Virus record (IMG/VR): IMGVR_UViG_3300025617_000041
Location: 1 to 45,080 of that record
DNA length: 45,080 nt
From: a virus
Direction: 5' to 3' (one strand)
The notes beneath the pieces are model-generated. The model was given only the letters and a program-made list of their open reading frames with translations, was not told the DNA's origin and made no database searches. The position numbers were made by a program, and so were the translations under genes. This document shows positions 1-45,080 of the stretch, one piece after another (positions within the stretch are counted from its first letter, which is position 1; each line of letters begins with the position of its first letter).

Positions 1-659
1 GTGTACTACTACTAAGTTCTAAAACTGTTACTGGTGTCGATACAGACAATTACTATGTAAGTGTACTTGACAATAATGAAGCAGTACAAGAACTTAATTT
101 AAACACACCGGTTAAGCAAGGCGAACGTATTGATTGGAATGAAGTATTACCGATCTACGGAGGTTATAAAGCTGGAATAAGTCAAATTAGATTTACTAAA
201 CCTAACGGAACTGAAATAGTAGGAACATTTACATTAAACCCATTAGATAGTTCGTATCTAAATGTTACTTTTGATAGCGATACTTTACCAAGTAATAATT
301 CAGACATTCCGTTTGTATCAGGTATTATTGATCCAACTACATTTAATCCAAAAGATCACAGTATTACTAAAAATACAAAATATTTGATATTAGATAATAT
401 TGGAAACAAATCAAATACAGATGGGCCTGACGCTTGGAAGAATAACGACGGTACAGATTTTTATGCTAGTACCAACGATATAATCGAATGGGACGGAACT
501 AAATGGTCTATAATATTTGATAGTTCTAGTTCAACTGCTATAAGATATCTACAAAATCAAAACACAATGATACAATATATGTGGGACGGCGAGCAATGGC
601 TTAAATCCTTTGAAGGCGAATATACAGCCGGATATTGGGGTTTTGATCTAATTCCTTAA
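1..659 (+). CDS. C-terminal part of a probable phage virion protein (5' end outside window)
   Basis: The frame starting at base 3 is open from the window edge to a TAA at 657-659, so at least 218 residues are present and the true start lies upstream. The product is rich in Asn, Asp, Thr and Ser with short beta-prone segments, no signal peptide and no membrane segment. Near the C-terminus are two short aromatic units (IEWDGTKWSIIFDS and YMWDGEQWLKSFEGEY) of a kind seen in phage neck, sheath and baseplate proteins. I recall similar tails in structural proteins of marine T4-like phages but cannot name the exact gene. It is followed after 11 bases by the Nudix-like gene on the same strand. Virion role is inference from composition and context; the coding call itself is solid. 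Confidence 0.75.
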   Translation, partial: VLLLSSKTVTGVDTDNYYVSVLDNNEAVQELNLNTPVKQGERIDWNEVLPIYGGYKAGISQIRFTKPNGTEIVGTFTLNPLDSSYLNVTFDSDTLPSNNSDIPFVSGIIDPTTFNPKDHSITKNTKYLILDNIGNKSNTDGPDAWKNNDGTDFYASTNDIIEWDGTKWSIIFDSSSSTAIRYLQNQNTMIQYMWDGEQWLKSFEGEYTAGYWGFDLIP

Positions 660-670
660 TATATAATTGT

Positions 671-1060
671 ATGCAAAAACGTGCCGGTATTCTATTTCTG
701 TCAACAGTTTCCAGTAGAGTTTTCTTACTATGGGAAAGCAAATGGACTGTACCTACTTTTATTAGAGAAAAATCTGTAATAGAAGATGCCCAATCTATGT
801 TATCTTCTTACAATTTGCCGGACGCTAAATTTGTTCCTATTGAACTTTATACTAGTAAAGATAGTGGATTTGAATATAGTACGTATGCTGTTTTAGTTGA
901 TCATGAATTTGTTAGTCCAAGCGGAACATACTGTTGGTCAACACTAGATGACTTACCTAAAAATGTACATATTGGTTTGAAGAATACATTATCAAATAAA
1001 ATTATTCAAGTTAAGATTGAAACAATAATAGCAACAGGAAAGAGTTATGATATCAATTAA
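671..1060 (+). CDS. Nudix-like protein with degenerate Nudix box
   Basis: The 129-residue product opens with KRAGILFLS followed by RVFLLWESKWTVPTF, the pattern of the first strands of Nudix domains. Its C-terminal half holds TYCWSTLDDLPKNVHIGLKN, which resembles the usual Nudix ending where a Trp-containing strand precedes a Leu-Pro turn and a helix. The catalytic Nudix box (G-x5-E-x7-REUxEExGU) is not recognisable: the equivalent stretch FIREKSVIEDAQSMLSSYNL lacks the glycine and the REx2EE metal ligands. If the fold call is right, it is probably a non-hydrolytic or structural member. There is no good Shine-Dalgarno before the ATG at 671, so translation may be coupled to the gene ending 11 bases upstream. 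It overlaps the next gene by 14 bases. The fold assignment is moderate; the function is unknown. Confidence 0.55.
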   Translation: MQKRAGILFLSTVSSRVFLLWESKWTVPTFIREKSVIEDAQSMLSSYNLPDAKFVPIELYTSKDSGFEYSTYAVLVDHEFVSPSGTYCWSTLDDLPKNVHIGLKNTLSNKIIQVKIETIIATGKSYDIN

Positions 1061-1340
1061 AAAAAGCTCAAGCTATCGTAGAGATTGCGAAATATATGAA
1101 AAGTATATTAATTTCTTACACGGTGCCGATCAAAAAGCATTTGAAGAAATGTATAAAACGTTTAAGAATCTTGTAGATGAGTTTGATAAACAAGCATTAT
1201 CGCTCGATAGTCATTCTATGACTTATAATACACACACTCAATTAAAAGACAGACTAAACGCTCATAAAAAGAAAATGGACGATCAAGTTAAGACTGAGAA
1301 ACATATTGCTCGACTGATTCAAAGTCGCTCAATGTCATAA
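1047..1340 (+). CDS. Small charged helical protein, unknown function
   Basis: This 97-residue product is rich in Lys, Glu, Asp and His and is predicted by eye to be almost wholly alpha-helical, with long heptad-like runs such as KAFEEMYKTFKNLVDEFDKQ. There is no signal peptide, membrane segment or cysteine-based motif. The ATG at 1047 lies inside the end of the Nudix-like gene and has a good ribosome site (GGAAAG) just upstream, typical of translational coupling. Its 3' end overlaps the convergent hldD-like gene by 53 bases. Small helical proteins in such positions in phages include small terminase subunits and assembly chaperones, but nothing here lets me choose. I do not recognise it. Confidence 0.6.
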   Translation: MISIKKSSSYRRDCEIYEKYINFLHGADQKAFEEMYKTFKNLVDEFDKQALSLDSHSMTYNTHTQLKDRLNAHKKKMDDQVKTEKHIARLIQSRSMS

Positions 1341-2172
1341 CATCATTTAATTTTCTCATATCTGCTTTTGTAAAAATTTGATATTGGCCTTCTAAATTTT
1401 TAGGAAACGCAATTTCTTCAATACCAGCATTATATCTAGAAGCAATAATTTCAGCAACTTCTTTAAAACTGATAGCGTTGCCAGTACCTAGATTAAATAC
1501 CCCGTTAAATGGTTCTTTACTTGCTTGTATAACTGTTTTAACAACATCGTTAACACACACAAAGTCTCTTTTATAATTTTCGCTTCCTTCAAATATATAA
1601 ATTTTTTTCTTTTCTTTTGCTTGCTTAGTAAACTTGTGTACAGGACTTGCTTGGTCACCTTTAAACTGTTCGCCTTCACCGTAAACATTAAAGTAGCGCC
1701 AGCCTTGAATTTTAGCATCGGGCTTTACTTTTAAAATTTCTTCAACTTTTTTATCTAGTATTGCTTTACTTTCAGCATACAAAGATTTAGGATTAGGTTC
1801 AGCATCTTCTTTAAAATATAAATCTGTACCATATACTCCAGCAGAACTAGCATATGAAAATAAAATATTATGCTCCAAACAATCGTGTAATAATTTAATT
1901 GACGGTTTAATATTGTACCCATCAATCTTTGCTTTGTTTGTTTCTGTCGTACTGCTTATTGCTCCATTATGGAATACACATTCTATGTTTTTCCAATCAT
2001 TAAAATTAGCGTAAAACTCTCGCATTTGTATTAATGCTTTGTATTCACATCCAGCAATATTGTCTGCTTTTTTTGATTCATCAACTAAGATTAAATCTGT
2101 TCGTCCTTGTTTATTAAGTTCTTTAACAATGTTTGAACCAATAAATCCAAGTGCTCCTGTTACTATAATCAT
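1288..2172 (-). CDS. hldD: ADP-L-glycero-D-manno-heptose 6-epimerase (HldD/RfaD family)
   Basis: A 294-residue extended short-chain dehydrogenase. HldD interconverts ADP-D-glycero- and ADP-L-glycero-D-manno-heptose using tightly bound NADP, the last step in making the heptose donor for lipopolysaccharide. Visible signatures in order: the Rossmann loop GALGFIGSN (residues 6-14); HNGAISSTTET (68-78), the family's HxGAxSxTTE block; SSAGVYG (109-115); the catalytic pair Y132 and K136 in YAESK; GWRYFNVYG (167-175); KGDQAS (181-186), whose Lys corresponds to a lysine implicated in HldD catalysis; FEGSENYKRDF (204-214); and FTKAD near the end. Length is close to the usual 310 residues. Its ATG overlaps the TGA of the HAD gene (ATGA), making it the last gene of a four-gene operon. 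Family assignment is strong. Use in phage-directed glycan synthesis is inference. Confidence 0.93.
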   Translation of the reverse strand: MIIVTGALGFIGSNIVKELNKQGRTDLILVDESKKADNIAGCEYKALIQMREFYANFNDWKNIECVFHNGAISSTTETNKAKIDGYNIKPSIKLLHDCLEHNILFSYASSAGVYGTDLYFKEDAEPNPKSLYAESKAILDKKVEEILKVKPDAKIQGWRYFNVYGEGEQFKGDQASPVHKFTKQAKEKKKIYIFEGSENYKRDFVCVNDVVKTVIQASKEPFNGVFNLGTGNAISFKEVAEIIASRYNAGIEEIAFPKNLEGQYQIFTKADMRKLNDVMTLSDFESVEQYVSQS

Positions 2173-2462
2173 TTAAAATACTCTTCCGAATTAACTGCTT
2201 TGTCATCTATCCATAAATCATAATGTGGCTTAGATGTCTTTATCGATGTATATTTAACTCCCCAGTCGGATAATTGAGATTTTGTGAAGAGGTACCAATC
2301 CATTCCTGATTGTGCTCCTCGAGCAGTCCAGTAATGAATTTCATGGCCTTCATCGTATAGCTTGTTTAGTTGTTCAATGCGTTTTGTAATAGGTTGGCTT
2401 TCTTTATAGTTGCTACTTTTTGTAGATGCTATAGTGCCGTCTATATCAACTATATAAATCAT
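2169..2462 (-). CDS. Small HAD-superfamily phosphatase of the sugar/LPS biosynthesis type
   Basis: A 97-residue minimal HAD hydrolase. Motif I is DIDGT (D6 nucleophile, D8 general acid-base), motif II is T46 in YWTARG, and motif IV is the acidic pair in WIDDKA (D86, D87). There is no cap domain of useful size. Such short HAD proteins occur in capsule and lipopolysaccharide clusters, where they dephosphorylate sugar phosphates. Position between hldE, the cupin gene and hldD suggests it could remove the 7-phosphate from heptose-1,7-bisphosphate, the job of GmhB. GmhB is about 190 residues with a zinc loop that is absent here, so this would be a non-orthologous replacement. Start codon overlaps the cupin stop by one base (TAATG), and its TGA overlaps the hldD start. 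The superfamily is certain; the substrate is inferred. Confidence 0.85.
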   Translation of the reverse strand: MIYIVDIDGTIASTKSSNYKESQPITKRIEQLNKLYDEGHEIHYWTARGAQSGMDWYLFTKSQLSDWGVKYTSIKTSKPHYDLWIDDKAVNSEEYFK

Positions 2463-2836
2463 TAAGTTTCCTGCTGTTGACTATCACCTGGAATAATTCT
2501 AAAATTATCTTCAACCGAATCCGGTGTGCTAACTTCAGTAATGCTACTCATTGGCTCTAGAGCTTCAAGCTGATGAGGCTGTAACGGAGGATTATGCCAA
2601 GTGTCACCGTCTTTTAATTCTTTTTCAAATAATTTTGCTTCCTTAGTGTCGATCCAGCGTACTTTAAATCTTCCATTATTAACAAACCAAGTTTCGTCTT
2701 TGTCCTTGTGGAAGTGCATACTAAACTTCGCTCCTACTTTTTCAAATACCATAATCTTACCGCAGTATTTGTCGTTGGTTGCCCAAATTAATTCATAGCC
2801 CCAACCTTTATCTACTTTGCCTTCAAGTCGTGTCAT
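2462..2836 (-). CDS. Cupin-fold protein, phosphomannose-isomerase-like
   Basis: A 124-residue single-domain cupin. Cupin motif 1 is seen as GAKFSMHFHKDKDETWFVNNG, split here as metal ligands H41, H43 and E48 followed by G55. Motif 2 contains the fourth ligand H88 in the DGDTWHNPP to QPHQLEA stretch. The final segment, EVSTPDSVEDNFRI, matches the pattern at the end of the phosphomannose-isomerase-like cupin domain of ManC-type proteins. It probably binds a sugar phosphate or nucleotide sugar and may isomerise it. It overlaps hldE by 4 bases (ATGA) and the HAD gene by 1 base, so it is an integral part of the heptose operon. All four metal ligands are present, which argues for an active enzyme. 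The reaction is unknown. Confidence 0.82.
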   Translation of the reverse strand: MTRLEGKVDKGWGYELIWATNDKYCGKIMVFEKVGAKFSMHFHKDKDETWFVNNGRFKVRWIDTKEAKLFEKELKDGDTWHNPPLQPHQLEALEPMSSITEVSTPDSVEDNFRIIPGDSQQQET

Positions 2837-4089
2837 TTAGTTTCCTCTAATATTTTAGATGTGCTATAATCTTTTACTCTTGGAAAGATTACAACTTCTG
2901 CTAGATCATGTCCAACAGTTGTTTCAACAGTGTAGTCTCCGCCCTTTACTATTATATCTGGTTTTACAGATTTAATCAAGTCATAAGGAGTATCTTCGGT
3001 AAAAATAATTACTTCGTCTACAATAGCAAGGCTTTCGAGCATTGTTTTTCTATCTTCTTGATTAAACTTTGGACGACTGTCTCCTTTAAGTTTCTTAACA
3101 CTAGCATCACTGTTTATTGCTACAATTAATTTATCACCTTGTTGTTTAGCAAATTTTAATAATTTTAAATGACCCAGATGTAATACATCAAAACACCCGT
3201 TTGTAAAAACAACTTTTTCTTTAATATCTTTTTCTTTTACACAGTATGTGCCGTTGTGACTAACTGCTATACTTGCTACTTTAGCGGCGATTTCTAATGA
3301 TTCTTCTAATGTGTAATCATTTGTTAGTCCATAAACAATACCTGCTAGTGTACTATCGCCTGCTCCGGTAATATCAAAAACCTCAGTTTCAAAACTCGAT
3401 TGTCTTTGAATGTATCCGTCTTTGCCGACTAATATCATTCCGTCTGGGCCTAGTGTGATAAGCATATATTCGAAGTTATACTTCTTACAAGCAAGTATGC
3501 CTTTGCGAATCATATCATCGTAATCTTTAAAATCGTTTACAAGTTCAGCAAATTCTTTTTTATTAGGCTTTACTAACCAAGCATTTTTATAATTATGAAG
3601 ATTTTGTTTAGGATCAACTATAACTTTAATATTTCTATTTTTTAATTTTTCAAACTGCTCTGAACAATCTCCAATGGTACCTTTGTTATAATCGCTTACA
3701 ATAAGATACTGAGTATCTTCACTGCAGTACTGCTCAACATTAATAGGATTTGAAAATCTTTTTTCGTTATCGATTCTAGCAATCTGTTGATTATTACAAA
3801 TTAAACGTTTTTTTGTAATAGTAGGACAATCGTTATCTTTAAGATAACTTACATAGATTGGTGATAAGAATTCAGAAAGCATTACTGCTTCTTCATCACA
3901 GCCAACTTTACCAATAGCATTAACTTTACATCCTAATGTGCTGAGATTCTGAGCAACGTTTGCGGCACCGCCTGCCGCATACTCTGTTTTAATTGTTTTG
4001 ATAACTGGAACAGGAGCTTCTGGACTTATTCTGTCCGAAACACCGTATTCGAATATATCTAAAATGAAGTCGCCAATAACTGTAATCAT
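2833..4089 (-). CDS. hldE: Bifunctional heptose-7-phosphate kinase / heptose-1-phosphate adenylyltransferase (HldE/RfaE family)
   Basis: A 418-residue two-domain enzyme. Residues 1 to about 275 form a ribokinase (PfkB)-type kinase: substrate loop GGAANVAQNL (40-49), ATP region, and the catalytic anion hole DITGAGDST (229-237). Residues about 281-418 form a nucleotidyltransferase: GCFDVLHLGHL (288-298) carries the HxGH motif (H294, H297), followed by KLKGDSRPKF, EDRKTMLESL, VKGGDY (361-366) and the C-terminal YSTSKILEE. HldE phosphorylates D-glycero-D-manno-heptose 7-phosphate at C1 and, after removal of the 7-phosphate, adenylylates it. Domain order is the standard one; total length is somewhat short of the 477 residues in E. 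coli, the loss lying in the kinase half. There is no clear Shine-Dalgarno, and the gene begins 47 bases after the giant gene upstream. It is first of the four-gene operon. Confidence 0.93.
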   Translation of the reverse strand: MITVIGDFILDIFEYGVSDRISPEAPVPVIKTIKTEYAAGGAANVAQNLSTLGCKVNAIGKVGCDEEAVMLSEFLSPIYVSYLKDNDCPTITKKRLICNNQQIARIDNEKRFSNPINVEQYCSEDTQYLIVSDYNKGTIGDCSEQFEKLKNRNIKVIVDPKQNLHNYKNAWLVKPNKKEFAELVNDFKDYDDMIRKGILACKKYNFEYMLITLGPDGMILVGKDGYIQRQSSFETEVFDITGAGDSTLAGIVYGLTNDYTLEESLEIAAKVASIAVSHNGTYCVKEKDIKEKVVFTNGCFDVLHLGHLKLLKFAKQQGDKLIVAINSDASVKKLKGDSRPKFNQEDRKTMLESLAIVDEVIIFTEDTPYDLIKSVKPDIIVKGGDYTVETTVGHDLAEVVIFPRVKDYSTSKILEETK

Positions 4090-4136
4090 ACAAATAGTTA
4101 TCTGCGCACTTAATTAGAGAGGGTAAATCAGGCTTA

Positions 4137-7100
4137 TTATGCCTGTGCTTCGCCCCATTTAAGAACAATGTTACCTGCTGTATCGTCACCAGTAGCTTTA
4201 TAAATGTTAATCGCTAACACATCAGGTCCATTCGGGAATGTACCTCTACCACCTAGTGTAGTATTAGTTAATTCTTTCAACTGTGCTAGATCTAGCTCTG
4301 AACGTTCGCCTGGCACAGCAATAAATTTGAATACTGTTTCGCCTGGTTCGGCATATCCCGCCTCACCAAATTCAAATGTTACAGTGTCACTTGGATTAAT
4401 ATCATTCAACGATGTTTGGTTAAATGTAACTTCATAAAATGTTGTAGGTCCCTGTACTAGTTTTTGAACACTTGATACCGCAGTACCACCTGGCCAGTTA
4501 GTATCAGTAGAACTTACTGGAGTACCTACTGTTGCTCCCGATGCTTCCCAACTTGCTTGAGTAAACAGCAATCTAGATGTTCTTCCAGTAAATGCTCTGT
4601 ATAAAAATCTAACTGTTGAAGAAGTATTAACTCTTGTAGTTGCCTGGGTTCTGCCTGATTGTGCTTGGAAGTCTACGTCGTATATTCCATTTACAAATCT
4701 AACATTTAGAACAAAGTATGTGCCAGCAAATCCGCCAGTATACGCACTTGGATTTTGAGAATAAATTTCTGATCCAATAAGAACTGGACCTGTACTATTA
4801 TAACTTGACGAGGTCAAACTTAATGGTGTGTTAAATTCATTGTTGAGCACTGGAACATAGTTGTAACCTGTATCAATATCGCCACTAACTGTTGCTGTTG
4901 TAGTAACTGTTGTAGCGCCCCAGTCAATCGAACCGCCCGGAGCAATCTGTGCGAAACTAGGCTGTCCTCCCTGTGATGGTGTTGCTAGCCCTGACCAAGC
5001 AACGTCAGCAACATTTATTGGGTAGTTTTGCGGATTAAGCACTCCCTCAACAATAATACCACCTTGGATAGTCGATCCACCAACTTCTCCGTCGGAAGTA
5101 ACCTCAATACCTTGTAGTAGTAATTGTGCTCTGTTTAGTAGTTCTCTTTCACCTAAGTCTCCTGTAACAGCATTACTAACACTAGGTGCTAGTCTAAGCA
5201 AGAATGCCGTAGATCTAACACTGGTAATTTCAATACCCGTTGCAGCGTATGAGAAAATGTAACCTCGGTCTTCATCGAACCCACCGTCTGTAATAAACGC
5301 TGAACCCCAGTGAGATATCAGCGGTGTTGTTGTATTTGTTAAAAGAACAACTCCTGTTCTTGCGTCATGTGTTGCTGTAGCGCCAGCTGAGTATACTCTA
5401 TCTGCTCCTTGAGCAAATAAATTATATGTTGATCCTCTAGTAAGACCAGTTAATCGTTTTTGAGCTGTATCAATTGTCGCATACTTTATAATCTCATTAT
5501 CAACATACACTGTTCCCGATTCCGGAAATCCTGTTATATCGTCAAGTTCTAAAAAGTCTTGTGTATTACTAACATCTGATAAAAGTCTTACAACAGGTCC
5601 TTCATTAGTAACTTCGTAACGTACAGGCAAGTTACCTGAACGCATATATGCTTCTGTGTTTACGTTTGAATTCCTAATTCTATGACAGAATATAAAGTTA
5701 CCGTCCGCTCCACGTACCATATAATCAATAAATCCAGCACCGTACCATGAATATTGAATACCAATCATCTGCATTTTTGTAATGTCTAGATTGTATCCAC
5801 TTGGACCGTTACCATCCATCTTATCTAAATTAAAATGTTCTTGTTTAACCCTTTTATCCTGTACTAAACTTGCTTTTGCTCCAGCAACAGGTGTTACTCC
5901 TCTAAAATCAGGAGCAACGTAAGCTAAAGTTTGAGAAGCAATGTTAGAAATAACATGTGTCATACCTTTAATAACAATTCTATCTCCTGCTTTTAGCTGA
6001 TCTGTAAAGCGTGTTCCTGCTCCATTTAACACATTACTATCAGGATTAATTGATATAGTTCCGGCAATCTGTTTAGTAGATGTTCTTTGTACTACTGATA
6101 TTGACTCGCCGTCGTATTCCCAAAAAATTCCATTTTGATCATCAAAGATTCCCGAACGCACAAACGCACCCGTCCAACGTAAAGTAGATACTTGACATTC
6201 AGGGCTTAAAATTGCTCTCTTAGAACCAAGTCTACGTGTAGAAATATATGTAAATACTCTTTCATTAACTACATCGTCTACATAATAATCGCCATTATAC
6301 CCGGCAGTTTCGCATCCAATAATTCTAATTTCCGCGCCTGGTTGTAGACCATGATCGTTATCGCCTAGTTCAACTGTTACGGTAGACCCAACTTCAATAC
6401 TACTACTGTCAATAGTTAAAATATCATAACTTGGCGCAAATAGCGCACCAGTTGTATACATAATACCTTTACCTGACTGGTAACGAATATACTTTTTACT
6501 TTGACGTATCGCTTGCGCACCATATTGTGGGCCACCTGTACCTAGTTGTACGCCACCGTCAAACGGTCTGTGAACAAAGAAACTGTCTGGTCTTGTATAT
6601 ATTTCTCCTTCAACGCCACCATTGGCTACATCAATATTTCCTGGTGCTCTAGCACTAAACCTCAATGATGATAAACTTGGTACTTGTGTAGCACTGAAGC
6701 TTCCTGCTACAAGATTATGATTATTTGTGCCATCATCTGAACCAATTGTAGTAATAAAGTTTCCTCCAGGCACAATACCATGCGGGGCTGTAAACGACAC
6801 TTCTAGTGTAGCTAGAGCTTCATATGTTAACACTGTTCCACTTGGAATATCCGTTACAGTATTCTCACTAATTAAAATAGTACTGTATAGATCAAAGGAT
6901 GCTCCGCTTACTGGTGTTCCACTTGCTGATGCTAATACAACCTCACCACTAGCACCAATACTTGAAATTGTAATAGTTAAATCATTCGATGGAGTTAATC
7001 CATCAAGAATATTTCCTGGTACTAATATTTTGTTTCCAGGCTGATACAGTGTTCCTTCACTGCCGCCTTCAATGCCAACTGAATATGTTCCTGCGCTACG

Positions 7101-10100
7101 AGTAACTTGGAAGGATGCTCCTGAACCTTGTGTTGCAACATTAATTCCAGAAACGGTAAAGAATGTTTCAGAGCCGTTGGCTACACCTGTATTTGTAAAT
7201 TGGAATATTCTACCTGTGCCGCCTGCTGTGCCAGTAAATGTATACGCACTAATAAATCCTGTACCGCCAGCTGTACCTGCTAAGTTAGATACTGCTTGAA
7301 CGCCGCCTGTACCGCCAGCTGTACCTGTTACTGTAACTGATTCTAATACCCCTGCGCCGTCGTGAGCGTCTACAGTCATTACAAGATCATTAGCAGGAGA
7401 TGCTCCGTCAAGTTGTGTTCCTAGGATACGAACTTCGTCGCCGCCGTTGTAATCAAGTCCGCCTGAACTAACACTAACACTATAAGTTCCGCCTGTGCCG
7501 TCAACATTTTTAGTAACATTAAATGTTGCTCCTGTACCAGATCCAGTTGATGAATCTTGGCTAAGATTAGTATAAGATTTTTCAATTTGACTAACTTGGA
7601 ATGTAGCATCATTTGTAGAACTTGTAGCGTCTAGCAATGCTCCGTCAATAGTTAAACTTTCATTAATAGCATAACCATCGCCTGAATCAACTATTACTAA
7701 GGAACTATATCCAGTTCCTAATTTTACTATTCCAAACGTAGCTAATGTTCCGCTTGCTGAACCTGATGCTACTAAGTCACTATAAACTTTAGCAACTTCA
7801 GTAACAGTAATAGTAATATCATTAGTAGAAGTTACTCCACCAAGGTCTGATCCGTCAAGTGTAATAGTATCATTTAACGCATACCCGTCACCAATAGTAC
7901 TATCAGCCAGTAATGCTTGAGTGACTGTTGTATATGTAGAACCTTCTTTATCTACATCCCACAATGCTCCTGAACCTATGCCTGATGTAGAAGATTGTGC
8001 TACATTTGAATATGAATCTGCAATACTGGTGATTGAAATTGTAACATCGTTTGCTGGAGAAGTACTATTATTAAAAATACTACCAGGAACAATAATATCA
8101 TCTCCAGAAGCAAAGCCAGTACCTGCTAAGTTAAGTGATACAGTATAATCTGTACTTCCTCTTTCGATATCGAATGTTGCTCCAGAACCTGTTCCAGTTG
8201 TGGTATAATTTGAATCATTAACTCCAATAATTGTTTGAGATGGAATAGGGTTAGCTTCACCTCTCCACAGCACTGTAGTAATGTTACTGGTACTTCCGTC
8301 ATCAGCGCCTGCTACAGTAATATATAAATCGTTTAAAGGTGTTGTTCCCCCAATATCGCTTCCTGATACTTTAATAGTATCGCCTATAGCATAATCAAAA
8401 CCACCACTGTCTACTTCTACAGTAACATACGTTTGATCTGAACCTCTCGTAACATTAAACGAAGCTTCGCTACCTGTACCTACAACATTACTACCTGTAA
8501 TTCCTGTATAAGTTTGAACATCACCTACCAGTGTTCCAGTAGTAGGATCACTTAGATCGATTGTACTTCCTGAAATGTCTTCAACAAGTATTAAGTTTCC
8601 GTCACCGTCATCTAAACCTAAGTTTGGAACAACTCCTGTAGGGTTACTAACTGTTACTGTTGTAGTTCCCGGCGGATATGTTCCAATAAGTCCTGGCGAA
8701 ACCACAATGCCGCCGCCGCCAACAACACCAGTTACCTGTGTTCCTGAAGGAAGGCCGCCTCCTGATATAGGAGCTCCTACTTCTGGAGCAATGCCAGTAT
8801 ATGCTATTCTACTAGTGTTGGGAGATGTTCTAAATTGAGTTGTAATATCGCCTGAGGTTCCTTGTGATACAACACTAAATGTTGGATTACCAATGCTAGC
8901 CCCTGTATAAAACCCGCCTTCTCTAATTTGAGCAAAGTTTGTTTGTATTTCTACACCGCTAGTAACACCAACCTTACCTTTCGCAAAATATGTAAATGTA
9001 TTTCCATCTGGCACAGTAATTACTACAAATGATCCTTCTGCTCTAGCATAACCAAGTACACTTTGATCTAGACCTAATACTGTTATTGGTTGTCCTGCTT
9101 CAAATCCATGATTTCCAATAGTATTAACTGTTATAATAGATGAACCAATATTGTCTGTAGTTTCTGAAGCATCAGAAGTAATGGTGGCTACATTTAACTC
9201 AGTTCCAGGAACCTCGTAAATTGAAGGATAACCACGCTGTGTAGCAATGGCGCTCCATTTAGTAGGCTGTAGTCCGTACTCAAAGTCAGCATCAAGCATT
9301 GACAATGGAGGAGCAATACGCATACGTTCAATAGCATCTGTACCAAAATCAAACGGTCTAGTTGTTGTAATACTTTTTCCGTTTTCTGTATATTCAATAA
9401 AAATTTGTATATCGTCCGAAGCACTAGCCTCTGACGTATCAGCAGTTAAATGGATTTCCGTTACAGTATCTGTTTTTTGTAAAAATGTACTAAATTGTTC
9501 ATTAGGTCTATCGCCAAATATATCATCGTACTTTTCTTGAGTTACTGTACCTCCTAGTGTATTAGCACTAAAATTATAAATTACTGTATTTGCTGTAGTA
9601 TTTGTTATTAGAAGAATATCTTCTCCAGTATAGTTTCCAGCGAATGATACTTTTGTATATCCAGCTTCGACTAAACTAGGCAATGACGAAATACCATTTC
9701 TAATTACAGCAAGAAGAATTAATGTATCTGCTTCAATGATTTCAGCAGTACCACTTACAAACTGTGTTTCTTCTATAACTTGGTCTACAGTAGTATTAAG
9801 TTTATTTTCATATTCAGTATTAGTAATGATATAGTCTTGTATTACATTACTTAGATATCTATGTGTTTCAGTTTCGGGCTGTCTATCACCGTCAATTTGT
9901 GCTGTATCTTTTTCCCAATAATGTCTAACAACATATCTAATTTTTTCGTTGCCACCGTATCTTAAATCATACAAATAAGCATCTAGTACGTACTCGGTAT
10001 CACGTTCACATTTTGCTTGATTGTATGTGTAGTTTGCGAAAGGATATGTTGATAAAACTTCTGTTGGAAGTGCTGTTAGTCCATTTTCAATAACATTATA

Positions 10101-10706
10101 AATTATTGAAAATAGCTCTGTAATTCTTGCTGAAACTCCAGCTTCGGCCGGTGCGCCTGATGTGTATTGTGTTTCGTATGTAGAATCGCCAGGATCTTGG
10201 TAGCTAGCAAAGGCTGTACCAGTCATAATATTGCTGTTGACAATTCCTTCAAGCCACTGATATGTTAATATTTCTGCTTGTCTATCACCGTCAATTTGCG
10301 GAGTATCATCGATCCAGTAAAAACTAGCAATGTATCTTGTGTTCCAGTTTCCGCCCCAACGTAAATCTTTATGGATTGCGTTTAGTACATATCCAATATC
10401 TCTTTCGCATTTATCTTGATTATATGTATAATTAAAAAATCCAGGGGCGCCTGCGTCTCGTCTATCTTCAATATAAAGTAATGTTTCTAATGTTAGAAAA
10501 TCAATATTTTCAAAAAATAAATCTGCGCCAGTTGGAAACAAACTAGCATTAGTGTCTGTTGTAATTCTAGAATTAATATAAGCAACTGCTTCTGCTTTTA
10601 AAAAGTCTTTGTTGCTATTAAGAGCACTGTATGCCGCTGGATACTTGTTACCGTTGTAACTAATACCAGGACGAAAAACGTAATTTTCTACTTTGGTCTT
10701 TGCCAT
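4137..10706 (-). CDS. Giant virion structural protein, 2189 residues, modular beta-repeat fibre/baseplate type
   Basis: No enzyme motif was seen. Two copies of a helical module with a C-x-R-D core (NYTYNQDKCERD and NYTYNQAKCERD) lie in the first 300 residues. A long beta-rich middle holds six copies of a 50-70-residue repeat ending in a Gly-rich turn and NDLxITV-like strand (for example LGGVTSTNDITITV). A Gly-Thr stretch with three GTAGGTG units lies at about 7200-7330. The C-terminal 700 residues contain MQMIGIQYSWYGAGFIDYMV and YEVTNEGPVVRLLSDVSN, which I recall as conserved in virion proteins of marine T4-like phages. It starts 3 bases after the 199-residue fibre gene, whose end supplies a GGAG ribosome site, and presumably shares its late promoter. 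A role in the baseplate or fibre periphery is inferred. Confidence 0.8.
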   Translation of the reverse strand: MAKTKVENYVFRPGISYNGNKYPAAYSALNSNKDFLKAEAVAYINSRITTDTNASLFPTGADLFFENIDFLTLETLLYIEDRRDAGAPGFFNYTYNQDKCERDIGYVLNAIHKDLRWGGNWNTRYIASFYWIDDTPQIDGDRQAEILTYQWLEGIVNSNIMTGTAFASYQDPGDSTYETQYTSGAPAEAGVSARITELFSIIYNVIENGLTALPTEVLSTYPFANYTYNQAKCERDTEYVLDAYLYDLRYGGNEKIRYVVRHYWEKDTAQIDGDRQPETETHRYLSNVIQDYIITNTEYENKLNTTVDQVIEETQFVSGTAEIIEADTLILLAVIRNGISSLPSLVEAGYTKVSFAGNYTGEDILLITNTTANTVIYNFSANTLGGTVTQEKYDDIFGDRPNEQFSTFLQKTDTVTEIHLTADTSEASASDDIQIFIEYTENGKSITTTRPFDFGTDAIERMRIAPPLSMLDADFEYGLQPTKWSAIATQRGYPSIYEVPGTELNVATITSDASETTDNIGSSIITVNTIGNHGFEAGQPITVLGLDQSVLGYARAEGSFVVITVPDGNTFTYFAKGKVGVTSGVEIQTNFAQIREGGFYTGASIGNPTFSVVSQGTSGDITTQFRTSPNTSRIAYTGIAPEVGAPISGGGLPSGTQVTGVVGGGGIVVSPGLIGTYPPGTTTVTVSNPTGVVPNLGLDDGDGNLILVEDISGSTIDLSDPTTGTLVGDVQTYTGITGSNVVGTGSEASFNVTRGSDQTYVTVEVDSGGFDYAIGDTIKVSGSDIGGTTPLNDLYITVAGADDGSTSNITTVLWRGEANPIPSQTIIGVNDSNYTTTGTGSGATFDIERGSTDYTVSLNLAGTGFASGDDIIVPGSIFNNSTSPANDVTISITSIADSYSNVAQSSTSGIGSGALWDVDKEGSTYTTVTQALLADSTIGDGYALNDTITLDGSDLGGVTSTNDITITVTEVAKVYSDLVASGSASGTLATFGIVKLGTGYSSLVIVDSGDGYAINESLTIDGALLDATSSTNDATFQVSQIEKSYTNLSQDSSTGSGTGATFNVTKNVDGTGGTYSVSVSSGGLDYNGGDEVRILGTQLDGASPANDLVMTVDAHDGAGVLESVTVTGTAGGTGGVQAVSNLAGTAGGTGFISAYTFTGTAGGTGRIFQFTNTGVANGSETFFTVSGINVATQGSGASFQVTRSAGTYSVGIEGGSEGTLYQPGNKILVPGNILDGLTPSNDLTITISSIGASGEVVLASASGTPVSGASFDLYSTILISENTVTDIPSGTVLTYEALATLEVSFTAPHGIVPGGNFITTIGSDDGTNNHNLVAGSFSATQVPSLSSLRFSARAPGNIDVANGGVEGEIYTRPDSFFVHRPFDGGVQLGTGGPQYGAQAIRQSKKYIRYQSGKGIMYTTGALFAPSYDILTIDSSSIEVGSTVTVELGDNDHGLQPGAEIRIIGCETAGYNGDYYVDDVVNERVFTYISTRRLGSKRAILSPECQVSTLRWTGAFVRSGIFDDQNGIFWEYDGESISVVQRTSTKQIAGTISINPDSNVLNGAGTRFTDQLKAGDRIVIKGMTHVISNIASQTLAYVAPDFRGVTPVAGAKASLVQDKRVKQEHFNLDKMDGNGPSGYNLDITKMQMIGIQYSWYGAGFIDYMVRGADGNFIFCHRIRNSNVNTEAYMRSGNLPVRYEVTNEGPVVRLLSDVSNTQDFLELDDITGFPESGTVYVDNEIIKYATIDTAQKRLTGLTRGSTYNLFAQGADRVYSAGATATHDARTGVVLLTNTTTPLISHWGSAFITDGGFDEDRGYIFSYAATGIEITSVRSTAFLLRLAPSVSNAVTGDLGERELLNRAQLLLQGIEVTSDGEVGGSTIQGGIIVEGVLNPQNYPINVADVAWSGLATPSQGGQPSFAQIAPGGSIDWGATTVTTTATVSGDIDTGYNYVPVLNNEFNTPLSLTSSSYNSTGPVLIGSEIYSQNPSAYTGGFAGTYFVLNVRFVNGIYDVDFQAQSGRTQATTRVNTSSTVRFLYRAFTGRTSRLLFTQASWEASGATVGTPVSSTDTNWPGGTAVSSVQKLVQGPTTFYEVTFNQTSLNDINPSDTVTFEFGEAGYAEPGETVFKFIAVPGERSELDLAQLKELTNTTLGGRGTFPNGPDVLAINIYKATGDDTAGNIVLKWGEAQA
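6900..8420 (-). repeat. Six tandem beta-repeats in the 2189-residue virion protein
   Basis: Six units share the scheme: Gly-rich linker, ATFxV strand, GxGYxxGDxIxIxG, then (L/I)xGxTPxNDLxITV. Seen endings are GTTPLNDLYITV, STSPANDVTISI, GVTSTNDITITV, ATSSTNDATFQV, GASPANDLVMTV and GLTPSNDLTITI. A single further copy (GLSPDNDLVITV) is in the protein encoded at 20128-26421. Boundaries are approximate. The units probably stack as small beta-domains along a fibre. Confidence 0.75.
9913..10436 (-). repeat. Two copies of a C-x-R-D helical module in the 2189-residue virion protein
   Basis: Copy one covers about 10310-10436 and copy two about 9913-10034. Each reads (Y/F)-T-(Y/F)-x-x-x-x-C-x-R-D, then a helix with A and D, then a G-N turn and a second helix ending in aromatic residues. 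Both are followed by the same IDGDRQ peptide. Two further copies occur in the protein encoded at 20128-26421, inserted in its beta-helix. Copies are clearly related at protein level but differ in DNA, so the duplication is old. Confidence 0.75.
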
Positions 10707-10709
10707 TCG

Positions 10710-11309
10710 TTATGCTCCAAATACCACTGCGTAAGCAATTGAGTTATTATCCACGTAGTCTTTCCTCACTAAATCACCGCCGTTTACCGGTGCTGTCCCG
10801 GAACTAGGTGCTGTTGTAAAAGCAACTGTTCCAGCAATAACGCTAGAATTAAAATTAATATTAGCGTTTGATGCAGTTAAACTTGCCGGCGACCCTTGAT
10901 CAGCTACAACATTAATAGATGTTGCTCTTAACGTTCCTGGACTTTCTGTACCAATATTTACGTTTTCTATTGCGCCTCTGGTAGTACTCTTGATTTCAAC
11001 TTTACCATCAATAATACTAATTTTGTTCTCACCGTTAGTTCTTAATCTGGTATTGCCATCAACTGTTAATCCATTTAAAGTTCCTACTGAAATTAAACTA
11101 GAGCCAATAACTGTCGGCGACAGTGTTGTTCCGCCATTAGTAAACAATGGCTGGTTTGAAATAGTAATTGTATTTGTACTAATTTCAGGAACAGAAATAC
11201 TGTTATCGAGTGTTAATGACGTAGCGGCTATATTGCCAGCGGTATTAACTAAAAATCCCGGACTCTCAAAACCTGACTTACTTTTTAATCTAGTATAATT
11301 TACTGCCAT
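10710..11309 (-). CDS. Small tail-fibre-like virion protein
   Basis: A 199-residue product of low-complexity beta strands rich in Thr, Ser, Asn and Ile. The C-terminal part ends with APVNGGDLVRKDYVDNN, the pattern of fibre proteins where a short segment ends in a NDLVxKxYVD motif before the tip. There is no signal peptide or membrane span. The ATG has an AGGAATT ribosome site, and a late promoter box (CATAAATA) lies about 20 bases upstream, between this gene and the 523-residue fibre gene. It is followed after three bases by the 2189-residue gene, so the two are probably co-transcribed. A fibre or fibre-connector role is inferred from composition and neighbours. Confidence 0.75.
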   Translation of the reverse strand: MAVNYTRLKSKSGFESPGFLVNTAGNIAATSLTLDNSISVPEISTNTITISNQPLFTNGGTTLSPTVIGSSLISVGTLNGLTVDGNTRLRTNGENKISIIDGKVEIKSTTRGAIENVNIGTESPGTLRATSINVVADQGSPASLTASNANINFNSSVIAGTVAFTTAPSSGTAPVNGGDLVRKDYVDNNSIAYAVVFGA

Positions 11310-11327
11310 TTTAATTCCTATCTAGTG

Positions 11328-11335
11328 TATTTATG
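11328..11335 (-). promoter_or_regulatory. T4-type late promoter box
   Basis: Minus strand reads GCACATAAATACACTAG; the CATAAATA box differs from the T4 late consensus TATAAATA at one base. It sits in the 29-base gap before the gene starting at 11309, at the spacing seen for the other late promoters here. Confidence 0.65.
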
Positions 11336-11338
11336 TGC

Positions 11339-12910
11339 TTATAATCTACCAACTACAATCTCTATTGTGCCTACCACTTGGGTATCACTATATCCTTCTA
11401 ATGCTTTTCCAATTACACTTCCCATCTTAGGATCTTGACTGGCAGTTGCTACACCTTCGATATCACTAACAATTAACATATCTCCTTTGGCTACTTCTCC
11501 TACTACTTTACATGGAACTCGTCCTTGTAAAGCAACAGTTACAGTATTTTCAACAGACAGTTCATTATTCATGATAAATGCTGGATTAGTTGAAACTACT
11601 CCTGCTACTTTTCTATTTCCAATACCTGTTGCCGCTGTTACTTCTTTTGGGCCTCCAAATATTAAAACCGTACCAGGTTCGTAATTATTATCGGCTTCAT
11701 ATTTCTCTGCTAAGTCAGCCCATCTTGCTGTTTGTGCTGTAGCATTTAGTGTAGAAGTATCAACATCAACTGTGATGCCGCTATTAGCATATAAGATATT
11801 TCCACTAATACTTGAAGTTCCGCTAGCCATAACTAATGGATAAGTGTTTGATGTAACAGGATTAACAATAACAGTACTGGCTGTTCCGCCACCACCACCA
11901 CCACCGCCGATAGCACTAATTGTAACAGTATCAGTTACCGAATCAGTTGTAAGAATGATGTTTGCGCCAGCAGTTAATGTTAGCTGATCTTGTTCTCTGT
12001 CAGCAATCAAACTGTCTTGTCCCGCAACAGCTACTACTCCAAAACTAGGACCTGAATTAGCTGACACTGCCGCCACCGCCTGTCCGCCGCCACCGGTTGA
12101 ATTAATTATAATTTCTTTTGTGATAGGATCTGAAGTAATATCAATATTAGATCCAGCTCTTAATGTAAGGTTATCGTTTGTACTTGATGATACAATATCG
12201 TTTTGTCCAGGTACTATAATTCTATTAAAATAATTTACTATGTCACCATCAATCTTTGTACCTTCGGGTAAATTAATAGTACTACCTGTTGCTGAAATCG
12301 GTGCGTTATTAAAGTATACAGTATCTTTTACATATAAGTTATCCCAGGTATTTGTTATACTACCTAAATTATATGTAGCGTCGGTATCAGGAACAATATG
12401 AGAATCAATTGCTGTTAATACAATGTTCGTACCGCTATTAACACCGCCGCCGCTGCCGCCTGGAGTCGGGTCAGGTTGTGTATTAGGTACTAAGAATGTT
12501 TTATTAACTGGCGGAACAAGTGTATTAATTGATCCGCTATAGCTAACATTAAAGATTGCTTTACAACCTTCAAACGCTGTAATCTTAGCTGACAGTTTGA
12601 TACTTACATAACTGTCATTAACTTCAGCACTAATATCTACAATTTCGTCATCAATAGAAGCACGGCCAAATACAGCAAAGTTAGCCTCATCTGGTCTAGC
12701 AACTACCATCACTTGTAGAGTTTCTTTTTTGTTTGAATCTACTTCGACAGTAATATTATATGTAGCACTGGCAAAATCTCCAACATACCATCTATCTATT
12801 TCAGTATCTTGAAATATAGAAGTCCAAGGCCCGTTATATAAAAACTGGCCGCCGTTTTTAAACAGTAATGTGTTGTGTACACCACGTGAAAAGAATGTTG
12901 GAAAACTCAT
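11339..12910 (-). CDS. Tail-fibre protein with poly-Gly linkers and conserved C-terminal fibre domain
   Basis: A 523-residue virion protein. The N-terminal part begins MSFPTFFSRGVHNTLLFKNG, then beta-sandwich-like strands to about residue 150. The middle holds two related units of about 60 residues (DNLTLRAGSNIDITSDPIT and DQLTLTAGANIILTTDSVT), each ended by a glycine run; the second run is eight glycines. The last 135 residues form a domain starting ARWADLAEKYEADNNYEPGT and including GVVSTNP, VALQGRVPCKV, KGDMLIVSDIEG and VIGKALEG, a C-terminal domain I recall from fibre proteins of many environmental phages. The ATG follows an AGGGATT ribosome site and a TTAAATAC late-promoter-like box, and the gene lies just beyond the carbamoyltransferase terminator, so it starts a new transcription unit. 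Tail-fibre assignment is likely; the receptor is unknown. Confidence 0.82.
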   Translation of the reverse strand: MSFPTFFSRGVHNTLLFKNGGQFLYNGPWTSIFQDTEIDRWYVGDFASATYNITVEVDSNKKETLQVMVVARPDEANFAVFGRASIDDEIVDISAEVNDSYVSIKLSAKITAFEGCKAIFNVSYSGSINTLVPPVNKTFLVPNTQPDPTPGGSGGGVNSGTNIVLTAIDSHIVPDTDATYNLGSITNTWDNLYVKDTVYFNNAPISATGSTINLPEGTKIDGDIVNYFNRIIVPGQNDIVSSSTNDNLTLRAGSNIDITSDPITKEIIINSTGGGGQAVAAVSANSGPSFGVVAVAGQDSLIADREQDQLTLTAGANIILTTDSVTDTVTISAIGGGGGGGGTASTVIVNPVTSNTYPLVMASGTSSISGNILYANSGITVDVDTSTLNATAQTARWADLAEKYEADNNYEPGTVLIFGGPKEVTAATGIGNRKVAGVVSTNPAFIMNNELSVENTVTVALQGRVPCKVVGEVAKGDMLIVSDIEGVATASQDPKMGSVIGKALEGYSDTQVVGTIEIVVGRL

Positions 12911-12932
12911 TTATTAATCCCTTGTTGTAGTG

Positions 12933-12940
12933 TATTTAAC
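12933..12940 (-). promoter_or_regulatory. Probable late promoter box (variant)
   Basis: Minus strand reads GGTTAAATACACTACAAC, sharing TAAATAC with the clearer late promoters but starting GT rather than TA. It lies between the terminator at 12950-12982 and the fibre gene starting at 12910, where a promoter is needed. Confidence 0.5.
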
Positions 12941-12949
12941 CAAAATTAA

Positions 12950-12982
12950 AGAAAAAGATAAGCCCCCAATTAAGGGGGCTTA
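12950..12982 (-). terminator. Rho-independent terminator after the carbamoyltransferase gene
   Basis: A perfect 9-bp stem (TAAGCCCCC at 12974-12982 on the minus strand pairs with GGGGGCTTA at 12959-12967) with a six-base loop is followed on the minus strand by TCTTTTTCTTT. It starts 4 bases after the stop codon of the carbamoyltransferase gene. It is the strongest terminator in the window and separates the sugar-transfer genes from the downstream fibre genes. Confidence 0.9.
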
Positions 12983-12985
12983 GTG

Positions 12986-14794
12986 CTAGTTCTTAACTGT
13001 GATTAGCTTACCGTACTCGGGCAAATACAAGTATTCAATTTCGCTTCGAACTAGCGTTTCAACAGCATTATCAAGTGTTTCGACCAAAGGATCTCCACCA
13101 AGATTAAAACTTGTGTTGAAAATGATTGGTATCTCTGTAGCATCGTAAAATGATTTAATAAGATCATAATAGTGAGGATTTTGATCCCGTTTCACCGTTT
13201 GAATTCTACAGGTACCATCTACGTGAATGATTGAAGGAATTTTTTCTTCAATACCAGGCTGGCAATTTACAGCATACATCATATGCGGTGTTTCATCCAT
13301 GCCACGTAGATCAAACCATTCGTGTACATGTTCATGAAGAATAGTACCAGCAAATGGTCTAAAGTATTCTCTATGCTTAACCTTGTTGACGTGATCTTTG
13401 CCATCAGGATCAGTTGGATCGTAGAGAATACTTCTATTTCCAAGGGCTCTTGGACCATTCTCGGAGCGACCTTGGAAAATTGTTACGATATTTCTGTTTT
13501 TAAGTAATGCTACTACGTCTTCGTTTGTAGCATCTTTTACTTCAGCATCATATTTTTCAACAACACTAGAAATATCTGAATCTGAATAATTATATTGTGG
13601 TCCTAGATACAGTGTATCTAATTTTTGAATTTCTGAACTACCTTCTTGGGCATGCCAAAACATAAGGGCGGCGCCCATAGCAGTTCCAGCATCATTTGAA
13701 ATAGGTTCAACATAAATTTCAATGCCTTCACCTTTTAATGCTTCAAGGTAATGATAGTTAGCAACACAATTAAGTCCGTAGCCACCACTAATAACAACTT
13801 TCTTTTTACCTGTCATTTCAACTGCTTTACGGATTAAATTAGTAACCTGTTCTTGTGTTTCTGTTTGACAAGCATACGCTAAGTCACGTCTGCTTTGTAA
13901 CAGAGTTACATCATCTGTTGGGTTTTCTGGCCACTCATTTAGTGCTTCATACAAGACAGAATTTACTCTACCACTAGCAGGATAAAGAGGAATAATTGCG
14001 TTTCTGTTACTAAACTCAGCAGTTCCTACTTTTTCAAACAACGGTGGAATACCATCGTTGGGTTTTCCATATGGAAATAGCCCCATAGTTTTGCCTGCTT
14101 CAATTGAACTCCAGCCGCAATACTCAGTTACACCTTCATAAGTTTTTACAATTCCGGCTCTGTCAGTTAACCATGCTTCGTGTGTTTCACCCGGCTCGCC
14201 AAATTGTTCACTTGATAAATCTGGAATATAATTAGACGAAATCGCCTCTTTTGTTCCGTAATGTTTATACAGCGTTTTAAACTCTGCTGGATAGTTACAG
14301 TCTACAATAGATTCGACTTCCCAAACCCATAGCGGTTGATTATCATAAGCCATTTGAATAAATGTGCCTGCGCCATCAACAATTAAACTAACAGCGTCAT
14401 CAAAACCAGAACGGAAAAAAGCACAAGCTGAATGAAGTTTATGATGCATATAACTTAGGTCTACTACTTGAGGATGATTATGTAAATCAACTCCTCTATT
14501 TTCAATTAAGCCCATTTTACGTGCTAGACCTGTATACACATCATCGCCTGTATAGTCAACTGTACCTGCTGTATCTTTTAACGATTGTGTATGAGCTACA
14601 ACAAGATAATCAATTTTATCTGTGTATTCTAAAATTTTCATAATAGAAGCATAAGGACCTCCATCATATTTTTGTCTAGTTAGTCGTTCTTCTTCAATAG
14701 AAAAAACAATTTCACCGTCTTTCATTAAACACACGCCGGAATTATGCCCACGTGCGATTGCCGCAATCCAACCAGTCTTTTTTATTTCTTTCAT
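12986..14794 (-). CDS. Carbamoyltransferase of the NodU/CmcH/TobZ family
   Basis: A 602-residue, apparently complete two-domain enzyme. This family transfers carbamoyl from carbamoyl phosphate, via carbamoyl-AMP, to a hydroxyl of a sugar or similar acceptor. The N-terminal Kae1-like domain has GHNSG with H17, EEERLTR (34-40), HHKLH with H117 and H121, and VDGAG with D140. These lie within a few residues of the metal ligands I recall for TobZ. Next come GWSSIEAGKTMGLFPYGKP, VVISGGYGLNCVANY and ISNDAGTAMGAAL. The C-terminal YrdC-like part has GRSENGPRALGNRSIL, KHREYFRPFAGTIL, HVDGTCRIQTV and IIFNTSFNLGGDPLV. Every recognised catalytic block is present. Its start overlaps the stop of the GT9 gene by 4 bases, so the two are coupled. 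The acceptor is probably the sugar added by that transferase; DNA-base modification is an alternative with less support. Confidence 0.92.
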   Translation of the reverse strand: MKEIKKTGWIAAIARGHNSGVCLMKDGEIVFSIEEERLTRQKYDGGPYASIMKILEYTDKIDYLVVAHTQSLKDTAGTVDYTGDDVYTGLARKMGLIENRGVDLHNHPQVVDLSYMHHKLHSACAFFRSGFDDAVSLIVDGAGTFIQMAYDNQPLWVWEVESIVDCNYPAEFKTLYKHYGTKEAISSNYIPDLSSEQFGEPGETHEAWLTDRAGIVKTYEGVTEYCGWSSIEAGKTMGLFPYGKPNDGIPPLFEKVGTAEFSNRNAIIPLYPASGRVNSVLYEALNEWPENPTDDVTLLQSRRDLAYACQTETQEQVTNLIRKAVEMTGKKKVVISGGYGLNCVANYHYLEALKGEGIEIYVEPISNDAGTAMGAALMFWHAQEGSSEIQKLDTLYLGPQYNYSDSDISSVVEKYDAEVKDATNEDVVALLKNRNIVTIFQGRSENGPRALGNRSILYDPTDPDGKDHVNKVKHREYFRPFAGTILHEHVHEWFDLRGMDETPHMMYAVNCQPGIEEKIPSIIHVDGTCRIQTVKRDQNPHYYDLIKSFYDATEIPIIFNTSFNLGGDPLVETLDNAVETLVRSEIEYLYLPEYGKLITVKN

Positions 14795-15732
14795 TTTTGT
14801 TTTTTCCCTAGTACCGTATTAACAACATAATCTTGAATAGGTCCTGTCATAGTCATAATAGTTTCATGATGTCTATCTACAGTCTCATCCATTGTAATTC
14901 TAATTGGAGAATACTGACGTTCTTCCTCACCAAAATCTACAATATTCATGTTTGAATCATTAGGATAAGAAACATTAATTGGGTATGTTGATCCTAGTAT
15001 TACAGTACTCTTTGTTCCAACAATGTGTGCTAAATGTTGACCAACACTGTCACAACCTAGGAAGTGATCAGCATACTTAATCAATCCAGCCCACTGTCGA
15101 AGGTTTAATCCTTCTGGTGAAGCAACATCGTCTTTGTATTTCTCTTGAGTTAAATCCATTTTATATTCACTCATTAAAATAACCCCAAAATTCTTTTCTT
15201 GAAATTTTCCAATAAGTGCTTTTAGATCTTTATACTCAATACTGCGTGATGTTGGATCTAAGAATGTTTCGTCAACATATTGAATCCCTCTACCAAAAGG
15301 CTGGATAACAATAATTTTTTCTTTTTTGAGTTTTTCTTTAACTTGTGTTACCATTTGACGCCCAGTAACTAGTTCTTCCTTACTCAAACGCAATGTAGGC
15401 TTATCTAAATCTCTAACACCTTGATTATTAATTTCAATATCAAATGCTTGAGCTAGACTACATTGCTGATTATAATATTCCCAAACCCTATAAGGTTCAG
15501 TACTTACAATTTGTCTTTCACGAAGTTTGTCTTCAAACAAGTTTTTGTGCATTACATCGTATGTTCTTTTATCTAAAGACGGATGCCCTTTAAAAATATC
15601 ACTTCCGCCTTCGCATACAATAATAAAGTCTTTGTCTCCCGATTCTTTTTCATATTTTTCCAATGCGGGAATAGAGCAAATCATTCGGCCTGCTCCGCCA
15701 TTTAAGAAAAATGCTTTTGATTTCTGTTCCAT
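14791..15732 (-). CDS. Glycosyltransferase, GT9 (ADP-heptose:LPS heptosyltransferase) type
   Basis: A 313-residue GT-B fold enzyme. The N-terminal acceptor-domain loop is NGGAGRMICSIPALE (11-25), matching the GGxGDxxxxxPxLxxL start of GT9 heptosyltransferases with Arg in place of Asp. The middle has QPFGRG (144-149). The nucleotide-sugar site is YADHFLGCDSVGQHLAHIVG (220-239), the family's D-S/T-x-x-x-H-L-A block, followed by VILGSTYP. Family members move heptose from ADP-heptose to lipopolysaccharide core; related proteins glycosylate adhesins. The hldE-hldD operon elsewhere in the window would supply this donor. The ATG has a GGAG ribosome site, and the gene follows a 78-base gap with an inverted repeat. 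It is coupled to the carbamoyltransferase by an ATGA overlap. Fold assignment is good; donor and acceptor are inferred. Confidence 0.82.
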   Translation of the reverse strand: MEQKSKAFFLNGGAGRMICSIPALEKYEKESGDKDFIIVCEGGSDIFKGHPSLDKRTYDVMHKNLFEDKLRERQIVSTEPYRVWEYYNQQCSLAQAFDIEINNQGVRDLDKPTLRLSKEELVTGRQMVTQVKEKLKKEKIIVIQPFGRGIQYVDETFLDPTSRSIEYKDLKALIGKFQEKNFGVILMSEYKMDLTQEKYKDDVASPEGLNLRQWAGLIKYADHFLGCDSVGQHLAHIVGTKSTVILGSTYPINVSYPNDSNMNIVDFGEEERQYSPIRITMDETVDRHHETIMTMTGPIQDYVVNTVLGKKQK

Positions 15733-15748
15733 TTGTACTCCAAGAATA

Positions 15749-15794
15749 TAGGTCCGATGCTAATATATATTTTAATATAAAAGTACCGGACCTA
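15749..15794. repeat. 8-bp perfect inverted repeat around an AT-rich spacer
   Basis: TAGGTCCG at 15749-15756 and CGGACCTA at 15787-15794 are exact reverse complements separated by 30 bases that are almost only A and T and contain a further TATATT-TT-AATATA dyad. It fills most of the 78-base gap ahead of the GT9 gene. On the minus strand the 3' arm ends 8 bases before the GGAG ribosome site. No canonical late box was seen inside it. It could be an attenuator, an mRNA-processing hairpin or a protein-binding dyad. Confidence 0.6.
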
Positions 15795-15810
15795 GATCTG
15801 GATCAAATGA

Positions 15811-16461
15811 TTATTGTATTGTTGGTAAATCTACTGGAAAAGGAATTTTCCAATGTGCGTGATCAGCATACTTTGTTGGAATACTGCGTAACCACGATAC
15901 ATGTTCTCTTAGTGCAGCATCATCTTCATCAGTATAATCTGTTTCGTCACTATCAAGGTTTGCTTCAAGTTCATCCGCATAATTAGCCCACTGTAGAAGC
16001 GTATCTTCTCTAGTGTTAGCATGTTGTCTAAGTTCAGGGCCGCTAAAAGTATTATTAGCTGGATTCCAAACTACTGATTCATTGTAACACACTTGACCAA
16101 TAACACCACTGTCATCATAAGTGTAATTAAACGTAAATGTTTCACCATCTGCGTCTGTTAGTTCTTCTGAAATGTCTTCAATTTCTTCATGCGAGTAACA
16201 ATGAGTAAAGTATGCAGCAATCTTTGGATGATCCTTTGCTTGAACAGCAATATGATAATGGCCATCTTCAATTTGATTTTCCATGTTTAGCTCGGCTTCT
16301 GTTTCACCAGCCATTTCTAAGTTTCTTACTTTGTGTGTGTTATTTTCAACACAAAAGCATAACCATTTTGGACCGTCATACGTACAATTTACCGTTTTGT
16401 TTAACTCGGTAGTATTTAAGTATGGTCCATCTGGTAGTGTAAATGTAAATTGTTTAATCAT
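15811..16461 (-). CDS. Hypothetical protein, possible tail-fibre assembly factor
   Basis: A 216-residue acidic protein (many Asp and Glu) without signal or membrane segments. The N-terminal 140 residues are beta-rich and contain FTFNYTYDDSGVIGQVCYN. The C-terminal 75 residues are helical (LLQWANYADELEANLD, then DDAALREHVSWLRSIPTKYA) and end with a Trp-Lys-Ile-Pro-Phe-Pro segment. That helix-plus-W-x-x-P ending resembles C-terminal parts of phage tail-fibre assembly chaperones, which have a conserved Trp-Arg-x-x-Leu-Arg region followed by a proline-rich end. It directly follows the three Cys-rich putative adhesins, the position in which fibre chaperones or adhesin assembly factors are often found. 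The gene has a GAGG ribosome site. Its function is only a suggestion; I do not recognise the family with certainty. Confidence 0.6.
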   Translation of the reverse strand: MIKQFTFTLPDGPYLNTTELNKTVNCTYDGPKWLCFCVENNTHKVRNLEMAGETEAELNMENQIEDGHYHIAVQAKDHPKIAAYFTHCYSHEEIEDISEELTDADGETFTFNYTYDDSGVIGQVCYNESVVWNPANNTFSGPELRQHANTREDTLLQWANYADELEANLDSDETDYTDEDDAALREHVSWLRSIPTKYADHAHWKIPFPVDLPTIQ

Positions 16462-16477
16462 TTTCTATCCTCTACAT

Positions 16478-16485
16478 TATTTAGT
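16478..16485 (-). promoter_or_regulatory. Possible weak late promoter box
   Basis: Minus strand reads ACTAAATAATG just before the gene starting at 16461. It matches six of eight bases of TATAAATA and is at the right distance, but lacks the C after the box seen in the better sites. Confidence 0.3.
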
Positions 16486-17466
16486 TTACGATTCAATAAA
16501 GCGAATTCTAATTCCGCCATGTCCACCTCTTGTACCGTGATCTCTCACGTCTGGGCAAGGTGTTGGTGGAACACCACCTGATCCAATTGGGCCATATGGG
16601 AAACAACCGTGCATGTTGTAACAACCACAAGCTCTGTTTGAACGCCAGCAATAGTTAAAAGGAATACCTCTTGTTGGCGACTTACTTAACGCATTAACAG
16701 CGTTAACCATTTGCTTTCTTCCCTGTCCTGACCAAAGTGAGTGTCTATTGTCGTTCTCAGTTCTGTAAGTAGCATGACTTCCATCTCCGCAACTAAACAT
16801 GTGCGAAGGTAGTGGAATACTGTAGTAAAATTGACATGGACATCTTGGATAACATCCAAAGAAGTGCGAACAACCAACTTGTCCGCAACAGTTTACGTCA
16901 CCGCCGAAACCACAAGCAATCCAGCCACTGCCGTTAGCACAATAGTTACAAGCAACACCACAGTTATCACCTGATGTACGTGTAACACAGAAACCGTTTG
17001 CTCTAAAGCAACAGTATCCTGATGGTGTAGTTGAACAAATACTTACTCCGCCCTTACCACCTTGAGCACACAAGCATCCATCTGTGCTTACTCCGTCATT
17101 GCCATTCCAGCAAATTCCAGTTGGTTCTGAACATCCTCTAAAGCACAAGTCATCAGCATTACCACAACTAAAACCTACGTTTCCGGTAACAATTTGACCT
17201 TGTGTCATTGTAATTTGTTTTCTAGTATATGCTCCTGCGTTGCCTGGAAGTCCAAACCCACAACAGCACATTTCAGCACCTGATCCTCCAGCTCCCCATG
17301 CTTCAAGAATTGCAGTTCCATCTGCTGGAGCAATCCAACAAATTCCCTGTCTAAAAAATTGATACATGGTTCCTGGACTGAATACATACACTTTACCTTT
17401 GTTAAGGTTTTCTTCTGTTCTTTCAGTTGCTCTTTCTTTTAGTAAGTTTTTTAATGATATCGCCAT
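16486..17466 (-). CDS. Glycine- and cysteine-rich putative adhesin, paralogue 1 of 3
   Basis: A 326-residue protein with 30 cysteines (about 9 percent) and many glycines. A short charged N-terminal helix (residues 1-25) leads to a beta segment ending ICWIAPADGTAILEAWGAGG, then Gly- and Cys-dense loops (EMCCCGFGLPGNAGAY, GFSCGNADDLCFRGC, CAQGGKGG, CGCYNMHGC), and a conserved end VRDHGTRGGHGGIRIRF. Length and cysteine positions closely match the next two genes. Glycine-loop domains of this sort recall receptor-binding gp38-like adhesins of T-even phages that pack as polyglycine helices, but those are not cysteine-rich. There is no signal peptide, so any disulfides or metal sites must form in or after exit from the cytoplasm. 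It lies one base from paralogue 2. The adhesin role is inferred from glycine loops and neighbouring fibre genes. Confidence 0.8.
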   Translation of the reverse strand: MAISLKNLLKERATERTEENLNKGKVYVFSPGTMYQFFRQGICWIAPADGTAILEAWGAGGSGAEMCCCGFGLPGNAGAYTRKQITMTQGQIVTGNVGFSCGNADDLCFRGCSEPTGICWNGNDGVSTDGCLCAQGGKGGVSICSTTPSGYCCFRANGFCVTRTSGDNCGVACNYCANGSGWIACGFGGDVNCCGQVGCSHFFGCYPRCPCQFYYSIPLPSHMFSCGDGSHATYRTENDNRHSLWSGQGRKQMVNAVNALSKSPTRGIPFNYCWRSNRACGCYNMHGCFPYGPIGSGGVPPTPCPDVRDHGTRGGHGGIRIRFIES

Positions 17467-17467
17467 A

Positions 17468-18448
17468 TTAACTCGCCTTTATAAATTTAATTCTTAAAGA
17501 GCCGTGCCCACCTCTCCAAGCGTGATCTCTAACACCCGGACATGGATGTGGAGGACCACCTGGATGACCTGCTGGACTAAAGGAAATACAACCCTGGTGA
17601 TTGTAACAACCACAACTTCTAGAACCGTTATAACAAATCTGTTCGCCCCACATACCTTCTCTTGACTGGCGACCCATTAAGCCTAACACACCAACAAATT
17701 GGAATTGGCCTGCGCTTCCTGAGTGTCTAGTATAACCAGCATCGGCATCATTAGTTACTGTTACTTCACCACCATCACAAGCGTGATAACCTGGTGGTGT
17801 AGCAAAGTGATAATAGAAACAGCATGGACACATTGGATGACATCCAAAGAATGATGCTCTACTATAACCACCTCTTAAATTAATATCGCCACCGAACGCA
17901 TCAGCACAACAGTCTGCTGTTCCTGGACCATAGTTACATACAATTCCACAGTTATTATTATTTGTTCTTGTAGCACAGAAACTAGCGTTAGCAAAACAAC
18001 AGTATAGTGCTGTATTTGTAGAACAATAAGAAGTACCACCTCTACCGCCTTGGGCACACATACATCCTGTAGTTCCAGCACACTGGAAAGTAATACAAGT
18101 TGCCTCTGAGCGTCCTCTGTAACAAATAGCATCTGCGTTGCCGCAACTAAATCCTGTTGTTCCTGTAACTGTACAACCTGCTAATACATCAATTGTTTTT
18201 CTTGAATATGCTCCCGGATTACCAGGTAGGCCGCCGCCGCAACAGCACATCTTTCCGCCACTGCCGCCTGCGCCCCAAATTTCAATAACTGCTGTCCCGT
18301 CTGCTGGAGCAACCCAACAAATTCCTGTATGGAAATTTGTATAGTTATTGGATGGCGCATATACCCATATTTGACCTTGCTCAATGTTTTCTTCATCTTG
18401 AGAAATAAAGTCTAGTCTGTCTTTTAAAAGGTTTTTTAATGTAGCCAT
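17468..18448 (-). CDS. Glycine- and cysteine-rich putative adhesin, paralogue 2 of 3
   Basis: A 326-residue paralogue with 29 cysteines. Shared landmarks are GICWVAPADGTAVIEIWGAG, the CCC triplet (here KMCCCGGGLPGNPGAY), GFSCGNADAICYRG, CMCAQGGRGG, the FFGCHPMCPCC cluster, CGCYNHQGC and the end VRDHAWRGGHGSLRIKF. It is the most diverged of the three: CRGRSEATC replaces CFRGCS, the region before the FGGD motif has a different Cys pattern, and the 70 residues before the CGCYN motif (ending GLMGRQSREG) are largely unlike the other two. The ATG is two bases downstream of the paralogue 3 stop. If these are adhesins, this copy may have a different specificity. Confident as a gene; function is inferred. 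Confidence 0.8.
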   Translation of the reverse strand: MATLKNLLKDRLDFISQDEENIEQGQIWVYAPSNNYTNFHTGICWVAPADGTAVIEIWGAGGSGGKMCCCGGGLPGNPGAYSRKTIDVLAGCTVTGTTGFSCGNADAICYRGRSEATCITFQCAGTTGCMCAQGGRGGTSYCSTNTALYCCFANASFCATRTNNNNCGIVCNYGPGTADCCADAFGGDINLRGGYSRASFFGCHPMCPCCFYYHFATPPGYHACDGGEVTVTNDADAGYTRHSGSAGQFQFVGVLGLMGRQSREGMWGEQICYNGSRSCGCYNHQGCISFSPAGHPGGPPHPCPGVRDHAWRGGHGSLRIKFIKAS

Positions 18449-18450
18449 CT

Positions 18451-19419
18451 TTAATCCTTTATGAACTTGATTCTAATTGAGCCGTCGCCGCCGGCCCTTG
18501 CGTGGTCACGTACACCTGGACATGGAAACGGTCCCATACCTGGATGACCAACTGGAGCATGTCTAGAACAACCTTCGTTGTTATAACAACCACAGCCTTT
18601 ACCACCATTCCAACAGTAAGCCCATGGAGTACCTTTTTCTGGAGTTCTCGAAAGTGCGTTAATAGCATAAATGTGTTGATGCATTCCGTGTCCTGACCAC
18701 TGTGAGAATCCGTTATTGTTTTCGGTGTTGAATGTAACTACGCCACCCTCCTTAGCAAACTGACCAGGGGGAACAGCTAAATGCCAATGGAAAAAACATG
18801 GACAACTTGGATGACATCCAAAGAAACTAACACAAGAGAAGCAACCTCCCATGTTTACGTCTCCGCCATACCCGCAAGCATGCCAATCGCTTTCTCTATA
18901 GTTACATACGATACCACAATGTGTATTATTTGTTTTTGTTACGCAAAAACCGCTTGCTCTAAAGCAACAATACCCGGAAGGTGTAGTTGAACAAATACTA
19001 GTTCCGCCACGTCCTCCTTGCGCACACATACATCCGCCTTGGCCGCCGTTTCCTCTCCAACATAAACATGTTGCTTGAGAACAACCTCTGAAACACAAGT
19101 CATCTGCGTTACCACAGCTTTTACCTACGTATCCACAAATGTAGCATCCTTCGTTAATTTGAATAGTTTTTTTAGCATAGGCTCCTGGATTACCTGGAAG
19201 TCCAAACCCACAACAGCACATTTCAGCACCTGAACCACCCGCTCCCCAAATTTCAATAACTGCTGTACCGTTGGCAGGGGCTACCCAACAAATTCCTTGA
19301 CAGAAATTTTCATAATCAGTACCTGGAGTGTAAGCATAAATTTGCCCTCTTTCCAGATTTTCTTCTTCGTCAAACAGTGCCTGATCTTTCGAAGTAAGTA
19401 GTTCTCTTAGTGTTGCCAT
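18451..19419 (-). CDS. Glycine- and cysteine-rich putative adhesin, paralogue 3 of 3 (first transcribed)
   Basis: A 322-residue paralogue with 31 cysteines, first of the triplet in the direction of transcription. The N-terminal helix is acidic, followed by QGICWVAPANGTAVIEIWGA, EMCCCGFGLPGNPGAY, KSCGNADDLCFRGCS, CMCAQGGRGG, SGYCCFRASGFC, FFGCHPSCPCFFHWH, CGCYNNEGC and VRDHARAGGDGSIRIKF. It shares with paralogue 1 a 41-base stretch of identical DNA (17243-17283 and 19193-19233), which paralogue 2 lacks, suggesting recent exchange. Cysteine pairs and C-x-C units dominate rather than any classic zinc-finger spacing. The gene has its own AGGATAG ribosome site, and the nearest clear late promoter is at 19791-19798, so the small upstream gene and the triplet probably form one late transcript. 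Confidence 0.8.
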   Translation of the reverse strand: MATLRELLTSKDQALFDEEENLERGQIYAYTPGTDYENFCQGICWVAPANGTAVIEIWGAGGSGAEMCCCGFGLPGNPGAYAKKTIQINEGCYICGYVGKSCGNADDLCFRGCSQATCLCWRGNGGQGGCMCAQGGRGGTSICSTTPSGYCCFRASGFCVTKTNNTHCGIVCNYRESDWHACGYGGDVNMGGCFSCVSFFGCHPSCPCFFHWHLAVPPGQFAKEGGVVTFNTENNNGFSQWSGHGMHQHIYAINALSRTPEKGTPWAYCWNGGKGCGCYNNEGCSRHAPVGHPGMGPFPCPGVRDHARAGGDGSIRIKFIKD

Positions 19420-19438
19420 TTAACTATCCTTGTAAGTC

Positions 19439-19771
19439 CTATGATCCAGCAATTACCCAACCATAATTTGATCCAGTATATGTTAGAGTAATAACTGCTC
19501 CAGTAACGTTAATAATCAAATCTTCGTTAGCGCCATTAATCTTCGAACCGTTACGTGCTATAGTAAGATTATTTGTAGCCATTGAGCTGCCTACGTCAAT
19601 AAACTGAATAGTGTCATTTAACAGCAAAGAGCTGTTCGCAGGTAATGTAATTGTAAACCCTGCGGACGATGTATCTGCTAGAATCCTATCATTGACACTT
19701 GCATTAAAAGTAGTAGAAACTTCACGGATTATTACTCCTGCGGTTCCTGTTGTTGTTATGTATCTTCCCAT
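19439..19771 (-). CDS. Small beta-rich virion protein
   Basis: A 110-residue product with strands such as AGFTITLPANSSLLLNDTIQ and NLTIARNGSKINGANEDLI. This pattern (DT-x-x-x-x-FTITLPA, then ARNGS-x-I-x-G) recurs in C-terminal parts of phage tail proteins and small fibre or decoration proteins, where it forms a compact beta-domain. It stands alone here as a separate gene. The ATG has a strong AGGGGAT ribosome site, and a consensus late promoter lies about 20 bases upstream. It precedes the three Cys-rich genes and may be their partner in the same structure, which is inference from order only. Confidence 0.75.
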   Translation of the reverse strand: MGRYITTTGTAGVIIREVSTTFNASVNDRILADTSSAGFTITLPANSSLLLNDTIQFIDVGSSMATNNLTIARNGSKINGANEDLIINVTGAVITLTYTGSNYGWVIAGS

Positions 19772-19790
19772 TGATATCCCCTGATGCTAG

Positions 19791-19798
19791 TATTTATA
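19791..19798 (-). promoter_or_regulatory. T4-type late promoter, consensus box
   Basis: Minus strand reads GTGTATAAATACTAGC with an exact TATAAATA. It overlaps the stop codon of the gene at 19794-20114 and is about 20 bases upstream of the ATG at 19771. It should drive the small virion gene and the three Cys-rich genes. Confidence 0.8.
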
Positions 19799-20114
19799 CA
19801 CTTGAAGTCTCAATCCCCATCGCTACCGCACTTACGTTCGGGTTTGATGAGTAAACTACAAGAATTTTTCCGGCGTCCATAACTATACCAGTACGTTCAA
19901 GTACGCCCTTTCCTAAAAGCTCTGTGTCGTATTCAATCCATTCAGCGTCAGTCGGTGTAGATGCTATTGCAACAGCTACTCTAACATTAGTTGCTTGGTT
20001 TCCTCTATTACACAGAGACAAACTTACCACAGTAAATGTATCAACTGGCACAGTATAAACTGATGTCAGTGTTGCTGCACTTAGATCTGAGGCTCCTAAT
20101 CTTCCATTTGCCAT
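19794..20114 (-). CDS. Small virion protein, paralogous to the 109-residue protein at 32596-32925
   Basis: A 106-residue beta protein. TSVYTVPVDTFTVVSLSLCN followed by NVRVAVAI matches, strand for strand, the pattern of the 109-residue product encoded at 32596-32925 (SRITVIGLSICNVVDHVVKA). Both then have a segment with an aromatic residue, an I-x-x-G turn and a final strand set. Such small proteins occur beside fibre genes in marine T4-like phages as I recall; function is unknown. The ATG has a CGGAG ribosome site in the 13-base gap after the 2097-residue gene, suggesting co-transcription from the promoter at 26452. No cysteine cluster or membrane segment. Confidence 0.72.
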   Translation of the reverse strand: MANGRLGASDLSAATLTSVYTVPVDTFTVVSLSLCNRGNQATNVRVAVAIASTPTDAEWIEYDTELLGKGVLERTGIVMDAGKILVVYSSNPNVSAVAMGIETSSV

Positions 20115-20127
20115 TTATTTTTCTCCG

Positions 20128-23100
20128 TTATCCATGTATGAACATGTTCATTGCTATTGGTACACCTGTTACGCCTTCTTTAAAGTTCATTTTGCTCTCT
20201 ACTGAAAGCTCTAAGCCGTTAGTTGTAGTAATATAATTATCAGCTACAAACACCTGACCTGCGGTAAGTGTATTTACGTTCAAAGTTGATGATCCTGAAC
20301 CAATTTGGGAAGCAATATATGCCTTAATTGCTCTCTGTGTTGGTACAACTTGATCCGAATCTTGTGTAAAGAACGGATCCGTACTAAATTCATTAATTGC
20401 AGCACCACCTGTTCCAAGTTCAACTGAACCTAGTTGTAATTGCTGTAGACCAGCAATGTTAAATGCGTCAGCGTTTAGTGTTGCTGTACCTGTTGCCTGT
20501 TCAACTGTAAACAAGTCACCAACTCTAAAGTTACCATCTTGGTCAGTTGATGTAAAGAACACTCGTCCTCCGCCTTTTTCAACTGTTTCGCTATCCGGCT
20601 CTGGATCTTGTAATGGAATATTTGGATAGTTTGTAGTAGTAAAGTTACCAGTACCAATATCCAAGAAGTCGTGTCCTGTTAGTCGACACTGGCTATATCT
20701 AATTCTAATTTCAAATGTATCATCATGAACTGGAGCATCACTAATTTCTACAGCAGGACTTAATTGTAATCTAGCACTATATGGACTACTAATAGTATTA
20801 TCAAACAGTTCTGTACCTAAAATTTGTGTTACAGTAACTAGTTTATAGTATTGTCCAGGCAGTGTACTAAATTCTACGTTTGATCCTGCTATTGGTACTG
20901 AATCAAGTCCTGTTACATTTACATAAGATCCTGCTTGGAAATAATCTCCATATCCGTCACCTGTAATAGTAACAGTAGCAACATCCCATGATGATCCTCT
21001 ATTAATAAATCCTGGATTACCAAGTGCGCCATCGCCTACTCTAATTGCAAATGGTGCTTCGTTAACGTTAGTAGCATCTGTAATTGTTAATGTAGGTAAT
21101 GATCCACTGTCGTATCCTGAACCTGGATCAATCATTCTAATTTCGTTAATTTTTCCATCTTCAACTCTAGCTCTTGCTTCTGCTTGTGCGCCTGCTTTAA
21201 GTTTGCGGTTTGATCCACCGGAACTATTGTGAATATAGAAGTACGGATCGTGCTGGATATTAGAAAATGTTGGTTTTCTATTTCCTCTTAATGCTAGACT
21301 AGTAACTGTAGTCCATTCCAATCCATATTTAGAATGGTAATATTCTCCATCGATATTTCTAACAACAACAAAGTTTCCTTGGCCGTAACTTACCCAGCTA
21401 GTTGCTGTTCCTGCTCCAAGAACCGGTCCTGCTTTAAATTCGGATTTATCAGCCATTACAAACGTAATACCTGTATCTGATACAGCAACAAATCTTCCGT
21501 TACCATAAGCAACATCTGTTAATACAGGACTTACTGCTCCTGATACTGTTAAAGCTAACCAGCTAATTCCGTCTGTACTGTATGCTGCAGATCCGCCCGA
21601 TGATACAGCAACGAACATACCTTGACCATAAGCAATAGCATTCCAGTTTGTATCAGTTCCGACGGTTCCTCCGGCATTTGCCCAAAGAACACCATCATTT
21701 GAAATACAAGGAGTAGCACTATCTGATCTAACTGCTACAAACTTTCCGTTTCCGTACGCAACTGATGAATAACTTCCAGTTTGAGGCGTAGTAGTAGCTG
21801 TCCAAGTTTCACCGCCGTCATCACTGTATGCGGCATTGTTTGAACCTGTTGCTAGTGCTACAAAACGTACAGTACCTGTAAGTTTGTCACCTTCTAATCC
21901 AGCACCAATAGTATTCCACTGTGATGCTGTTGGTAACGACATATTATTCCATTCGCCGTCCGGTCCTGTGTATCTTCCATCAATGTTAGTTGCTCCGACT
22001 CCTATGGCAACAACTCTGCCGCCAATGAATCTACCTTCAAAACTAAACGTATCAATAATATTAAAGTCAGGATCATCATCTCTAACGTTTGTAACGGTAA
22101 TTACTAGATCATTATCTGGACTCAGGCCGCCAAATGCTGTTCCTGCTATTGTAAATGTATCATTTACAGCATAGCCTGTTCCGCCTGATGTCATTGTTAC
22201 ATAATATTTAAATCCATAAGCAACAATATCAAATGTAGCATTGCCATCGCCTTCTGACGCAAACGTTTGACTTGATGTAACTCTAGTAGGATGGAATGTT
22301 GCTGTTTGAGTTTGTACTGACGCTACTGTAAGTGCTGTAGAATGAGTCGGAGCATCAATAACAAGTCTAGGCTCAATCAAATATAAACTTGATGGATCTG
22401 GTGCTGATATAGCAAGTCCTGGAACTGAATGATCCCATCCAGCTGTTCCATCTTCTTTGTAGATGTTAGCAACCTTAGATCCTGCGTTGTAAGAATTAAT
22501 AATACCTGTTTGACCAGCCCCTAAACCTGATTGGATAAAGATTCTTGCGCCAACATAATCAGCACTTTGAGCACTGTCTGTTGCTGAAAGTGTAATACTA
22601 GTAGTCGTTCCGCCCTGTGCTACGTTTTCAACTTGTAGGTATTCACTACCTCCAAAGTCACCTGAACTATCATTTAGGTCAAGCATCCTTACTTGGAAGA
22701 TAGCATCGTCTCTGCGTTCATCGTCAGTAACACTCACATTAATGCCAGCACCGTTAAATGTAAACGTTGCTTCGTCATAGTGACTACCTGCGTTTTGAAA
22801 TTCAACACGCCAAATCTGATTTGTGCCATCTGTAACAGCTCTACCAGCGGCTTCTAATGCTCTATTATTAACGGTACCAGTTACTGGAGTTTCTGTACTA
22901 TCAACACCTTCTGATACACAACCAAATGTACCATAAGATGAGTTACCATTTGTAGCACGAATCTTACCGCCATTTTCTGCTAAGTAACCAATGTGTCCAT
23001 AATATGAGAACACAGACACAAGTTCTGTTCTACCTAAGTTTGTACACCATACACCAATACCGTCACTTAATACCTGTGTAAAGTCGTTAGCAACAATAGA

Positions 23101-26100
23101 GTCGTTACCGCCTGCGTGTAAGTCGCCGTCAATTTTACAACCAACACACGCAGTTCCAAAAGTTGTTACGTTTTGTACATAACATGATTTATTTGTAATC
23201 CATACACGAGTATCTGCTGTTCCCCAACCTGGGTCTAGTGATACATAAGCGCCTGCTGTTGGGCGTTTTGTGCCATAAGAGTTAGCAACACCTAGTGTTC
23301 CTGTTAACCCTTGTACTGTCATGTTTCTAACACCAGTACCGTTTCTTACAAGATACATGTTTTCTTGAATACTGCCTTGTACACTGTTAACATATAAATG
23401 TGCCGCTTCAAGTGTTTTATAATTTCCTGTAAAGAACAAGTCATAGTAGAAAGCATCAATATAACTTCTTACATCTCTAGAACATGCGTCTGTGTCATAT
23501 GTGTAAGATGGATATGTATTAGTAATATATTGTAATGTTTCAGCAACAGCAAACTCTTTATTTAGATACAACAATGTTGCGGCCGCCAATCTATCATAAT
23601 CGTCAACAGTATTATTTTGTCCAGTTATTGCTGGCGCACTTCCGTTGCCATTAATATAAAAATCAATATAATCAATTGCGTCATCTAGTAAATCTTGTAC
23701 TAGTGTACCTTCTGTTCCTGTAGCAAACGGTCTTGCTATAACTTGAGCAACGCCTGATTGTAATTCTACTACGTCAGTTCCTTGTACAACATCATTTAGT
23801 AAAGTTTTTAAGAATGCTAACGCATCTAAACTGTATGGCACATCACTGGAATTAACTAAACTACCTGCTGGTCTTACGTTTGTTGAACGCAGTTCGTCAC
23901 CAACTACTGCTGTTTCTACTGGAACTTTAATAGGAAGTACTTCGTAAAATACTCCAGTTTTAACTAAAATAGTTCTTTGTGGCTTAACGGCAGCCGGTAT
24001 ATTTGTTGATACTCCTGCTGTAATAGCATCAGTAATAATCGGAAGTAAAGATGATATTTCTGTTGAAGCTCCAGCTTCAGCTTCATACGTTAAATCAATT
24101 TGTTGTAAGACTGGATTCGCAACCCCATTAGTAGTTTGATAATTTACTGCTGGTCCTGCGTTTAAAAATACTGCTTGTTTTAAAACATCATTTACAGCGT
24201 ATTCTAATGCTGCATTTGTTTCTGCTTCTTGTCCTGCTACATAAAACGCCGCGGCATTTGTTGTATATTCAAGTGCAGCTTCTCTTGATTTTACATTACC
24301 GCCTCTACTAAAGTCGTAAGCAAGAGCATCAAGAACCAAACCTACATCTCTTACACATTTATCTGCGTCAAATGTGAATATGTTACTAAACGGAGCAATA
24401 TTATTTGTGATTTGATAGTTAATCCATTCTTTAGTTTCTGCTTGAATAAACTGTCTATTTACTTTTAATAAGTGTTTAGCATCAGGATGTCTTAGACCGT
24501 TTTCAATTTGCTCTGCGGCATATCTAATAGTTTTAAATGGTCTATCGCTAGTAATGCCTCTGTCTGGAGCAGGAGCATCAACACCATCTGTACCTACATA
24601 ATATAGTTGATCAATTTCGCCCCAATATTTCCATTCAGGAATTCCTGTAGAACTTACAACAAGTGTTTGTCCTGTATCGCCTGCGGCCAATCTTGTTGGG
24701 CCAGCACCGCTGTATACAACTAAGTCACCTGTAGTTGTTAGTACGTTGTTTTCGTCACCTGCGGCTAACAAGTTCCAATATGTACCATTTAAGTCTTGGT
24801 CTGGTCTACTGTCTAATGAACCTTGTGAAAGTGAACTATCACTATCTTCTTGTGAGTGATGTGAAAGTACACAAACATAACTGCTGTTACCGTATCTTGT
24901 TACATCGCCTAGTACATAATCATAATCATCTTGCCATTGACCTAACCAACGGAAGCCGCTGTTTAATCTTTCCCAGTACGCTGTGTTTGGTGGTTTGGCC
25001 GCAACCGTAACAGTCATCGTACCCGAATCTGTCGGAACTTCAAATAATGCTCCACCTTGCTCGGCGCTGATTCTAAATTCTGTTGCTGACGGAATTGATT
25101 CTATGTAGTATGTTACTCCTACTTGAACTCCGCCAAATACTGTGCCTGTAAAGTTTACTGCCATTCCTACTGTCATGTCAGCAGTTGTTGTACATGTAAA
25201 TCTATCTGTTGCTGATAATGTTGCTGTAACTGTTGCTGGTAATGATGGACTATCTGCTATTGCTAGATAAGTGTAACCATTTACCCTTACTACATCACCT
25301 ACTTTATAATCAGTTCCAATAGACCAATCATTTTGTAGCTTAAATCCTGTTTGATAAAGATCCCAATTTGCGTTACCGTCTACAGGATCTGTTGGTTTAA
25401 TTCCTGAATGATTTTCTGTAGCAATATAAGCATAACCGCCATATGTTACTACATCGCCTGGTTGATAAACAGTCGAAACATTCCAGCTGTTATCAAATTC
25501 AAAACCTTCTACAAACTGTGCCCAATATCCTGAATCTTCATCTTGTTCAAAAGTTCTTGAACCACTAGTTTGGTGTTTTGCTAAACAAATCCAAAGGCCA
25601 GCGCCATACTTAACAACATCATTAACTTTGTAGTTGATGCCTGCGCTGTTATCCCAATCTTCTTTGTATTCAATTCCTTGATTAAAATAATCCCATTTAC
25701 TTTGGTCTGCTTCGAGTCCGTCTATAAAGTCAGCGCCTGCTGTGTGACCTTCATTACAAATATATAATGTTCCGCCAAACTTTACTACGTCATTAATTTT
25801 ATATCTTGTAGTCGGTGCCCAGTCTGCTTTCCAATCAAAGCCTTCTGTGTACAAATCCCATTTAGCTAAATCTTCAGCAACACCTGGAGTAACTAATCCT
25901 AAACCTTCAAGTCCGAAAGTAATAGTTGCCGCTGATGTGTGTCCTGTATTACAAAGATAAACATTACCGCCATACTTAACTGTGTCGTTTAGTTTATATC
26001 TGTAGTTTGCTTGCCAGTCACTTTGCCAGTCGAAAGACTCAGCAAATAAATCCCATTTTGAAAGCGTACTATCTTGTCCAGGAATAACATAATCAACTTC

Positions 26101-26421
26101 AAGACCTAGTGTATCTGTGGCTGCCGATACGTGTCCAATCAAGCAAAGATAAACATTGCCGCCGTACTTAACTAAATCATTTTTATAATAAGTGACATTG
26201 TTGTCCCAGTCGCCGCGCCATTCCTGACCATCGCCCATTAAGTTCCATTTTGGTGGAACATAATCTGCGTCTACATTGAAATCTGGATCTGCTGTATGGC
26301 TGATGGTACAAACGTACACCTTACCGCTAACTCGTACAACGTCATCTTTAACGTACTGAGTACCTGCTACCCAGTCGCCTTTCCAAATAAATTTAATTCG
26401 TCCTAATCTAAATTCAGCCAT
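20128..26421 (-). CDS. Giant modular fibre protein with carbohydrate-binding-like repeats, beta-helix and one propeller block (2097 residues)
   Basis: Residues about 10-560 hold eight repeats of the type W-x6-Y-x3-D-V-V-x-Y-G-G-x-x-Y-x-C-x-x-x-HT, like small chitin/cellulose-binding modules. A right-handed beta-helix follows, opening at YYVGTDG and including VWITNKSCYVQNVTTFG, GVWCTNLGRTELVSVFSYYG and ENGGKIRATNGNSSYG; two C-x-R-D helical modules are inserted in it (about 24262-24382 and 23400-23511). After a linker comes one block of six or seven Asp-box propeller blades (21260-22030), a Gly-rich beta unit, then the DQDGNFRVGDLFTVEQATG signature and a C-terminal fibre end. It is a clear paralogue of the next gene to the right. 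No catalytic residues of a depolymerase can be named. The start has a CGGAGT ribosome site and a consensus late promoter. Confidence 0.83.
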   Translation of the reverse strand: MAEFRLGRIKFIWKGDWVAGTQYVKDDVVRVSGKVYVCTISHTADPDFNVDADYVPPKWNLMGDGQEWRGDWDNNVTYYKNDLVKYGGNVYLCLIGHVSAATDTLGLEVDYVIPGQDSTLSKWDLFAESFDWQSDWQANYRYKLNDTVKYGGNVYLCNTGHTSAATITFGLEGLGLVTPGVAEDLAKWDLYTEGFDWKADWAPTTRYKINDVVKFGGTLYICNEGHTAGADFIDGLEADQSKWDYFNQGIEYKEDWDNSAGINYKVNDVVKYGAGLWICLAKHQTSGSRTFEQDEDSGYWAQFVEGFEFDNSWNVSTVYQPGDVVTYGGYAYIATENHSGIKPTDPVDGNANWDLYQTGFKLQNDWSIGTDYKVGDVVRVNGYTYLAIADSPSLPATVTATLSATDRFTCTTTADMTVGMAVNFTGTVFGGVQVGVTYYIESIPSATEFRISAEQGGALFEVPTDSGTMTVTVAAKPPNTAYWERLNSGFRWLGQWQDDYDYVLGDVTRYGNSSYVCVLSHHSQEDSDSSLSQGSLDSRPDQDLNGTYWNLLAAGDENNVLTTTGDLVVYSGAGPTRLAAGDTGQTLVVSSTGIPEWKYWGEIDQLYYVGTDGVDAPAPDRGITSDRPFKTIRYAAEQIENGLRHPDAKHLLKVNRQFIQAETKEWINYQITNNIAPFSNIFTFDADKCVRDVGLVLDALAYDFSRGGNVKSREAALEYTTNAAAFYVAGQEAETNAALEYAVNDVLKQAVFLNAGPAVNYQTTNGVANPVLQQIDLTYEAEAGASTEISSLLPIITDAITAGVSTNIPAAVKPQRTILVKTGVFYEVLPIKVPVETAVVGDELRSTNVRPAGSLVNSSDVPYSLDALAFLKTLLNDVVQGTDVVELQSGVAQVIARPFATGTEGTLVQDLLDDAIDYIDFYINGNGSAPAITGQNNTVDDYDRLAAATLLYLNKEFAVAETLQYITNTYPSYTYDTDACSRDVRSYIDAFYYDLFFTGNYKTLEAAHLYVNSVQGSIQENMYLVRNGTGVRNMTVQGLTGTLGVANSYGTKRPTAGAYVSLDPGWGTADTRVWITNKSCYVQNVTTFGTACVGCKIDGDLHAGGNDSIVANDFTQVLSDGIGVWCTNLGRTELVSVFSYYGHIGYLAENGGKIRATNGNSSYGTFGCVSEGVDSTETPVTGTVNNRALEAAGRAVTDGTNQIWRVEFQNAGSHYDEATFTFNGAGINVSVTDDERRDDAIFQVRMLDLNDSSGDFGGSEYLQVENVAQGGTTTSITLSATDSAQSADYVGARIFIQSGLGAGQTGIINSYNAGSKVANIYKEDGTAGWDHSVPGLAISAPDPSSLYLIEPRLVIDAPTHSTALTVASVQTQTATFHPTRVTSSQTFASEGDGNATFDIVAYGFKYYVTMTSGGTGYAVNDTFTIAGTAFGGLSPDNDLVITVTNVRDDDPDFNIIDTFSFEGRFIGGRVVAIGVGATNIDGRYTGPDGEWNNMSLPTASQWNTIGAGLEGDKLTGTVRFVALATGSNNAAYSDDGGETWTATTTPQTGSYSSVAYGNGKFVAVRSDSATPCISNDGVLWANAGGTVGTDTNWNAIAYGQGMFVAVSSGGSAAYSTDGISWLALTVSGAVSPVLTDVAYGNGRFVAVSDTGITFVMADKSEFKAGPVLGAGTATSWVSYGQGNFVVVRNIDGEYYHSKYGLEWTTVTSLALRGNRKPTFSNIQHDPYFYIHNSSGGSNRKLKAGAQAEARARVEDGKINEIRMIDPGSGYDSGSLPTLTITDATNVNEAPFAIRVGDGALGNPGFINRGSSWDVATVTITGDGYGDYFQAGSYVNVTGLDSVPIAGSNVEFSTLPGQYYKLVTVTQILGTELFDNTISSPYSARLQLSPAVEISDAPVHDDTFEIRIRYSQCRLTGHDFLDIGTGNFTTTNYPNIPLQDPEPDSETVEKGGGRVFFTSTDQDGNFRVGDLFTVEQATGTATLNADAFNIAGLQQLQLGSVELGTGGAAINEFSTDPFFTQDSDQVVPTQRAIKAYIASQIGSGSSTLNVNTLTAGQVFVADNYITTTNGLELSVESKMNFKEGVTGVPIAMNMFIHG
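21260..22030 (-). repeat. Asp-box propeller repeats, one block
   Basis: About six or seven units of 37-45 residues have the scheme (A/G)-Y-G-x-G-x-F-V-A-V followed by Y-S-x-D-G-x-x-W (for example YSDDGGETW and YSTDGISW). These are Asp-box (BNR-like) hairpins that fold as beta-propeller blades. The last two units have lost the Asp box. Confidence 0.75.
24850..26390 (-). repeat. Eight carbohydrate-binding-like repeats at the N-terminus of the 2097-residue fibre
   Basis: Eight units start with EWRGDW, DWQSDW, DWKADW, EYKEDW and similar, each followed by a D-V-V-x-Y-G strand and a Y-x-C or W-x-C strand ending near HT or HS. Unit length is about 45-70 residues, with two longer linkers. The pattern resembles CBM5/12-type modules; sugar binding is inferred. 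Confidence 0.75.
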
Positions 26422-26451
26422 TTAATACTCCGATTATCTTTGAAGCTACTG

Positions 26452-26459
26452 TATTTATA
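26452..26459 (-). promoter_or_regulatory. T4-type late promoter, consensus box
   Basis: Minus strand reads GCGTATAAATACAGTAG with an exact TATAAATA, in the 59-base gap between the two giant genes and about 30 bases upstream of the ATG at 26421. Confidence 0.8.
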
Positions 26460-26480
26460 CGCAATCTTAATATGAACACT

Positions 26481-29400
26481 TTATGCTAGATCCCTTCCAA
26501 TTTCTTGTTGATCAAGTCCACTATCAAAACTATCGCAGAAGAATGAATGAGCTAGTAGCCAGCCATCAATTCCGCCTGTTATGTTAGCAACAGTTTGTAT
26601 TTCCACTTCTTCATTTACTACACTGTAAATTCTGTTCGGGCCGCCAAGTGCTACTGTACCTGATACAATAGTACCTGTAGAAGCGTTTGATCCACCGCCG
26701 GAAATACGTCTTTCGATGTACGCTTTAATTGCTTTTTGTGTCGGTACAACGTTATTAGAATCAGCTGCAAATGTAGCATCAATACTGAATTCTCTAATTA
26801 CAACGCCGGTTCCTCCTACCTGAATTCCACCTAATTGTAGTTCTGATAACCCTTGAAGATCGAAGTAATCAGCACTAATAGTAACAATACCAGTTGCCTG
26901 CTCAACAGCAAATAATTCACCAACTCTAAAGTTACCATCCTGGTCAGTTGAAGCATAAAATACTCGGCCGCCACCTAAGAAACTAACTTCATTAAATGGT
27001 GCTAAGTTAGTTAAATTAGTGTTTGGATAGTTTGTTTCTGTAAAGTTACCAGTACCAATTTCCAAGAAGTCGTGTCCTGTTAATCGAACCTGAGAATACT
27101 TTTCTCTAATCTCAATTGCAATCCCGTGTTCGGGCCCTGTTACTCTTGTAAATTCAGGACTTACTGTGATATCTGCTTTATATCTTATCGGATTTCCTGA
27201 AGATTGAACATTTGTAATAGTAAGAACTTTATAAATTTCTTCTTCGGTACCGTCATTAGCTCTAGCAGTTGTTGTATCATCTAACACTGAATAGAACTGG
27301 CCTCCGGAACCAAGTGCGCCTGTCTGCGTTAAAGGATACCCTAGTCTAGGTTTCCATGTTATACCATCGGATGACGATACTATATCGTTACTGCCACTAC
27401 TTGCCGCTAAAAATCTATTATTACTAAATGTTAGCTTATCCCACGAAGCAGTACTTCCCATTGAAGCTGAAATCCATGTTACTCCATTATCGTTAGTAAC
27501 ATAACTTACATTTGAATTATCTGCGGTAATTACAAATTTGTTTCCTCCAAATTCAATTCTACTCCAATCACCTACTGCTGGTAATTGGCCAGCTGTCCAT
27601 GAAAGGCCGTCACTGCTTTCAAGAAATACATCTGAATTATTTTTAACAATTATAAACTTATTATTACCAAATGCTACGGATGCCCAATCCGATGTTGAAC
27701 CTAAATTTTCTGCTGTCCATGTCACTCCGTCATCTTTACTAACACTTGCGGAACTTGAATTATACCCTACAGCAACAAATGTTCCTGATCCATAAGCAAT
27801 ATCTCTATAAAACGCATAAGGAACAGCCATAGATGTCCAGTTTTCACCGTTAGTACTGTATGCCCCTAGTGCTGTACCATCAGCCAAAGCAACAAAATTA
27901 TCTTGTCCAAACTGTATACAATTCCAATCTTGGTTATTTGGTAAGTCAGCAGATGCTGGCAACCAGTTTAAACCGTTAGTGCTATAGATTGTAGTTGTTG
28001 AAGATCCTACAGCAACATATCTATTTTTGCCATAAGCAATATCAACCCAACTAGCAGATGTTACTTGCGAGTCAACTGTCCAAACAATTCTATCAAGTAC
28101 AAGGTTAGCACCTGTTCTTGGTACTCTTGTTAAATCGGTCAAGAAAATGTCTCTTCCGAGAGGATATATCTCAGCAAAACCGTCGCCGGTAACTGTTACC
28201 TTTGTTGTAGAGGATTTGTATCCAATGCCTCTATTAACGAATGTTGGATTAGCTAAAACTCCATTACCCATTCTTAGTTCAAAATTAGGTAATTCTGTAA
28301 TATTTGGATCAGTAAATGTTAGTGTTGGAGCAGTATCGTATCCTGAACCAGGCTCCCAAATTTTAAAGTTATCAAGCTGACTTCCTTGAATGACAACACG
28401 GCCTAATGCCCTCGCTCCTGTTTCTATTGTTGTAACAATTTGCGTAGTACCGTCGTCAAATATATACCATGTTCCCTTGTAGTATGCTCCACAAGCCTGT
28501 GGATTACTAAATCCTGTTGAAAGTTCTGTCCAAACAAATCCGCCGTCACTGATACTAATTCTGCTGTCATTGCCACCTGACGAGCTAAACGCCATGAATA
28601 CACCTTGAGCGTATGATACTCTTCGATAATCAGCATCAAACGGTAGTTCAGTAAGATACCAGTTTGTTCCATCTAAACTGTACGCTACTGCTTCTCTATC
28701 ATTAGATACAGCAACAAATCTTCCGTTACCGTAAGTAATATCACTCCATAGTGGCTGTGTTGAATCTTGGAACCCAGGAATAGTAGCAGTCGTCCATGTT
28801 AATGTATCATCGTCAGCAACAGCAACCGTATTAGTATCGCTTGCGATTGCGACAAATTTGCCACTGCCGTGTGCTAGGCCAACCCATGCTCCTGATGTAG
28901 GTAGTGTAGTCGATGACCAATTAATTCCGTTATTAGTACTGTATATTGCGCCTGTGCCTGAACTTTCAACAGCAACCCATTTACCGTTTCCATAAGCTAG
29001 GCCACTATGATCGGCAACACTTGGTTTTGTATATGACGACCAGTTTACACCGTCAATACTGTGTTGTACTTCGTCACCGTCACCGATCGCTAAAAAGTAG
29101 CCATTACCAAACCCTAATCTATTAGGATTCCAAGTTCCTGAAAGAAGTGAATCGGTCCACTGTGTACCATCATACGATGTAACATTTCTATCAGATGCTA
29201 ACGCAACTAGATAATCGTTTCCAGACACTGCGTCAATAAAATTAGCTTGTAATGAAATATTTAAACTAAAGTCAACAGTTGTCGGAGGAGGACTAAATGT
29301 TACTCTAGGCTCAATACGATATACTGTACTAGGAGTTAGAGCCGCTTCAATTGGTGTTCCTTCATTGATATGGCCCCAGCCAATTTCTCCAGTTCTCTCA

Positions 29401-32189
29401 TTTGATACTGTAACAGTTTTACTTGCCAAGGTGTAACCTGTTATATATCCATACTGTCCTACACCTGTACCTGATGTAATAATGATTCTGCAACCTTCGT
29501 ATACACTAATATCGTTATCATCGTTTGAAGCAATAACAATACTATATTGATCGCCACCTTGAGCGTTATTACCTGTGTTAATTAATCCTTGGCCGCCTAA
29601 TGTTCCTGTTGAATCTTGAGGGTCTCTTAATCTGAGATTGAATAGAGCGCCATCTCGTATTTCGTCACCAACTACACTTGCGTTAGAACCAGAACCTACA
29701 ATATTATAGTTTGCTGATGTATAATTTTCACCAGCATGTTCGTATTCCATTCTGAGTATTTCATTTCCTTGCTCACCAACAAACGCACTAAACACAATAG
29801 CTTCTTGATTTCTGTTATCAAGCACACCACTAATCGGAGATTCGTCAACATCAACACCTTCTGCCGCGCAACCGTAATCACCGTAAGAACTGTTTCCGTT
29901 TGTAGCACGAATCTTGCCGCCGTTTTCTGAAAGGTATCCAATATGAGCATAATAAGAGAACACCGAAACAAGTTCTGTTAGTCCTTTGTTAGTACACCAA
30001 ACACCAATACCGTCGGAACAGATCTGTGTAAAGTCGTTAGCAACAATAGATCTATTACCCCCATCGTGTAACGATCCGTCGATCTTTAATCCTACACATC
30101 CGTCTCCAAATGTTGTTACGTTTTGTACATAGCAAGACTTGTTTATAATCCAAACAGATTGATCACTAGGACCGCTTCCTGGATCAAGTGATACATAAGA
30201 GCCGCCATTGGGTCGTCTTGTTAAGTATTCATTAATATCGCCAAGCTGTCCTACTTTTCCTCTAAGGGTCATATTTCTAATGCCTGTGCCATTATTGACC
30301 CAGAACATATCAGTTGCTCTATAATCTAAAGGTGCCGCTAAAGTCTTAGGATTTGTAATTGGATCTTCAGGAAGAAGCGCATTAAATGAAGGATTAGATA
30401 TAGTGTTGTCCGGATCAACCAATGGTTCAATTACCGTACTTCTTAGTTCTTCACCAACTACAGCAACATCTCTTGGAACTTTAATTGGTAATATTTCTCT
30501 ATACACTCCTGCTTTAATAAACAATGTAGCAGGAGCTCTATTTGCTAAGTCTGCTTGAATGTAATCAGTAGCAAATTTTACAGTTCTAAATGGAGTTTCA
30601 AGTGTTTGTCCACTACTTGTTGTATCAGTACCGTCGGTACCTACATAAAAAACTTTTGGTCCTTCGTTAAGTGTTTCCCAAACAGGCTCGCCGTCAGCAT
30701 TTATTTGTACTACTTGTCCAGCATCGCCAATTGGAACCCTTTTAGTACCAATAGTTGAACCGTCTTCAGTTAATCCAAATGTTTTAATATCGCCTTTGTA
30801 TCTTAATCTGTTTCCTTTGTCACCTACAATAAGTGTAGTCCAAAAGTTTTCATCATAATCATTATCAGGTCTTCGATTTAAAATTGCTACGTGTTGCTGA
30901 ATACATCTATAAGTAACACCATCAAAAACAACTACGTCACCTATGGCGTAGTCTTGGCCAAGAATCCATTCCTTCTGATATTTTTCTCCGGGAATAGTTA
31001 ATTCCCAATCGTCTGGAGCATTATTAGGATCAGTTGTATTATCAGCAATAGCAGTATAAACTTGCCCTTGGCGTCTTACAACATCGCCTACTAGATAACT
31101 TCCTGACGGTGACCATTCGCCGCCCTCAACTACTCTATATCCATAGTTGAGCAGTTTCCAATCACCAATTGTACTATCGTCACTTTGTTGACTAGGAACA
31201 GCATTAATATTATTCCTATTCGCAGAATAAATGTAACCGCCATATCTTACAATGTCGCCTAGTTGATATGATGTTGAAGCATCCCATTCATCTTCTTCAA
31301 ATTCTAAACCAGGTACCCAAATCTTCCAATCTAGCACATCGTCAAATGTATCAGTTGAAGTGTGACCCCTTAGTGCTATCCATAAGCTAGCGCCATACTT
31401 TACAATGTCTCTAAGTTTGTATCTTGTTCCAGGAACAGCCGGAATAACAGATGTATCCTCTGGTTGCCATGTTCCTTTATAATCAATGTTATCAAGTAAC
31501 ACATCCCAGTTGACTTGATCTTCTTCTAAACCTAATGTGGTATCTAGAGCAGACGTGTGTGCAGCATTACATCTATAAGTAATACCGCCGTATCTTACAA
31601 TATCATTTTCAATATATTTTGTTTCTGGAAGCCATTGGTTTTTCCATCTGTCATTCTTAGCAACAATTTCCCATGATAGCTGATTTGCTTCTAATCCGTT
31701 TTCAGTGTTACCACTTGTGTGGGCAACGACTGCTCTATATAAAATGCCTCCATAGATAACTACATCGCCTACACTAAAAAATGTTTGAGGTTCCCAAGCA
31801 CCTTTCCACATATCCTGGAAAGAATGAACTCTCCAGTTAGCGATACTAGATTCTAACGCTAAACCGGAGGTATGTTGTGATACACAAATATAAACAATAC
31901 CGTTATATTTTACAATATTTCCTAAATTATAAGGTGTTGACTCAGTCCAAGAACCTTTCCAAGTCCTACCATCAATGGTCAGTTTCCAATAAGGATCCGG
32001 TGTTGGAGGAATTGTTGTATTATCATCGTTAAGTAGATCGTCATAAAAGTAATCTCTTGAAGTATGTTTGTCAAGACAAGTATAAACTTTGCCATCATAC
32101 TCAACAATGTCATCTTTAGCATAGTCAGTTGAACCAGACCATTCTCCGATCCATCTAAACCTAATTCGACTTAATGTAAACTCACCCAT
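26481..32189 (-). CDS. Giant modular fibre protein with two beta-propeller blocks (1902 residues)
   Basis: A paralogue of the 2097-residue protein with the same N-terminus (MGEFTLSRIRFRWIGEW), eight W-to-HT carbohydrate-binding-like repeats, and the same beta-helix core (FYVGTDG, VWIINKSCYVQNVTTFG, GVWCTNKGLTELVSVFSYYA). It lacks both C-x-R-D helical insertions found in its partner. Instead it has two separate Asp-box propeller blocks of about 280 residues each; the second is inserted at a loop where the partner has only a few residues. A DQDGNFRVGELFAVEQATG signature and the usual fibre C-terminus follow. The start has an AGGGA ribosome site and a consensus late promoter overlapping the previous stop codon. 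Role in host-surface binding is inferred from the sugar-binding and propeller modules. Confidence 0.83.
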   Translation of the reverse strand: MGEFTLSRIRFRWIGEWSGSTDYAKDDIVEYDGKVYTCLDKHTSRDYFYDDLLNDDNTTIPPTPDPYWKLTIDGRTWKGSWTESTPYNLGNIVKYNGIVYICVSQHTSGLALESSIANWRVHSFQDMWKGAWEPQTFFSVGDVVIYGGILYRAVVAHTSGNTENGLEANQLSWEIVAKNDRWKNQWLPETKYIENDIVRYGGITYRCNAAHTSALDTTLGLEEDQVNWDVLLDNIDYKGTWQPEDTSVIPAVPGTRYKLRDIVKYGASLWIALRGHTSTDTFDDVLDWKIWVPGLEFEEDEWDASTSYQLGDIVRYGGYIYSANRNNINAVPSQQSDDSTIGDWKLLNYGYRVVEGGEWSPSGSYLVGDVVRRQGQVYTAIADNTTDPNNAPDDWELTIPGEKYQKEWILGQDYAIGDVVVFDGVTYRCIQQHVAILNRRPDNDYDENFWTTLIVGDKGNRLRYKGDIKTFGLTEDGSTIGTKRVPIGDAGQVVQINADGEPVWETLNEGPKVFYVGTDGTDTTSSGQTLETPFRTVKFATDYIQADLANRAPATLFIKAGVYREILPIKVPRDVAVVGEELRSTVIEPLVDPDNTISNPSFNALLPEDPITNPKTLAAPLDYRATDMFWVNNGTGIRNMTLRGKVGQLGDINEYLTRRPNGGSYVSLDPGSGPSDQSVWIINKSCYVQNVTTFGDGCVGLKIDGSLHDGGNRSIVANDFTQICSDGIGVWCTNKGLTELVSVFSYYAHIGYLSENGGKIRATNGNSSYGDYGCAAEGVDVDESPISGVLDNRNQEAIVFSAFVGEQGNEILRMEYEHAGENYTSANYNIVGSGSNASVVGDEIRDGALFNLRLRDPQDSTGTLGGQGLINTGNNAQGGDQYSIVIASNDDNDISVYEGCRIIITSGTGVGQYGYITGYTLASKTVTVSNERTGEIGWGHINEGTPIEAALTPSTVYRIEPRVTFSPPPTTVDFSLNISLQANFIDAVSGNDYLVALASDRNVTSYDGTQWTDSLLSGTWNPNRLGFGNGYFLAIGDGDEVQHSIDGVNWSSYTKPSVADHSGLAYGNGKWVAVESSGTGAIYSTNNGINWSSTTLPTSGAWVGLAHGSGKFVAIASDTNTVAVADDDTLTWTTATIPGFQDSTQPLWSDITYGNGRFVAVSNDREAVAYSLDGTNWYLTELPFDADYRRVSYAQGVFMAFSSSGGNDSRISISDGGFVWTELSTGFSNPQACGAYYKGTWYIFDDGTTQIVTTIETGARALGRVVIQGSQLDNFKIWEPGSGYDTAPTLTFTDPNITELPNFELRMGNGVLANPTFVNRGIGYKSSTTKVTVTGDGFAEIYPLGRDIFLTDLTRVPRTGANLVLDRIVWTVDSQVTSASWVDIAYGKNRYVAVGSSTTTIYSTNGLNWLPASADLPNNQDWNCIQFGQDNFVALADGTALGAYSTNGENWTSMAVPYAFYRDIAYGSGTFVAVGYNSSSASVSKDDGVTWTAENLGSTSDWASVAFGNNKFIIVKNNSDVFLESSDGLSWTAGQLPAVGDWSRIEFGGNKFVITADNSNVSYVTNDNGVTWISASMGSTASWDKLTFSNNRFLAASSGSNDIVSSSDGITWKPRLGYPLTQTGALGSGGQFYSVLDDTTTARANDGTEEEIYKVLTITNVQSSGNPIRYKADITVSPEFTRVTGPEHGIAIEIREKYSQVRLTGHDFLEIGTGNFTETNYPNTNLTNLAPFNEVSFLGGGRVFYASTDQDGNFRVGELFAVEQATGIVTISADYFDLQGLSELQLGGIQVGGTGVVIREFSIDATFAADSNNVVPTQKAIKAYIERRISGGGSNASTGTIVSGTVALGGPNRIYSVVNEEVEIQTVANITGGIDGWLLAHSFFCDSFDSGLDQQEIGRDLA
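27245..28095 (-). repeat. Asp-box beta-propeller block 2, absent from the paralogue
   Basis: Six or seven units have Asp boxes such as YSTNGLNW, YSTNGENW, SKDDGVTW, ESSDGLSW and SSSDGITW. It lies between GANLVLDRI and YKVLTITNV, where the 2097-residue paralogue has a loop of only about six residues, so it is a clean domain insertion or deletion. Confidence 0.72.
28410..29250 (-). repeat. Asp-box beta-propeller block 1 (about seven blades)
   Basis: Seven units of about 40 residues run from DYLVALASDRN to the segment ending IVTTIETG. Asp boxes are seen as HSIDGVNW, YSTNNGINW, YSLDGTNW and SISDGGFVW. This block corresponds to the single block of the paralogue at 21260-22030. Confidence 0.72.
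30885..32165 (-). repeat. Eight carbohydrate-binding-like repeats at the N-terminus of the 1902-residue fibre
   Basis: Units start RWIGEW, TWKGSW, MWKGAW, RWKNQW, DYKGTW, EFEEDEW, RVVEGGEW and KYQKEW. Each continues with a D-I-V-x-Y-G-G strand and a Y-x-C or Y-x-A strand, usually ending at HTS. Number and order match the eight in the paralogous 2097-residue protein. Confidence 0.75.
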
Positions 32190-32216
32190 TTCAATCCCTA
32201 TTTCATTTTACTAGTA

Positions 32217-32224
32217 TATTTATA
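32217..32224 (-). promoter_or_regulatory. T4-type late promoter, consensus box
   Basis: Minus strand reads GGCTATAAATATACTAG with an exact TATAAATA. It overlaps the stop codon of the gene at 32220-32585 and lies about 30 bases upstream of the ATG at 32189. Confidence 0.8.
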
Positions 32225-32585
32225 GCCCTGTAGGATAGTCATATCCTTCGTTGACTCTTAGTGTTAAGTTGCCTTCATCGTCAATGTAATAAAACACCGG
32301 ACGAGCATCCCATCTATACTGCTCATACTTTAAATTTTTATATGTCAACTCGTGATTAACATCTCTTCCTTCAAAAAAATCTACGCCTGCTTCAAAGTCT
32401 TCGTAATTGTCTTCAGGTAACCCTGATTCATTAATTGTTACAGCTTCGTTAGGTAACATTTGATCAATTCTTACAAAGAATAAATCGCCATCTTCGTCTC
32501 TTCTAATACCATAAAAGTATCTTGGAACACCATCTCCTAGGATATCTCCTGTGCTAAAAGATCCTACATATGAATTGCCAGCCAT
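32220..32585 (-). CDS. Conserved small virion-associated protein
   Basis: A 121-residue acidic, aromatic-rich protein with GDILGDGVPRYFYGIRRDED, FEAGVDFFEGRDVNHEL, LKYEQYRWDARPVFYYIDDEG and a final YDYPTGL. There is no signal or membrane segment. As I recall, this family recurs next to fibre genes in marine T4-like phages and is annotated there as hypothetical or structural; I cannot give a function. The AGGAGA ribosome site before the ATG is strong. It sits 10 bases after the 109-residue gene and directly before the promoter for the 1902-residue fibre, so it is the last gene of the transcript that includes the 2024-residue fibre. Confidence 0.75.
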   Translation of the reverse strand: MAGNSYVGSFSTGDILGDGVPRYFYGIRRDEDGDLFFVRIDQMLPNEAVTINESGLPEDNYEDFEAGVDFFEGRDVNHELTYKNLKYEQYRWDARPVFYYIDDEGNLTLRVNEGYDYPTGL

Positions 32586-32595
32586 TTCTTATCTC

Positions 32596-32925
32596 CTATA
32601 CAATTTCAACGTAACTAGATATAACATCAACACCGCCTTCGGTGTCGCAAGTTGCTGTTAAAATATTACTTTCTGCTAACACTAGTTTTTCTCCACCGTT
32701 AACAACTCTTAAACTTTGTCCTACTGGTATAATTACATCCTTAATGTAATAACCTTGAGAACTAGATGAATCTGAAAGTTCAACACTTGCTTTAACAACA
32801 TGATCAACTACGTTACAAATACTCAAACCAATAACAGTAATTCTACTTGTTTGTGTACTATCAGCAATAGTAGTAGGTGTAGTTCCTAGTCCGTTAATAA
32901 CTTTATTTCTAAAAAATGTTGCCAT
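32596..32925 (-). CDS. Small virion protein, paralogous to the 106-residue protein at 19794-20114
   Basis: A 109-residue beta protein. The core SRITVIGLSICNVVDHVVKASVEL parallels the core of the product encoded at 19794-20114 (same strand pattern, the S-L-S/I-C-N stretch in the same place). It continues with YYIKDVIIPVGQSLRVVNGG and a strand ending in SSYVEIV. It lies 6 bases after the 2024-residue fibre, with an AAAGAGA ribosome site. The paired occurrence of this small family beside two different giant fibres hints that each fibre has a dedicated partner, for example a joint, collar or chaperone. That is inference; no known fold is named. Confidence 0.72.
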   Translation of the reverse strand: MATFFRNKVINGLGTTPTTIADSTQTSRITVIGLSICNVVDHVVKASVELSDSSSSQGYYIKDVIIPVGQSLRVVNGGEKLVLAESNILTATCDTEGGVDVISSYVEIV

Positions 32926-32931
32926 ATCTCT

Positions 32932-35900
32932 TTATCCAAAAATTAGTGCGTTTCTAATTGACAGGTCTTCTGCCTCTGTAATCGTAACACCGCCGCCTGC
33001 GCCTGCTACAGATATCCATTGTGTTCCATTATAAATTTCAACACGGTTGTCTGTTGTGTTGAAACGTATCATGCCAAGTTCAGCAAGAGCACCTCGTTCG
33101 CTATCTTGCCCTGTTGGAATTACTAAACCGTTTGTTCCATCAATTTTGAAGTAGCCATTAACGCCTGTTTGATTAAAAACTGTGACACTATCAACTACAG
33201 TATTAGTTATCGTATTATCTTTAAAGGCAAAATTTCCTATTTTAGTGCTTCCTGTGCCGTTTGGAGCAAATACAATATCCTCATTCGTAGTAATTGTACT
33301 AATAGTGTTCCCGTCAACTTCAATATCGTCAACATTTAACAAGTTAGCGGTTAATTGCTGTTGATCTAGTGTTGCAGCAAGAGCTCCGTTGACATAAAAT
33401 CTTATAATATTATCATTTGTTCCAGGATTTAGTTCAGCAGTAATATATGTATTTTGGTCTAGATCGTATACACCATCTAATCTACGCCATTGTGTTCCAT
33501 CATACCCTTCATAACCGTTAAAATCAGTGTTAAATCTGATCATACCCTGTTGTCCTGTTGGACGTTGAAGTGTAGTTCCGCTTGGTAACACTACACTTGA
33601 TGTCGCATTAACTACTACATCGCCAGTTCCGTTAGGTTGAAGTATTAAGTCATTGCTTCCAGTAGTGCTGATTACATTGTCGTCGACTAGAATTTGTTCA
33701 AGTTCGATTGATCCAGTACCGCTTGCGCTTAATACAATAGATCCTGATGTATTTTCAATTAAGTTTCCATGAATTGCTAAGTCAGATGTTTCAAATCTAT
33801 CTGCTGTTACTGTACCAGAAGCAATTAAATCAGATAATGTTGCTGTACCAACTACTTCTAAGTCTTGCTTTATCTCAACATCATTACTTGGTACCGCTAC
33901 TTTGCCTGTTCCTATTGCTACTAGATTTAAATTATCGTTAGTAACTGTTGAAGAAATATAATTAGTTTCAATCCTAACATTAGAGAATTGAGCAAAACCA
34001 TCGATAGTGGCATCACCATTTATAAGGATGTCACCATTAATTGTAGTAGTACCATTCTGTGTAGTACTACCAGTATGTGTTAATACTCCAGTAATATTAG
34101 TATCGTTAAGTGAAGTTATTCCATTAACTTCTAAATCATTATCAATTTGTACATCATTCTCAGGAATTAATACAACTCCTGCGCCGTTTGCTCTTAATTC
34201 TAAGTTACTGTTACTTAAAGTTGTAGTAATTAAGTTACCGGCAATCTCAATATCACCGTTATTAATTACATCTGCTTGTAAATCATCTTCAACAGTAATA
34301 CCATTTGCTGTAATATTTCCGCCAATGGTTAAATTTTGTGTAATAGTAACATCATTATTTGGAACAATTACTTGTCCAGTACCAGCGGCACGTAACTCTA
34401 AGTCAGCGTTTGTTGTAGTTGTAGTAATAAAGTTAGTATTAATTTGAATTTCTTCAAATTGTGCTTTATCATTAACAGTTAATTGACCGTTAAGTGTTTG
34501 TGTTCCGTTAGTTTGTGTGTAATTTCCTGTTTGAACAATATTACCATTAACTAATAAACTATTGGCTGTTAATGTCTCAACAGTTGTATTTTGATCAACA
34601 GTTAAGTCTTGTGTTACTTCGAGATCGTTTTCAGGAATTAACACAGTACCTGTGCCATTAGCACGTAACTCTAAATCACTATTTGATTCAGTTGTAGTAA
34701 TTACATTATTATCTAGTTCAATGTTACCGTTTGAAATTACTGGAGCACTTAAAATCCCTGTAATATTAATATCACTAGCAGTAATATCTCCAGTTACTGT
34801 CAGGTCTTGTCCAAATTCAACATCGTTATTTGGAACAATTACCTTACCTGTACCGTTAGCACGTAATTCTAAATTACTGTTACTGGTTTTTGTTGAGATA
34901 AAGTTTGTTTCAATTAATAAATCAGGTAAATCAATATAACCGCTTGTTGTAAAGTCGCCTGTTTGATTAAACGCACCGGTTAAATTAAAGTTTCCTGTTT
35001 GTGTTGTATCACCAACATGTGTAAGTGTTCCATTAATCTCAGTTAATTTAAGACTTGTGATTCCGTCAACATTCAAATCATTATCAATTTGAACATCGTT
35101 ATTTGAAACAAGTATTTCGCCTGTGCCATTAGCACGTAATTCTAAATCACTATTAGATAATGTTGTAGTAACAACATTATTTTCGATTAATATATCGCCA
35201 CTGTCAAAAGATGGAGCAATGATACTGCCAGTAACACTCAAATTACTTGTTACAATACTTCCATTAACTTCTAAATCATTATTAATTAAAACATTACTGC
35301 TAGGAAATAAAACTTGTCCTGTTCCGCTGGCTCTTAATTCTAAATCACTATTTGAATCTGTAGTTGTAATATAGTTTGTATCAATTCTAATATTGTCTAG
35401 CTGTAAATATCCACCTAAGTCAATATTTTCACTTACAGTTAACGATCCTGTTTGTGTAATATCACCTATTAACGTAGAATTGCCAGTAACATTTAATGCT
35501 CCGGTAATGTCTGTCTTTGTAAGAGCAGTGTCACCATTAACTGTTAGATCATTTGTAACTTCAACATTGCTAGAATCAAGTACAATATTTCCTGTGCCTT
35601 GTGTTCTGATTAAAATAGAATCATTTGATACTGTATTTTTAATAACATTACCATGTATTCTTAATGATGTAGTTAGAAATTCTCCAGAAGTAATAACATG
35701 ACTGTTATTAATAGTTGGTAGATTAGAAATTCCTAGTACAGTTAAGTTTTTATCAAACTGTACATCATTAGTTGGCAATGAAATAATACCTGATCCTGAT
35801 GCTTCTAATTCTAAATCAGCATTACTTTCAGTTGTTCTTATTTTATTGCCTACAATTTCTATGGCATCTAACTTAAGATCCCCTGCGCTAAATTCACCAT

Positions 35901-38900
35901 CAACTGTTAGGCCGCCTGTTTGTGTTACATTGCCTGTTATAGTTTGATCGCCTGTTTGAGTCAGTGATCCATTAATAGTTGTATTCGATAATGTTGTATT
36001 ACCTTGAACAGTTACATCTTGAGTTGCTACAAGATCGTTATTTTCAATATTAATCGAACCATTACCAGCCGCTTCAATATCTAAATTACTATCAGAATCT
36101 AGTGTCCTAATTTTATTATTATCAATCTCTATATTTTCAGTTAATAATCTAGAAGCATAAACATCTTTCCACTGATTAGTAGGAGAACCTAAATTATAAG
36201 TATCATCTAAACTTGGAATAATATCAGAATCGACTTTAGCACTAAGAATAATATCACCAACAAGTACTAAGTTACCGCCAATATTTGCGTCTTGTGTAAT
36301 ATTAAGATCGCCAGTAACTGTTACATCGCTGTTTAAATTTAATTGATCTGAATAAGGATTTACATTTATATCACCTGTTGTACTAGAAACAGTATTTCCA
36401 CTTAGTCTTAAATTACCAGTATCAATTCTAGTAGCATCAATAAATGTTGTGTTGCCACCTGAAGTAAATGTTAAACTTCCTGTTACATCAAGTTCACTGT
36501 TTGAAAAACTTACTTCACCTGTTCTTTGATTAACATAAAAATTATCACCTACTCTAAAATCGCCGCTTTGGTCAACAGTTGAATATAAAATTTTAGCTCT
36601 GTTAAGTTCGGTTATTTCATTTGCTTGTATTACTTGTGTGTCATCATTTTCGCTTGACTTTCCTGTACCAATATAAGCAAGGTTATGACCTATTAGATAA
36701 GCGATGACCCCATCGCCGTCGCCGTAAACTCCGTAGTTACCGTAGACATTAGCCGAACCAATTGATCGAACTTCAACACCAAAGTCTGAATAGTTAGCAA
36801 AATCTATTTTAGTTGCTGATCCACCGCTAGTAGTTCTAATATCTTGTGTAGTTACACCGTCATCAATTATAAGTGTTGTTCCGTCAGCACCGTTAGCATG
36901 TAAAAGTAATACAGTATTAGTGTCACTAGTAAACGCCGCGCCTGGCGCCGCAAATGTTCCTGTGTATCTGGCAATGTTACTAACTCTTACATCATCTAAA
37001 TGACCGTTAAGATAATTACTTCCACTGTGCTTGGAACCAAGTGTTAAAGGCTTACTGCTTCCATAGTCGTTTGAATCAGAATAAGTTGTGCCTTGTTGAG
37101 ACCCATTTACAAAAAGTTTTGTCGATCCGCTCGATCTAGAAATAGCAACATGATGCCAAACACCCGATGTTAGTGCTGTTCCTGTAATCTGTACAGTGTC
37201 AGCAGGAGCAAATTCAAGTTGGTTTGATGTGTTTAGTCTTAGGACTGGAGCTGTGTCGCCGTCGGCTCCGTTTCTAAAATCAAAAATTGTTTGATCAATA
37301 GCAAGAGCACTGAATCTAACAAATGTCTCAAAAGTAAAGTCTCCAGTTCCAAACCCAAAGTCTGGCTGTGTGCTGTACCCTACATAATCTCCAGTTCCGT
37401 CTAGTAAAAGGCTTGAAGTTCCAAACTTTACTTGAGCAGTATCTAATTGCGCATCACCAAAAGCAGTTCCTGTTTTACCAGATCGATCTTCAAGTGTTTC
37501 AAACCCAATTACCTTTCCATCGATGTTGTAGAAGTCACCACTAATACTTTCAATAGTGCCTTGTGCTAGTACTGTAGTTCCGTCAACATCATAATATGTT
37601 AGTGTATCATTTACAGCAAACGTGCCAGTTGTGTTCGAAATTTTAACTCTTGTTTTTCCGTCACCGCTGAATCCACTGGTTCCGCTTAGTAAATTCATAC
37701 CTTTATTTGCGTAGTACGTAAAACTATTCAGCCATTCAACTCGTGTTCCGTTAGTTGCTGTGATAGCATCTACACCCGGTGTAATAAATGTTGCTGAATG
37801 GAACAGCATAGTTGCTTCTTTACTTGAAGCTGTTGCTAAACTACCATCAATTTTGGCGCCGCGGCCAGCATCGCCTGCGTTAAATCCTAAAGGATCTTCT
37901 GGTGGATTTGTACCAAGCCTTACTGTACTTCCTTTTGTTGTTACAGTAATGTTTCTAACATACGGCGAACGGCTTGTTACTGTAATACTATTAGCAAATA
38001 CAAAAGCATATCCTGTATCATTAATATTGTCATATTCAAAATTAGCTACAGTTACATCTTCAACAGTAGTTTCGCCGTTCATTTCAAAACAGTTTTTATT
38101 TCTTGTGGCCGCAGTAGGTTGAATTGTTACAGATCGTATTCCAGTACCTCGTACTGTTACACCTACAGGTATTGTTAGTGGAAATGTTTCTATATATGTT
38201 CCTGGATAGATCCATATAGTATCTCCTGATGATGCTTGACTTAACGCATAACTTATGCTCTCTACAGGATCGTTTTGATGTGTACCGGTATTGTTTAAGT
38301 CACTACCGTTAACACTTACGTAATAAGTGTTTCCAGGACGAGTTGCTAAATTAATACCGTCAATTATAATATTCGCTGAAAATACTGAATCTGCGTATAA
38401 GTTTACTGCCCACAGGTCGTTCCAACGTGTATTGGTCGAATCATCAGGATCTTTACCTATAGTCCATCTATCATTCTCAGAAGGAATAAGATCGCTTGCT
38501 ATCTTAGCATTGAAGTTAATAATATCACTTGCGCTGTCACCTAAACCAATAGTTCCGTCTGCTGTGATATTTCCGTTTACATGAAGATTGCCACCTACAA
38601 GAACATCTGATTGTAAATCAATTATTCCTGTGCCGCTTGTTCGTATTTCTAAATCAGCATTTGATGTGGTAGTTTCGATGACATTATCAAATATTCTCAT
38701 GTCGTCGAAAGTTAATTCGTTATTAATTATTACAGGTGACTGGAATGTAATATCGCCTGCGTCATTTGAAATTGAATTGTTTGAAATTGTAAAGTTTGAA
38801 AGGTTTACTGAATTAGTAACCTCTAAGTTAGTAGTTCGTGTTGTGCCTACAACTTGTAAGTCGTGGGTTGGTGTGCTGGTTTGTATTCCAACTCTTCCAT

Positions 38901-39006
38901 TGTTTACATCTAAGTATAGTAGGTCATTCTCAAACGCTAAATCTACGCCATTACGCAGAAGGTTAGCCTTCAAGAGCGGACCTGAAATACGACCTAATTG
39001 GCTCAA
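32932..39006 (-). CDS. Giant long-tail-fibre-like protein with inserted LamG/lectin-like domain (2024 residues)
   Basis: The N-terminus MSQLGRISGPLLKANLLRNG is nearly the same as that of the next gene to the right. A beta-helix follows (YYVSVNGSDLNNTG, TIWIYPGTYIETFPLTIP, VEDVTVANFEYDN, EATMLFHSATFITPG). An insertion of about 290 residues then holds a laminin-G/concanavalin-like domain (SSLLLDGTGDYVGY, FTFETFVRF, GVWHHVAISRSSGSTKLFVN, GHLDDVRVSNIARYTG), after which the helix resumes with VEVRSIGSANVYGNYG. The DQSGDFRVGDNFYVNQRTG signature and about 13 repeats of SNxDLELRAxGTG follow, then two IRFNT-x5-Y-x-G-T-Q-W units at the tip. The start is TTG with an AGGAG site; an in-frame TGA lies close upstream and the paralogue aligns from the first residue, so no ATG start is available. 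Confidence 0.83.
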   Translation of the reverse strand: MSQLGRISGPLLKANLLRNGVDLAFENDLLYLDVNNGRVGIQTSTPTHDLQVVGTTRTTNLEVTNSVNLSNFTISNNSISNDAGDITFQSPVIINNELTFDDMRIFDNVIETTTSNADLEIRTSGTGIIDLQSDVLVGGNLHVNGNITADGTIGLGDSASDIINFNAKIASDLIPSENDRWTIGKDPDDSTNTRWNDLWAVNLYADSVFSANIIIDGINLATRPGNTYYVSVNGSDLNNTGTHQNDPVESISYALSQASSGDTIWIYPGTYIETFPLTIPVGVTVRGTGIRSVTIQPTAATRNKNCFEMNGETTVEDVTVANFEYDNINDTGYAFVFANSITVTSRSPYVRNITVTTKGSTVRLGTNPPEDPLGFNAGDAGRGAKIDGSLATASSKEATMLFHSATFITPGVDAITATNGTRVEWLNSFTYYANKGMNLLSGTSGFSGDGKTRVKISNTTGTFAVNDTLTYYDVDGTTVLAQGTIESISGDFYNIDGKVIGFETLEDRSGKTGTAFGDAQLDTAQVKFGTSSLLLDGTGDYVGYSTQPDFGFGTGDFTFETFVRFSALAIDQTIFDFRNGADGDTAPVLRLNTSNQLEFAPADTVQITGTALTSGVWHHVAISRSSGSTKLFVNGSQQGTTYSDSNDYGSSKPLTLGSKHSGSNYLNGHLDDVRVSNIARYTGTFAAPGAAFTSDTNTVLLLHANGADGTTLIIDDGVTTQDIRTTSGGSATKIDFANYSDFGVEVRSIGSANVYGNYGVYGDGDGVIAYLIGHNLAYIGTGKSSENDDTQVIQANEITELNRAKILYSTVDQSGDFRVGDNFYVNQRTGEVSFSNSELDVTGSLTFTSGGNTTFIDATRIDTGNLRLSGNTVSSTTGDINVNPYSDQLNLNSDVTVTGDLNITQDANIGGNLVLVGDIILSAKVDSDIIPSLDDTYNLGSPTNQWKDVYASRLLTENIEIDNNKIRTLDSDSNLDIEAAGNGSINIENNDLVATQDVTVQGNTTLSNTTINGSLTQTGDQTITGNVTQTGGLTVDGEFSAGDLKLDAIEIVGNKIRTTESNADLELEASGSGIISLPTNDVQFDKNLTVLGISNLPTINNSHVITSGEFLTTSLRIHGNVIKNTVSNDSILIRTQGTGNIVLDSSNVEVTNDLTVNGDTALTKTDITGALNVTGNSTLIGDITQTGSLTVSENIDLGGYLQLDNIRIDTNYITTTDSNSDLELRASGTGQVLFPSSNVLINNDLEVNGSIVTSNLSVTGSIIAPSFDSGDILIENNVVTTTLSNSDLELRANGTGEILVSNNDVQIDNDLNVDGITSLKLTEINGTLTHVGDTTQTGNFNLTGAFNQTGDFTTSGYIDLPDLLIETNFISTKTSNSNLELRANGTGKVIVPNNDVEFGQDLTVTGDITASDINITGILSAPVISNGNIELDNNVITTTESNSDLELRANGTGTVLIPENDLEVTQDLTVDQNTTVETLTANSLLVNGNIVQTGNYTQTNGTQTLNGQLTVNDKAQFEEIQINTNFITTTTTNADLELRAAGTGQVIVPNNDVTITQNLTIGGNITANGITVEDDLQADVINNGDIEIAGNLITTTLSNSNLELRANGAGVVLIPENDVQIDNDLEVNGITSLNDTNITGVLTHTGSTTQNGTTTINGDILINGDATIDGFAQFSNVRIETNYISSTVTNDNLNLVAIGTGKVAVPSNDVEIKQDLEVVGTATLSDLIASGTVTADRFETSDLAIHGNLIENTSGSIVLSASGTGSIELEQILVDDNVISTTGSNDLILQPNGTGDVVVNATSSVVLPSGTTLQRPTGQQGMIRFNTDFNGYEGYDGTQWRRLDGVYDLDQNTYITAELNPGTNDNIIRFYVNGALAATLDQQQLTANLLNVDDIEVDGNTISTITTNEDIVFAPNGTGSTKIGNFAFKDNTITNTVVDSVTVFNQTGVNGYFKIDGTNGLVIPTGQDSERGALAELGMIRFNTTDNRVEIYNGTQWISVAGAGGGVTITEAEDLSIRNALIFG
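33235..36115 (-). repeat. Array of short fibre repeats (SN-x-DLELRA-x-GTG type), 13 units
   Basis: Thirteen units carry a core such as TESNSDLELRANGTGTVLIP or TTTNADLELRAAGTGQVIVP, separated by 40-100 residues of NDVxIxxDLTVxG and THTGxTTQxG segments. The last three are degenerate. A further unit (SNADLEIRTSGTG) lies near the N-terminus at about 38615-38675, giving 14 in all. Confidence 0.78.
36806..37685 (-). other. LamG/concanavalin-like domain inserted in the fibre beta-helix
   Basis: The stretch from GFSGDGKTRVKISNTTGTF to KIDFANYSDFG has no counterpart in the paralogous fibre encoded at 39098-44980. The lectin-like core is about 36864-37465, with the W-x-H-V-A-I-S-R and DDVRVSNIARYTG landmarks of LamG domains. 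Such domains often bind glycans. Confidence 0.8.
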
Positions 39007-39077
39007 CTTCGCTCTCCTAACTTCCGACTTTCACGGATAACCACCTTACATTGCGGGTTTACCACAGTTTGTAATAC

Positions 39078-39085
39078 TATTTAGC
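39078..39085 (-). promoter_or_regulatory. Possible weak late promoter box
   Basis: Minus strand reads CAGCTAAATAGTATTAC in the 91-base gap before the TTG-started fibre gene, about 70 bases upstream of it. It matches TATAAATA only partly. The rest of the gap (39007-39097) contains an AGGAG ribosome site and nothing else I can name. Confidence 0.3.
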
Positions 39086-39097
39086 TGTTTGAAGGAT

Positions 39098-42000
39098 TTA
39101 TCCTAAAAGGATAGCAAAAATGTTTGAGATCTCGTCAATTTCATCTTCGGTTGCTGTAACACTTTGTCCAGCCCAAGTTGCCCATACAGACCCGTTATAT
39201 ACTTCTGGACTTCCTGATTCAATATTATATCGTATTTCGCCAACTTCAGGATTAGATGGCTGTTGTGCTGTAGTTCCTGAAGGTACAACTACTGCTGTTT
39301 TTGAATTAAATTTAACATAACCGTTTTGTGTTGTAGCAAGTGTCATTGGATCAGTAGCACTTTGATTTTCAAATTCACTCCCTCGTACGATAGTGTCGTC
39401 GAGTATCACATCACCTGTTCCATTAGGTAAAAGATTAATATCACTGTCATTTAAACTAGAAATAGTATTGCTATTAAATGTTAAATTGTCAACAGTAAGT
39501 CCTACTACATTAATTCCTCTCGAATCAATGTATCCTGTTTGTATATTGTTGTTTTGGAAGTTAATTGTCTGGTTATCTTTAAAAAATCTACTTTCTGATA
39601 CTGTAACATTTGTGCGCCTATCTGCTGAATATACTCCGCCAAACGGCTTTACTCCGGCCATATGACCAGTAAATTTGTTAAGATCAGTATCAAATCTAAT
39701 CATACCGTCAATGGTGGTTGATTGAGCAGTTGTGCCTTTAGGAAGTATAAAGTTTGTAGTTCCAGGAGTTGCTGAGTTTGGTGTTAAACCTGTTACATCA
39801 TAATTTTGAAAAGTCATTCCAGATGGAAGAGTATTTGGTGTTACTGCTAGGTAAGAGTCGCCTGAAGTATAAACTAGTGTACCAGTAATTTGTGCTGTAC
39901 CACTTGACTGACCAGTTAAATCGATAGTAACTGTTTGTCCGTTATACGAATTTGCCCAGTCACGCATATCTTGGCTTGTGATACCTAATAATCTATCTTC
40001 AGTTAAACTGTAATCTGCTCCTGCTGCCAAATACATCGAACCTGTTATAGGTAAAGATGCCGTATATCCTTGAGGTCCTGATGTACTAACATCTAAATTT
40101 TCCGCAGGCTTTAATACTATATCTTGGTTAAGTTGCTTTGATTTTATTACATTTTCATCGAATAAAATATTATCTGTTTGTACTTCTGTTAAAGCACGTA
40201 AGTGAACATTACTATTACTTACAGTTGTAGAAATTGTATCTCCACTAATTCTTAAATCATCTGAGGTTTGAAAAGTAGGTGCTTCTATTGTTCCTGTTAT
40301 TATTACATCTTTAGAATTAAATGTTCCAACAACATTAAGATCTAAATTTAATAAAGTATCATTATCAAAAACTACTTTGCCTAGACCGTCTGCTCTGAAT
40401 TCTAAATCGCTGTTTGAAACGGTTGTTCTAACAGTGTTGTTTAATATTTCAATATTTGAAAACTTTATATTATCTTGTGTTACAAAATTTCCTGTTGATA
40501 ATACTTCGCCATTGTTTGTGTAATTGCCATTATGAGTAGCGTTGCCAGTGTGTGTTAATACTCCGGTAATGTCAGTATCTAATAAATCAGTAATACGATT
40601 AACAGTAAAGTTTTCATCAACTTGTATATCATTACTATCGAGGTAAATTATACCTGCGCCGTTTGCTCTAAGATCTAAATTGCTGTTTGAAAGTGTAGTA
40701 GTAATAAAATTGTCGTCGATTAAAATGTCGCCGTCACTAATACTATTAAACACTATTGACGAAACTGTAAAGTCGCCAGCGAGTGTTGTGTCACCAAGTA
40801 CAGTAATATTTTTATTAACAGTTACATCTGTATCAATTAATACTTCGCCTGTGCCTGCGGCACGTAATTCTAAATCACTATTTGATTCAGTTGTAGTAAT
40901 TACATTATCATCAATTTTAATGTTTTCAAACTGTACGTTATCATTTACAGTTAAGGCATTGCTTAATGTTGTTGTGCCGTTTCTAGTTAATGTGCCGCTG
41001 TTATGTGTAACTGAATTTAACGAAACGGTATCATTAGCAGTAACTATGTTACCATATAGTGTACCTGTAACATTCAAATTTTCAGACACATTAACTGAAT
41101 CTTCAACTAATACTAAACCTGAACCACTAGCACGTAGTTCTAAATCTGTATTTGATGTTGACGTTGTGATAAAATTATTGTCTAAAATAATTTCATTTTG
41201 TTCTAATCTATCAAATTGTAATGTATTAGTAATAGTAGCGTTAGTTGTAAAAATGTCATTAACAACCGTTAAACTTTCTGTTATATTAACGTTGGTGTCA
41301 TTTACTAAAACGTTTCCTGTTCCGTTAGCACGTAGTTCTAGATTGCTATCTGACTCAGTTGAACTAATATAATTTGTTTCAAACCTTACATTATCGCCCT
41401 GTAAATAACCATTAATACTTACATCATTAGATACTATTAAATTTCCATTATTTGTATAAGTTCCAGATTCAGTTCTTGTTCCAGTATGTGTAAGAGTTCC
41501 TGTGATAGATGTGTCATTTAGTGTAGTATCTTTATTAACAGTTAAATTAGTATCAATTTGTACATCTGTTTCACTCACTATAATCTTACCAGTGCCGCTA
41601 GCACGTAGTTCTAAATCACCATTACTGCTTATTGTAGTAATGTAATTTTCTCTAATTTTTATTTGATCTGTAAAGAACTCTTGTGAACTAACACTGTTAA
41701 TTGCTGTTAGTGATTGGAAATCTAACGCACCTTTAATGTCAATAGTATTTTCAACTGTAACTCGTTCTTCAGTGATAACTTTACCGGTTCCGTTAGCACT
41801 TAATTCTAAATCGCTGTTTGATTCTGTTGTCGTGATTACATTAGTATCAATTTTAATATTATCTAAATGTAACGCACTAGTATCAATGTATCCAGTTAAG
41901 TTAAAATTTCCTTGTACTAAAGAATTTTCAGTTAAGTTAATAGGTCCTGTTACACTAAACAAACCTAATATCGAAGTGTCTTTAAAGTTTAAAGACGAGT

Positions 42001-44980
42001 TAGTAATTGCTGTTAAATCATTTGTAATTTCAACATTTTCATCTAGAACAATAGGAGCAATCGGACCTCCAACTTCAATTATTACGGCACCGAGTATAAG
42101 ATCAAAATTATCGCTTTGATTAATAGTAACAGATGTAGACGATGAAGAAACATGCTGTGTTACATCATAAATGTACTGACCAGGTGCGCCAGGTGTTGGA
42201 TTATCAATTTTAATTAAAAAGTACTCTCCGTTAACTGTGTTTGTACCTTTTAAATATTGCGGGAATGACTGTGCGCTAATATCCCAAAAGGCTGTATCTA
42301 GTTGCAAAATTACCGATGGCTGAAATGCGTCAGGGGAATTATAATTACTGCCAGGCTGGAATTCAAATCTTGATATAGTTGCTGTAGAAGTTATAGATAA
42401 AGGCAGTATATCTGTTGTTGAGTTTGTTCTTAATTCTATATCACTATTACTTGTAGCAAAAATATTATTCTGATGTATATAAAGGCCTTCTGTGTAAAAT
42501 TCTTCTGACGTAACACTATTTGATATAATGTCTGACGTTGTGGTAATTTCTCCAACAGTTAGATCTTGACCCAATTGTACATTATTATTTTCAACATAAA
42601 GTTTTCCAGTACCGTTTGCTATTAGTTCTAAACTGCTGTTAGACTTTGTAGTAGTAATTTTATTTCCGGCTATCTTAATATCGTCAAACGGTACTAGATC
42701 ATCGTTTAGCGATAAAAATCCTGAAAGTGTATAGTTTCCACTTACTGTTTTATTTCCTACTAGATTTGTATTTCCAGTATGTGTTAGTGTGCCGGTTATA
42801 TCAATATCTTGAAAATTTATATTTCCAAAAGTTAAATTGTTTGCTACTTCAACAGGACTTAAAAATTGTACAATGCCTGTTCCTGCGGCTTCTAGTTCTA
42901 AGTTACTGCTAGATATAGTGGTTGTAATTCTATTTTGAAATACTTCGATATTCTCGCCGGCGTATCGCGCAGTATAGATATCTTTCCAACTATCAGTCTC
43001 ATTACCAAGATTGTATGATTTATCAAATGTTGGTTCGAGATCGATGCTGATCGGAGCATCAAAACTAATCTGTGATCCTCCTCCTTGCTGACTGCTATCA
43101 CCAAAAGAAACTGCTCCGTTAACAACCATGTCGCCGTCAACTGTAAGACTTTTTTCAATATCAACATCACTATCTAATGTTGTTTGTCCGCTTGATGGCG
43201 TTACATTTAAGTCACCGCCTACGGTATTGATATTGTTCTGTGTTAATTGTATATTTCCTGTGCTGACCTGTGAAGCATCAATTTCAGTATTATTAATCCC
43301 GTCACTGAAACTTACAGTTGTTATACCACCTACATTTCCGCCGAGGCCGTTTGCTGTAATAAATCCACTACTTTGATCAACTGTAAATGCTTCACCAACT
43401 CTAAAGTCGCCATCCTGATCAACACTTTGATAATAAATTTTACCACTGTTTACTTCAATAGTTTCAGTATTTTGTGTAACTAAATTAGGATCATTTTCTA
43501 CATCTGTTCCAGCACCTATGTAAGCAAAATTATGTTGTATCAAGTACATTAAACATTCATTACCGTCAGCTTCTGCTCCTACATTTCCGTAAACGTTTGC
43601 TGATCCAATTGAACGCAATTCAGCACCATATTTTATTGTGCTTCCATCTGGTGTTAATCTACCAAACGGGCCGTTTTGAGCATACAAGCCCCTGCTGGCA
43701 AAGTATGTAAAACTATTGAGCCATTCTACTCTAACACCGTTTTTCATATAAAGAGCAATGCTACCTGGTGTAATAAATGTTACACTATGAAATAACATGC
43801 TTGCTTCTTTGCTGTATTGTGTTGCTACACTTCCGTCAACAAGAGCTCCTCTACCAGCACTTTCAAAACTGCTATCTGATTTTGTAAGCACTGAAATATT
43901 TCTAACATAAGGACTTCTAGTATCAACTTGAAAGTTGTTGGCAAATCTAAAAGCATATCCAGTATCATTGGTACTGTTATAATAAAAGTCTGATACTGTC
44001 AAATTTTCAACAGTAGTTTCGCCGTTTAATAAGAATGCGTCTTTATCATTATTACTTGTGTGAGGATAAACTTTAACTCCTCTTATTGATTCTCCTTGAA
44101 CAGTAACTCCTTTTGGAACTGTTAGTGGAAAAAATTCTTCATAGTTACCTGCGTAAAGATAGACAGTATCTCCAGATGATGCTTGACTTAAAGCGTGTTT
44201 AATTGTTTTAAATGGGCCCATTTGATGATCACCAACATTTGTGTCATCGCCCTCAACAGAACTAACATACCAAGTATTACCTGGCCTAGCACTAATAGTA
44301 GTAATGCCCGGAACACCAAAGTTTGTAGTTACAAGATACTCACCATTAATAGTTCTCGAATGTACTTCTTTCCATTTTTCTGTAGGGGAACCAATATTGT
44401 ACAAATCAGTTACAGATGGAAGTATGTCCGATGAAATTTTACCGTACACTGATAATCTATCTTCAGCACTACTGTCTCCGAAAGTTATATCACCATCAAG
44501 GGTAACATCTCCAGAAGCATGTAAGTTTTCTGTTATTCGTACATCTGTAAATGAACTGTCATCTGTACCAAACTCGATCCGACCAGTACCATTTGTTCTA
44601 ATTTCTAAATTAGAATTTGTTACTGTTGTTTGTATGGTACTGTTATTAAAGTTTAAGTCATTGATGGAAACTTCTGTAAAAATTAAGTTTCCTGAATGGG
44701 AATCTATTGTAATAGGAATAGAGCCGACAGATGAAATAACACCTGTTTCGCCGTTAATTGTTGTATCAGCAACTTGAAGTAATCCTGAGTCAACAATTAA
44801 GTTTGTAGTTACTGATGTACCATCGACTGTGAGTTCTCTAGGAGCAATATCCGTGTTGATACCGACTTTGCCGTTAACAACATCTAGATATAATAAATCA
44901 TTCTCAACTGCTAAGTCGACCCCGAGTCTCTCGAGGTTTGCTTTTAGCATTGATCCTGAAATTCGCCCTAATGTAGACAT
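39098..44980 (-). CDS. Giant long-tail-fibre-like protein, paralogue without LamG domain (1960 residues)
   Basis: It shares with the 2024-residue protein the N-terminus (MSTLGRISGSMLKANLERLG), the beta-helix (WYVSSVEGDDTNVG, TVYLYAGNYEEFFPLTVP, VEWLNSFTYFASRGLY, ELRSIGSANVYGNVG), the DQDGDFRVGEAFTVDQSSG signature and an array of SNxDLELRAxGTG repeats. At the LamG position it has only a short loop. It has its own extra segments: about 115 residues (42055-42405) splitting one repeat between TTDILPL and VEITNDL, and about 125 residues (39710-40085) before the tip. The tip has IRFDTDLNKFTGH and IRYNIESGSPEVYNGSVW. The ATG has a strong AAGGAG site lying inside a hairpin whose loop contains a late promoter. 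A long-fibre role is likely from repeat structure and size. Confidence 0.83.
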   Translation of the reverse strand: MSTLGRISGSMLKANLERLGVDLAVENDLLYLDVVNGKVGINTDIAPRELTVDGTSVTTNLIVDSGLLQVADTTINGETGVISSVGSIPITIDSHSGNLIFTEVSINDLNFNNSTIQTTVTNSNLEIRTNGTGRIEFGTDDSSFTDVRITENLHASGDVTLDGDITFGDSSAEDRLSVYGKISSDILPSVTDLYNIGSPTEKWKEVHSRTINGEYLVTTNFGVPGITTISARPGNTWYVSSVEGDDTNVGDHQMGPFKTIKHALSQASSGDTVYLYAGNYEEFFPLTVPKGVTVQGESIRGVKVYPHTSNNDKDAFLLNGETTVENLTVSDFYYNSTNDTGYAFRFANNFQVDTRSPYVRNISVLTKSDSSFESAGRGALVDGSVATQYSKEASMLFHSVTFITPGSIALYMKNGVRVEWLNSFTYFASRGLYAQNGPFGRLTPDGSTIKYGAELRSIGSANVYGNVGAEADGNECLMYLIQHNFAYIGAGTDVENDPNLVTQNTETIEVNSGKIYYQSVDQDGDFRVGEAFTVDQSSGFITANGLGGNVGGITTVSFSDGINNTEIDASQVSTGNIQLTQNNINTVGGDLNVTPSSGQTTLDSDVDIEKSLTVDGDMVVNGAVSFGDSSQQGGGSQISFDAPISIDLEPTFDKSYNLGNETDSWKDIYTARYAGENIEVFQNRITTTISSSNLELEAAGTGIVQFLSPVEVANNLTFGNINFQDIDITGTLTHTGNTNLVGNKTVSGNYTLSGFLSLNDDLVPFDDIKIAGNKITTTKSNSSLELIANGTGKLYVENNNVQLGQDLTVGEITTTSDIISNSVTSEEFYTEGLYIHQNNIFATSNSDIELRTNSTTDILPLSITSTATISRFEFQPGSNYNSPDAFQPSVILQLDTAFWDISAQSFPQYLKGTNTVNGEYFLIKIDNPTPGAPGQYIYDVTQHVSSSSTSVTINQSDNFDLILGAVIIEVGGPIAPIVLDENVEITNDLTAITNSSLNFKDTSILGLFSVTGPINLTENSLVQGNFNLTGYIDTSALHLDNIKIDTNVITTTESNSDLELSANGTGKVITEERVTVENTIDIKGALDFQSLTAINSVSSQEFFTDQIKIRENYITTISSNGDLELRASGTGKIIVSETDVQIDTNLTVNKDTTLNDTSITGTLTHTGTRTESGTYTNNGNLIVSNDVSINGYLQGDNVRFETNYISSTESDSNLELRANGTGNVLVNDTNVNITESLTVVNDIFTTNATITNTLQFDRLEQNEIILDNNFITTSTSNTDLELRASGSGLVLVEDSVNVSENLNVTGTLYGNIVTANDTVSLNSVTHNSGTLTRNGTTTLSNALTVNDNVQFENIKIDDNVITTTESNSDLELRAAGTGEVLIDTDVTVNKNITVLGDTTLAGDFTVSSIVFNSISDGDILIDDNFITTTLSNSNLDLRANGAGIIYLDSNDIQVDENFTVNRITDLLDTDITGVLTHTGNATHNGNYTNNGEVLSTGNFVTQDNIKFSNIEILNNTVRTTVSNSDLEFRADGLGKVVFDNDTLLNLDLNVVGTFNSKDVIITGTIEAPTFQTSDDLRISGDTISTTVSNSNVHLRALTEVQTDNILFDENVIKSKQLNQDIVLKPAENLDVSTSGPQGYTASLPITGSMYLAAGADYSLTEDRLLGITSQDMRDWANSYNGQTVTIDLTGQSSGTAQITGTLVYTSGDSYLAVTPNTLPSGMTFQNYDVTGLTPNSATPGTTNFILPKGTTAQSTTIDGMIRFDTDLNKFTGHMAGVKPFGGVYSADRRTNVTVSESRFFKDNQTINFQNNNIQTGYIDSRGINVVGLTVDNLTFNSNTISSLNDSDINLLPNGTGDVILDDTIVRGSEFENQSATDPMTLATTQNGYVKFNSKTAVVVPSGTTAQQPSNPEVGEIRYNIESGSPEVYNGSVWATWAGQSVTATEDEIDEISNIFAILLG
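39395..42925 (-). repeat. Array of short fibre repeats (SN-x-DLELRA-x-GTG type), 13 units
   Basis: Cores include SSSNLELEAAGTG, SNSSLELIANGTG, SNSDLELSANGTG, SNGDLELRASGTG, SDSNLELRANGTG and SNSDLEFRADGLG. One unit (SNSDIELRTNSTTDILPL) is broken by an insertion, and two near the end are degenerate. One more lies at about 44570-44630 near the N-terminus, giving 14, the same number as in the neighbouring paralogue. Confidence 0.78.
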
Positions 44981-44986
44981 GAAATG

Positions 44987-45014
44987 CTCCTTACATTGTA
45001 TTTATTGTAAGGAA
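44987..45014 (-). promoter_or_regulatory. Hairpin covering the ribosome binding site of the 1960-residue fibre gene
   Basis: On the minus strand TTCCTTACA (45014-45006) pairs with TGTAAGGAG (44995-44987), eight Watson-Crick pairs plus one G-U, with a ten-base loop. The Shine-Dalgarno AAGGAG lies within the 3' arm, so a transcript reading in from upstream would hide it. Confidence 0.65.
44999..45006 (-). promoter_or_regulatory. Late promoter box inside the hairpin loop
   Basis: Minus strand reads ACAATAAATACAATG; AATAAATA differs from TATAAATA at one base. With T4 spacing, transcription would start at about 44993, after the 5' arm of the hairpin and just before the AAGGAG site, giving a leader of about a dozen bases with a free ribosome site. 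Confidence 0.6.
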
Positions 45015-45021
45015 GGGTAGA

Positions 45022-45080
45022 TTATTGATCGTAGCCGAAATATGTGTAAACTGGCTTTGTATCAGGCACAGCACTTAATA
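45022..45080 (-). CDS. Last 18 codons of an upstream gene (cut by the window edge)
   Basis: The minus-strand frame is open from the window edge and ends LSAVPDTKPVYTYFGYDQ then TAA at 45022-45024. The other two minus-strand frames have stop codons within the first few codons. Aromatic C-termini of this kind are common in phage virion proteins. The 41-base gap to the next ATG holds the late promoter and hairpin. Too short to name. Confidence 0.5.
   Translation of the reverse strand, partial: LSAVPDTKPVYTYFGYDQ

Follow-up and report, generated by a model that had tools for sequence, protein, structure and literature searches.

A glycosyltransferase of GT9-like fold and its carbamoyltransferase partner in aquatic phages track Cys/Gly-rich fibre proteins

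Phage glycosyltransferases are usually interpreted as modifying DNA or lipopolysaccharide (LPS). TobZ, a carbamoyltransferase, carbamoylates a sugar hydroxyl, and it shares with NodU and GdmN a two-domain architecture and Kae1-like metal residues. A phage-encoded enzyme of the same superfamily is the 5-hydroxymethylcytosine carbamoyltransferase (MetaGPA, eLife 2021). Among enzymes with the GT9-type GT-B fold, which also include WaaC and WaaF, the heptosyltransferases TibC and AAH (BAHT) modify adhesin proteins with ADP-heptose, and TibC requires an Asp base (PMC4358343). Virion proteins are glycosylated in mycobacteriophages (Freeman et al. 2023, as cited in PMC12619734); the glycans described in the citing article lie on capsid and tail-tube C-termini, whereas the candidates considered here are Cys-rich fibre tips.

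The locus lies in a 45,080-base window, a fragment of a T4-like phage from IMG/VR that is near-identical to a longer relative (L002). ORFs were called mechanically. An original prediction made from the sequence had described two overlapping minus-strand genes, bounded by an upstream inverted repeat and a downstream terminator and embedded among fibre genes; all of these elements are real, with fibre or structural genes on either side of the pair (Table 1). In 111 of 151 loci a member of the orf216 family precedes the GT9 gene, and some relatives have a PF16778 tail-assembly chaperone between a Cys/Gly-rich protein and GT9. On the other flank, the N-terminal part of the fibre-like protein is conserved beside the carbamoyltransferase (CMT) gene in most loci. 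A cyanobacterial host for the IMG/VR relatives is not supported: psbA is absent in 18 records, so the long relatives are probably not cyanophages.

Table 1 Features of the GT9–CMT locus and the heptose operon in the window
Feature	Coordinates	Strand	Remarks
HldD-like ADP-heptose 6-epimerase	1288..2172	minus	S/Y/K/K catalytic residues kept
HAD phosphatase, EcbF/BcbF-like	2169..2462	minus	possible GmhB role
Cupin	2462..2836	minus	may replace GmhA as the isomerase
HldE-like bifunctional heptose-7-P kinase / heptose-1-P adenylyltransferase	2833..4089	minus	
Fibre-like protein whose gene lies downstream of CMT	11339..12910	minus	
Intrinsic terminator after the CMT gene	12982..12959	minus	9 pairs + T-tract, z = -2.8
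TobZ/NodU-type O-carbamoyltransferase (CMT), 602 aa	14794..12986	minus	H117, H121, D368 (Kae1-like metal residues) invariant
ATGA stop/start overlap of the GT9 and CMT genes	14791..14794	minus	translational coupling
GT9-fold glycosyltransferase, 313 aa	15732..14791	minus	motifs NGGxGR(16) and D228-S229-x-G-Q-H233; phrog_8954, E=3e-132
Stem-loop upstream of the GT9 gene	15746..15797 (arms 15746-15768 / 15775-15797)	minus	fold z = -5.9
orf216, between the Cys-rich proteins and GT9	15811..16461	minus	possible fibre chaperone
Cys/Gly-rich fibre-type protein, 326 aa	16486..17466	minus	30 Cys; candidate acceptor
Cys/Gly-rich fibre-type protein, 326 aa	17468..18448	minus	29 Cys; candidate acceptor
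Cys/Gly-rich fibre-type protein, 322 aa	18451..19419	minus	31 Cys; candidate acceptor

The pairing of GT9 with CMT is far beyond chance and near-obligate, and the pair is present in many aquatic phages. A CMT gene is adjacent or near in 74 of the 74 IMG/VR GT9 loci with enough sequence (76 found), and an independent CMT-profile search gave 80 loci, with GT9 nearby in all 75 that could be evaluated; these counts include near-duplicates, and the two sets are partly redundant. GT9 lies directly upstream of CMT in 67 of the 75 evaluable loci, and the order is reversed in two. An SGNH hydrolase-like gene, recognized by its motifs and without a Pfam match, separates the two genes in seven loci. In model cyanophages the pair is annotated as 'hypothetical protein' and 'carbamoyltransferase', and our literature searches on the gene pair found no functional work.

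The assignment of the first gene to GT9 stands on fold, while the sequence match is weak. The window protein matches PF01075 with E=0.0019 and 18 bits, below the gathering score of 22; phmmer and profile searches against PDB sequences gave no meaningful match, and hhalign against the single sequences of WaaC and WaaF aligned the C-lobe alone. Its AlphaFold2 model (pLDDT 90.2, pTM 0.89) retrieved only GT9 structures among the 30 best Foldseek matches in the PDB (3tov, TibC, WaaC and WaaF). The predicted GT-B fold, closest to GT9, firmly places the protein in a divergent GT9-like family outside the standard Pfam membership. With WaaC and WaaF it shares the fold and the C-lobe D[ST]xxxH donor-site motif (D[ST]GxxH is present as the invariant D228-S229-x-G-Q-H233, with a different spacing of the Gly), but identity in structural alignments is only ~10–13%, and the WaaC-type combination of catalytic Asp13 and Lys192 is missing. 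Arg16 takes the position of Asp13 in 45 of 45 aligned family sequences, and Arg163 that of Lys192, the latter with moderate certainty. Because both residues are replaced by Arg, the activity and the donor of the window enzyme are uncertain. The protein also differs from the BAHT enzymes: at 313 aa it probably lacks the iron-finger and β-hairpin thumb modules that, with a dodecameric assembly, mark that group, no equivalent of TibC Asp110 was identified in it, and its presumed partner is a Cys/Gly-rich phage fibre, with a coupled CMT.

The two Arg substitutions would also suit a protein that has lost its catalytic base and acts as a carbohydrate- or fibre-binding helper. We consider such a role highly improbable, since 37 residues, including the donor-site D228-S229...H233, are invariant across the 45 sequences, the gene is coupled to sugar-nucleotide genes, and the invariance of Arg16 itself points to a changed rather than a lost mechanism.

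Judged by its sequence, the second protein is unambiguously a TobZ/NodU-type carbamoyltransferase with both domains (PF16861, E=5e-58; PF02543, E=2e-25), as had been proposed, and the closest solved structures are the carbamoyltransferases 7xb6, GdmN and TobZ. Residues H117, H121, D368, R449 and R479 are conserved; by analogy with TobZ, we take them to form the metal and carbamoyl-phosphate sites. Its genetic linkage to a glycosyltransferase and to fibre genes sets the window CMT apart from TobZ, NodU and GdmN. A sewage-phage carbamoyltransferase has been shown to act on 5-hydroxymethylcytosine (PMC8670742), and the window CMT could in principle carbamoylate the same base in a DNA hypermodification pathway. 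However, the CMTs with that activity are linked to thymidylate synthase/dCMP hydroxymethylase, and glycosyltransferase-flanked CMTs came from unmodified contigs (PMC8670742). No thymidylate synthase linkage was found here, PF00303 (the thymidylate synthase family) being absent in 14 of 14 long relatives, and in our tree the window CMT falls in a GT9-linked clade apart from GT9-less CMTs (moderate support, long branches). We rejected DNA modification on the PF00303 result, and its probability seems to us very small.

The original prediction had also offered the phage's own fibres as a target, an option that our comparisons support, although not for the Ser/Thr/Asn-rich fibres it specified. The proteins that track the two enzymes are instead three Cys/Gly-rich paralogues upstream of GT9 (16486-19419; 9–10% Cys, 16–17% Gly); the Ser/Thr/Asn-rich fibres of the window have almost no Cys. 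With 12% Gly and 4.5% Cys as lower limits, 112 of 120 loci have a Cys/Gly-rich ORF upstream of GT9. Of the other eight, several are accounted for by the threshold, by strand or by neighbours rich in Cys only: L168 is marginally under the Gly/Cys threshold, L179 and L037 have Cys/Gly-rich relatives on the opposite strand (recognized in L037 by homology, not composition), and L112 has Cys-rich proteins with lower Gly. Gene order is reversed in L162 and L182, and L157 carries a tryptophan halogenase and 2OG oxygenases in place of the Cys/Gly-rich ORF, with identical gene positions in L174. Conversely, of 80 loci retrieved with the Cys/Gly-rich family, 57 have GT9 in the same stretch and seven more records carry it elsewhere, the remainder being mostly short fragments. 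The GT9 neighbourhood may nevertheless mirror the late structural region as such.

Composition counts were made on whole cyanophage genomes, as the Cys/Gly-rich profile failed to pick up the divergent P-SSM2 and S-SSM7 proteins. A tblastn search of phages with the Cys/Gly-rich protein had returned no matches, with the low-complexity filter as the probable cause. Proteins with at least 8% Cys and at least 12% Gly number two to three per genome in 5/5 cyanophages with GT9–CMT and none in 10/10 GT9-less relatives (p = 1/3003 if the genomes are independent, which is overstated for related isolates). The family model (pLDDT 71, moderate) resembles the glycine-rich fibre tip of cyanophage Pam3 and the Bxb1 tail tip. 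The predicted fold is similar to the tips Pam3 gp24 and S16 gp38 (7ypx, E=3e-5), which are described as glycine-rich with cysteine richness unmentioned, whereas the candidate acceptors are Cys-rich.

Based on these associations, we think it probable that the pair carries out virion glycosylation, with GT9 glycosylating the Cys/Gly-rich fibre proteins and CMT carbamoylating the sugar. ADP-heptose, probably the donor, would be made by phage enzymes (HldE, the HAD phosphatase, HldD and probably the cupin) or borrowed from the host. The GT9-fold enzyme would then transfer the sugar to the Cys/Gly-rich fibre-tip proteins in the infected cell, before or during fibre assembly, and CMT would use carbamoyl phosphate and ATP to carbamoylate a hydroxyl of the transferred sugar. 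With the Cys-rich proteins as substrate, the linkage may run through the cysteine sulphur, and the carbamoyl site would be on the sugar. Such a modification would probably alter receptor binding, stability or solubility of the Cys-rich fibre tips. We know of no carbamoylation in the virion glycosylation of mycobacteriophages. Comparative genomics connects an uncharacterised enzyme pair with one particular class of virion fibre protein.

The acceptors could instead be the giant Ser/Thr/Asn-rich fibres, or hydroxyl or amide side chains of the Cys-rich proteins, whose Cys would serve only for disulphides or metal. TibC, one of the best structural matches, heptosylates autotransporter Ser (PMC4358343), the window fibres reach 22–25% Ser+Thr, and some cassettes contain 2OG oxygenases. 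Moreover, many Cys columns of the Cys/Gly-rich proteins are invariant and ~24 are at least 90% conserved, which also fits structural disulphides. Yet GT9-negative cyanophages have tail fibres as well, none of them Cys-rich, and Cys enrichment follows GT9 across different protein families, at positions where homologues often have a polar residue. Over 173 Cys/Gly-rich protein clusters, odd Cys counts are as frequent as even ones (90 versus 83), a distribution that does not point to complete pairing within the chain. We therefore regard these alternative acceptors as unlikely.

The claim that 1288-4089 encodes an ADP-heptose pathway is borne out by its HldE–cupin–HAD–HldD content and retained catalytic residues. 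HldD is 40% identical to the E. coli enzyme and keeps S116, Y140, K144 and K178; HldE, at 36% identity, keeps the Asp of the kinase and the HxGH motif of the adenylyltransferase. No match to GmhA was found among the operon genes searched, and the PHROG name 'phosphoheptose isomerase' sits on the HAD gene. Although the operon and the GT9–CMT pair are 9 kb apart in the window, the HldE/HAD/cupin/HldD set directly follows GT9–CMT or lies within a few genes of it in P-SSM2, S-SSM7, S-CAM1, S-CAM3 and Sf-FS3, and the cassette also accompanies the pair in another record (L074). HldE-type genes are present in 5/5 GT9-positive and 1/10 GT9-negative Kyanoviridae tested, the latter being S-SM2, which carries heptose genes. 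The link between the pair and the ADP-heptose pathway is supported by this common cassette of the isolates and by the HldE distribution, and other phages do contain the four functions together, as had been predicted. The more specific claim that GT9 uses ADP-heptose is weakened by the Arg replacements of Asp13 and Lys192 and by the lack of a strong HldE match in 6 of 14 long relatives.

A rival reading is that carbamoylated heptose is placed on host LPS or capsule, to block superinfection or change receptors. The GT9 fold is common to WaaC and WaaF, and similar cyanophage and pelagiphage genes were interpreted as LPS genes by their authors (PMC3037559, PMC7029224). However, several GT9 carriers infect hosts with heptose-free LPS, a further difference from WaaC and WaaF: LPS of marine Synechococcus, including WH8102, the host of Sf-FS3, contains no heptose or KDO (PMC4515613), which makes it an unlikely acceptor. 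The cassette is located among fibre genes, and its association with Cys-rich fibres would be left unexplained. Furthermore, an archaeon has the same gene pair. A contig of a Woesearchaeota metagenome-assembled genome encodes, in order, a Cys/Gly-rich protein that may bear a Tat signal, GT9, CMT and a HAD phosphatase, with an ATGA overlap of GT9 and CMT and with Cbf5 and other cellular genes flanking the cassette on both sides. Archaea have no LPS. We found no second copy in 288 genomes of the same archaeal order, which suggests horizontal acquisition, a provirus remnant or, less likely, an assembly artefact. Host LPS, one of the two acceptors originally suggested, is thus not supported, given heptose-free cyanobacterial LPS and the archaeal pair, and we judge it distinctly improbable. 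If the sugar goes to the Cys/Gly-rich fibre proteins, as we favour, the presence of an ADP-heptose pathway in phages of hosts with heptose-free LPS would be explained.

Distant GT9 relatives with the 'GGxGR' motif and no CMT occur in the Vibrio phages D505 and SBP1, which are mutually related, and in Aeromonas phage HJ05; the GT9 system spans one archaeon and no fewer than four phage lineages. In D505, the gene after GT9 encodes a tail protein of 1756 aa that contains 41 Cys (the runner-up in the genome has 11). The gene after GT9 in SBP1 encodes 925 aa with 41 Cys (4.4%; no other structural gene above 1.8%), and the gene before GT9 in HJ05 encodes 559 aa with 23 Cys (4.1%; others at most 2.2%). 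These neighbours lead us to propose, tentatively and as a possibility somewhat short of probable, that the 'GR' branch of GT9 consists of cysteine S-glycosyltransferases and that surface Cys carry S-linked heptose, carbamoylated in most lineages. The catalytic Asp might be dispensable in such enzymes because a thiol acceptor would need no strong base. If this is true, the 'GR' enzymes may be a family that glycosylates cysteine, a rare linkage. In six Vibrio phages outside the GT9-bearing records, the proteins homologous to that of SBP1 have almost no Cys. Over ~80 aligned SBP1 Cys positions, a homologue has Cys at only one, and the residues found most often in its place are Ser, Glu, Val, Asp and Lys; Cys at sites that tolerate charged residues are expected of exposed, modified cysteines rather than buried disulphides.

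The heptose operon of the window contains no GmhA, and its cupin may therefore carry out the sedoheptulose-7-phosphate isomerase step. From phage to phage (window and relatives L014, L030, and L057), the cupin is 70-86% conserved, whereas conservation of HldE or HldD is about 41%.

Locations of features in the window and in related loci
Feature	Location	Remark
Cupin, heptose operon	window 2462-2836	also L014, L030, L057
AU-rich stem-loop, strong	window 15746-15797	-21 kcal/mol, z = -5.9
Divergent carbamoyltransferase (CMT)	L098:4364-6619	S-RIM44; annotated as two ORFs
Cys/Gly-rich protein, GT9, CMT, HAD phosphatase, consecutive	L113:6034-11311	Woesearchaeota MAG contig

The stem-loop lies in the gap between orf216, the gene that follows the Cys/Gly-rich fibre-type proteins, and the predicted glycosyltransferase gene GT9, and may function in processing or in the manner of a terminator. 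In seven relatives (L031, L034, L037, L044, L047, L054, and L077), GT9 and CMT are separated by an additional gene whose product has about 280-320 aa; a Pfam search with this gene gave no match, and its GCS(F/Y)T and D-x-HPS motifs recall, at the sequence level, those of SGNH esterases/acetyltransferases. Inside or adjoining the GT9-CMT cassette, 2OG-Fe(II) oxygenases are found in S-SSM7 (L079), L082, L074, and L157, and a tryptophan halogenase in S-SSM7 and L157, suggesting additional modification chemistry.

The S-RIM44 CMT, which is adjoined by ThyX, represents a separate branch of phage CMTs, one without GT9. The four-gene row of L113 is flanked by cellular archaeal genes. Contigs L106, L107, and L109-L111, from MAGs labelled Euryarchaeota or Neomarinimicrobiota, carry the same fibre cassette as the window and appear to be of phage origin, having been binned together with cellular sequences. 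In L227, L233, L236, L237, and L252, one extra Cys/Gly-rich protein copy lies near the major capsid gene, distant from GT9, and is followed by a giant fibre gene.

Follow-up and report, generated by a model that had tools for sequence, protein, structure and literature searches.

Three adjacent genes among the tail-fibre genes of a T4-like phage encode related proteins that each contain about 30 cysteine residues. What are these proteins, why are there three of them, and what is the role of so many cysteines? The window that we have analyzed is a stretch of 45,080 bases (IMG/VR record IMGVR_UViG_3300025617_000041), carrying a T4-like phage tail-fibre region on its minus strand. The virus is a water-borne T4-like myovirus of bacteria, and the T4 major capsid family Gp23 is present in 10 of 12 related long contigs. 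A psbA-family (photosynthesis) gene was absent from the 38 related records searched, and a cyanobacterial host is therefore not established for the window virus.

The cysteine-rich triplet and its operon

The genes of the region are, in order of transcription:

26481..32189, minus strand: second large tail-fibre protein, 1902 aa; phrog_9851, E 2e-173; CBM_5_12 (PF02839) in 7 stretches
20128..26421, minus strand: large tail-fibre protein, 2097 aa; phrog_9851 tail fiber protein, E 1e-209; CBM_5_12 (PF02839) in 8 stretches
19794..20114, minus strand: small protein upstream of the triplet, 106 aa; PHROG tail fiber protein families
19439..19771, minus strand: small protein upstream of the triplet, 110 aa; PF07880 at E 3e-4, below cut-off; several PHROG tail families
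18451..19419, minus strand: fibre-head paralogue A, first of the triplet, 322 aa, 31 Cys; open reading frame; position-1 clade; AlphaFold2 model
17468..18448, minus strand: fibre-head paralogue B, 326 aa, 29 Cys; open reading frame; position-2 clade; phrog_4205, E 7e-13
16486..17466, minus strand: fibre-head paralogue C, 326 aa, 30 Cys; open reading frame; position-3 lineage; phrog_4205, E 4e-10
15811..16461, minus strand: probable fibre-assembly chaperone of the triplet, 216 aa; phrog_9740; homologues match PF16778
11339-12910: protein with a tail-fibre-like C-terminal match, downstream of a carbamoyltransferase gene

Transcription runs from the two large tail fibres through the 106-aa and 110-aa proteins to A, B and C, which are separated by gaps of 1 and 2 bases, and on to the 216-aa gene. 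This is followed by a phrog_8954 protein of unknown function, a Nol-like carbamoyltransferase, the 11339-12910 protein, a 2189-aa open reading frame and a heptose-type sugar cluster. The 106-aa protein is 51% identical to S-CAM1 SXBG_00228 and 45% to PSSM2_302, and its position is conserved in cyanophages. The 110-aa protein has a homologue in the same position of the S-CAM1 locus (SXBG_00227) and a weak likeness to the T4 gp9/gp10 N-terminal domain and to tail-spike N-domains; it is a candidate part for fibre attachment, or an adaptor.

A preliminary description of this DNA had noted three tandem paralogues of 326, 326 and 322 residues with 30, 29 and 31 cysteines, and both the open reading frames and the counts bear this out. 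Pairwise identity between A, B and C is 50-58%. Each protein has 53-54 glycines, one CCC triplet and 4-5 C-x-C pairs, in agreement with the motifs first described, and the overall composition is about 9% cysteine and 16% glycine. The N-termini (MATLRELL, MATLKNLL and MAISLKNLL) have no hydrophobic stretch resembling a signal peptide when judged by eye, as had also been remarked. The cysteine content was called extreme for phage proteins made in the cytoplasm, and so it is: the other 18 genes tallied contain 72 cysteines in 13,404 residues (0.54%), and against this background the binomial chance of each count in the triplet is at most 8e-26. The reading frames are real, since homologues with 28-43 cysteines recur in more than 80 IMG/VR loci. 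The family has 245 matching stretches in IMG/VR, and is common in aquatic T4-like phages.

Among 241 homologues (effective number 65) there are 21 near-invariant cysteine positions, each at least 93% conserved, and the cysteine groupings C-x-C, CCC and C-x3-C-x-C are also near-invariant. When 392 close pairs were compared, each drawn from a single paralogue group, the rate of change per site was 0.024 for cysteine, 0.040 for glycine and 0.100 for the other residues. Cysteine is thus the slowest-changing and most protected residue class of the triplet proteins. The total per homologue (28-43) has no fixed parity, and an analysis of cysteine co-occurrence in the 241 homologues yielded no disulfide pairs; most cysteines are invariant, and the variable ones follow paralogue lineage. 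With varying parity and no clean pairwise co-occurrence of the variable columns, these data do not establish a closed set of intrachain disulfides. Between lineages the positions turn over while the total remains high (24-43). It had been suggested that cysteines stabilize a tip through disulfides or metal; the strong constraint fits stabilization, which may be by either means.

The fold of the triplet proteins and the adjacent probable chaperone gene

The preliminary description had proposed structure prediction as a check. AlphaFold2 was run on copy A with 26 sequences of the window clade, B and C being assigned by their 50-58% identity. The model (pLDDT 70.2, pTM 0.74) has a TNF-like beta-sandwich followed by a domain of glycine-rich loops, the feature typical of the fibre protein gp24 of cyanophage Pam3. 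It includes a helix at residues 4-18, but with pLDDT below 50 there, and residues 259-285 and 300-304 are also poor. Pam3 gp24 is the best match among solved structures (7ypx_A, Z 14.0, rmsd 3.4 over 191 residues), followed by the other Pam3 fibre entry, 7yfw (Z 13.7, 191 residues), by the tail tip of Bxb1 (Z 12.3) and by the glycine-rich domains of ALK/LTK (Z 7.6-9.4), with the next unrelated fold falling to Z 4.7. In the predicted viral structures of BFVD the best two matches are uncharacterized proteins of S-CAM3 and P-SSM2, and Syn9 gp38 is seventh.

A profile search of PDB sequences with the triplet family found no match, nor did tblastn of 50,697 phage records with the window copies as queries, and the isolate relatives were reached using more divergent relatives as stepping stones. 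The cut-off for Gly_rich_2 (PF21722) is exceeded by the homologues encoded at the corresponding locus of S-CAM1, S-CAM3 and S-SSM7; the window copies fall below it, the best among 26 members having E 0.0036. Ordinary cysteine-poor proteins of the same fold (Syn9 gp38, S-SM1 SSM1_049 and P-SSM2 PSSM2_126) have 0-2 cysteines and 22-29% glycine. The glycine-loop framework originally proposed thus holds as a fold and in the Gly_rich_2 matches of the isolate homologues, but 16% glycine is well short of that of ordinary members. By composition the triplet proteins are cysteine-enriched, glycine-reduced versions of the fold, and P-SSM2 carries both kinds, the cysteine-poor PSSM2_126 and the cysteine-rich PSSM2_304/306.

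The 216-aa protein belongs to phrog_9740 and lies directly downstream of the triplet across relatives. Its homologues in S-SSM7 and Sf-FS3 are above cut-off for PF16778 (Phage_tail_APC) and also match PHROG tail fibre assembly families, while the window protein itself matched no PF16778 or Tfa-family profile; hhalign gave a collinear alignment over 185 columns with E 0.0086 and a probability of only 4.7%. Its AlphaFold2 model (pLDDT 95.5) has a beta-rich N-terminal part and two long C-terminal helices. This is the layout of the Pam3 chaperone gp25, with a beta N-domain and a helical C-domain, although a fold search of the PDB returned no match to gp25, only Hsp70-lid-like helical matches. The gene probably encodes the fibre-assembly chaperone of the triplet. 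Most loci have one chaperone gene for all three copies, and some have two chaperone-like genes.

Taking together the fold, the Gly_rich_2 matches of isolate homologues, and the position in a tail-fibre operon beside a probable chaperone, we conclude that the triplet proteins are very probably tail-fibre heads of this fold. The preliminary description had likened them to the gp38-type fibre tip; the idea of a fibre tip largely stands, and the closest solved structure is Pam3 gp24, which is not of the gp38 type.

Copy number, order and evolution

A comparison of copy number among related phages had also been proposed. Three copies are present in 76 of 89 loci, the rest being cut by a contig end or of a split type. 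Searching whole records found three proteins in 36 of 39 virus records, including contigs of 238, 270, 353 and 364 kb, and the other three records end within about 4 kb of a copy. Every uncut IMG/VR record thus has three. In two records (G028 and G036) they are split 1+2, and some 23 kb separate the single copy from the pair downstream of it. Apparent single-copy loci, which would have implied homotrimers in one-copy phages, are either split 1+2 sets or cut by contig ends, and that idea was dropped. Where a record shows four matches, an insert has interrupted one of the three copies, so that it is matched twice, and the fourth gene that seemed to make S-SSM7 and Sf-FS3 four-copy phages is the chaperone.

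In the closer relatives of the window, the tree gives copies 1 and 2 each a supported clade of its own and comes close to doing so for copy 3; in wider trees the position labels remain clustered, with few changes. Mean identity in close phage pairs is 90.5, 90.6 and 91.8% for the three copies, their pairwise divergences correlate at 0.96-0.97, and the divergence of A, B and C resembles that of neighboring operon genes. Each copy represents an old lineage with its own place in the gene order, and the three have diverged at the same pace.

Complete genomes of cultured cyanophages (Kyanoviridae; phrog_4205 and phrog_35878) contain relatives of the triplet, all deposited as hypothetical proteins. 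There are three copies in S-CAM1, S-CAM3, S-SSM7 and Sf-FS3, and two in P-SSM2 and its kin:

S-CAM1, SXBG_00224-226: three genes, 36, 31 and 25 Cys
S-CAM3, gp156-158: three genes, 36, 35 and 24 Cys
S-SSM7, 114-116: three genes, 29, 28 and 30 Cys
Sf-FS3, 97-99: three genes, 28, 28 and 25 Cys
P-SSM2, PSSM2_304/306: two genes, 36 and 36 Cys, flanking the chaperone gene

Within the S-SSM7 group the copies cluster with one another in a clade, as they do within the S-CAM group, and a single shared old triplication is rejected (AU p < 1e-5 for each position). Three copies have either arisen more than once, or concerted evolution has erased the old history. On either origin the three copies belong together.

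A proposed heterotrimeric fibre head and its alternatives

We infer from these observations a trimeric state, 1:1:1 mixing, disulfide formation and receptor binding for the triplet. Each subunit would share the domain plan of Pam3 gp24, with a short helix at the N-terminus, then a TNF-like beta-sandwich, and packed glycine-rich loops making up the distal domain. Translated from almost contiguous genes, A, B and C would form a 1:1:1 heterotrimer in place of the Pam3-style homotrimer, assisted in assembly by the shared chaperone encoded next door, and the distal loops would contact the host surface. Some 30 cysteines per chain would replace part of the stability of the glycine lattice, with side-chain cross-links stapling the loops and perhaps the three chains; the disulfides would form at lysis, as the particle passes from the reducing cytoplasm into oxic water. 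As a whole we regard this as the best explanation, with a probability a little short of even. For the co-assembly of A, B and C as a heterotrimer the chances are about equal either way, and that disulfides are the main role of the cysteines is slightly favored. A fuller version is rather unlikely: an obligate A:B:C heterotrimer with a dense disulfide lock, assembled reduced by its chaperone and oxidized after lysis, such that release itself would mature the receptor-binding tip, and with a three-part make-up that at least three lineages would have gained independently or preserved through concerted evolution.

The heterotrimer is favored because exactly three distinct copies are kept in relatives even when the genes lie apart. 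The triplication had been read as a set of receptor-binding variants, and this fits poorly. The triplication is old, its gene order and its number of three are fixed, and its members evolve at an even pace; three obligatory subunits of one fibre therefore fit better. Variants on three separate homotrimeric fibres (A3, B3 and C3) of one virion, binding different receptors, should vary in number, be lost, swapped or accelerated singly, whereas A, B and C diverge in step, all uncut IMG/VR records have three, even where the genes are split, and in most loci a single chaperone serves them all. Yet the homotrimer is the rule for this fold, Pam3 gp24 being an example (PMC9608196), the two copies of P-SSM2 have a chaperone gene between them, and some loci have the two chaperone-like genes. 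Equal rates and fixed order could also be compatible with three fibres of equal importance. We consider separate homotrimers unlikely, while recognizing that a strict A:B:C rule cannot be claimed universally, since P-SSM2 and its kin have two copies. The proteins might instead be adhesins of the S16 gp38 kind, which sit as monomers on the tip of a long trimeric fibre; the three copies would then bind the three near-equivalent sites at one end of that fibre. The short helix at residues 4-18 is like that of S16 gp38 and unlike the long bundle of Pam3 gp24 (PMC9608196), and large fibre proteins are encoded upstream. However, the closest solved structures are TNF-like (Pam3 and ALK) where S16 gp38 has a beta-helix (PMC9608196), and the P-SSM2 homologues have a long N-terminal region ahead of the head. 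TNF-like structures lead the matches of the copy A model, and S16 gp38 is absent from them, although such an absence proves little. Monomeric caps seem to us improbable.

A head of the proposed kind might hold metal ions (zinc, iron or copper) at its cysteines in place of disulfides. The near-invariance of the cysteine groupings and manufacture in a reducing cytoplasm would suit metal sites, but the triplet proteins matched no known metal-binding family in a Pfam search, and turnover of cysteine positions at a high total is unusual for fixed sites; we think metal binding distinctly unlikely. Least probable of all, with a very slender chance, is that the triplet is absent from the virion and comprises host-modifying or decoy proteins encoded in a tail operon. 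The operon does run on into non-structural carbamoyltransferase and sugar genes, and the isolate copies are annotated as hypothetical, but the fold, the chaperone, the place in the operon and the precedent of the Pam3 fibre (PMC9608196) all argue against it.

A heterotrimeric head, if true, would bring asymmetric host recognition to a threefold fibre. Making some 30 conserved cysteines per protein in the bacterial cytoplasm raises the question of how these are kept reduced during folding, and what happens to them at lysis. The occurrence of the family in cultured cyanophages makes these ideas testable with existing phages. In the open-access literature we found no phage receptor-binding fibre head of three different paralogues, heterotrimeric fibres included, and no virion proteomics covering the triplet proteins. 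The fold is known; its cysteine-dense version, nearly always in three copies, appears undescribed in the literature searched.

The relatives in culture are the cysteine-rich proteins of the Kyanoviridae, with the same place in the tail-fibre operon, 24-36 cysteines each and a chaperone gene beside or between them. They differ from the window in being only distantly related in sequence, in a separate triplication history and in the two copies of P-SSM2. They are uncharacterized in the literature searched, with no report by locus tag or as cysteine-rich cyanophage fibres. The wider Gly_rich_2 family has more glycine and much less cysteine than the window copies. The glycine-rich extracellular domain of ALK/LTK shares the TNF-like and polyglycine-helix fold, in a single chain of an animal receptor kinase; this resemblance has reportedly been noted before for Pam3 gp24. 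S16 gp38 of a T-even phage (6F45) has polyglycine-type loop packing at the fibre tip and short N-terminal helices, like the window proteins, but it is the product of a single gene and has a beta-helix middle domain instead of the TNF-like one (PMC9608196). Pam3 gp24 is a trimer in which each chain has a helical part at the N-terminus, a TNF-like domain and a glycine-rich domain that binds the host, and the fibre is folded by its chaperone gp25 in a 3:3 complex (PMC9608196). The helical part of gp24 serves to trimerize the fibre and to dock it to the baseplate. The window shares with it the TNF-like beta-sandwich leading into glycine-rich loops and the pairing of fibre and chaperone genes. In Pam3 a single gene encodes a homotrimer whose glycine-rich domain is 39% glycine and whose N-terminal helices form a long bundle, whereas the window has three paralogues kept together. 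Their overall composition is 16% glycine and 9% cysteine, and the N-terminal helix is short, in a part of the copy A model with pLDDT below 50.

Sugar-related genes and large fibre proteins

The cysteine-rich fibre-head paralogues share their locus with a gene for a sugar-modifying enzyme.

12986-14794, minus strand: gene for a Nol-like carbamoyltransferase, in direct linkage with the fibre-head genes

The same linkage is found in the window, in the isolated phages P-SSM2, S-CAM1, S-CAM3, S-SSM7 and Sf-FS3, and likewise in the split-type loci, where three copies are arranged as 1+2. Fibre head and carbamoyltransferase are a conserved partnership. Another gene lies inside the heptose/sugar cluster.

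2462-2836, minus strand: cupin by Pfam, PHROG family 'cysteine dioxygenase'

The connection with cysteine that this family name implies is probably an accident of naming. Upstream of the triplet there are two giant fibre-like proteins.

20128-26421, minus strand: eight stretches matching CBM_5_12, a carbohydrate-binding module
26481-32189, minus strand: second giant protein, seven such stretches

These are unusual numbers for a phage fibre.

Paralogue copies in other loci

The lone copy of the split type (L063:5363-6319) lies about 3 kb downstream of a T4 gp23-like capsid gene, distant from the fibre operon. In L054, L064, L067, L068 and their kin the open frame of the second paralogue is about 410-430 amino acids long and encodes 37-44 cysteines, owing to an internal insert that breaks up the profile match. 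Among 84,980 prokaryote genomes searched the sole match was L092, which belongs to a MAG with the label Euryarchaeota; the contig appears to come from a phage and to have been binned with that MAG.

Genes close to the chaperone

Some loci (L006, L012, L013, L014, L017, L024, L025, L031, L081, L086 and others) carry a second chaperone-like gene about 700-1150 bases downstream of the triplet. In two isolated phages a further gene directly follows the probable fibre-assembly chaperone.

L095:9640-10299: S-SSM7, named minor coat protein
L097:9585-10217: Sf-FS3, annotated prolyl 4-hydroxylase (2OG-Fe(II) dioxygenase)

The two genes are similar, and it is possible that their product modifies the fibre in S-SSM7 and Sf-FS3.
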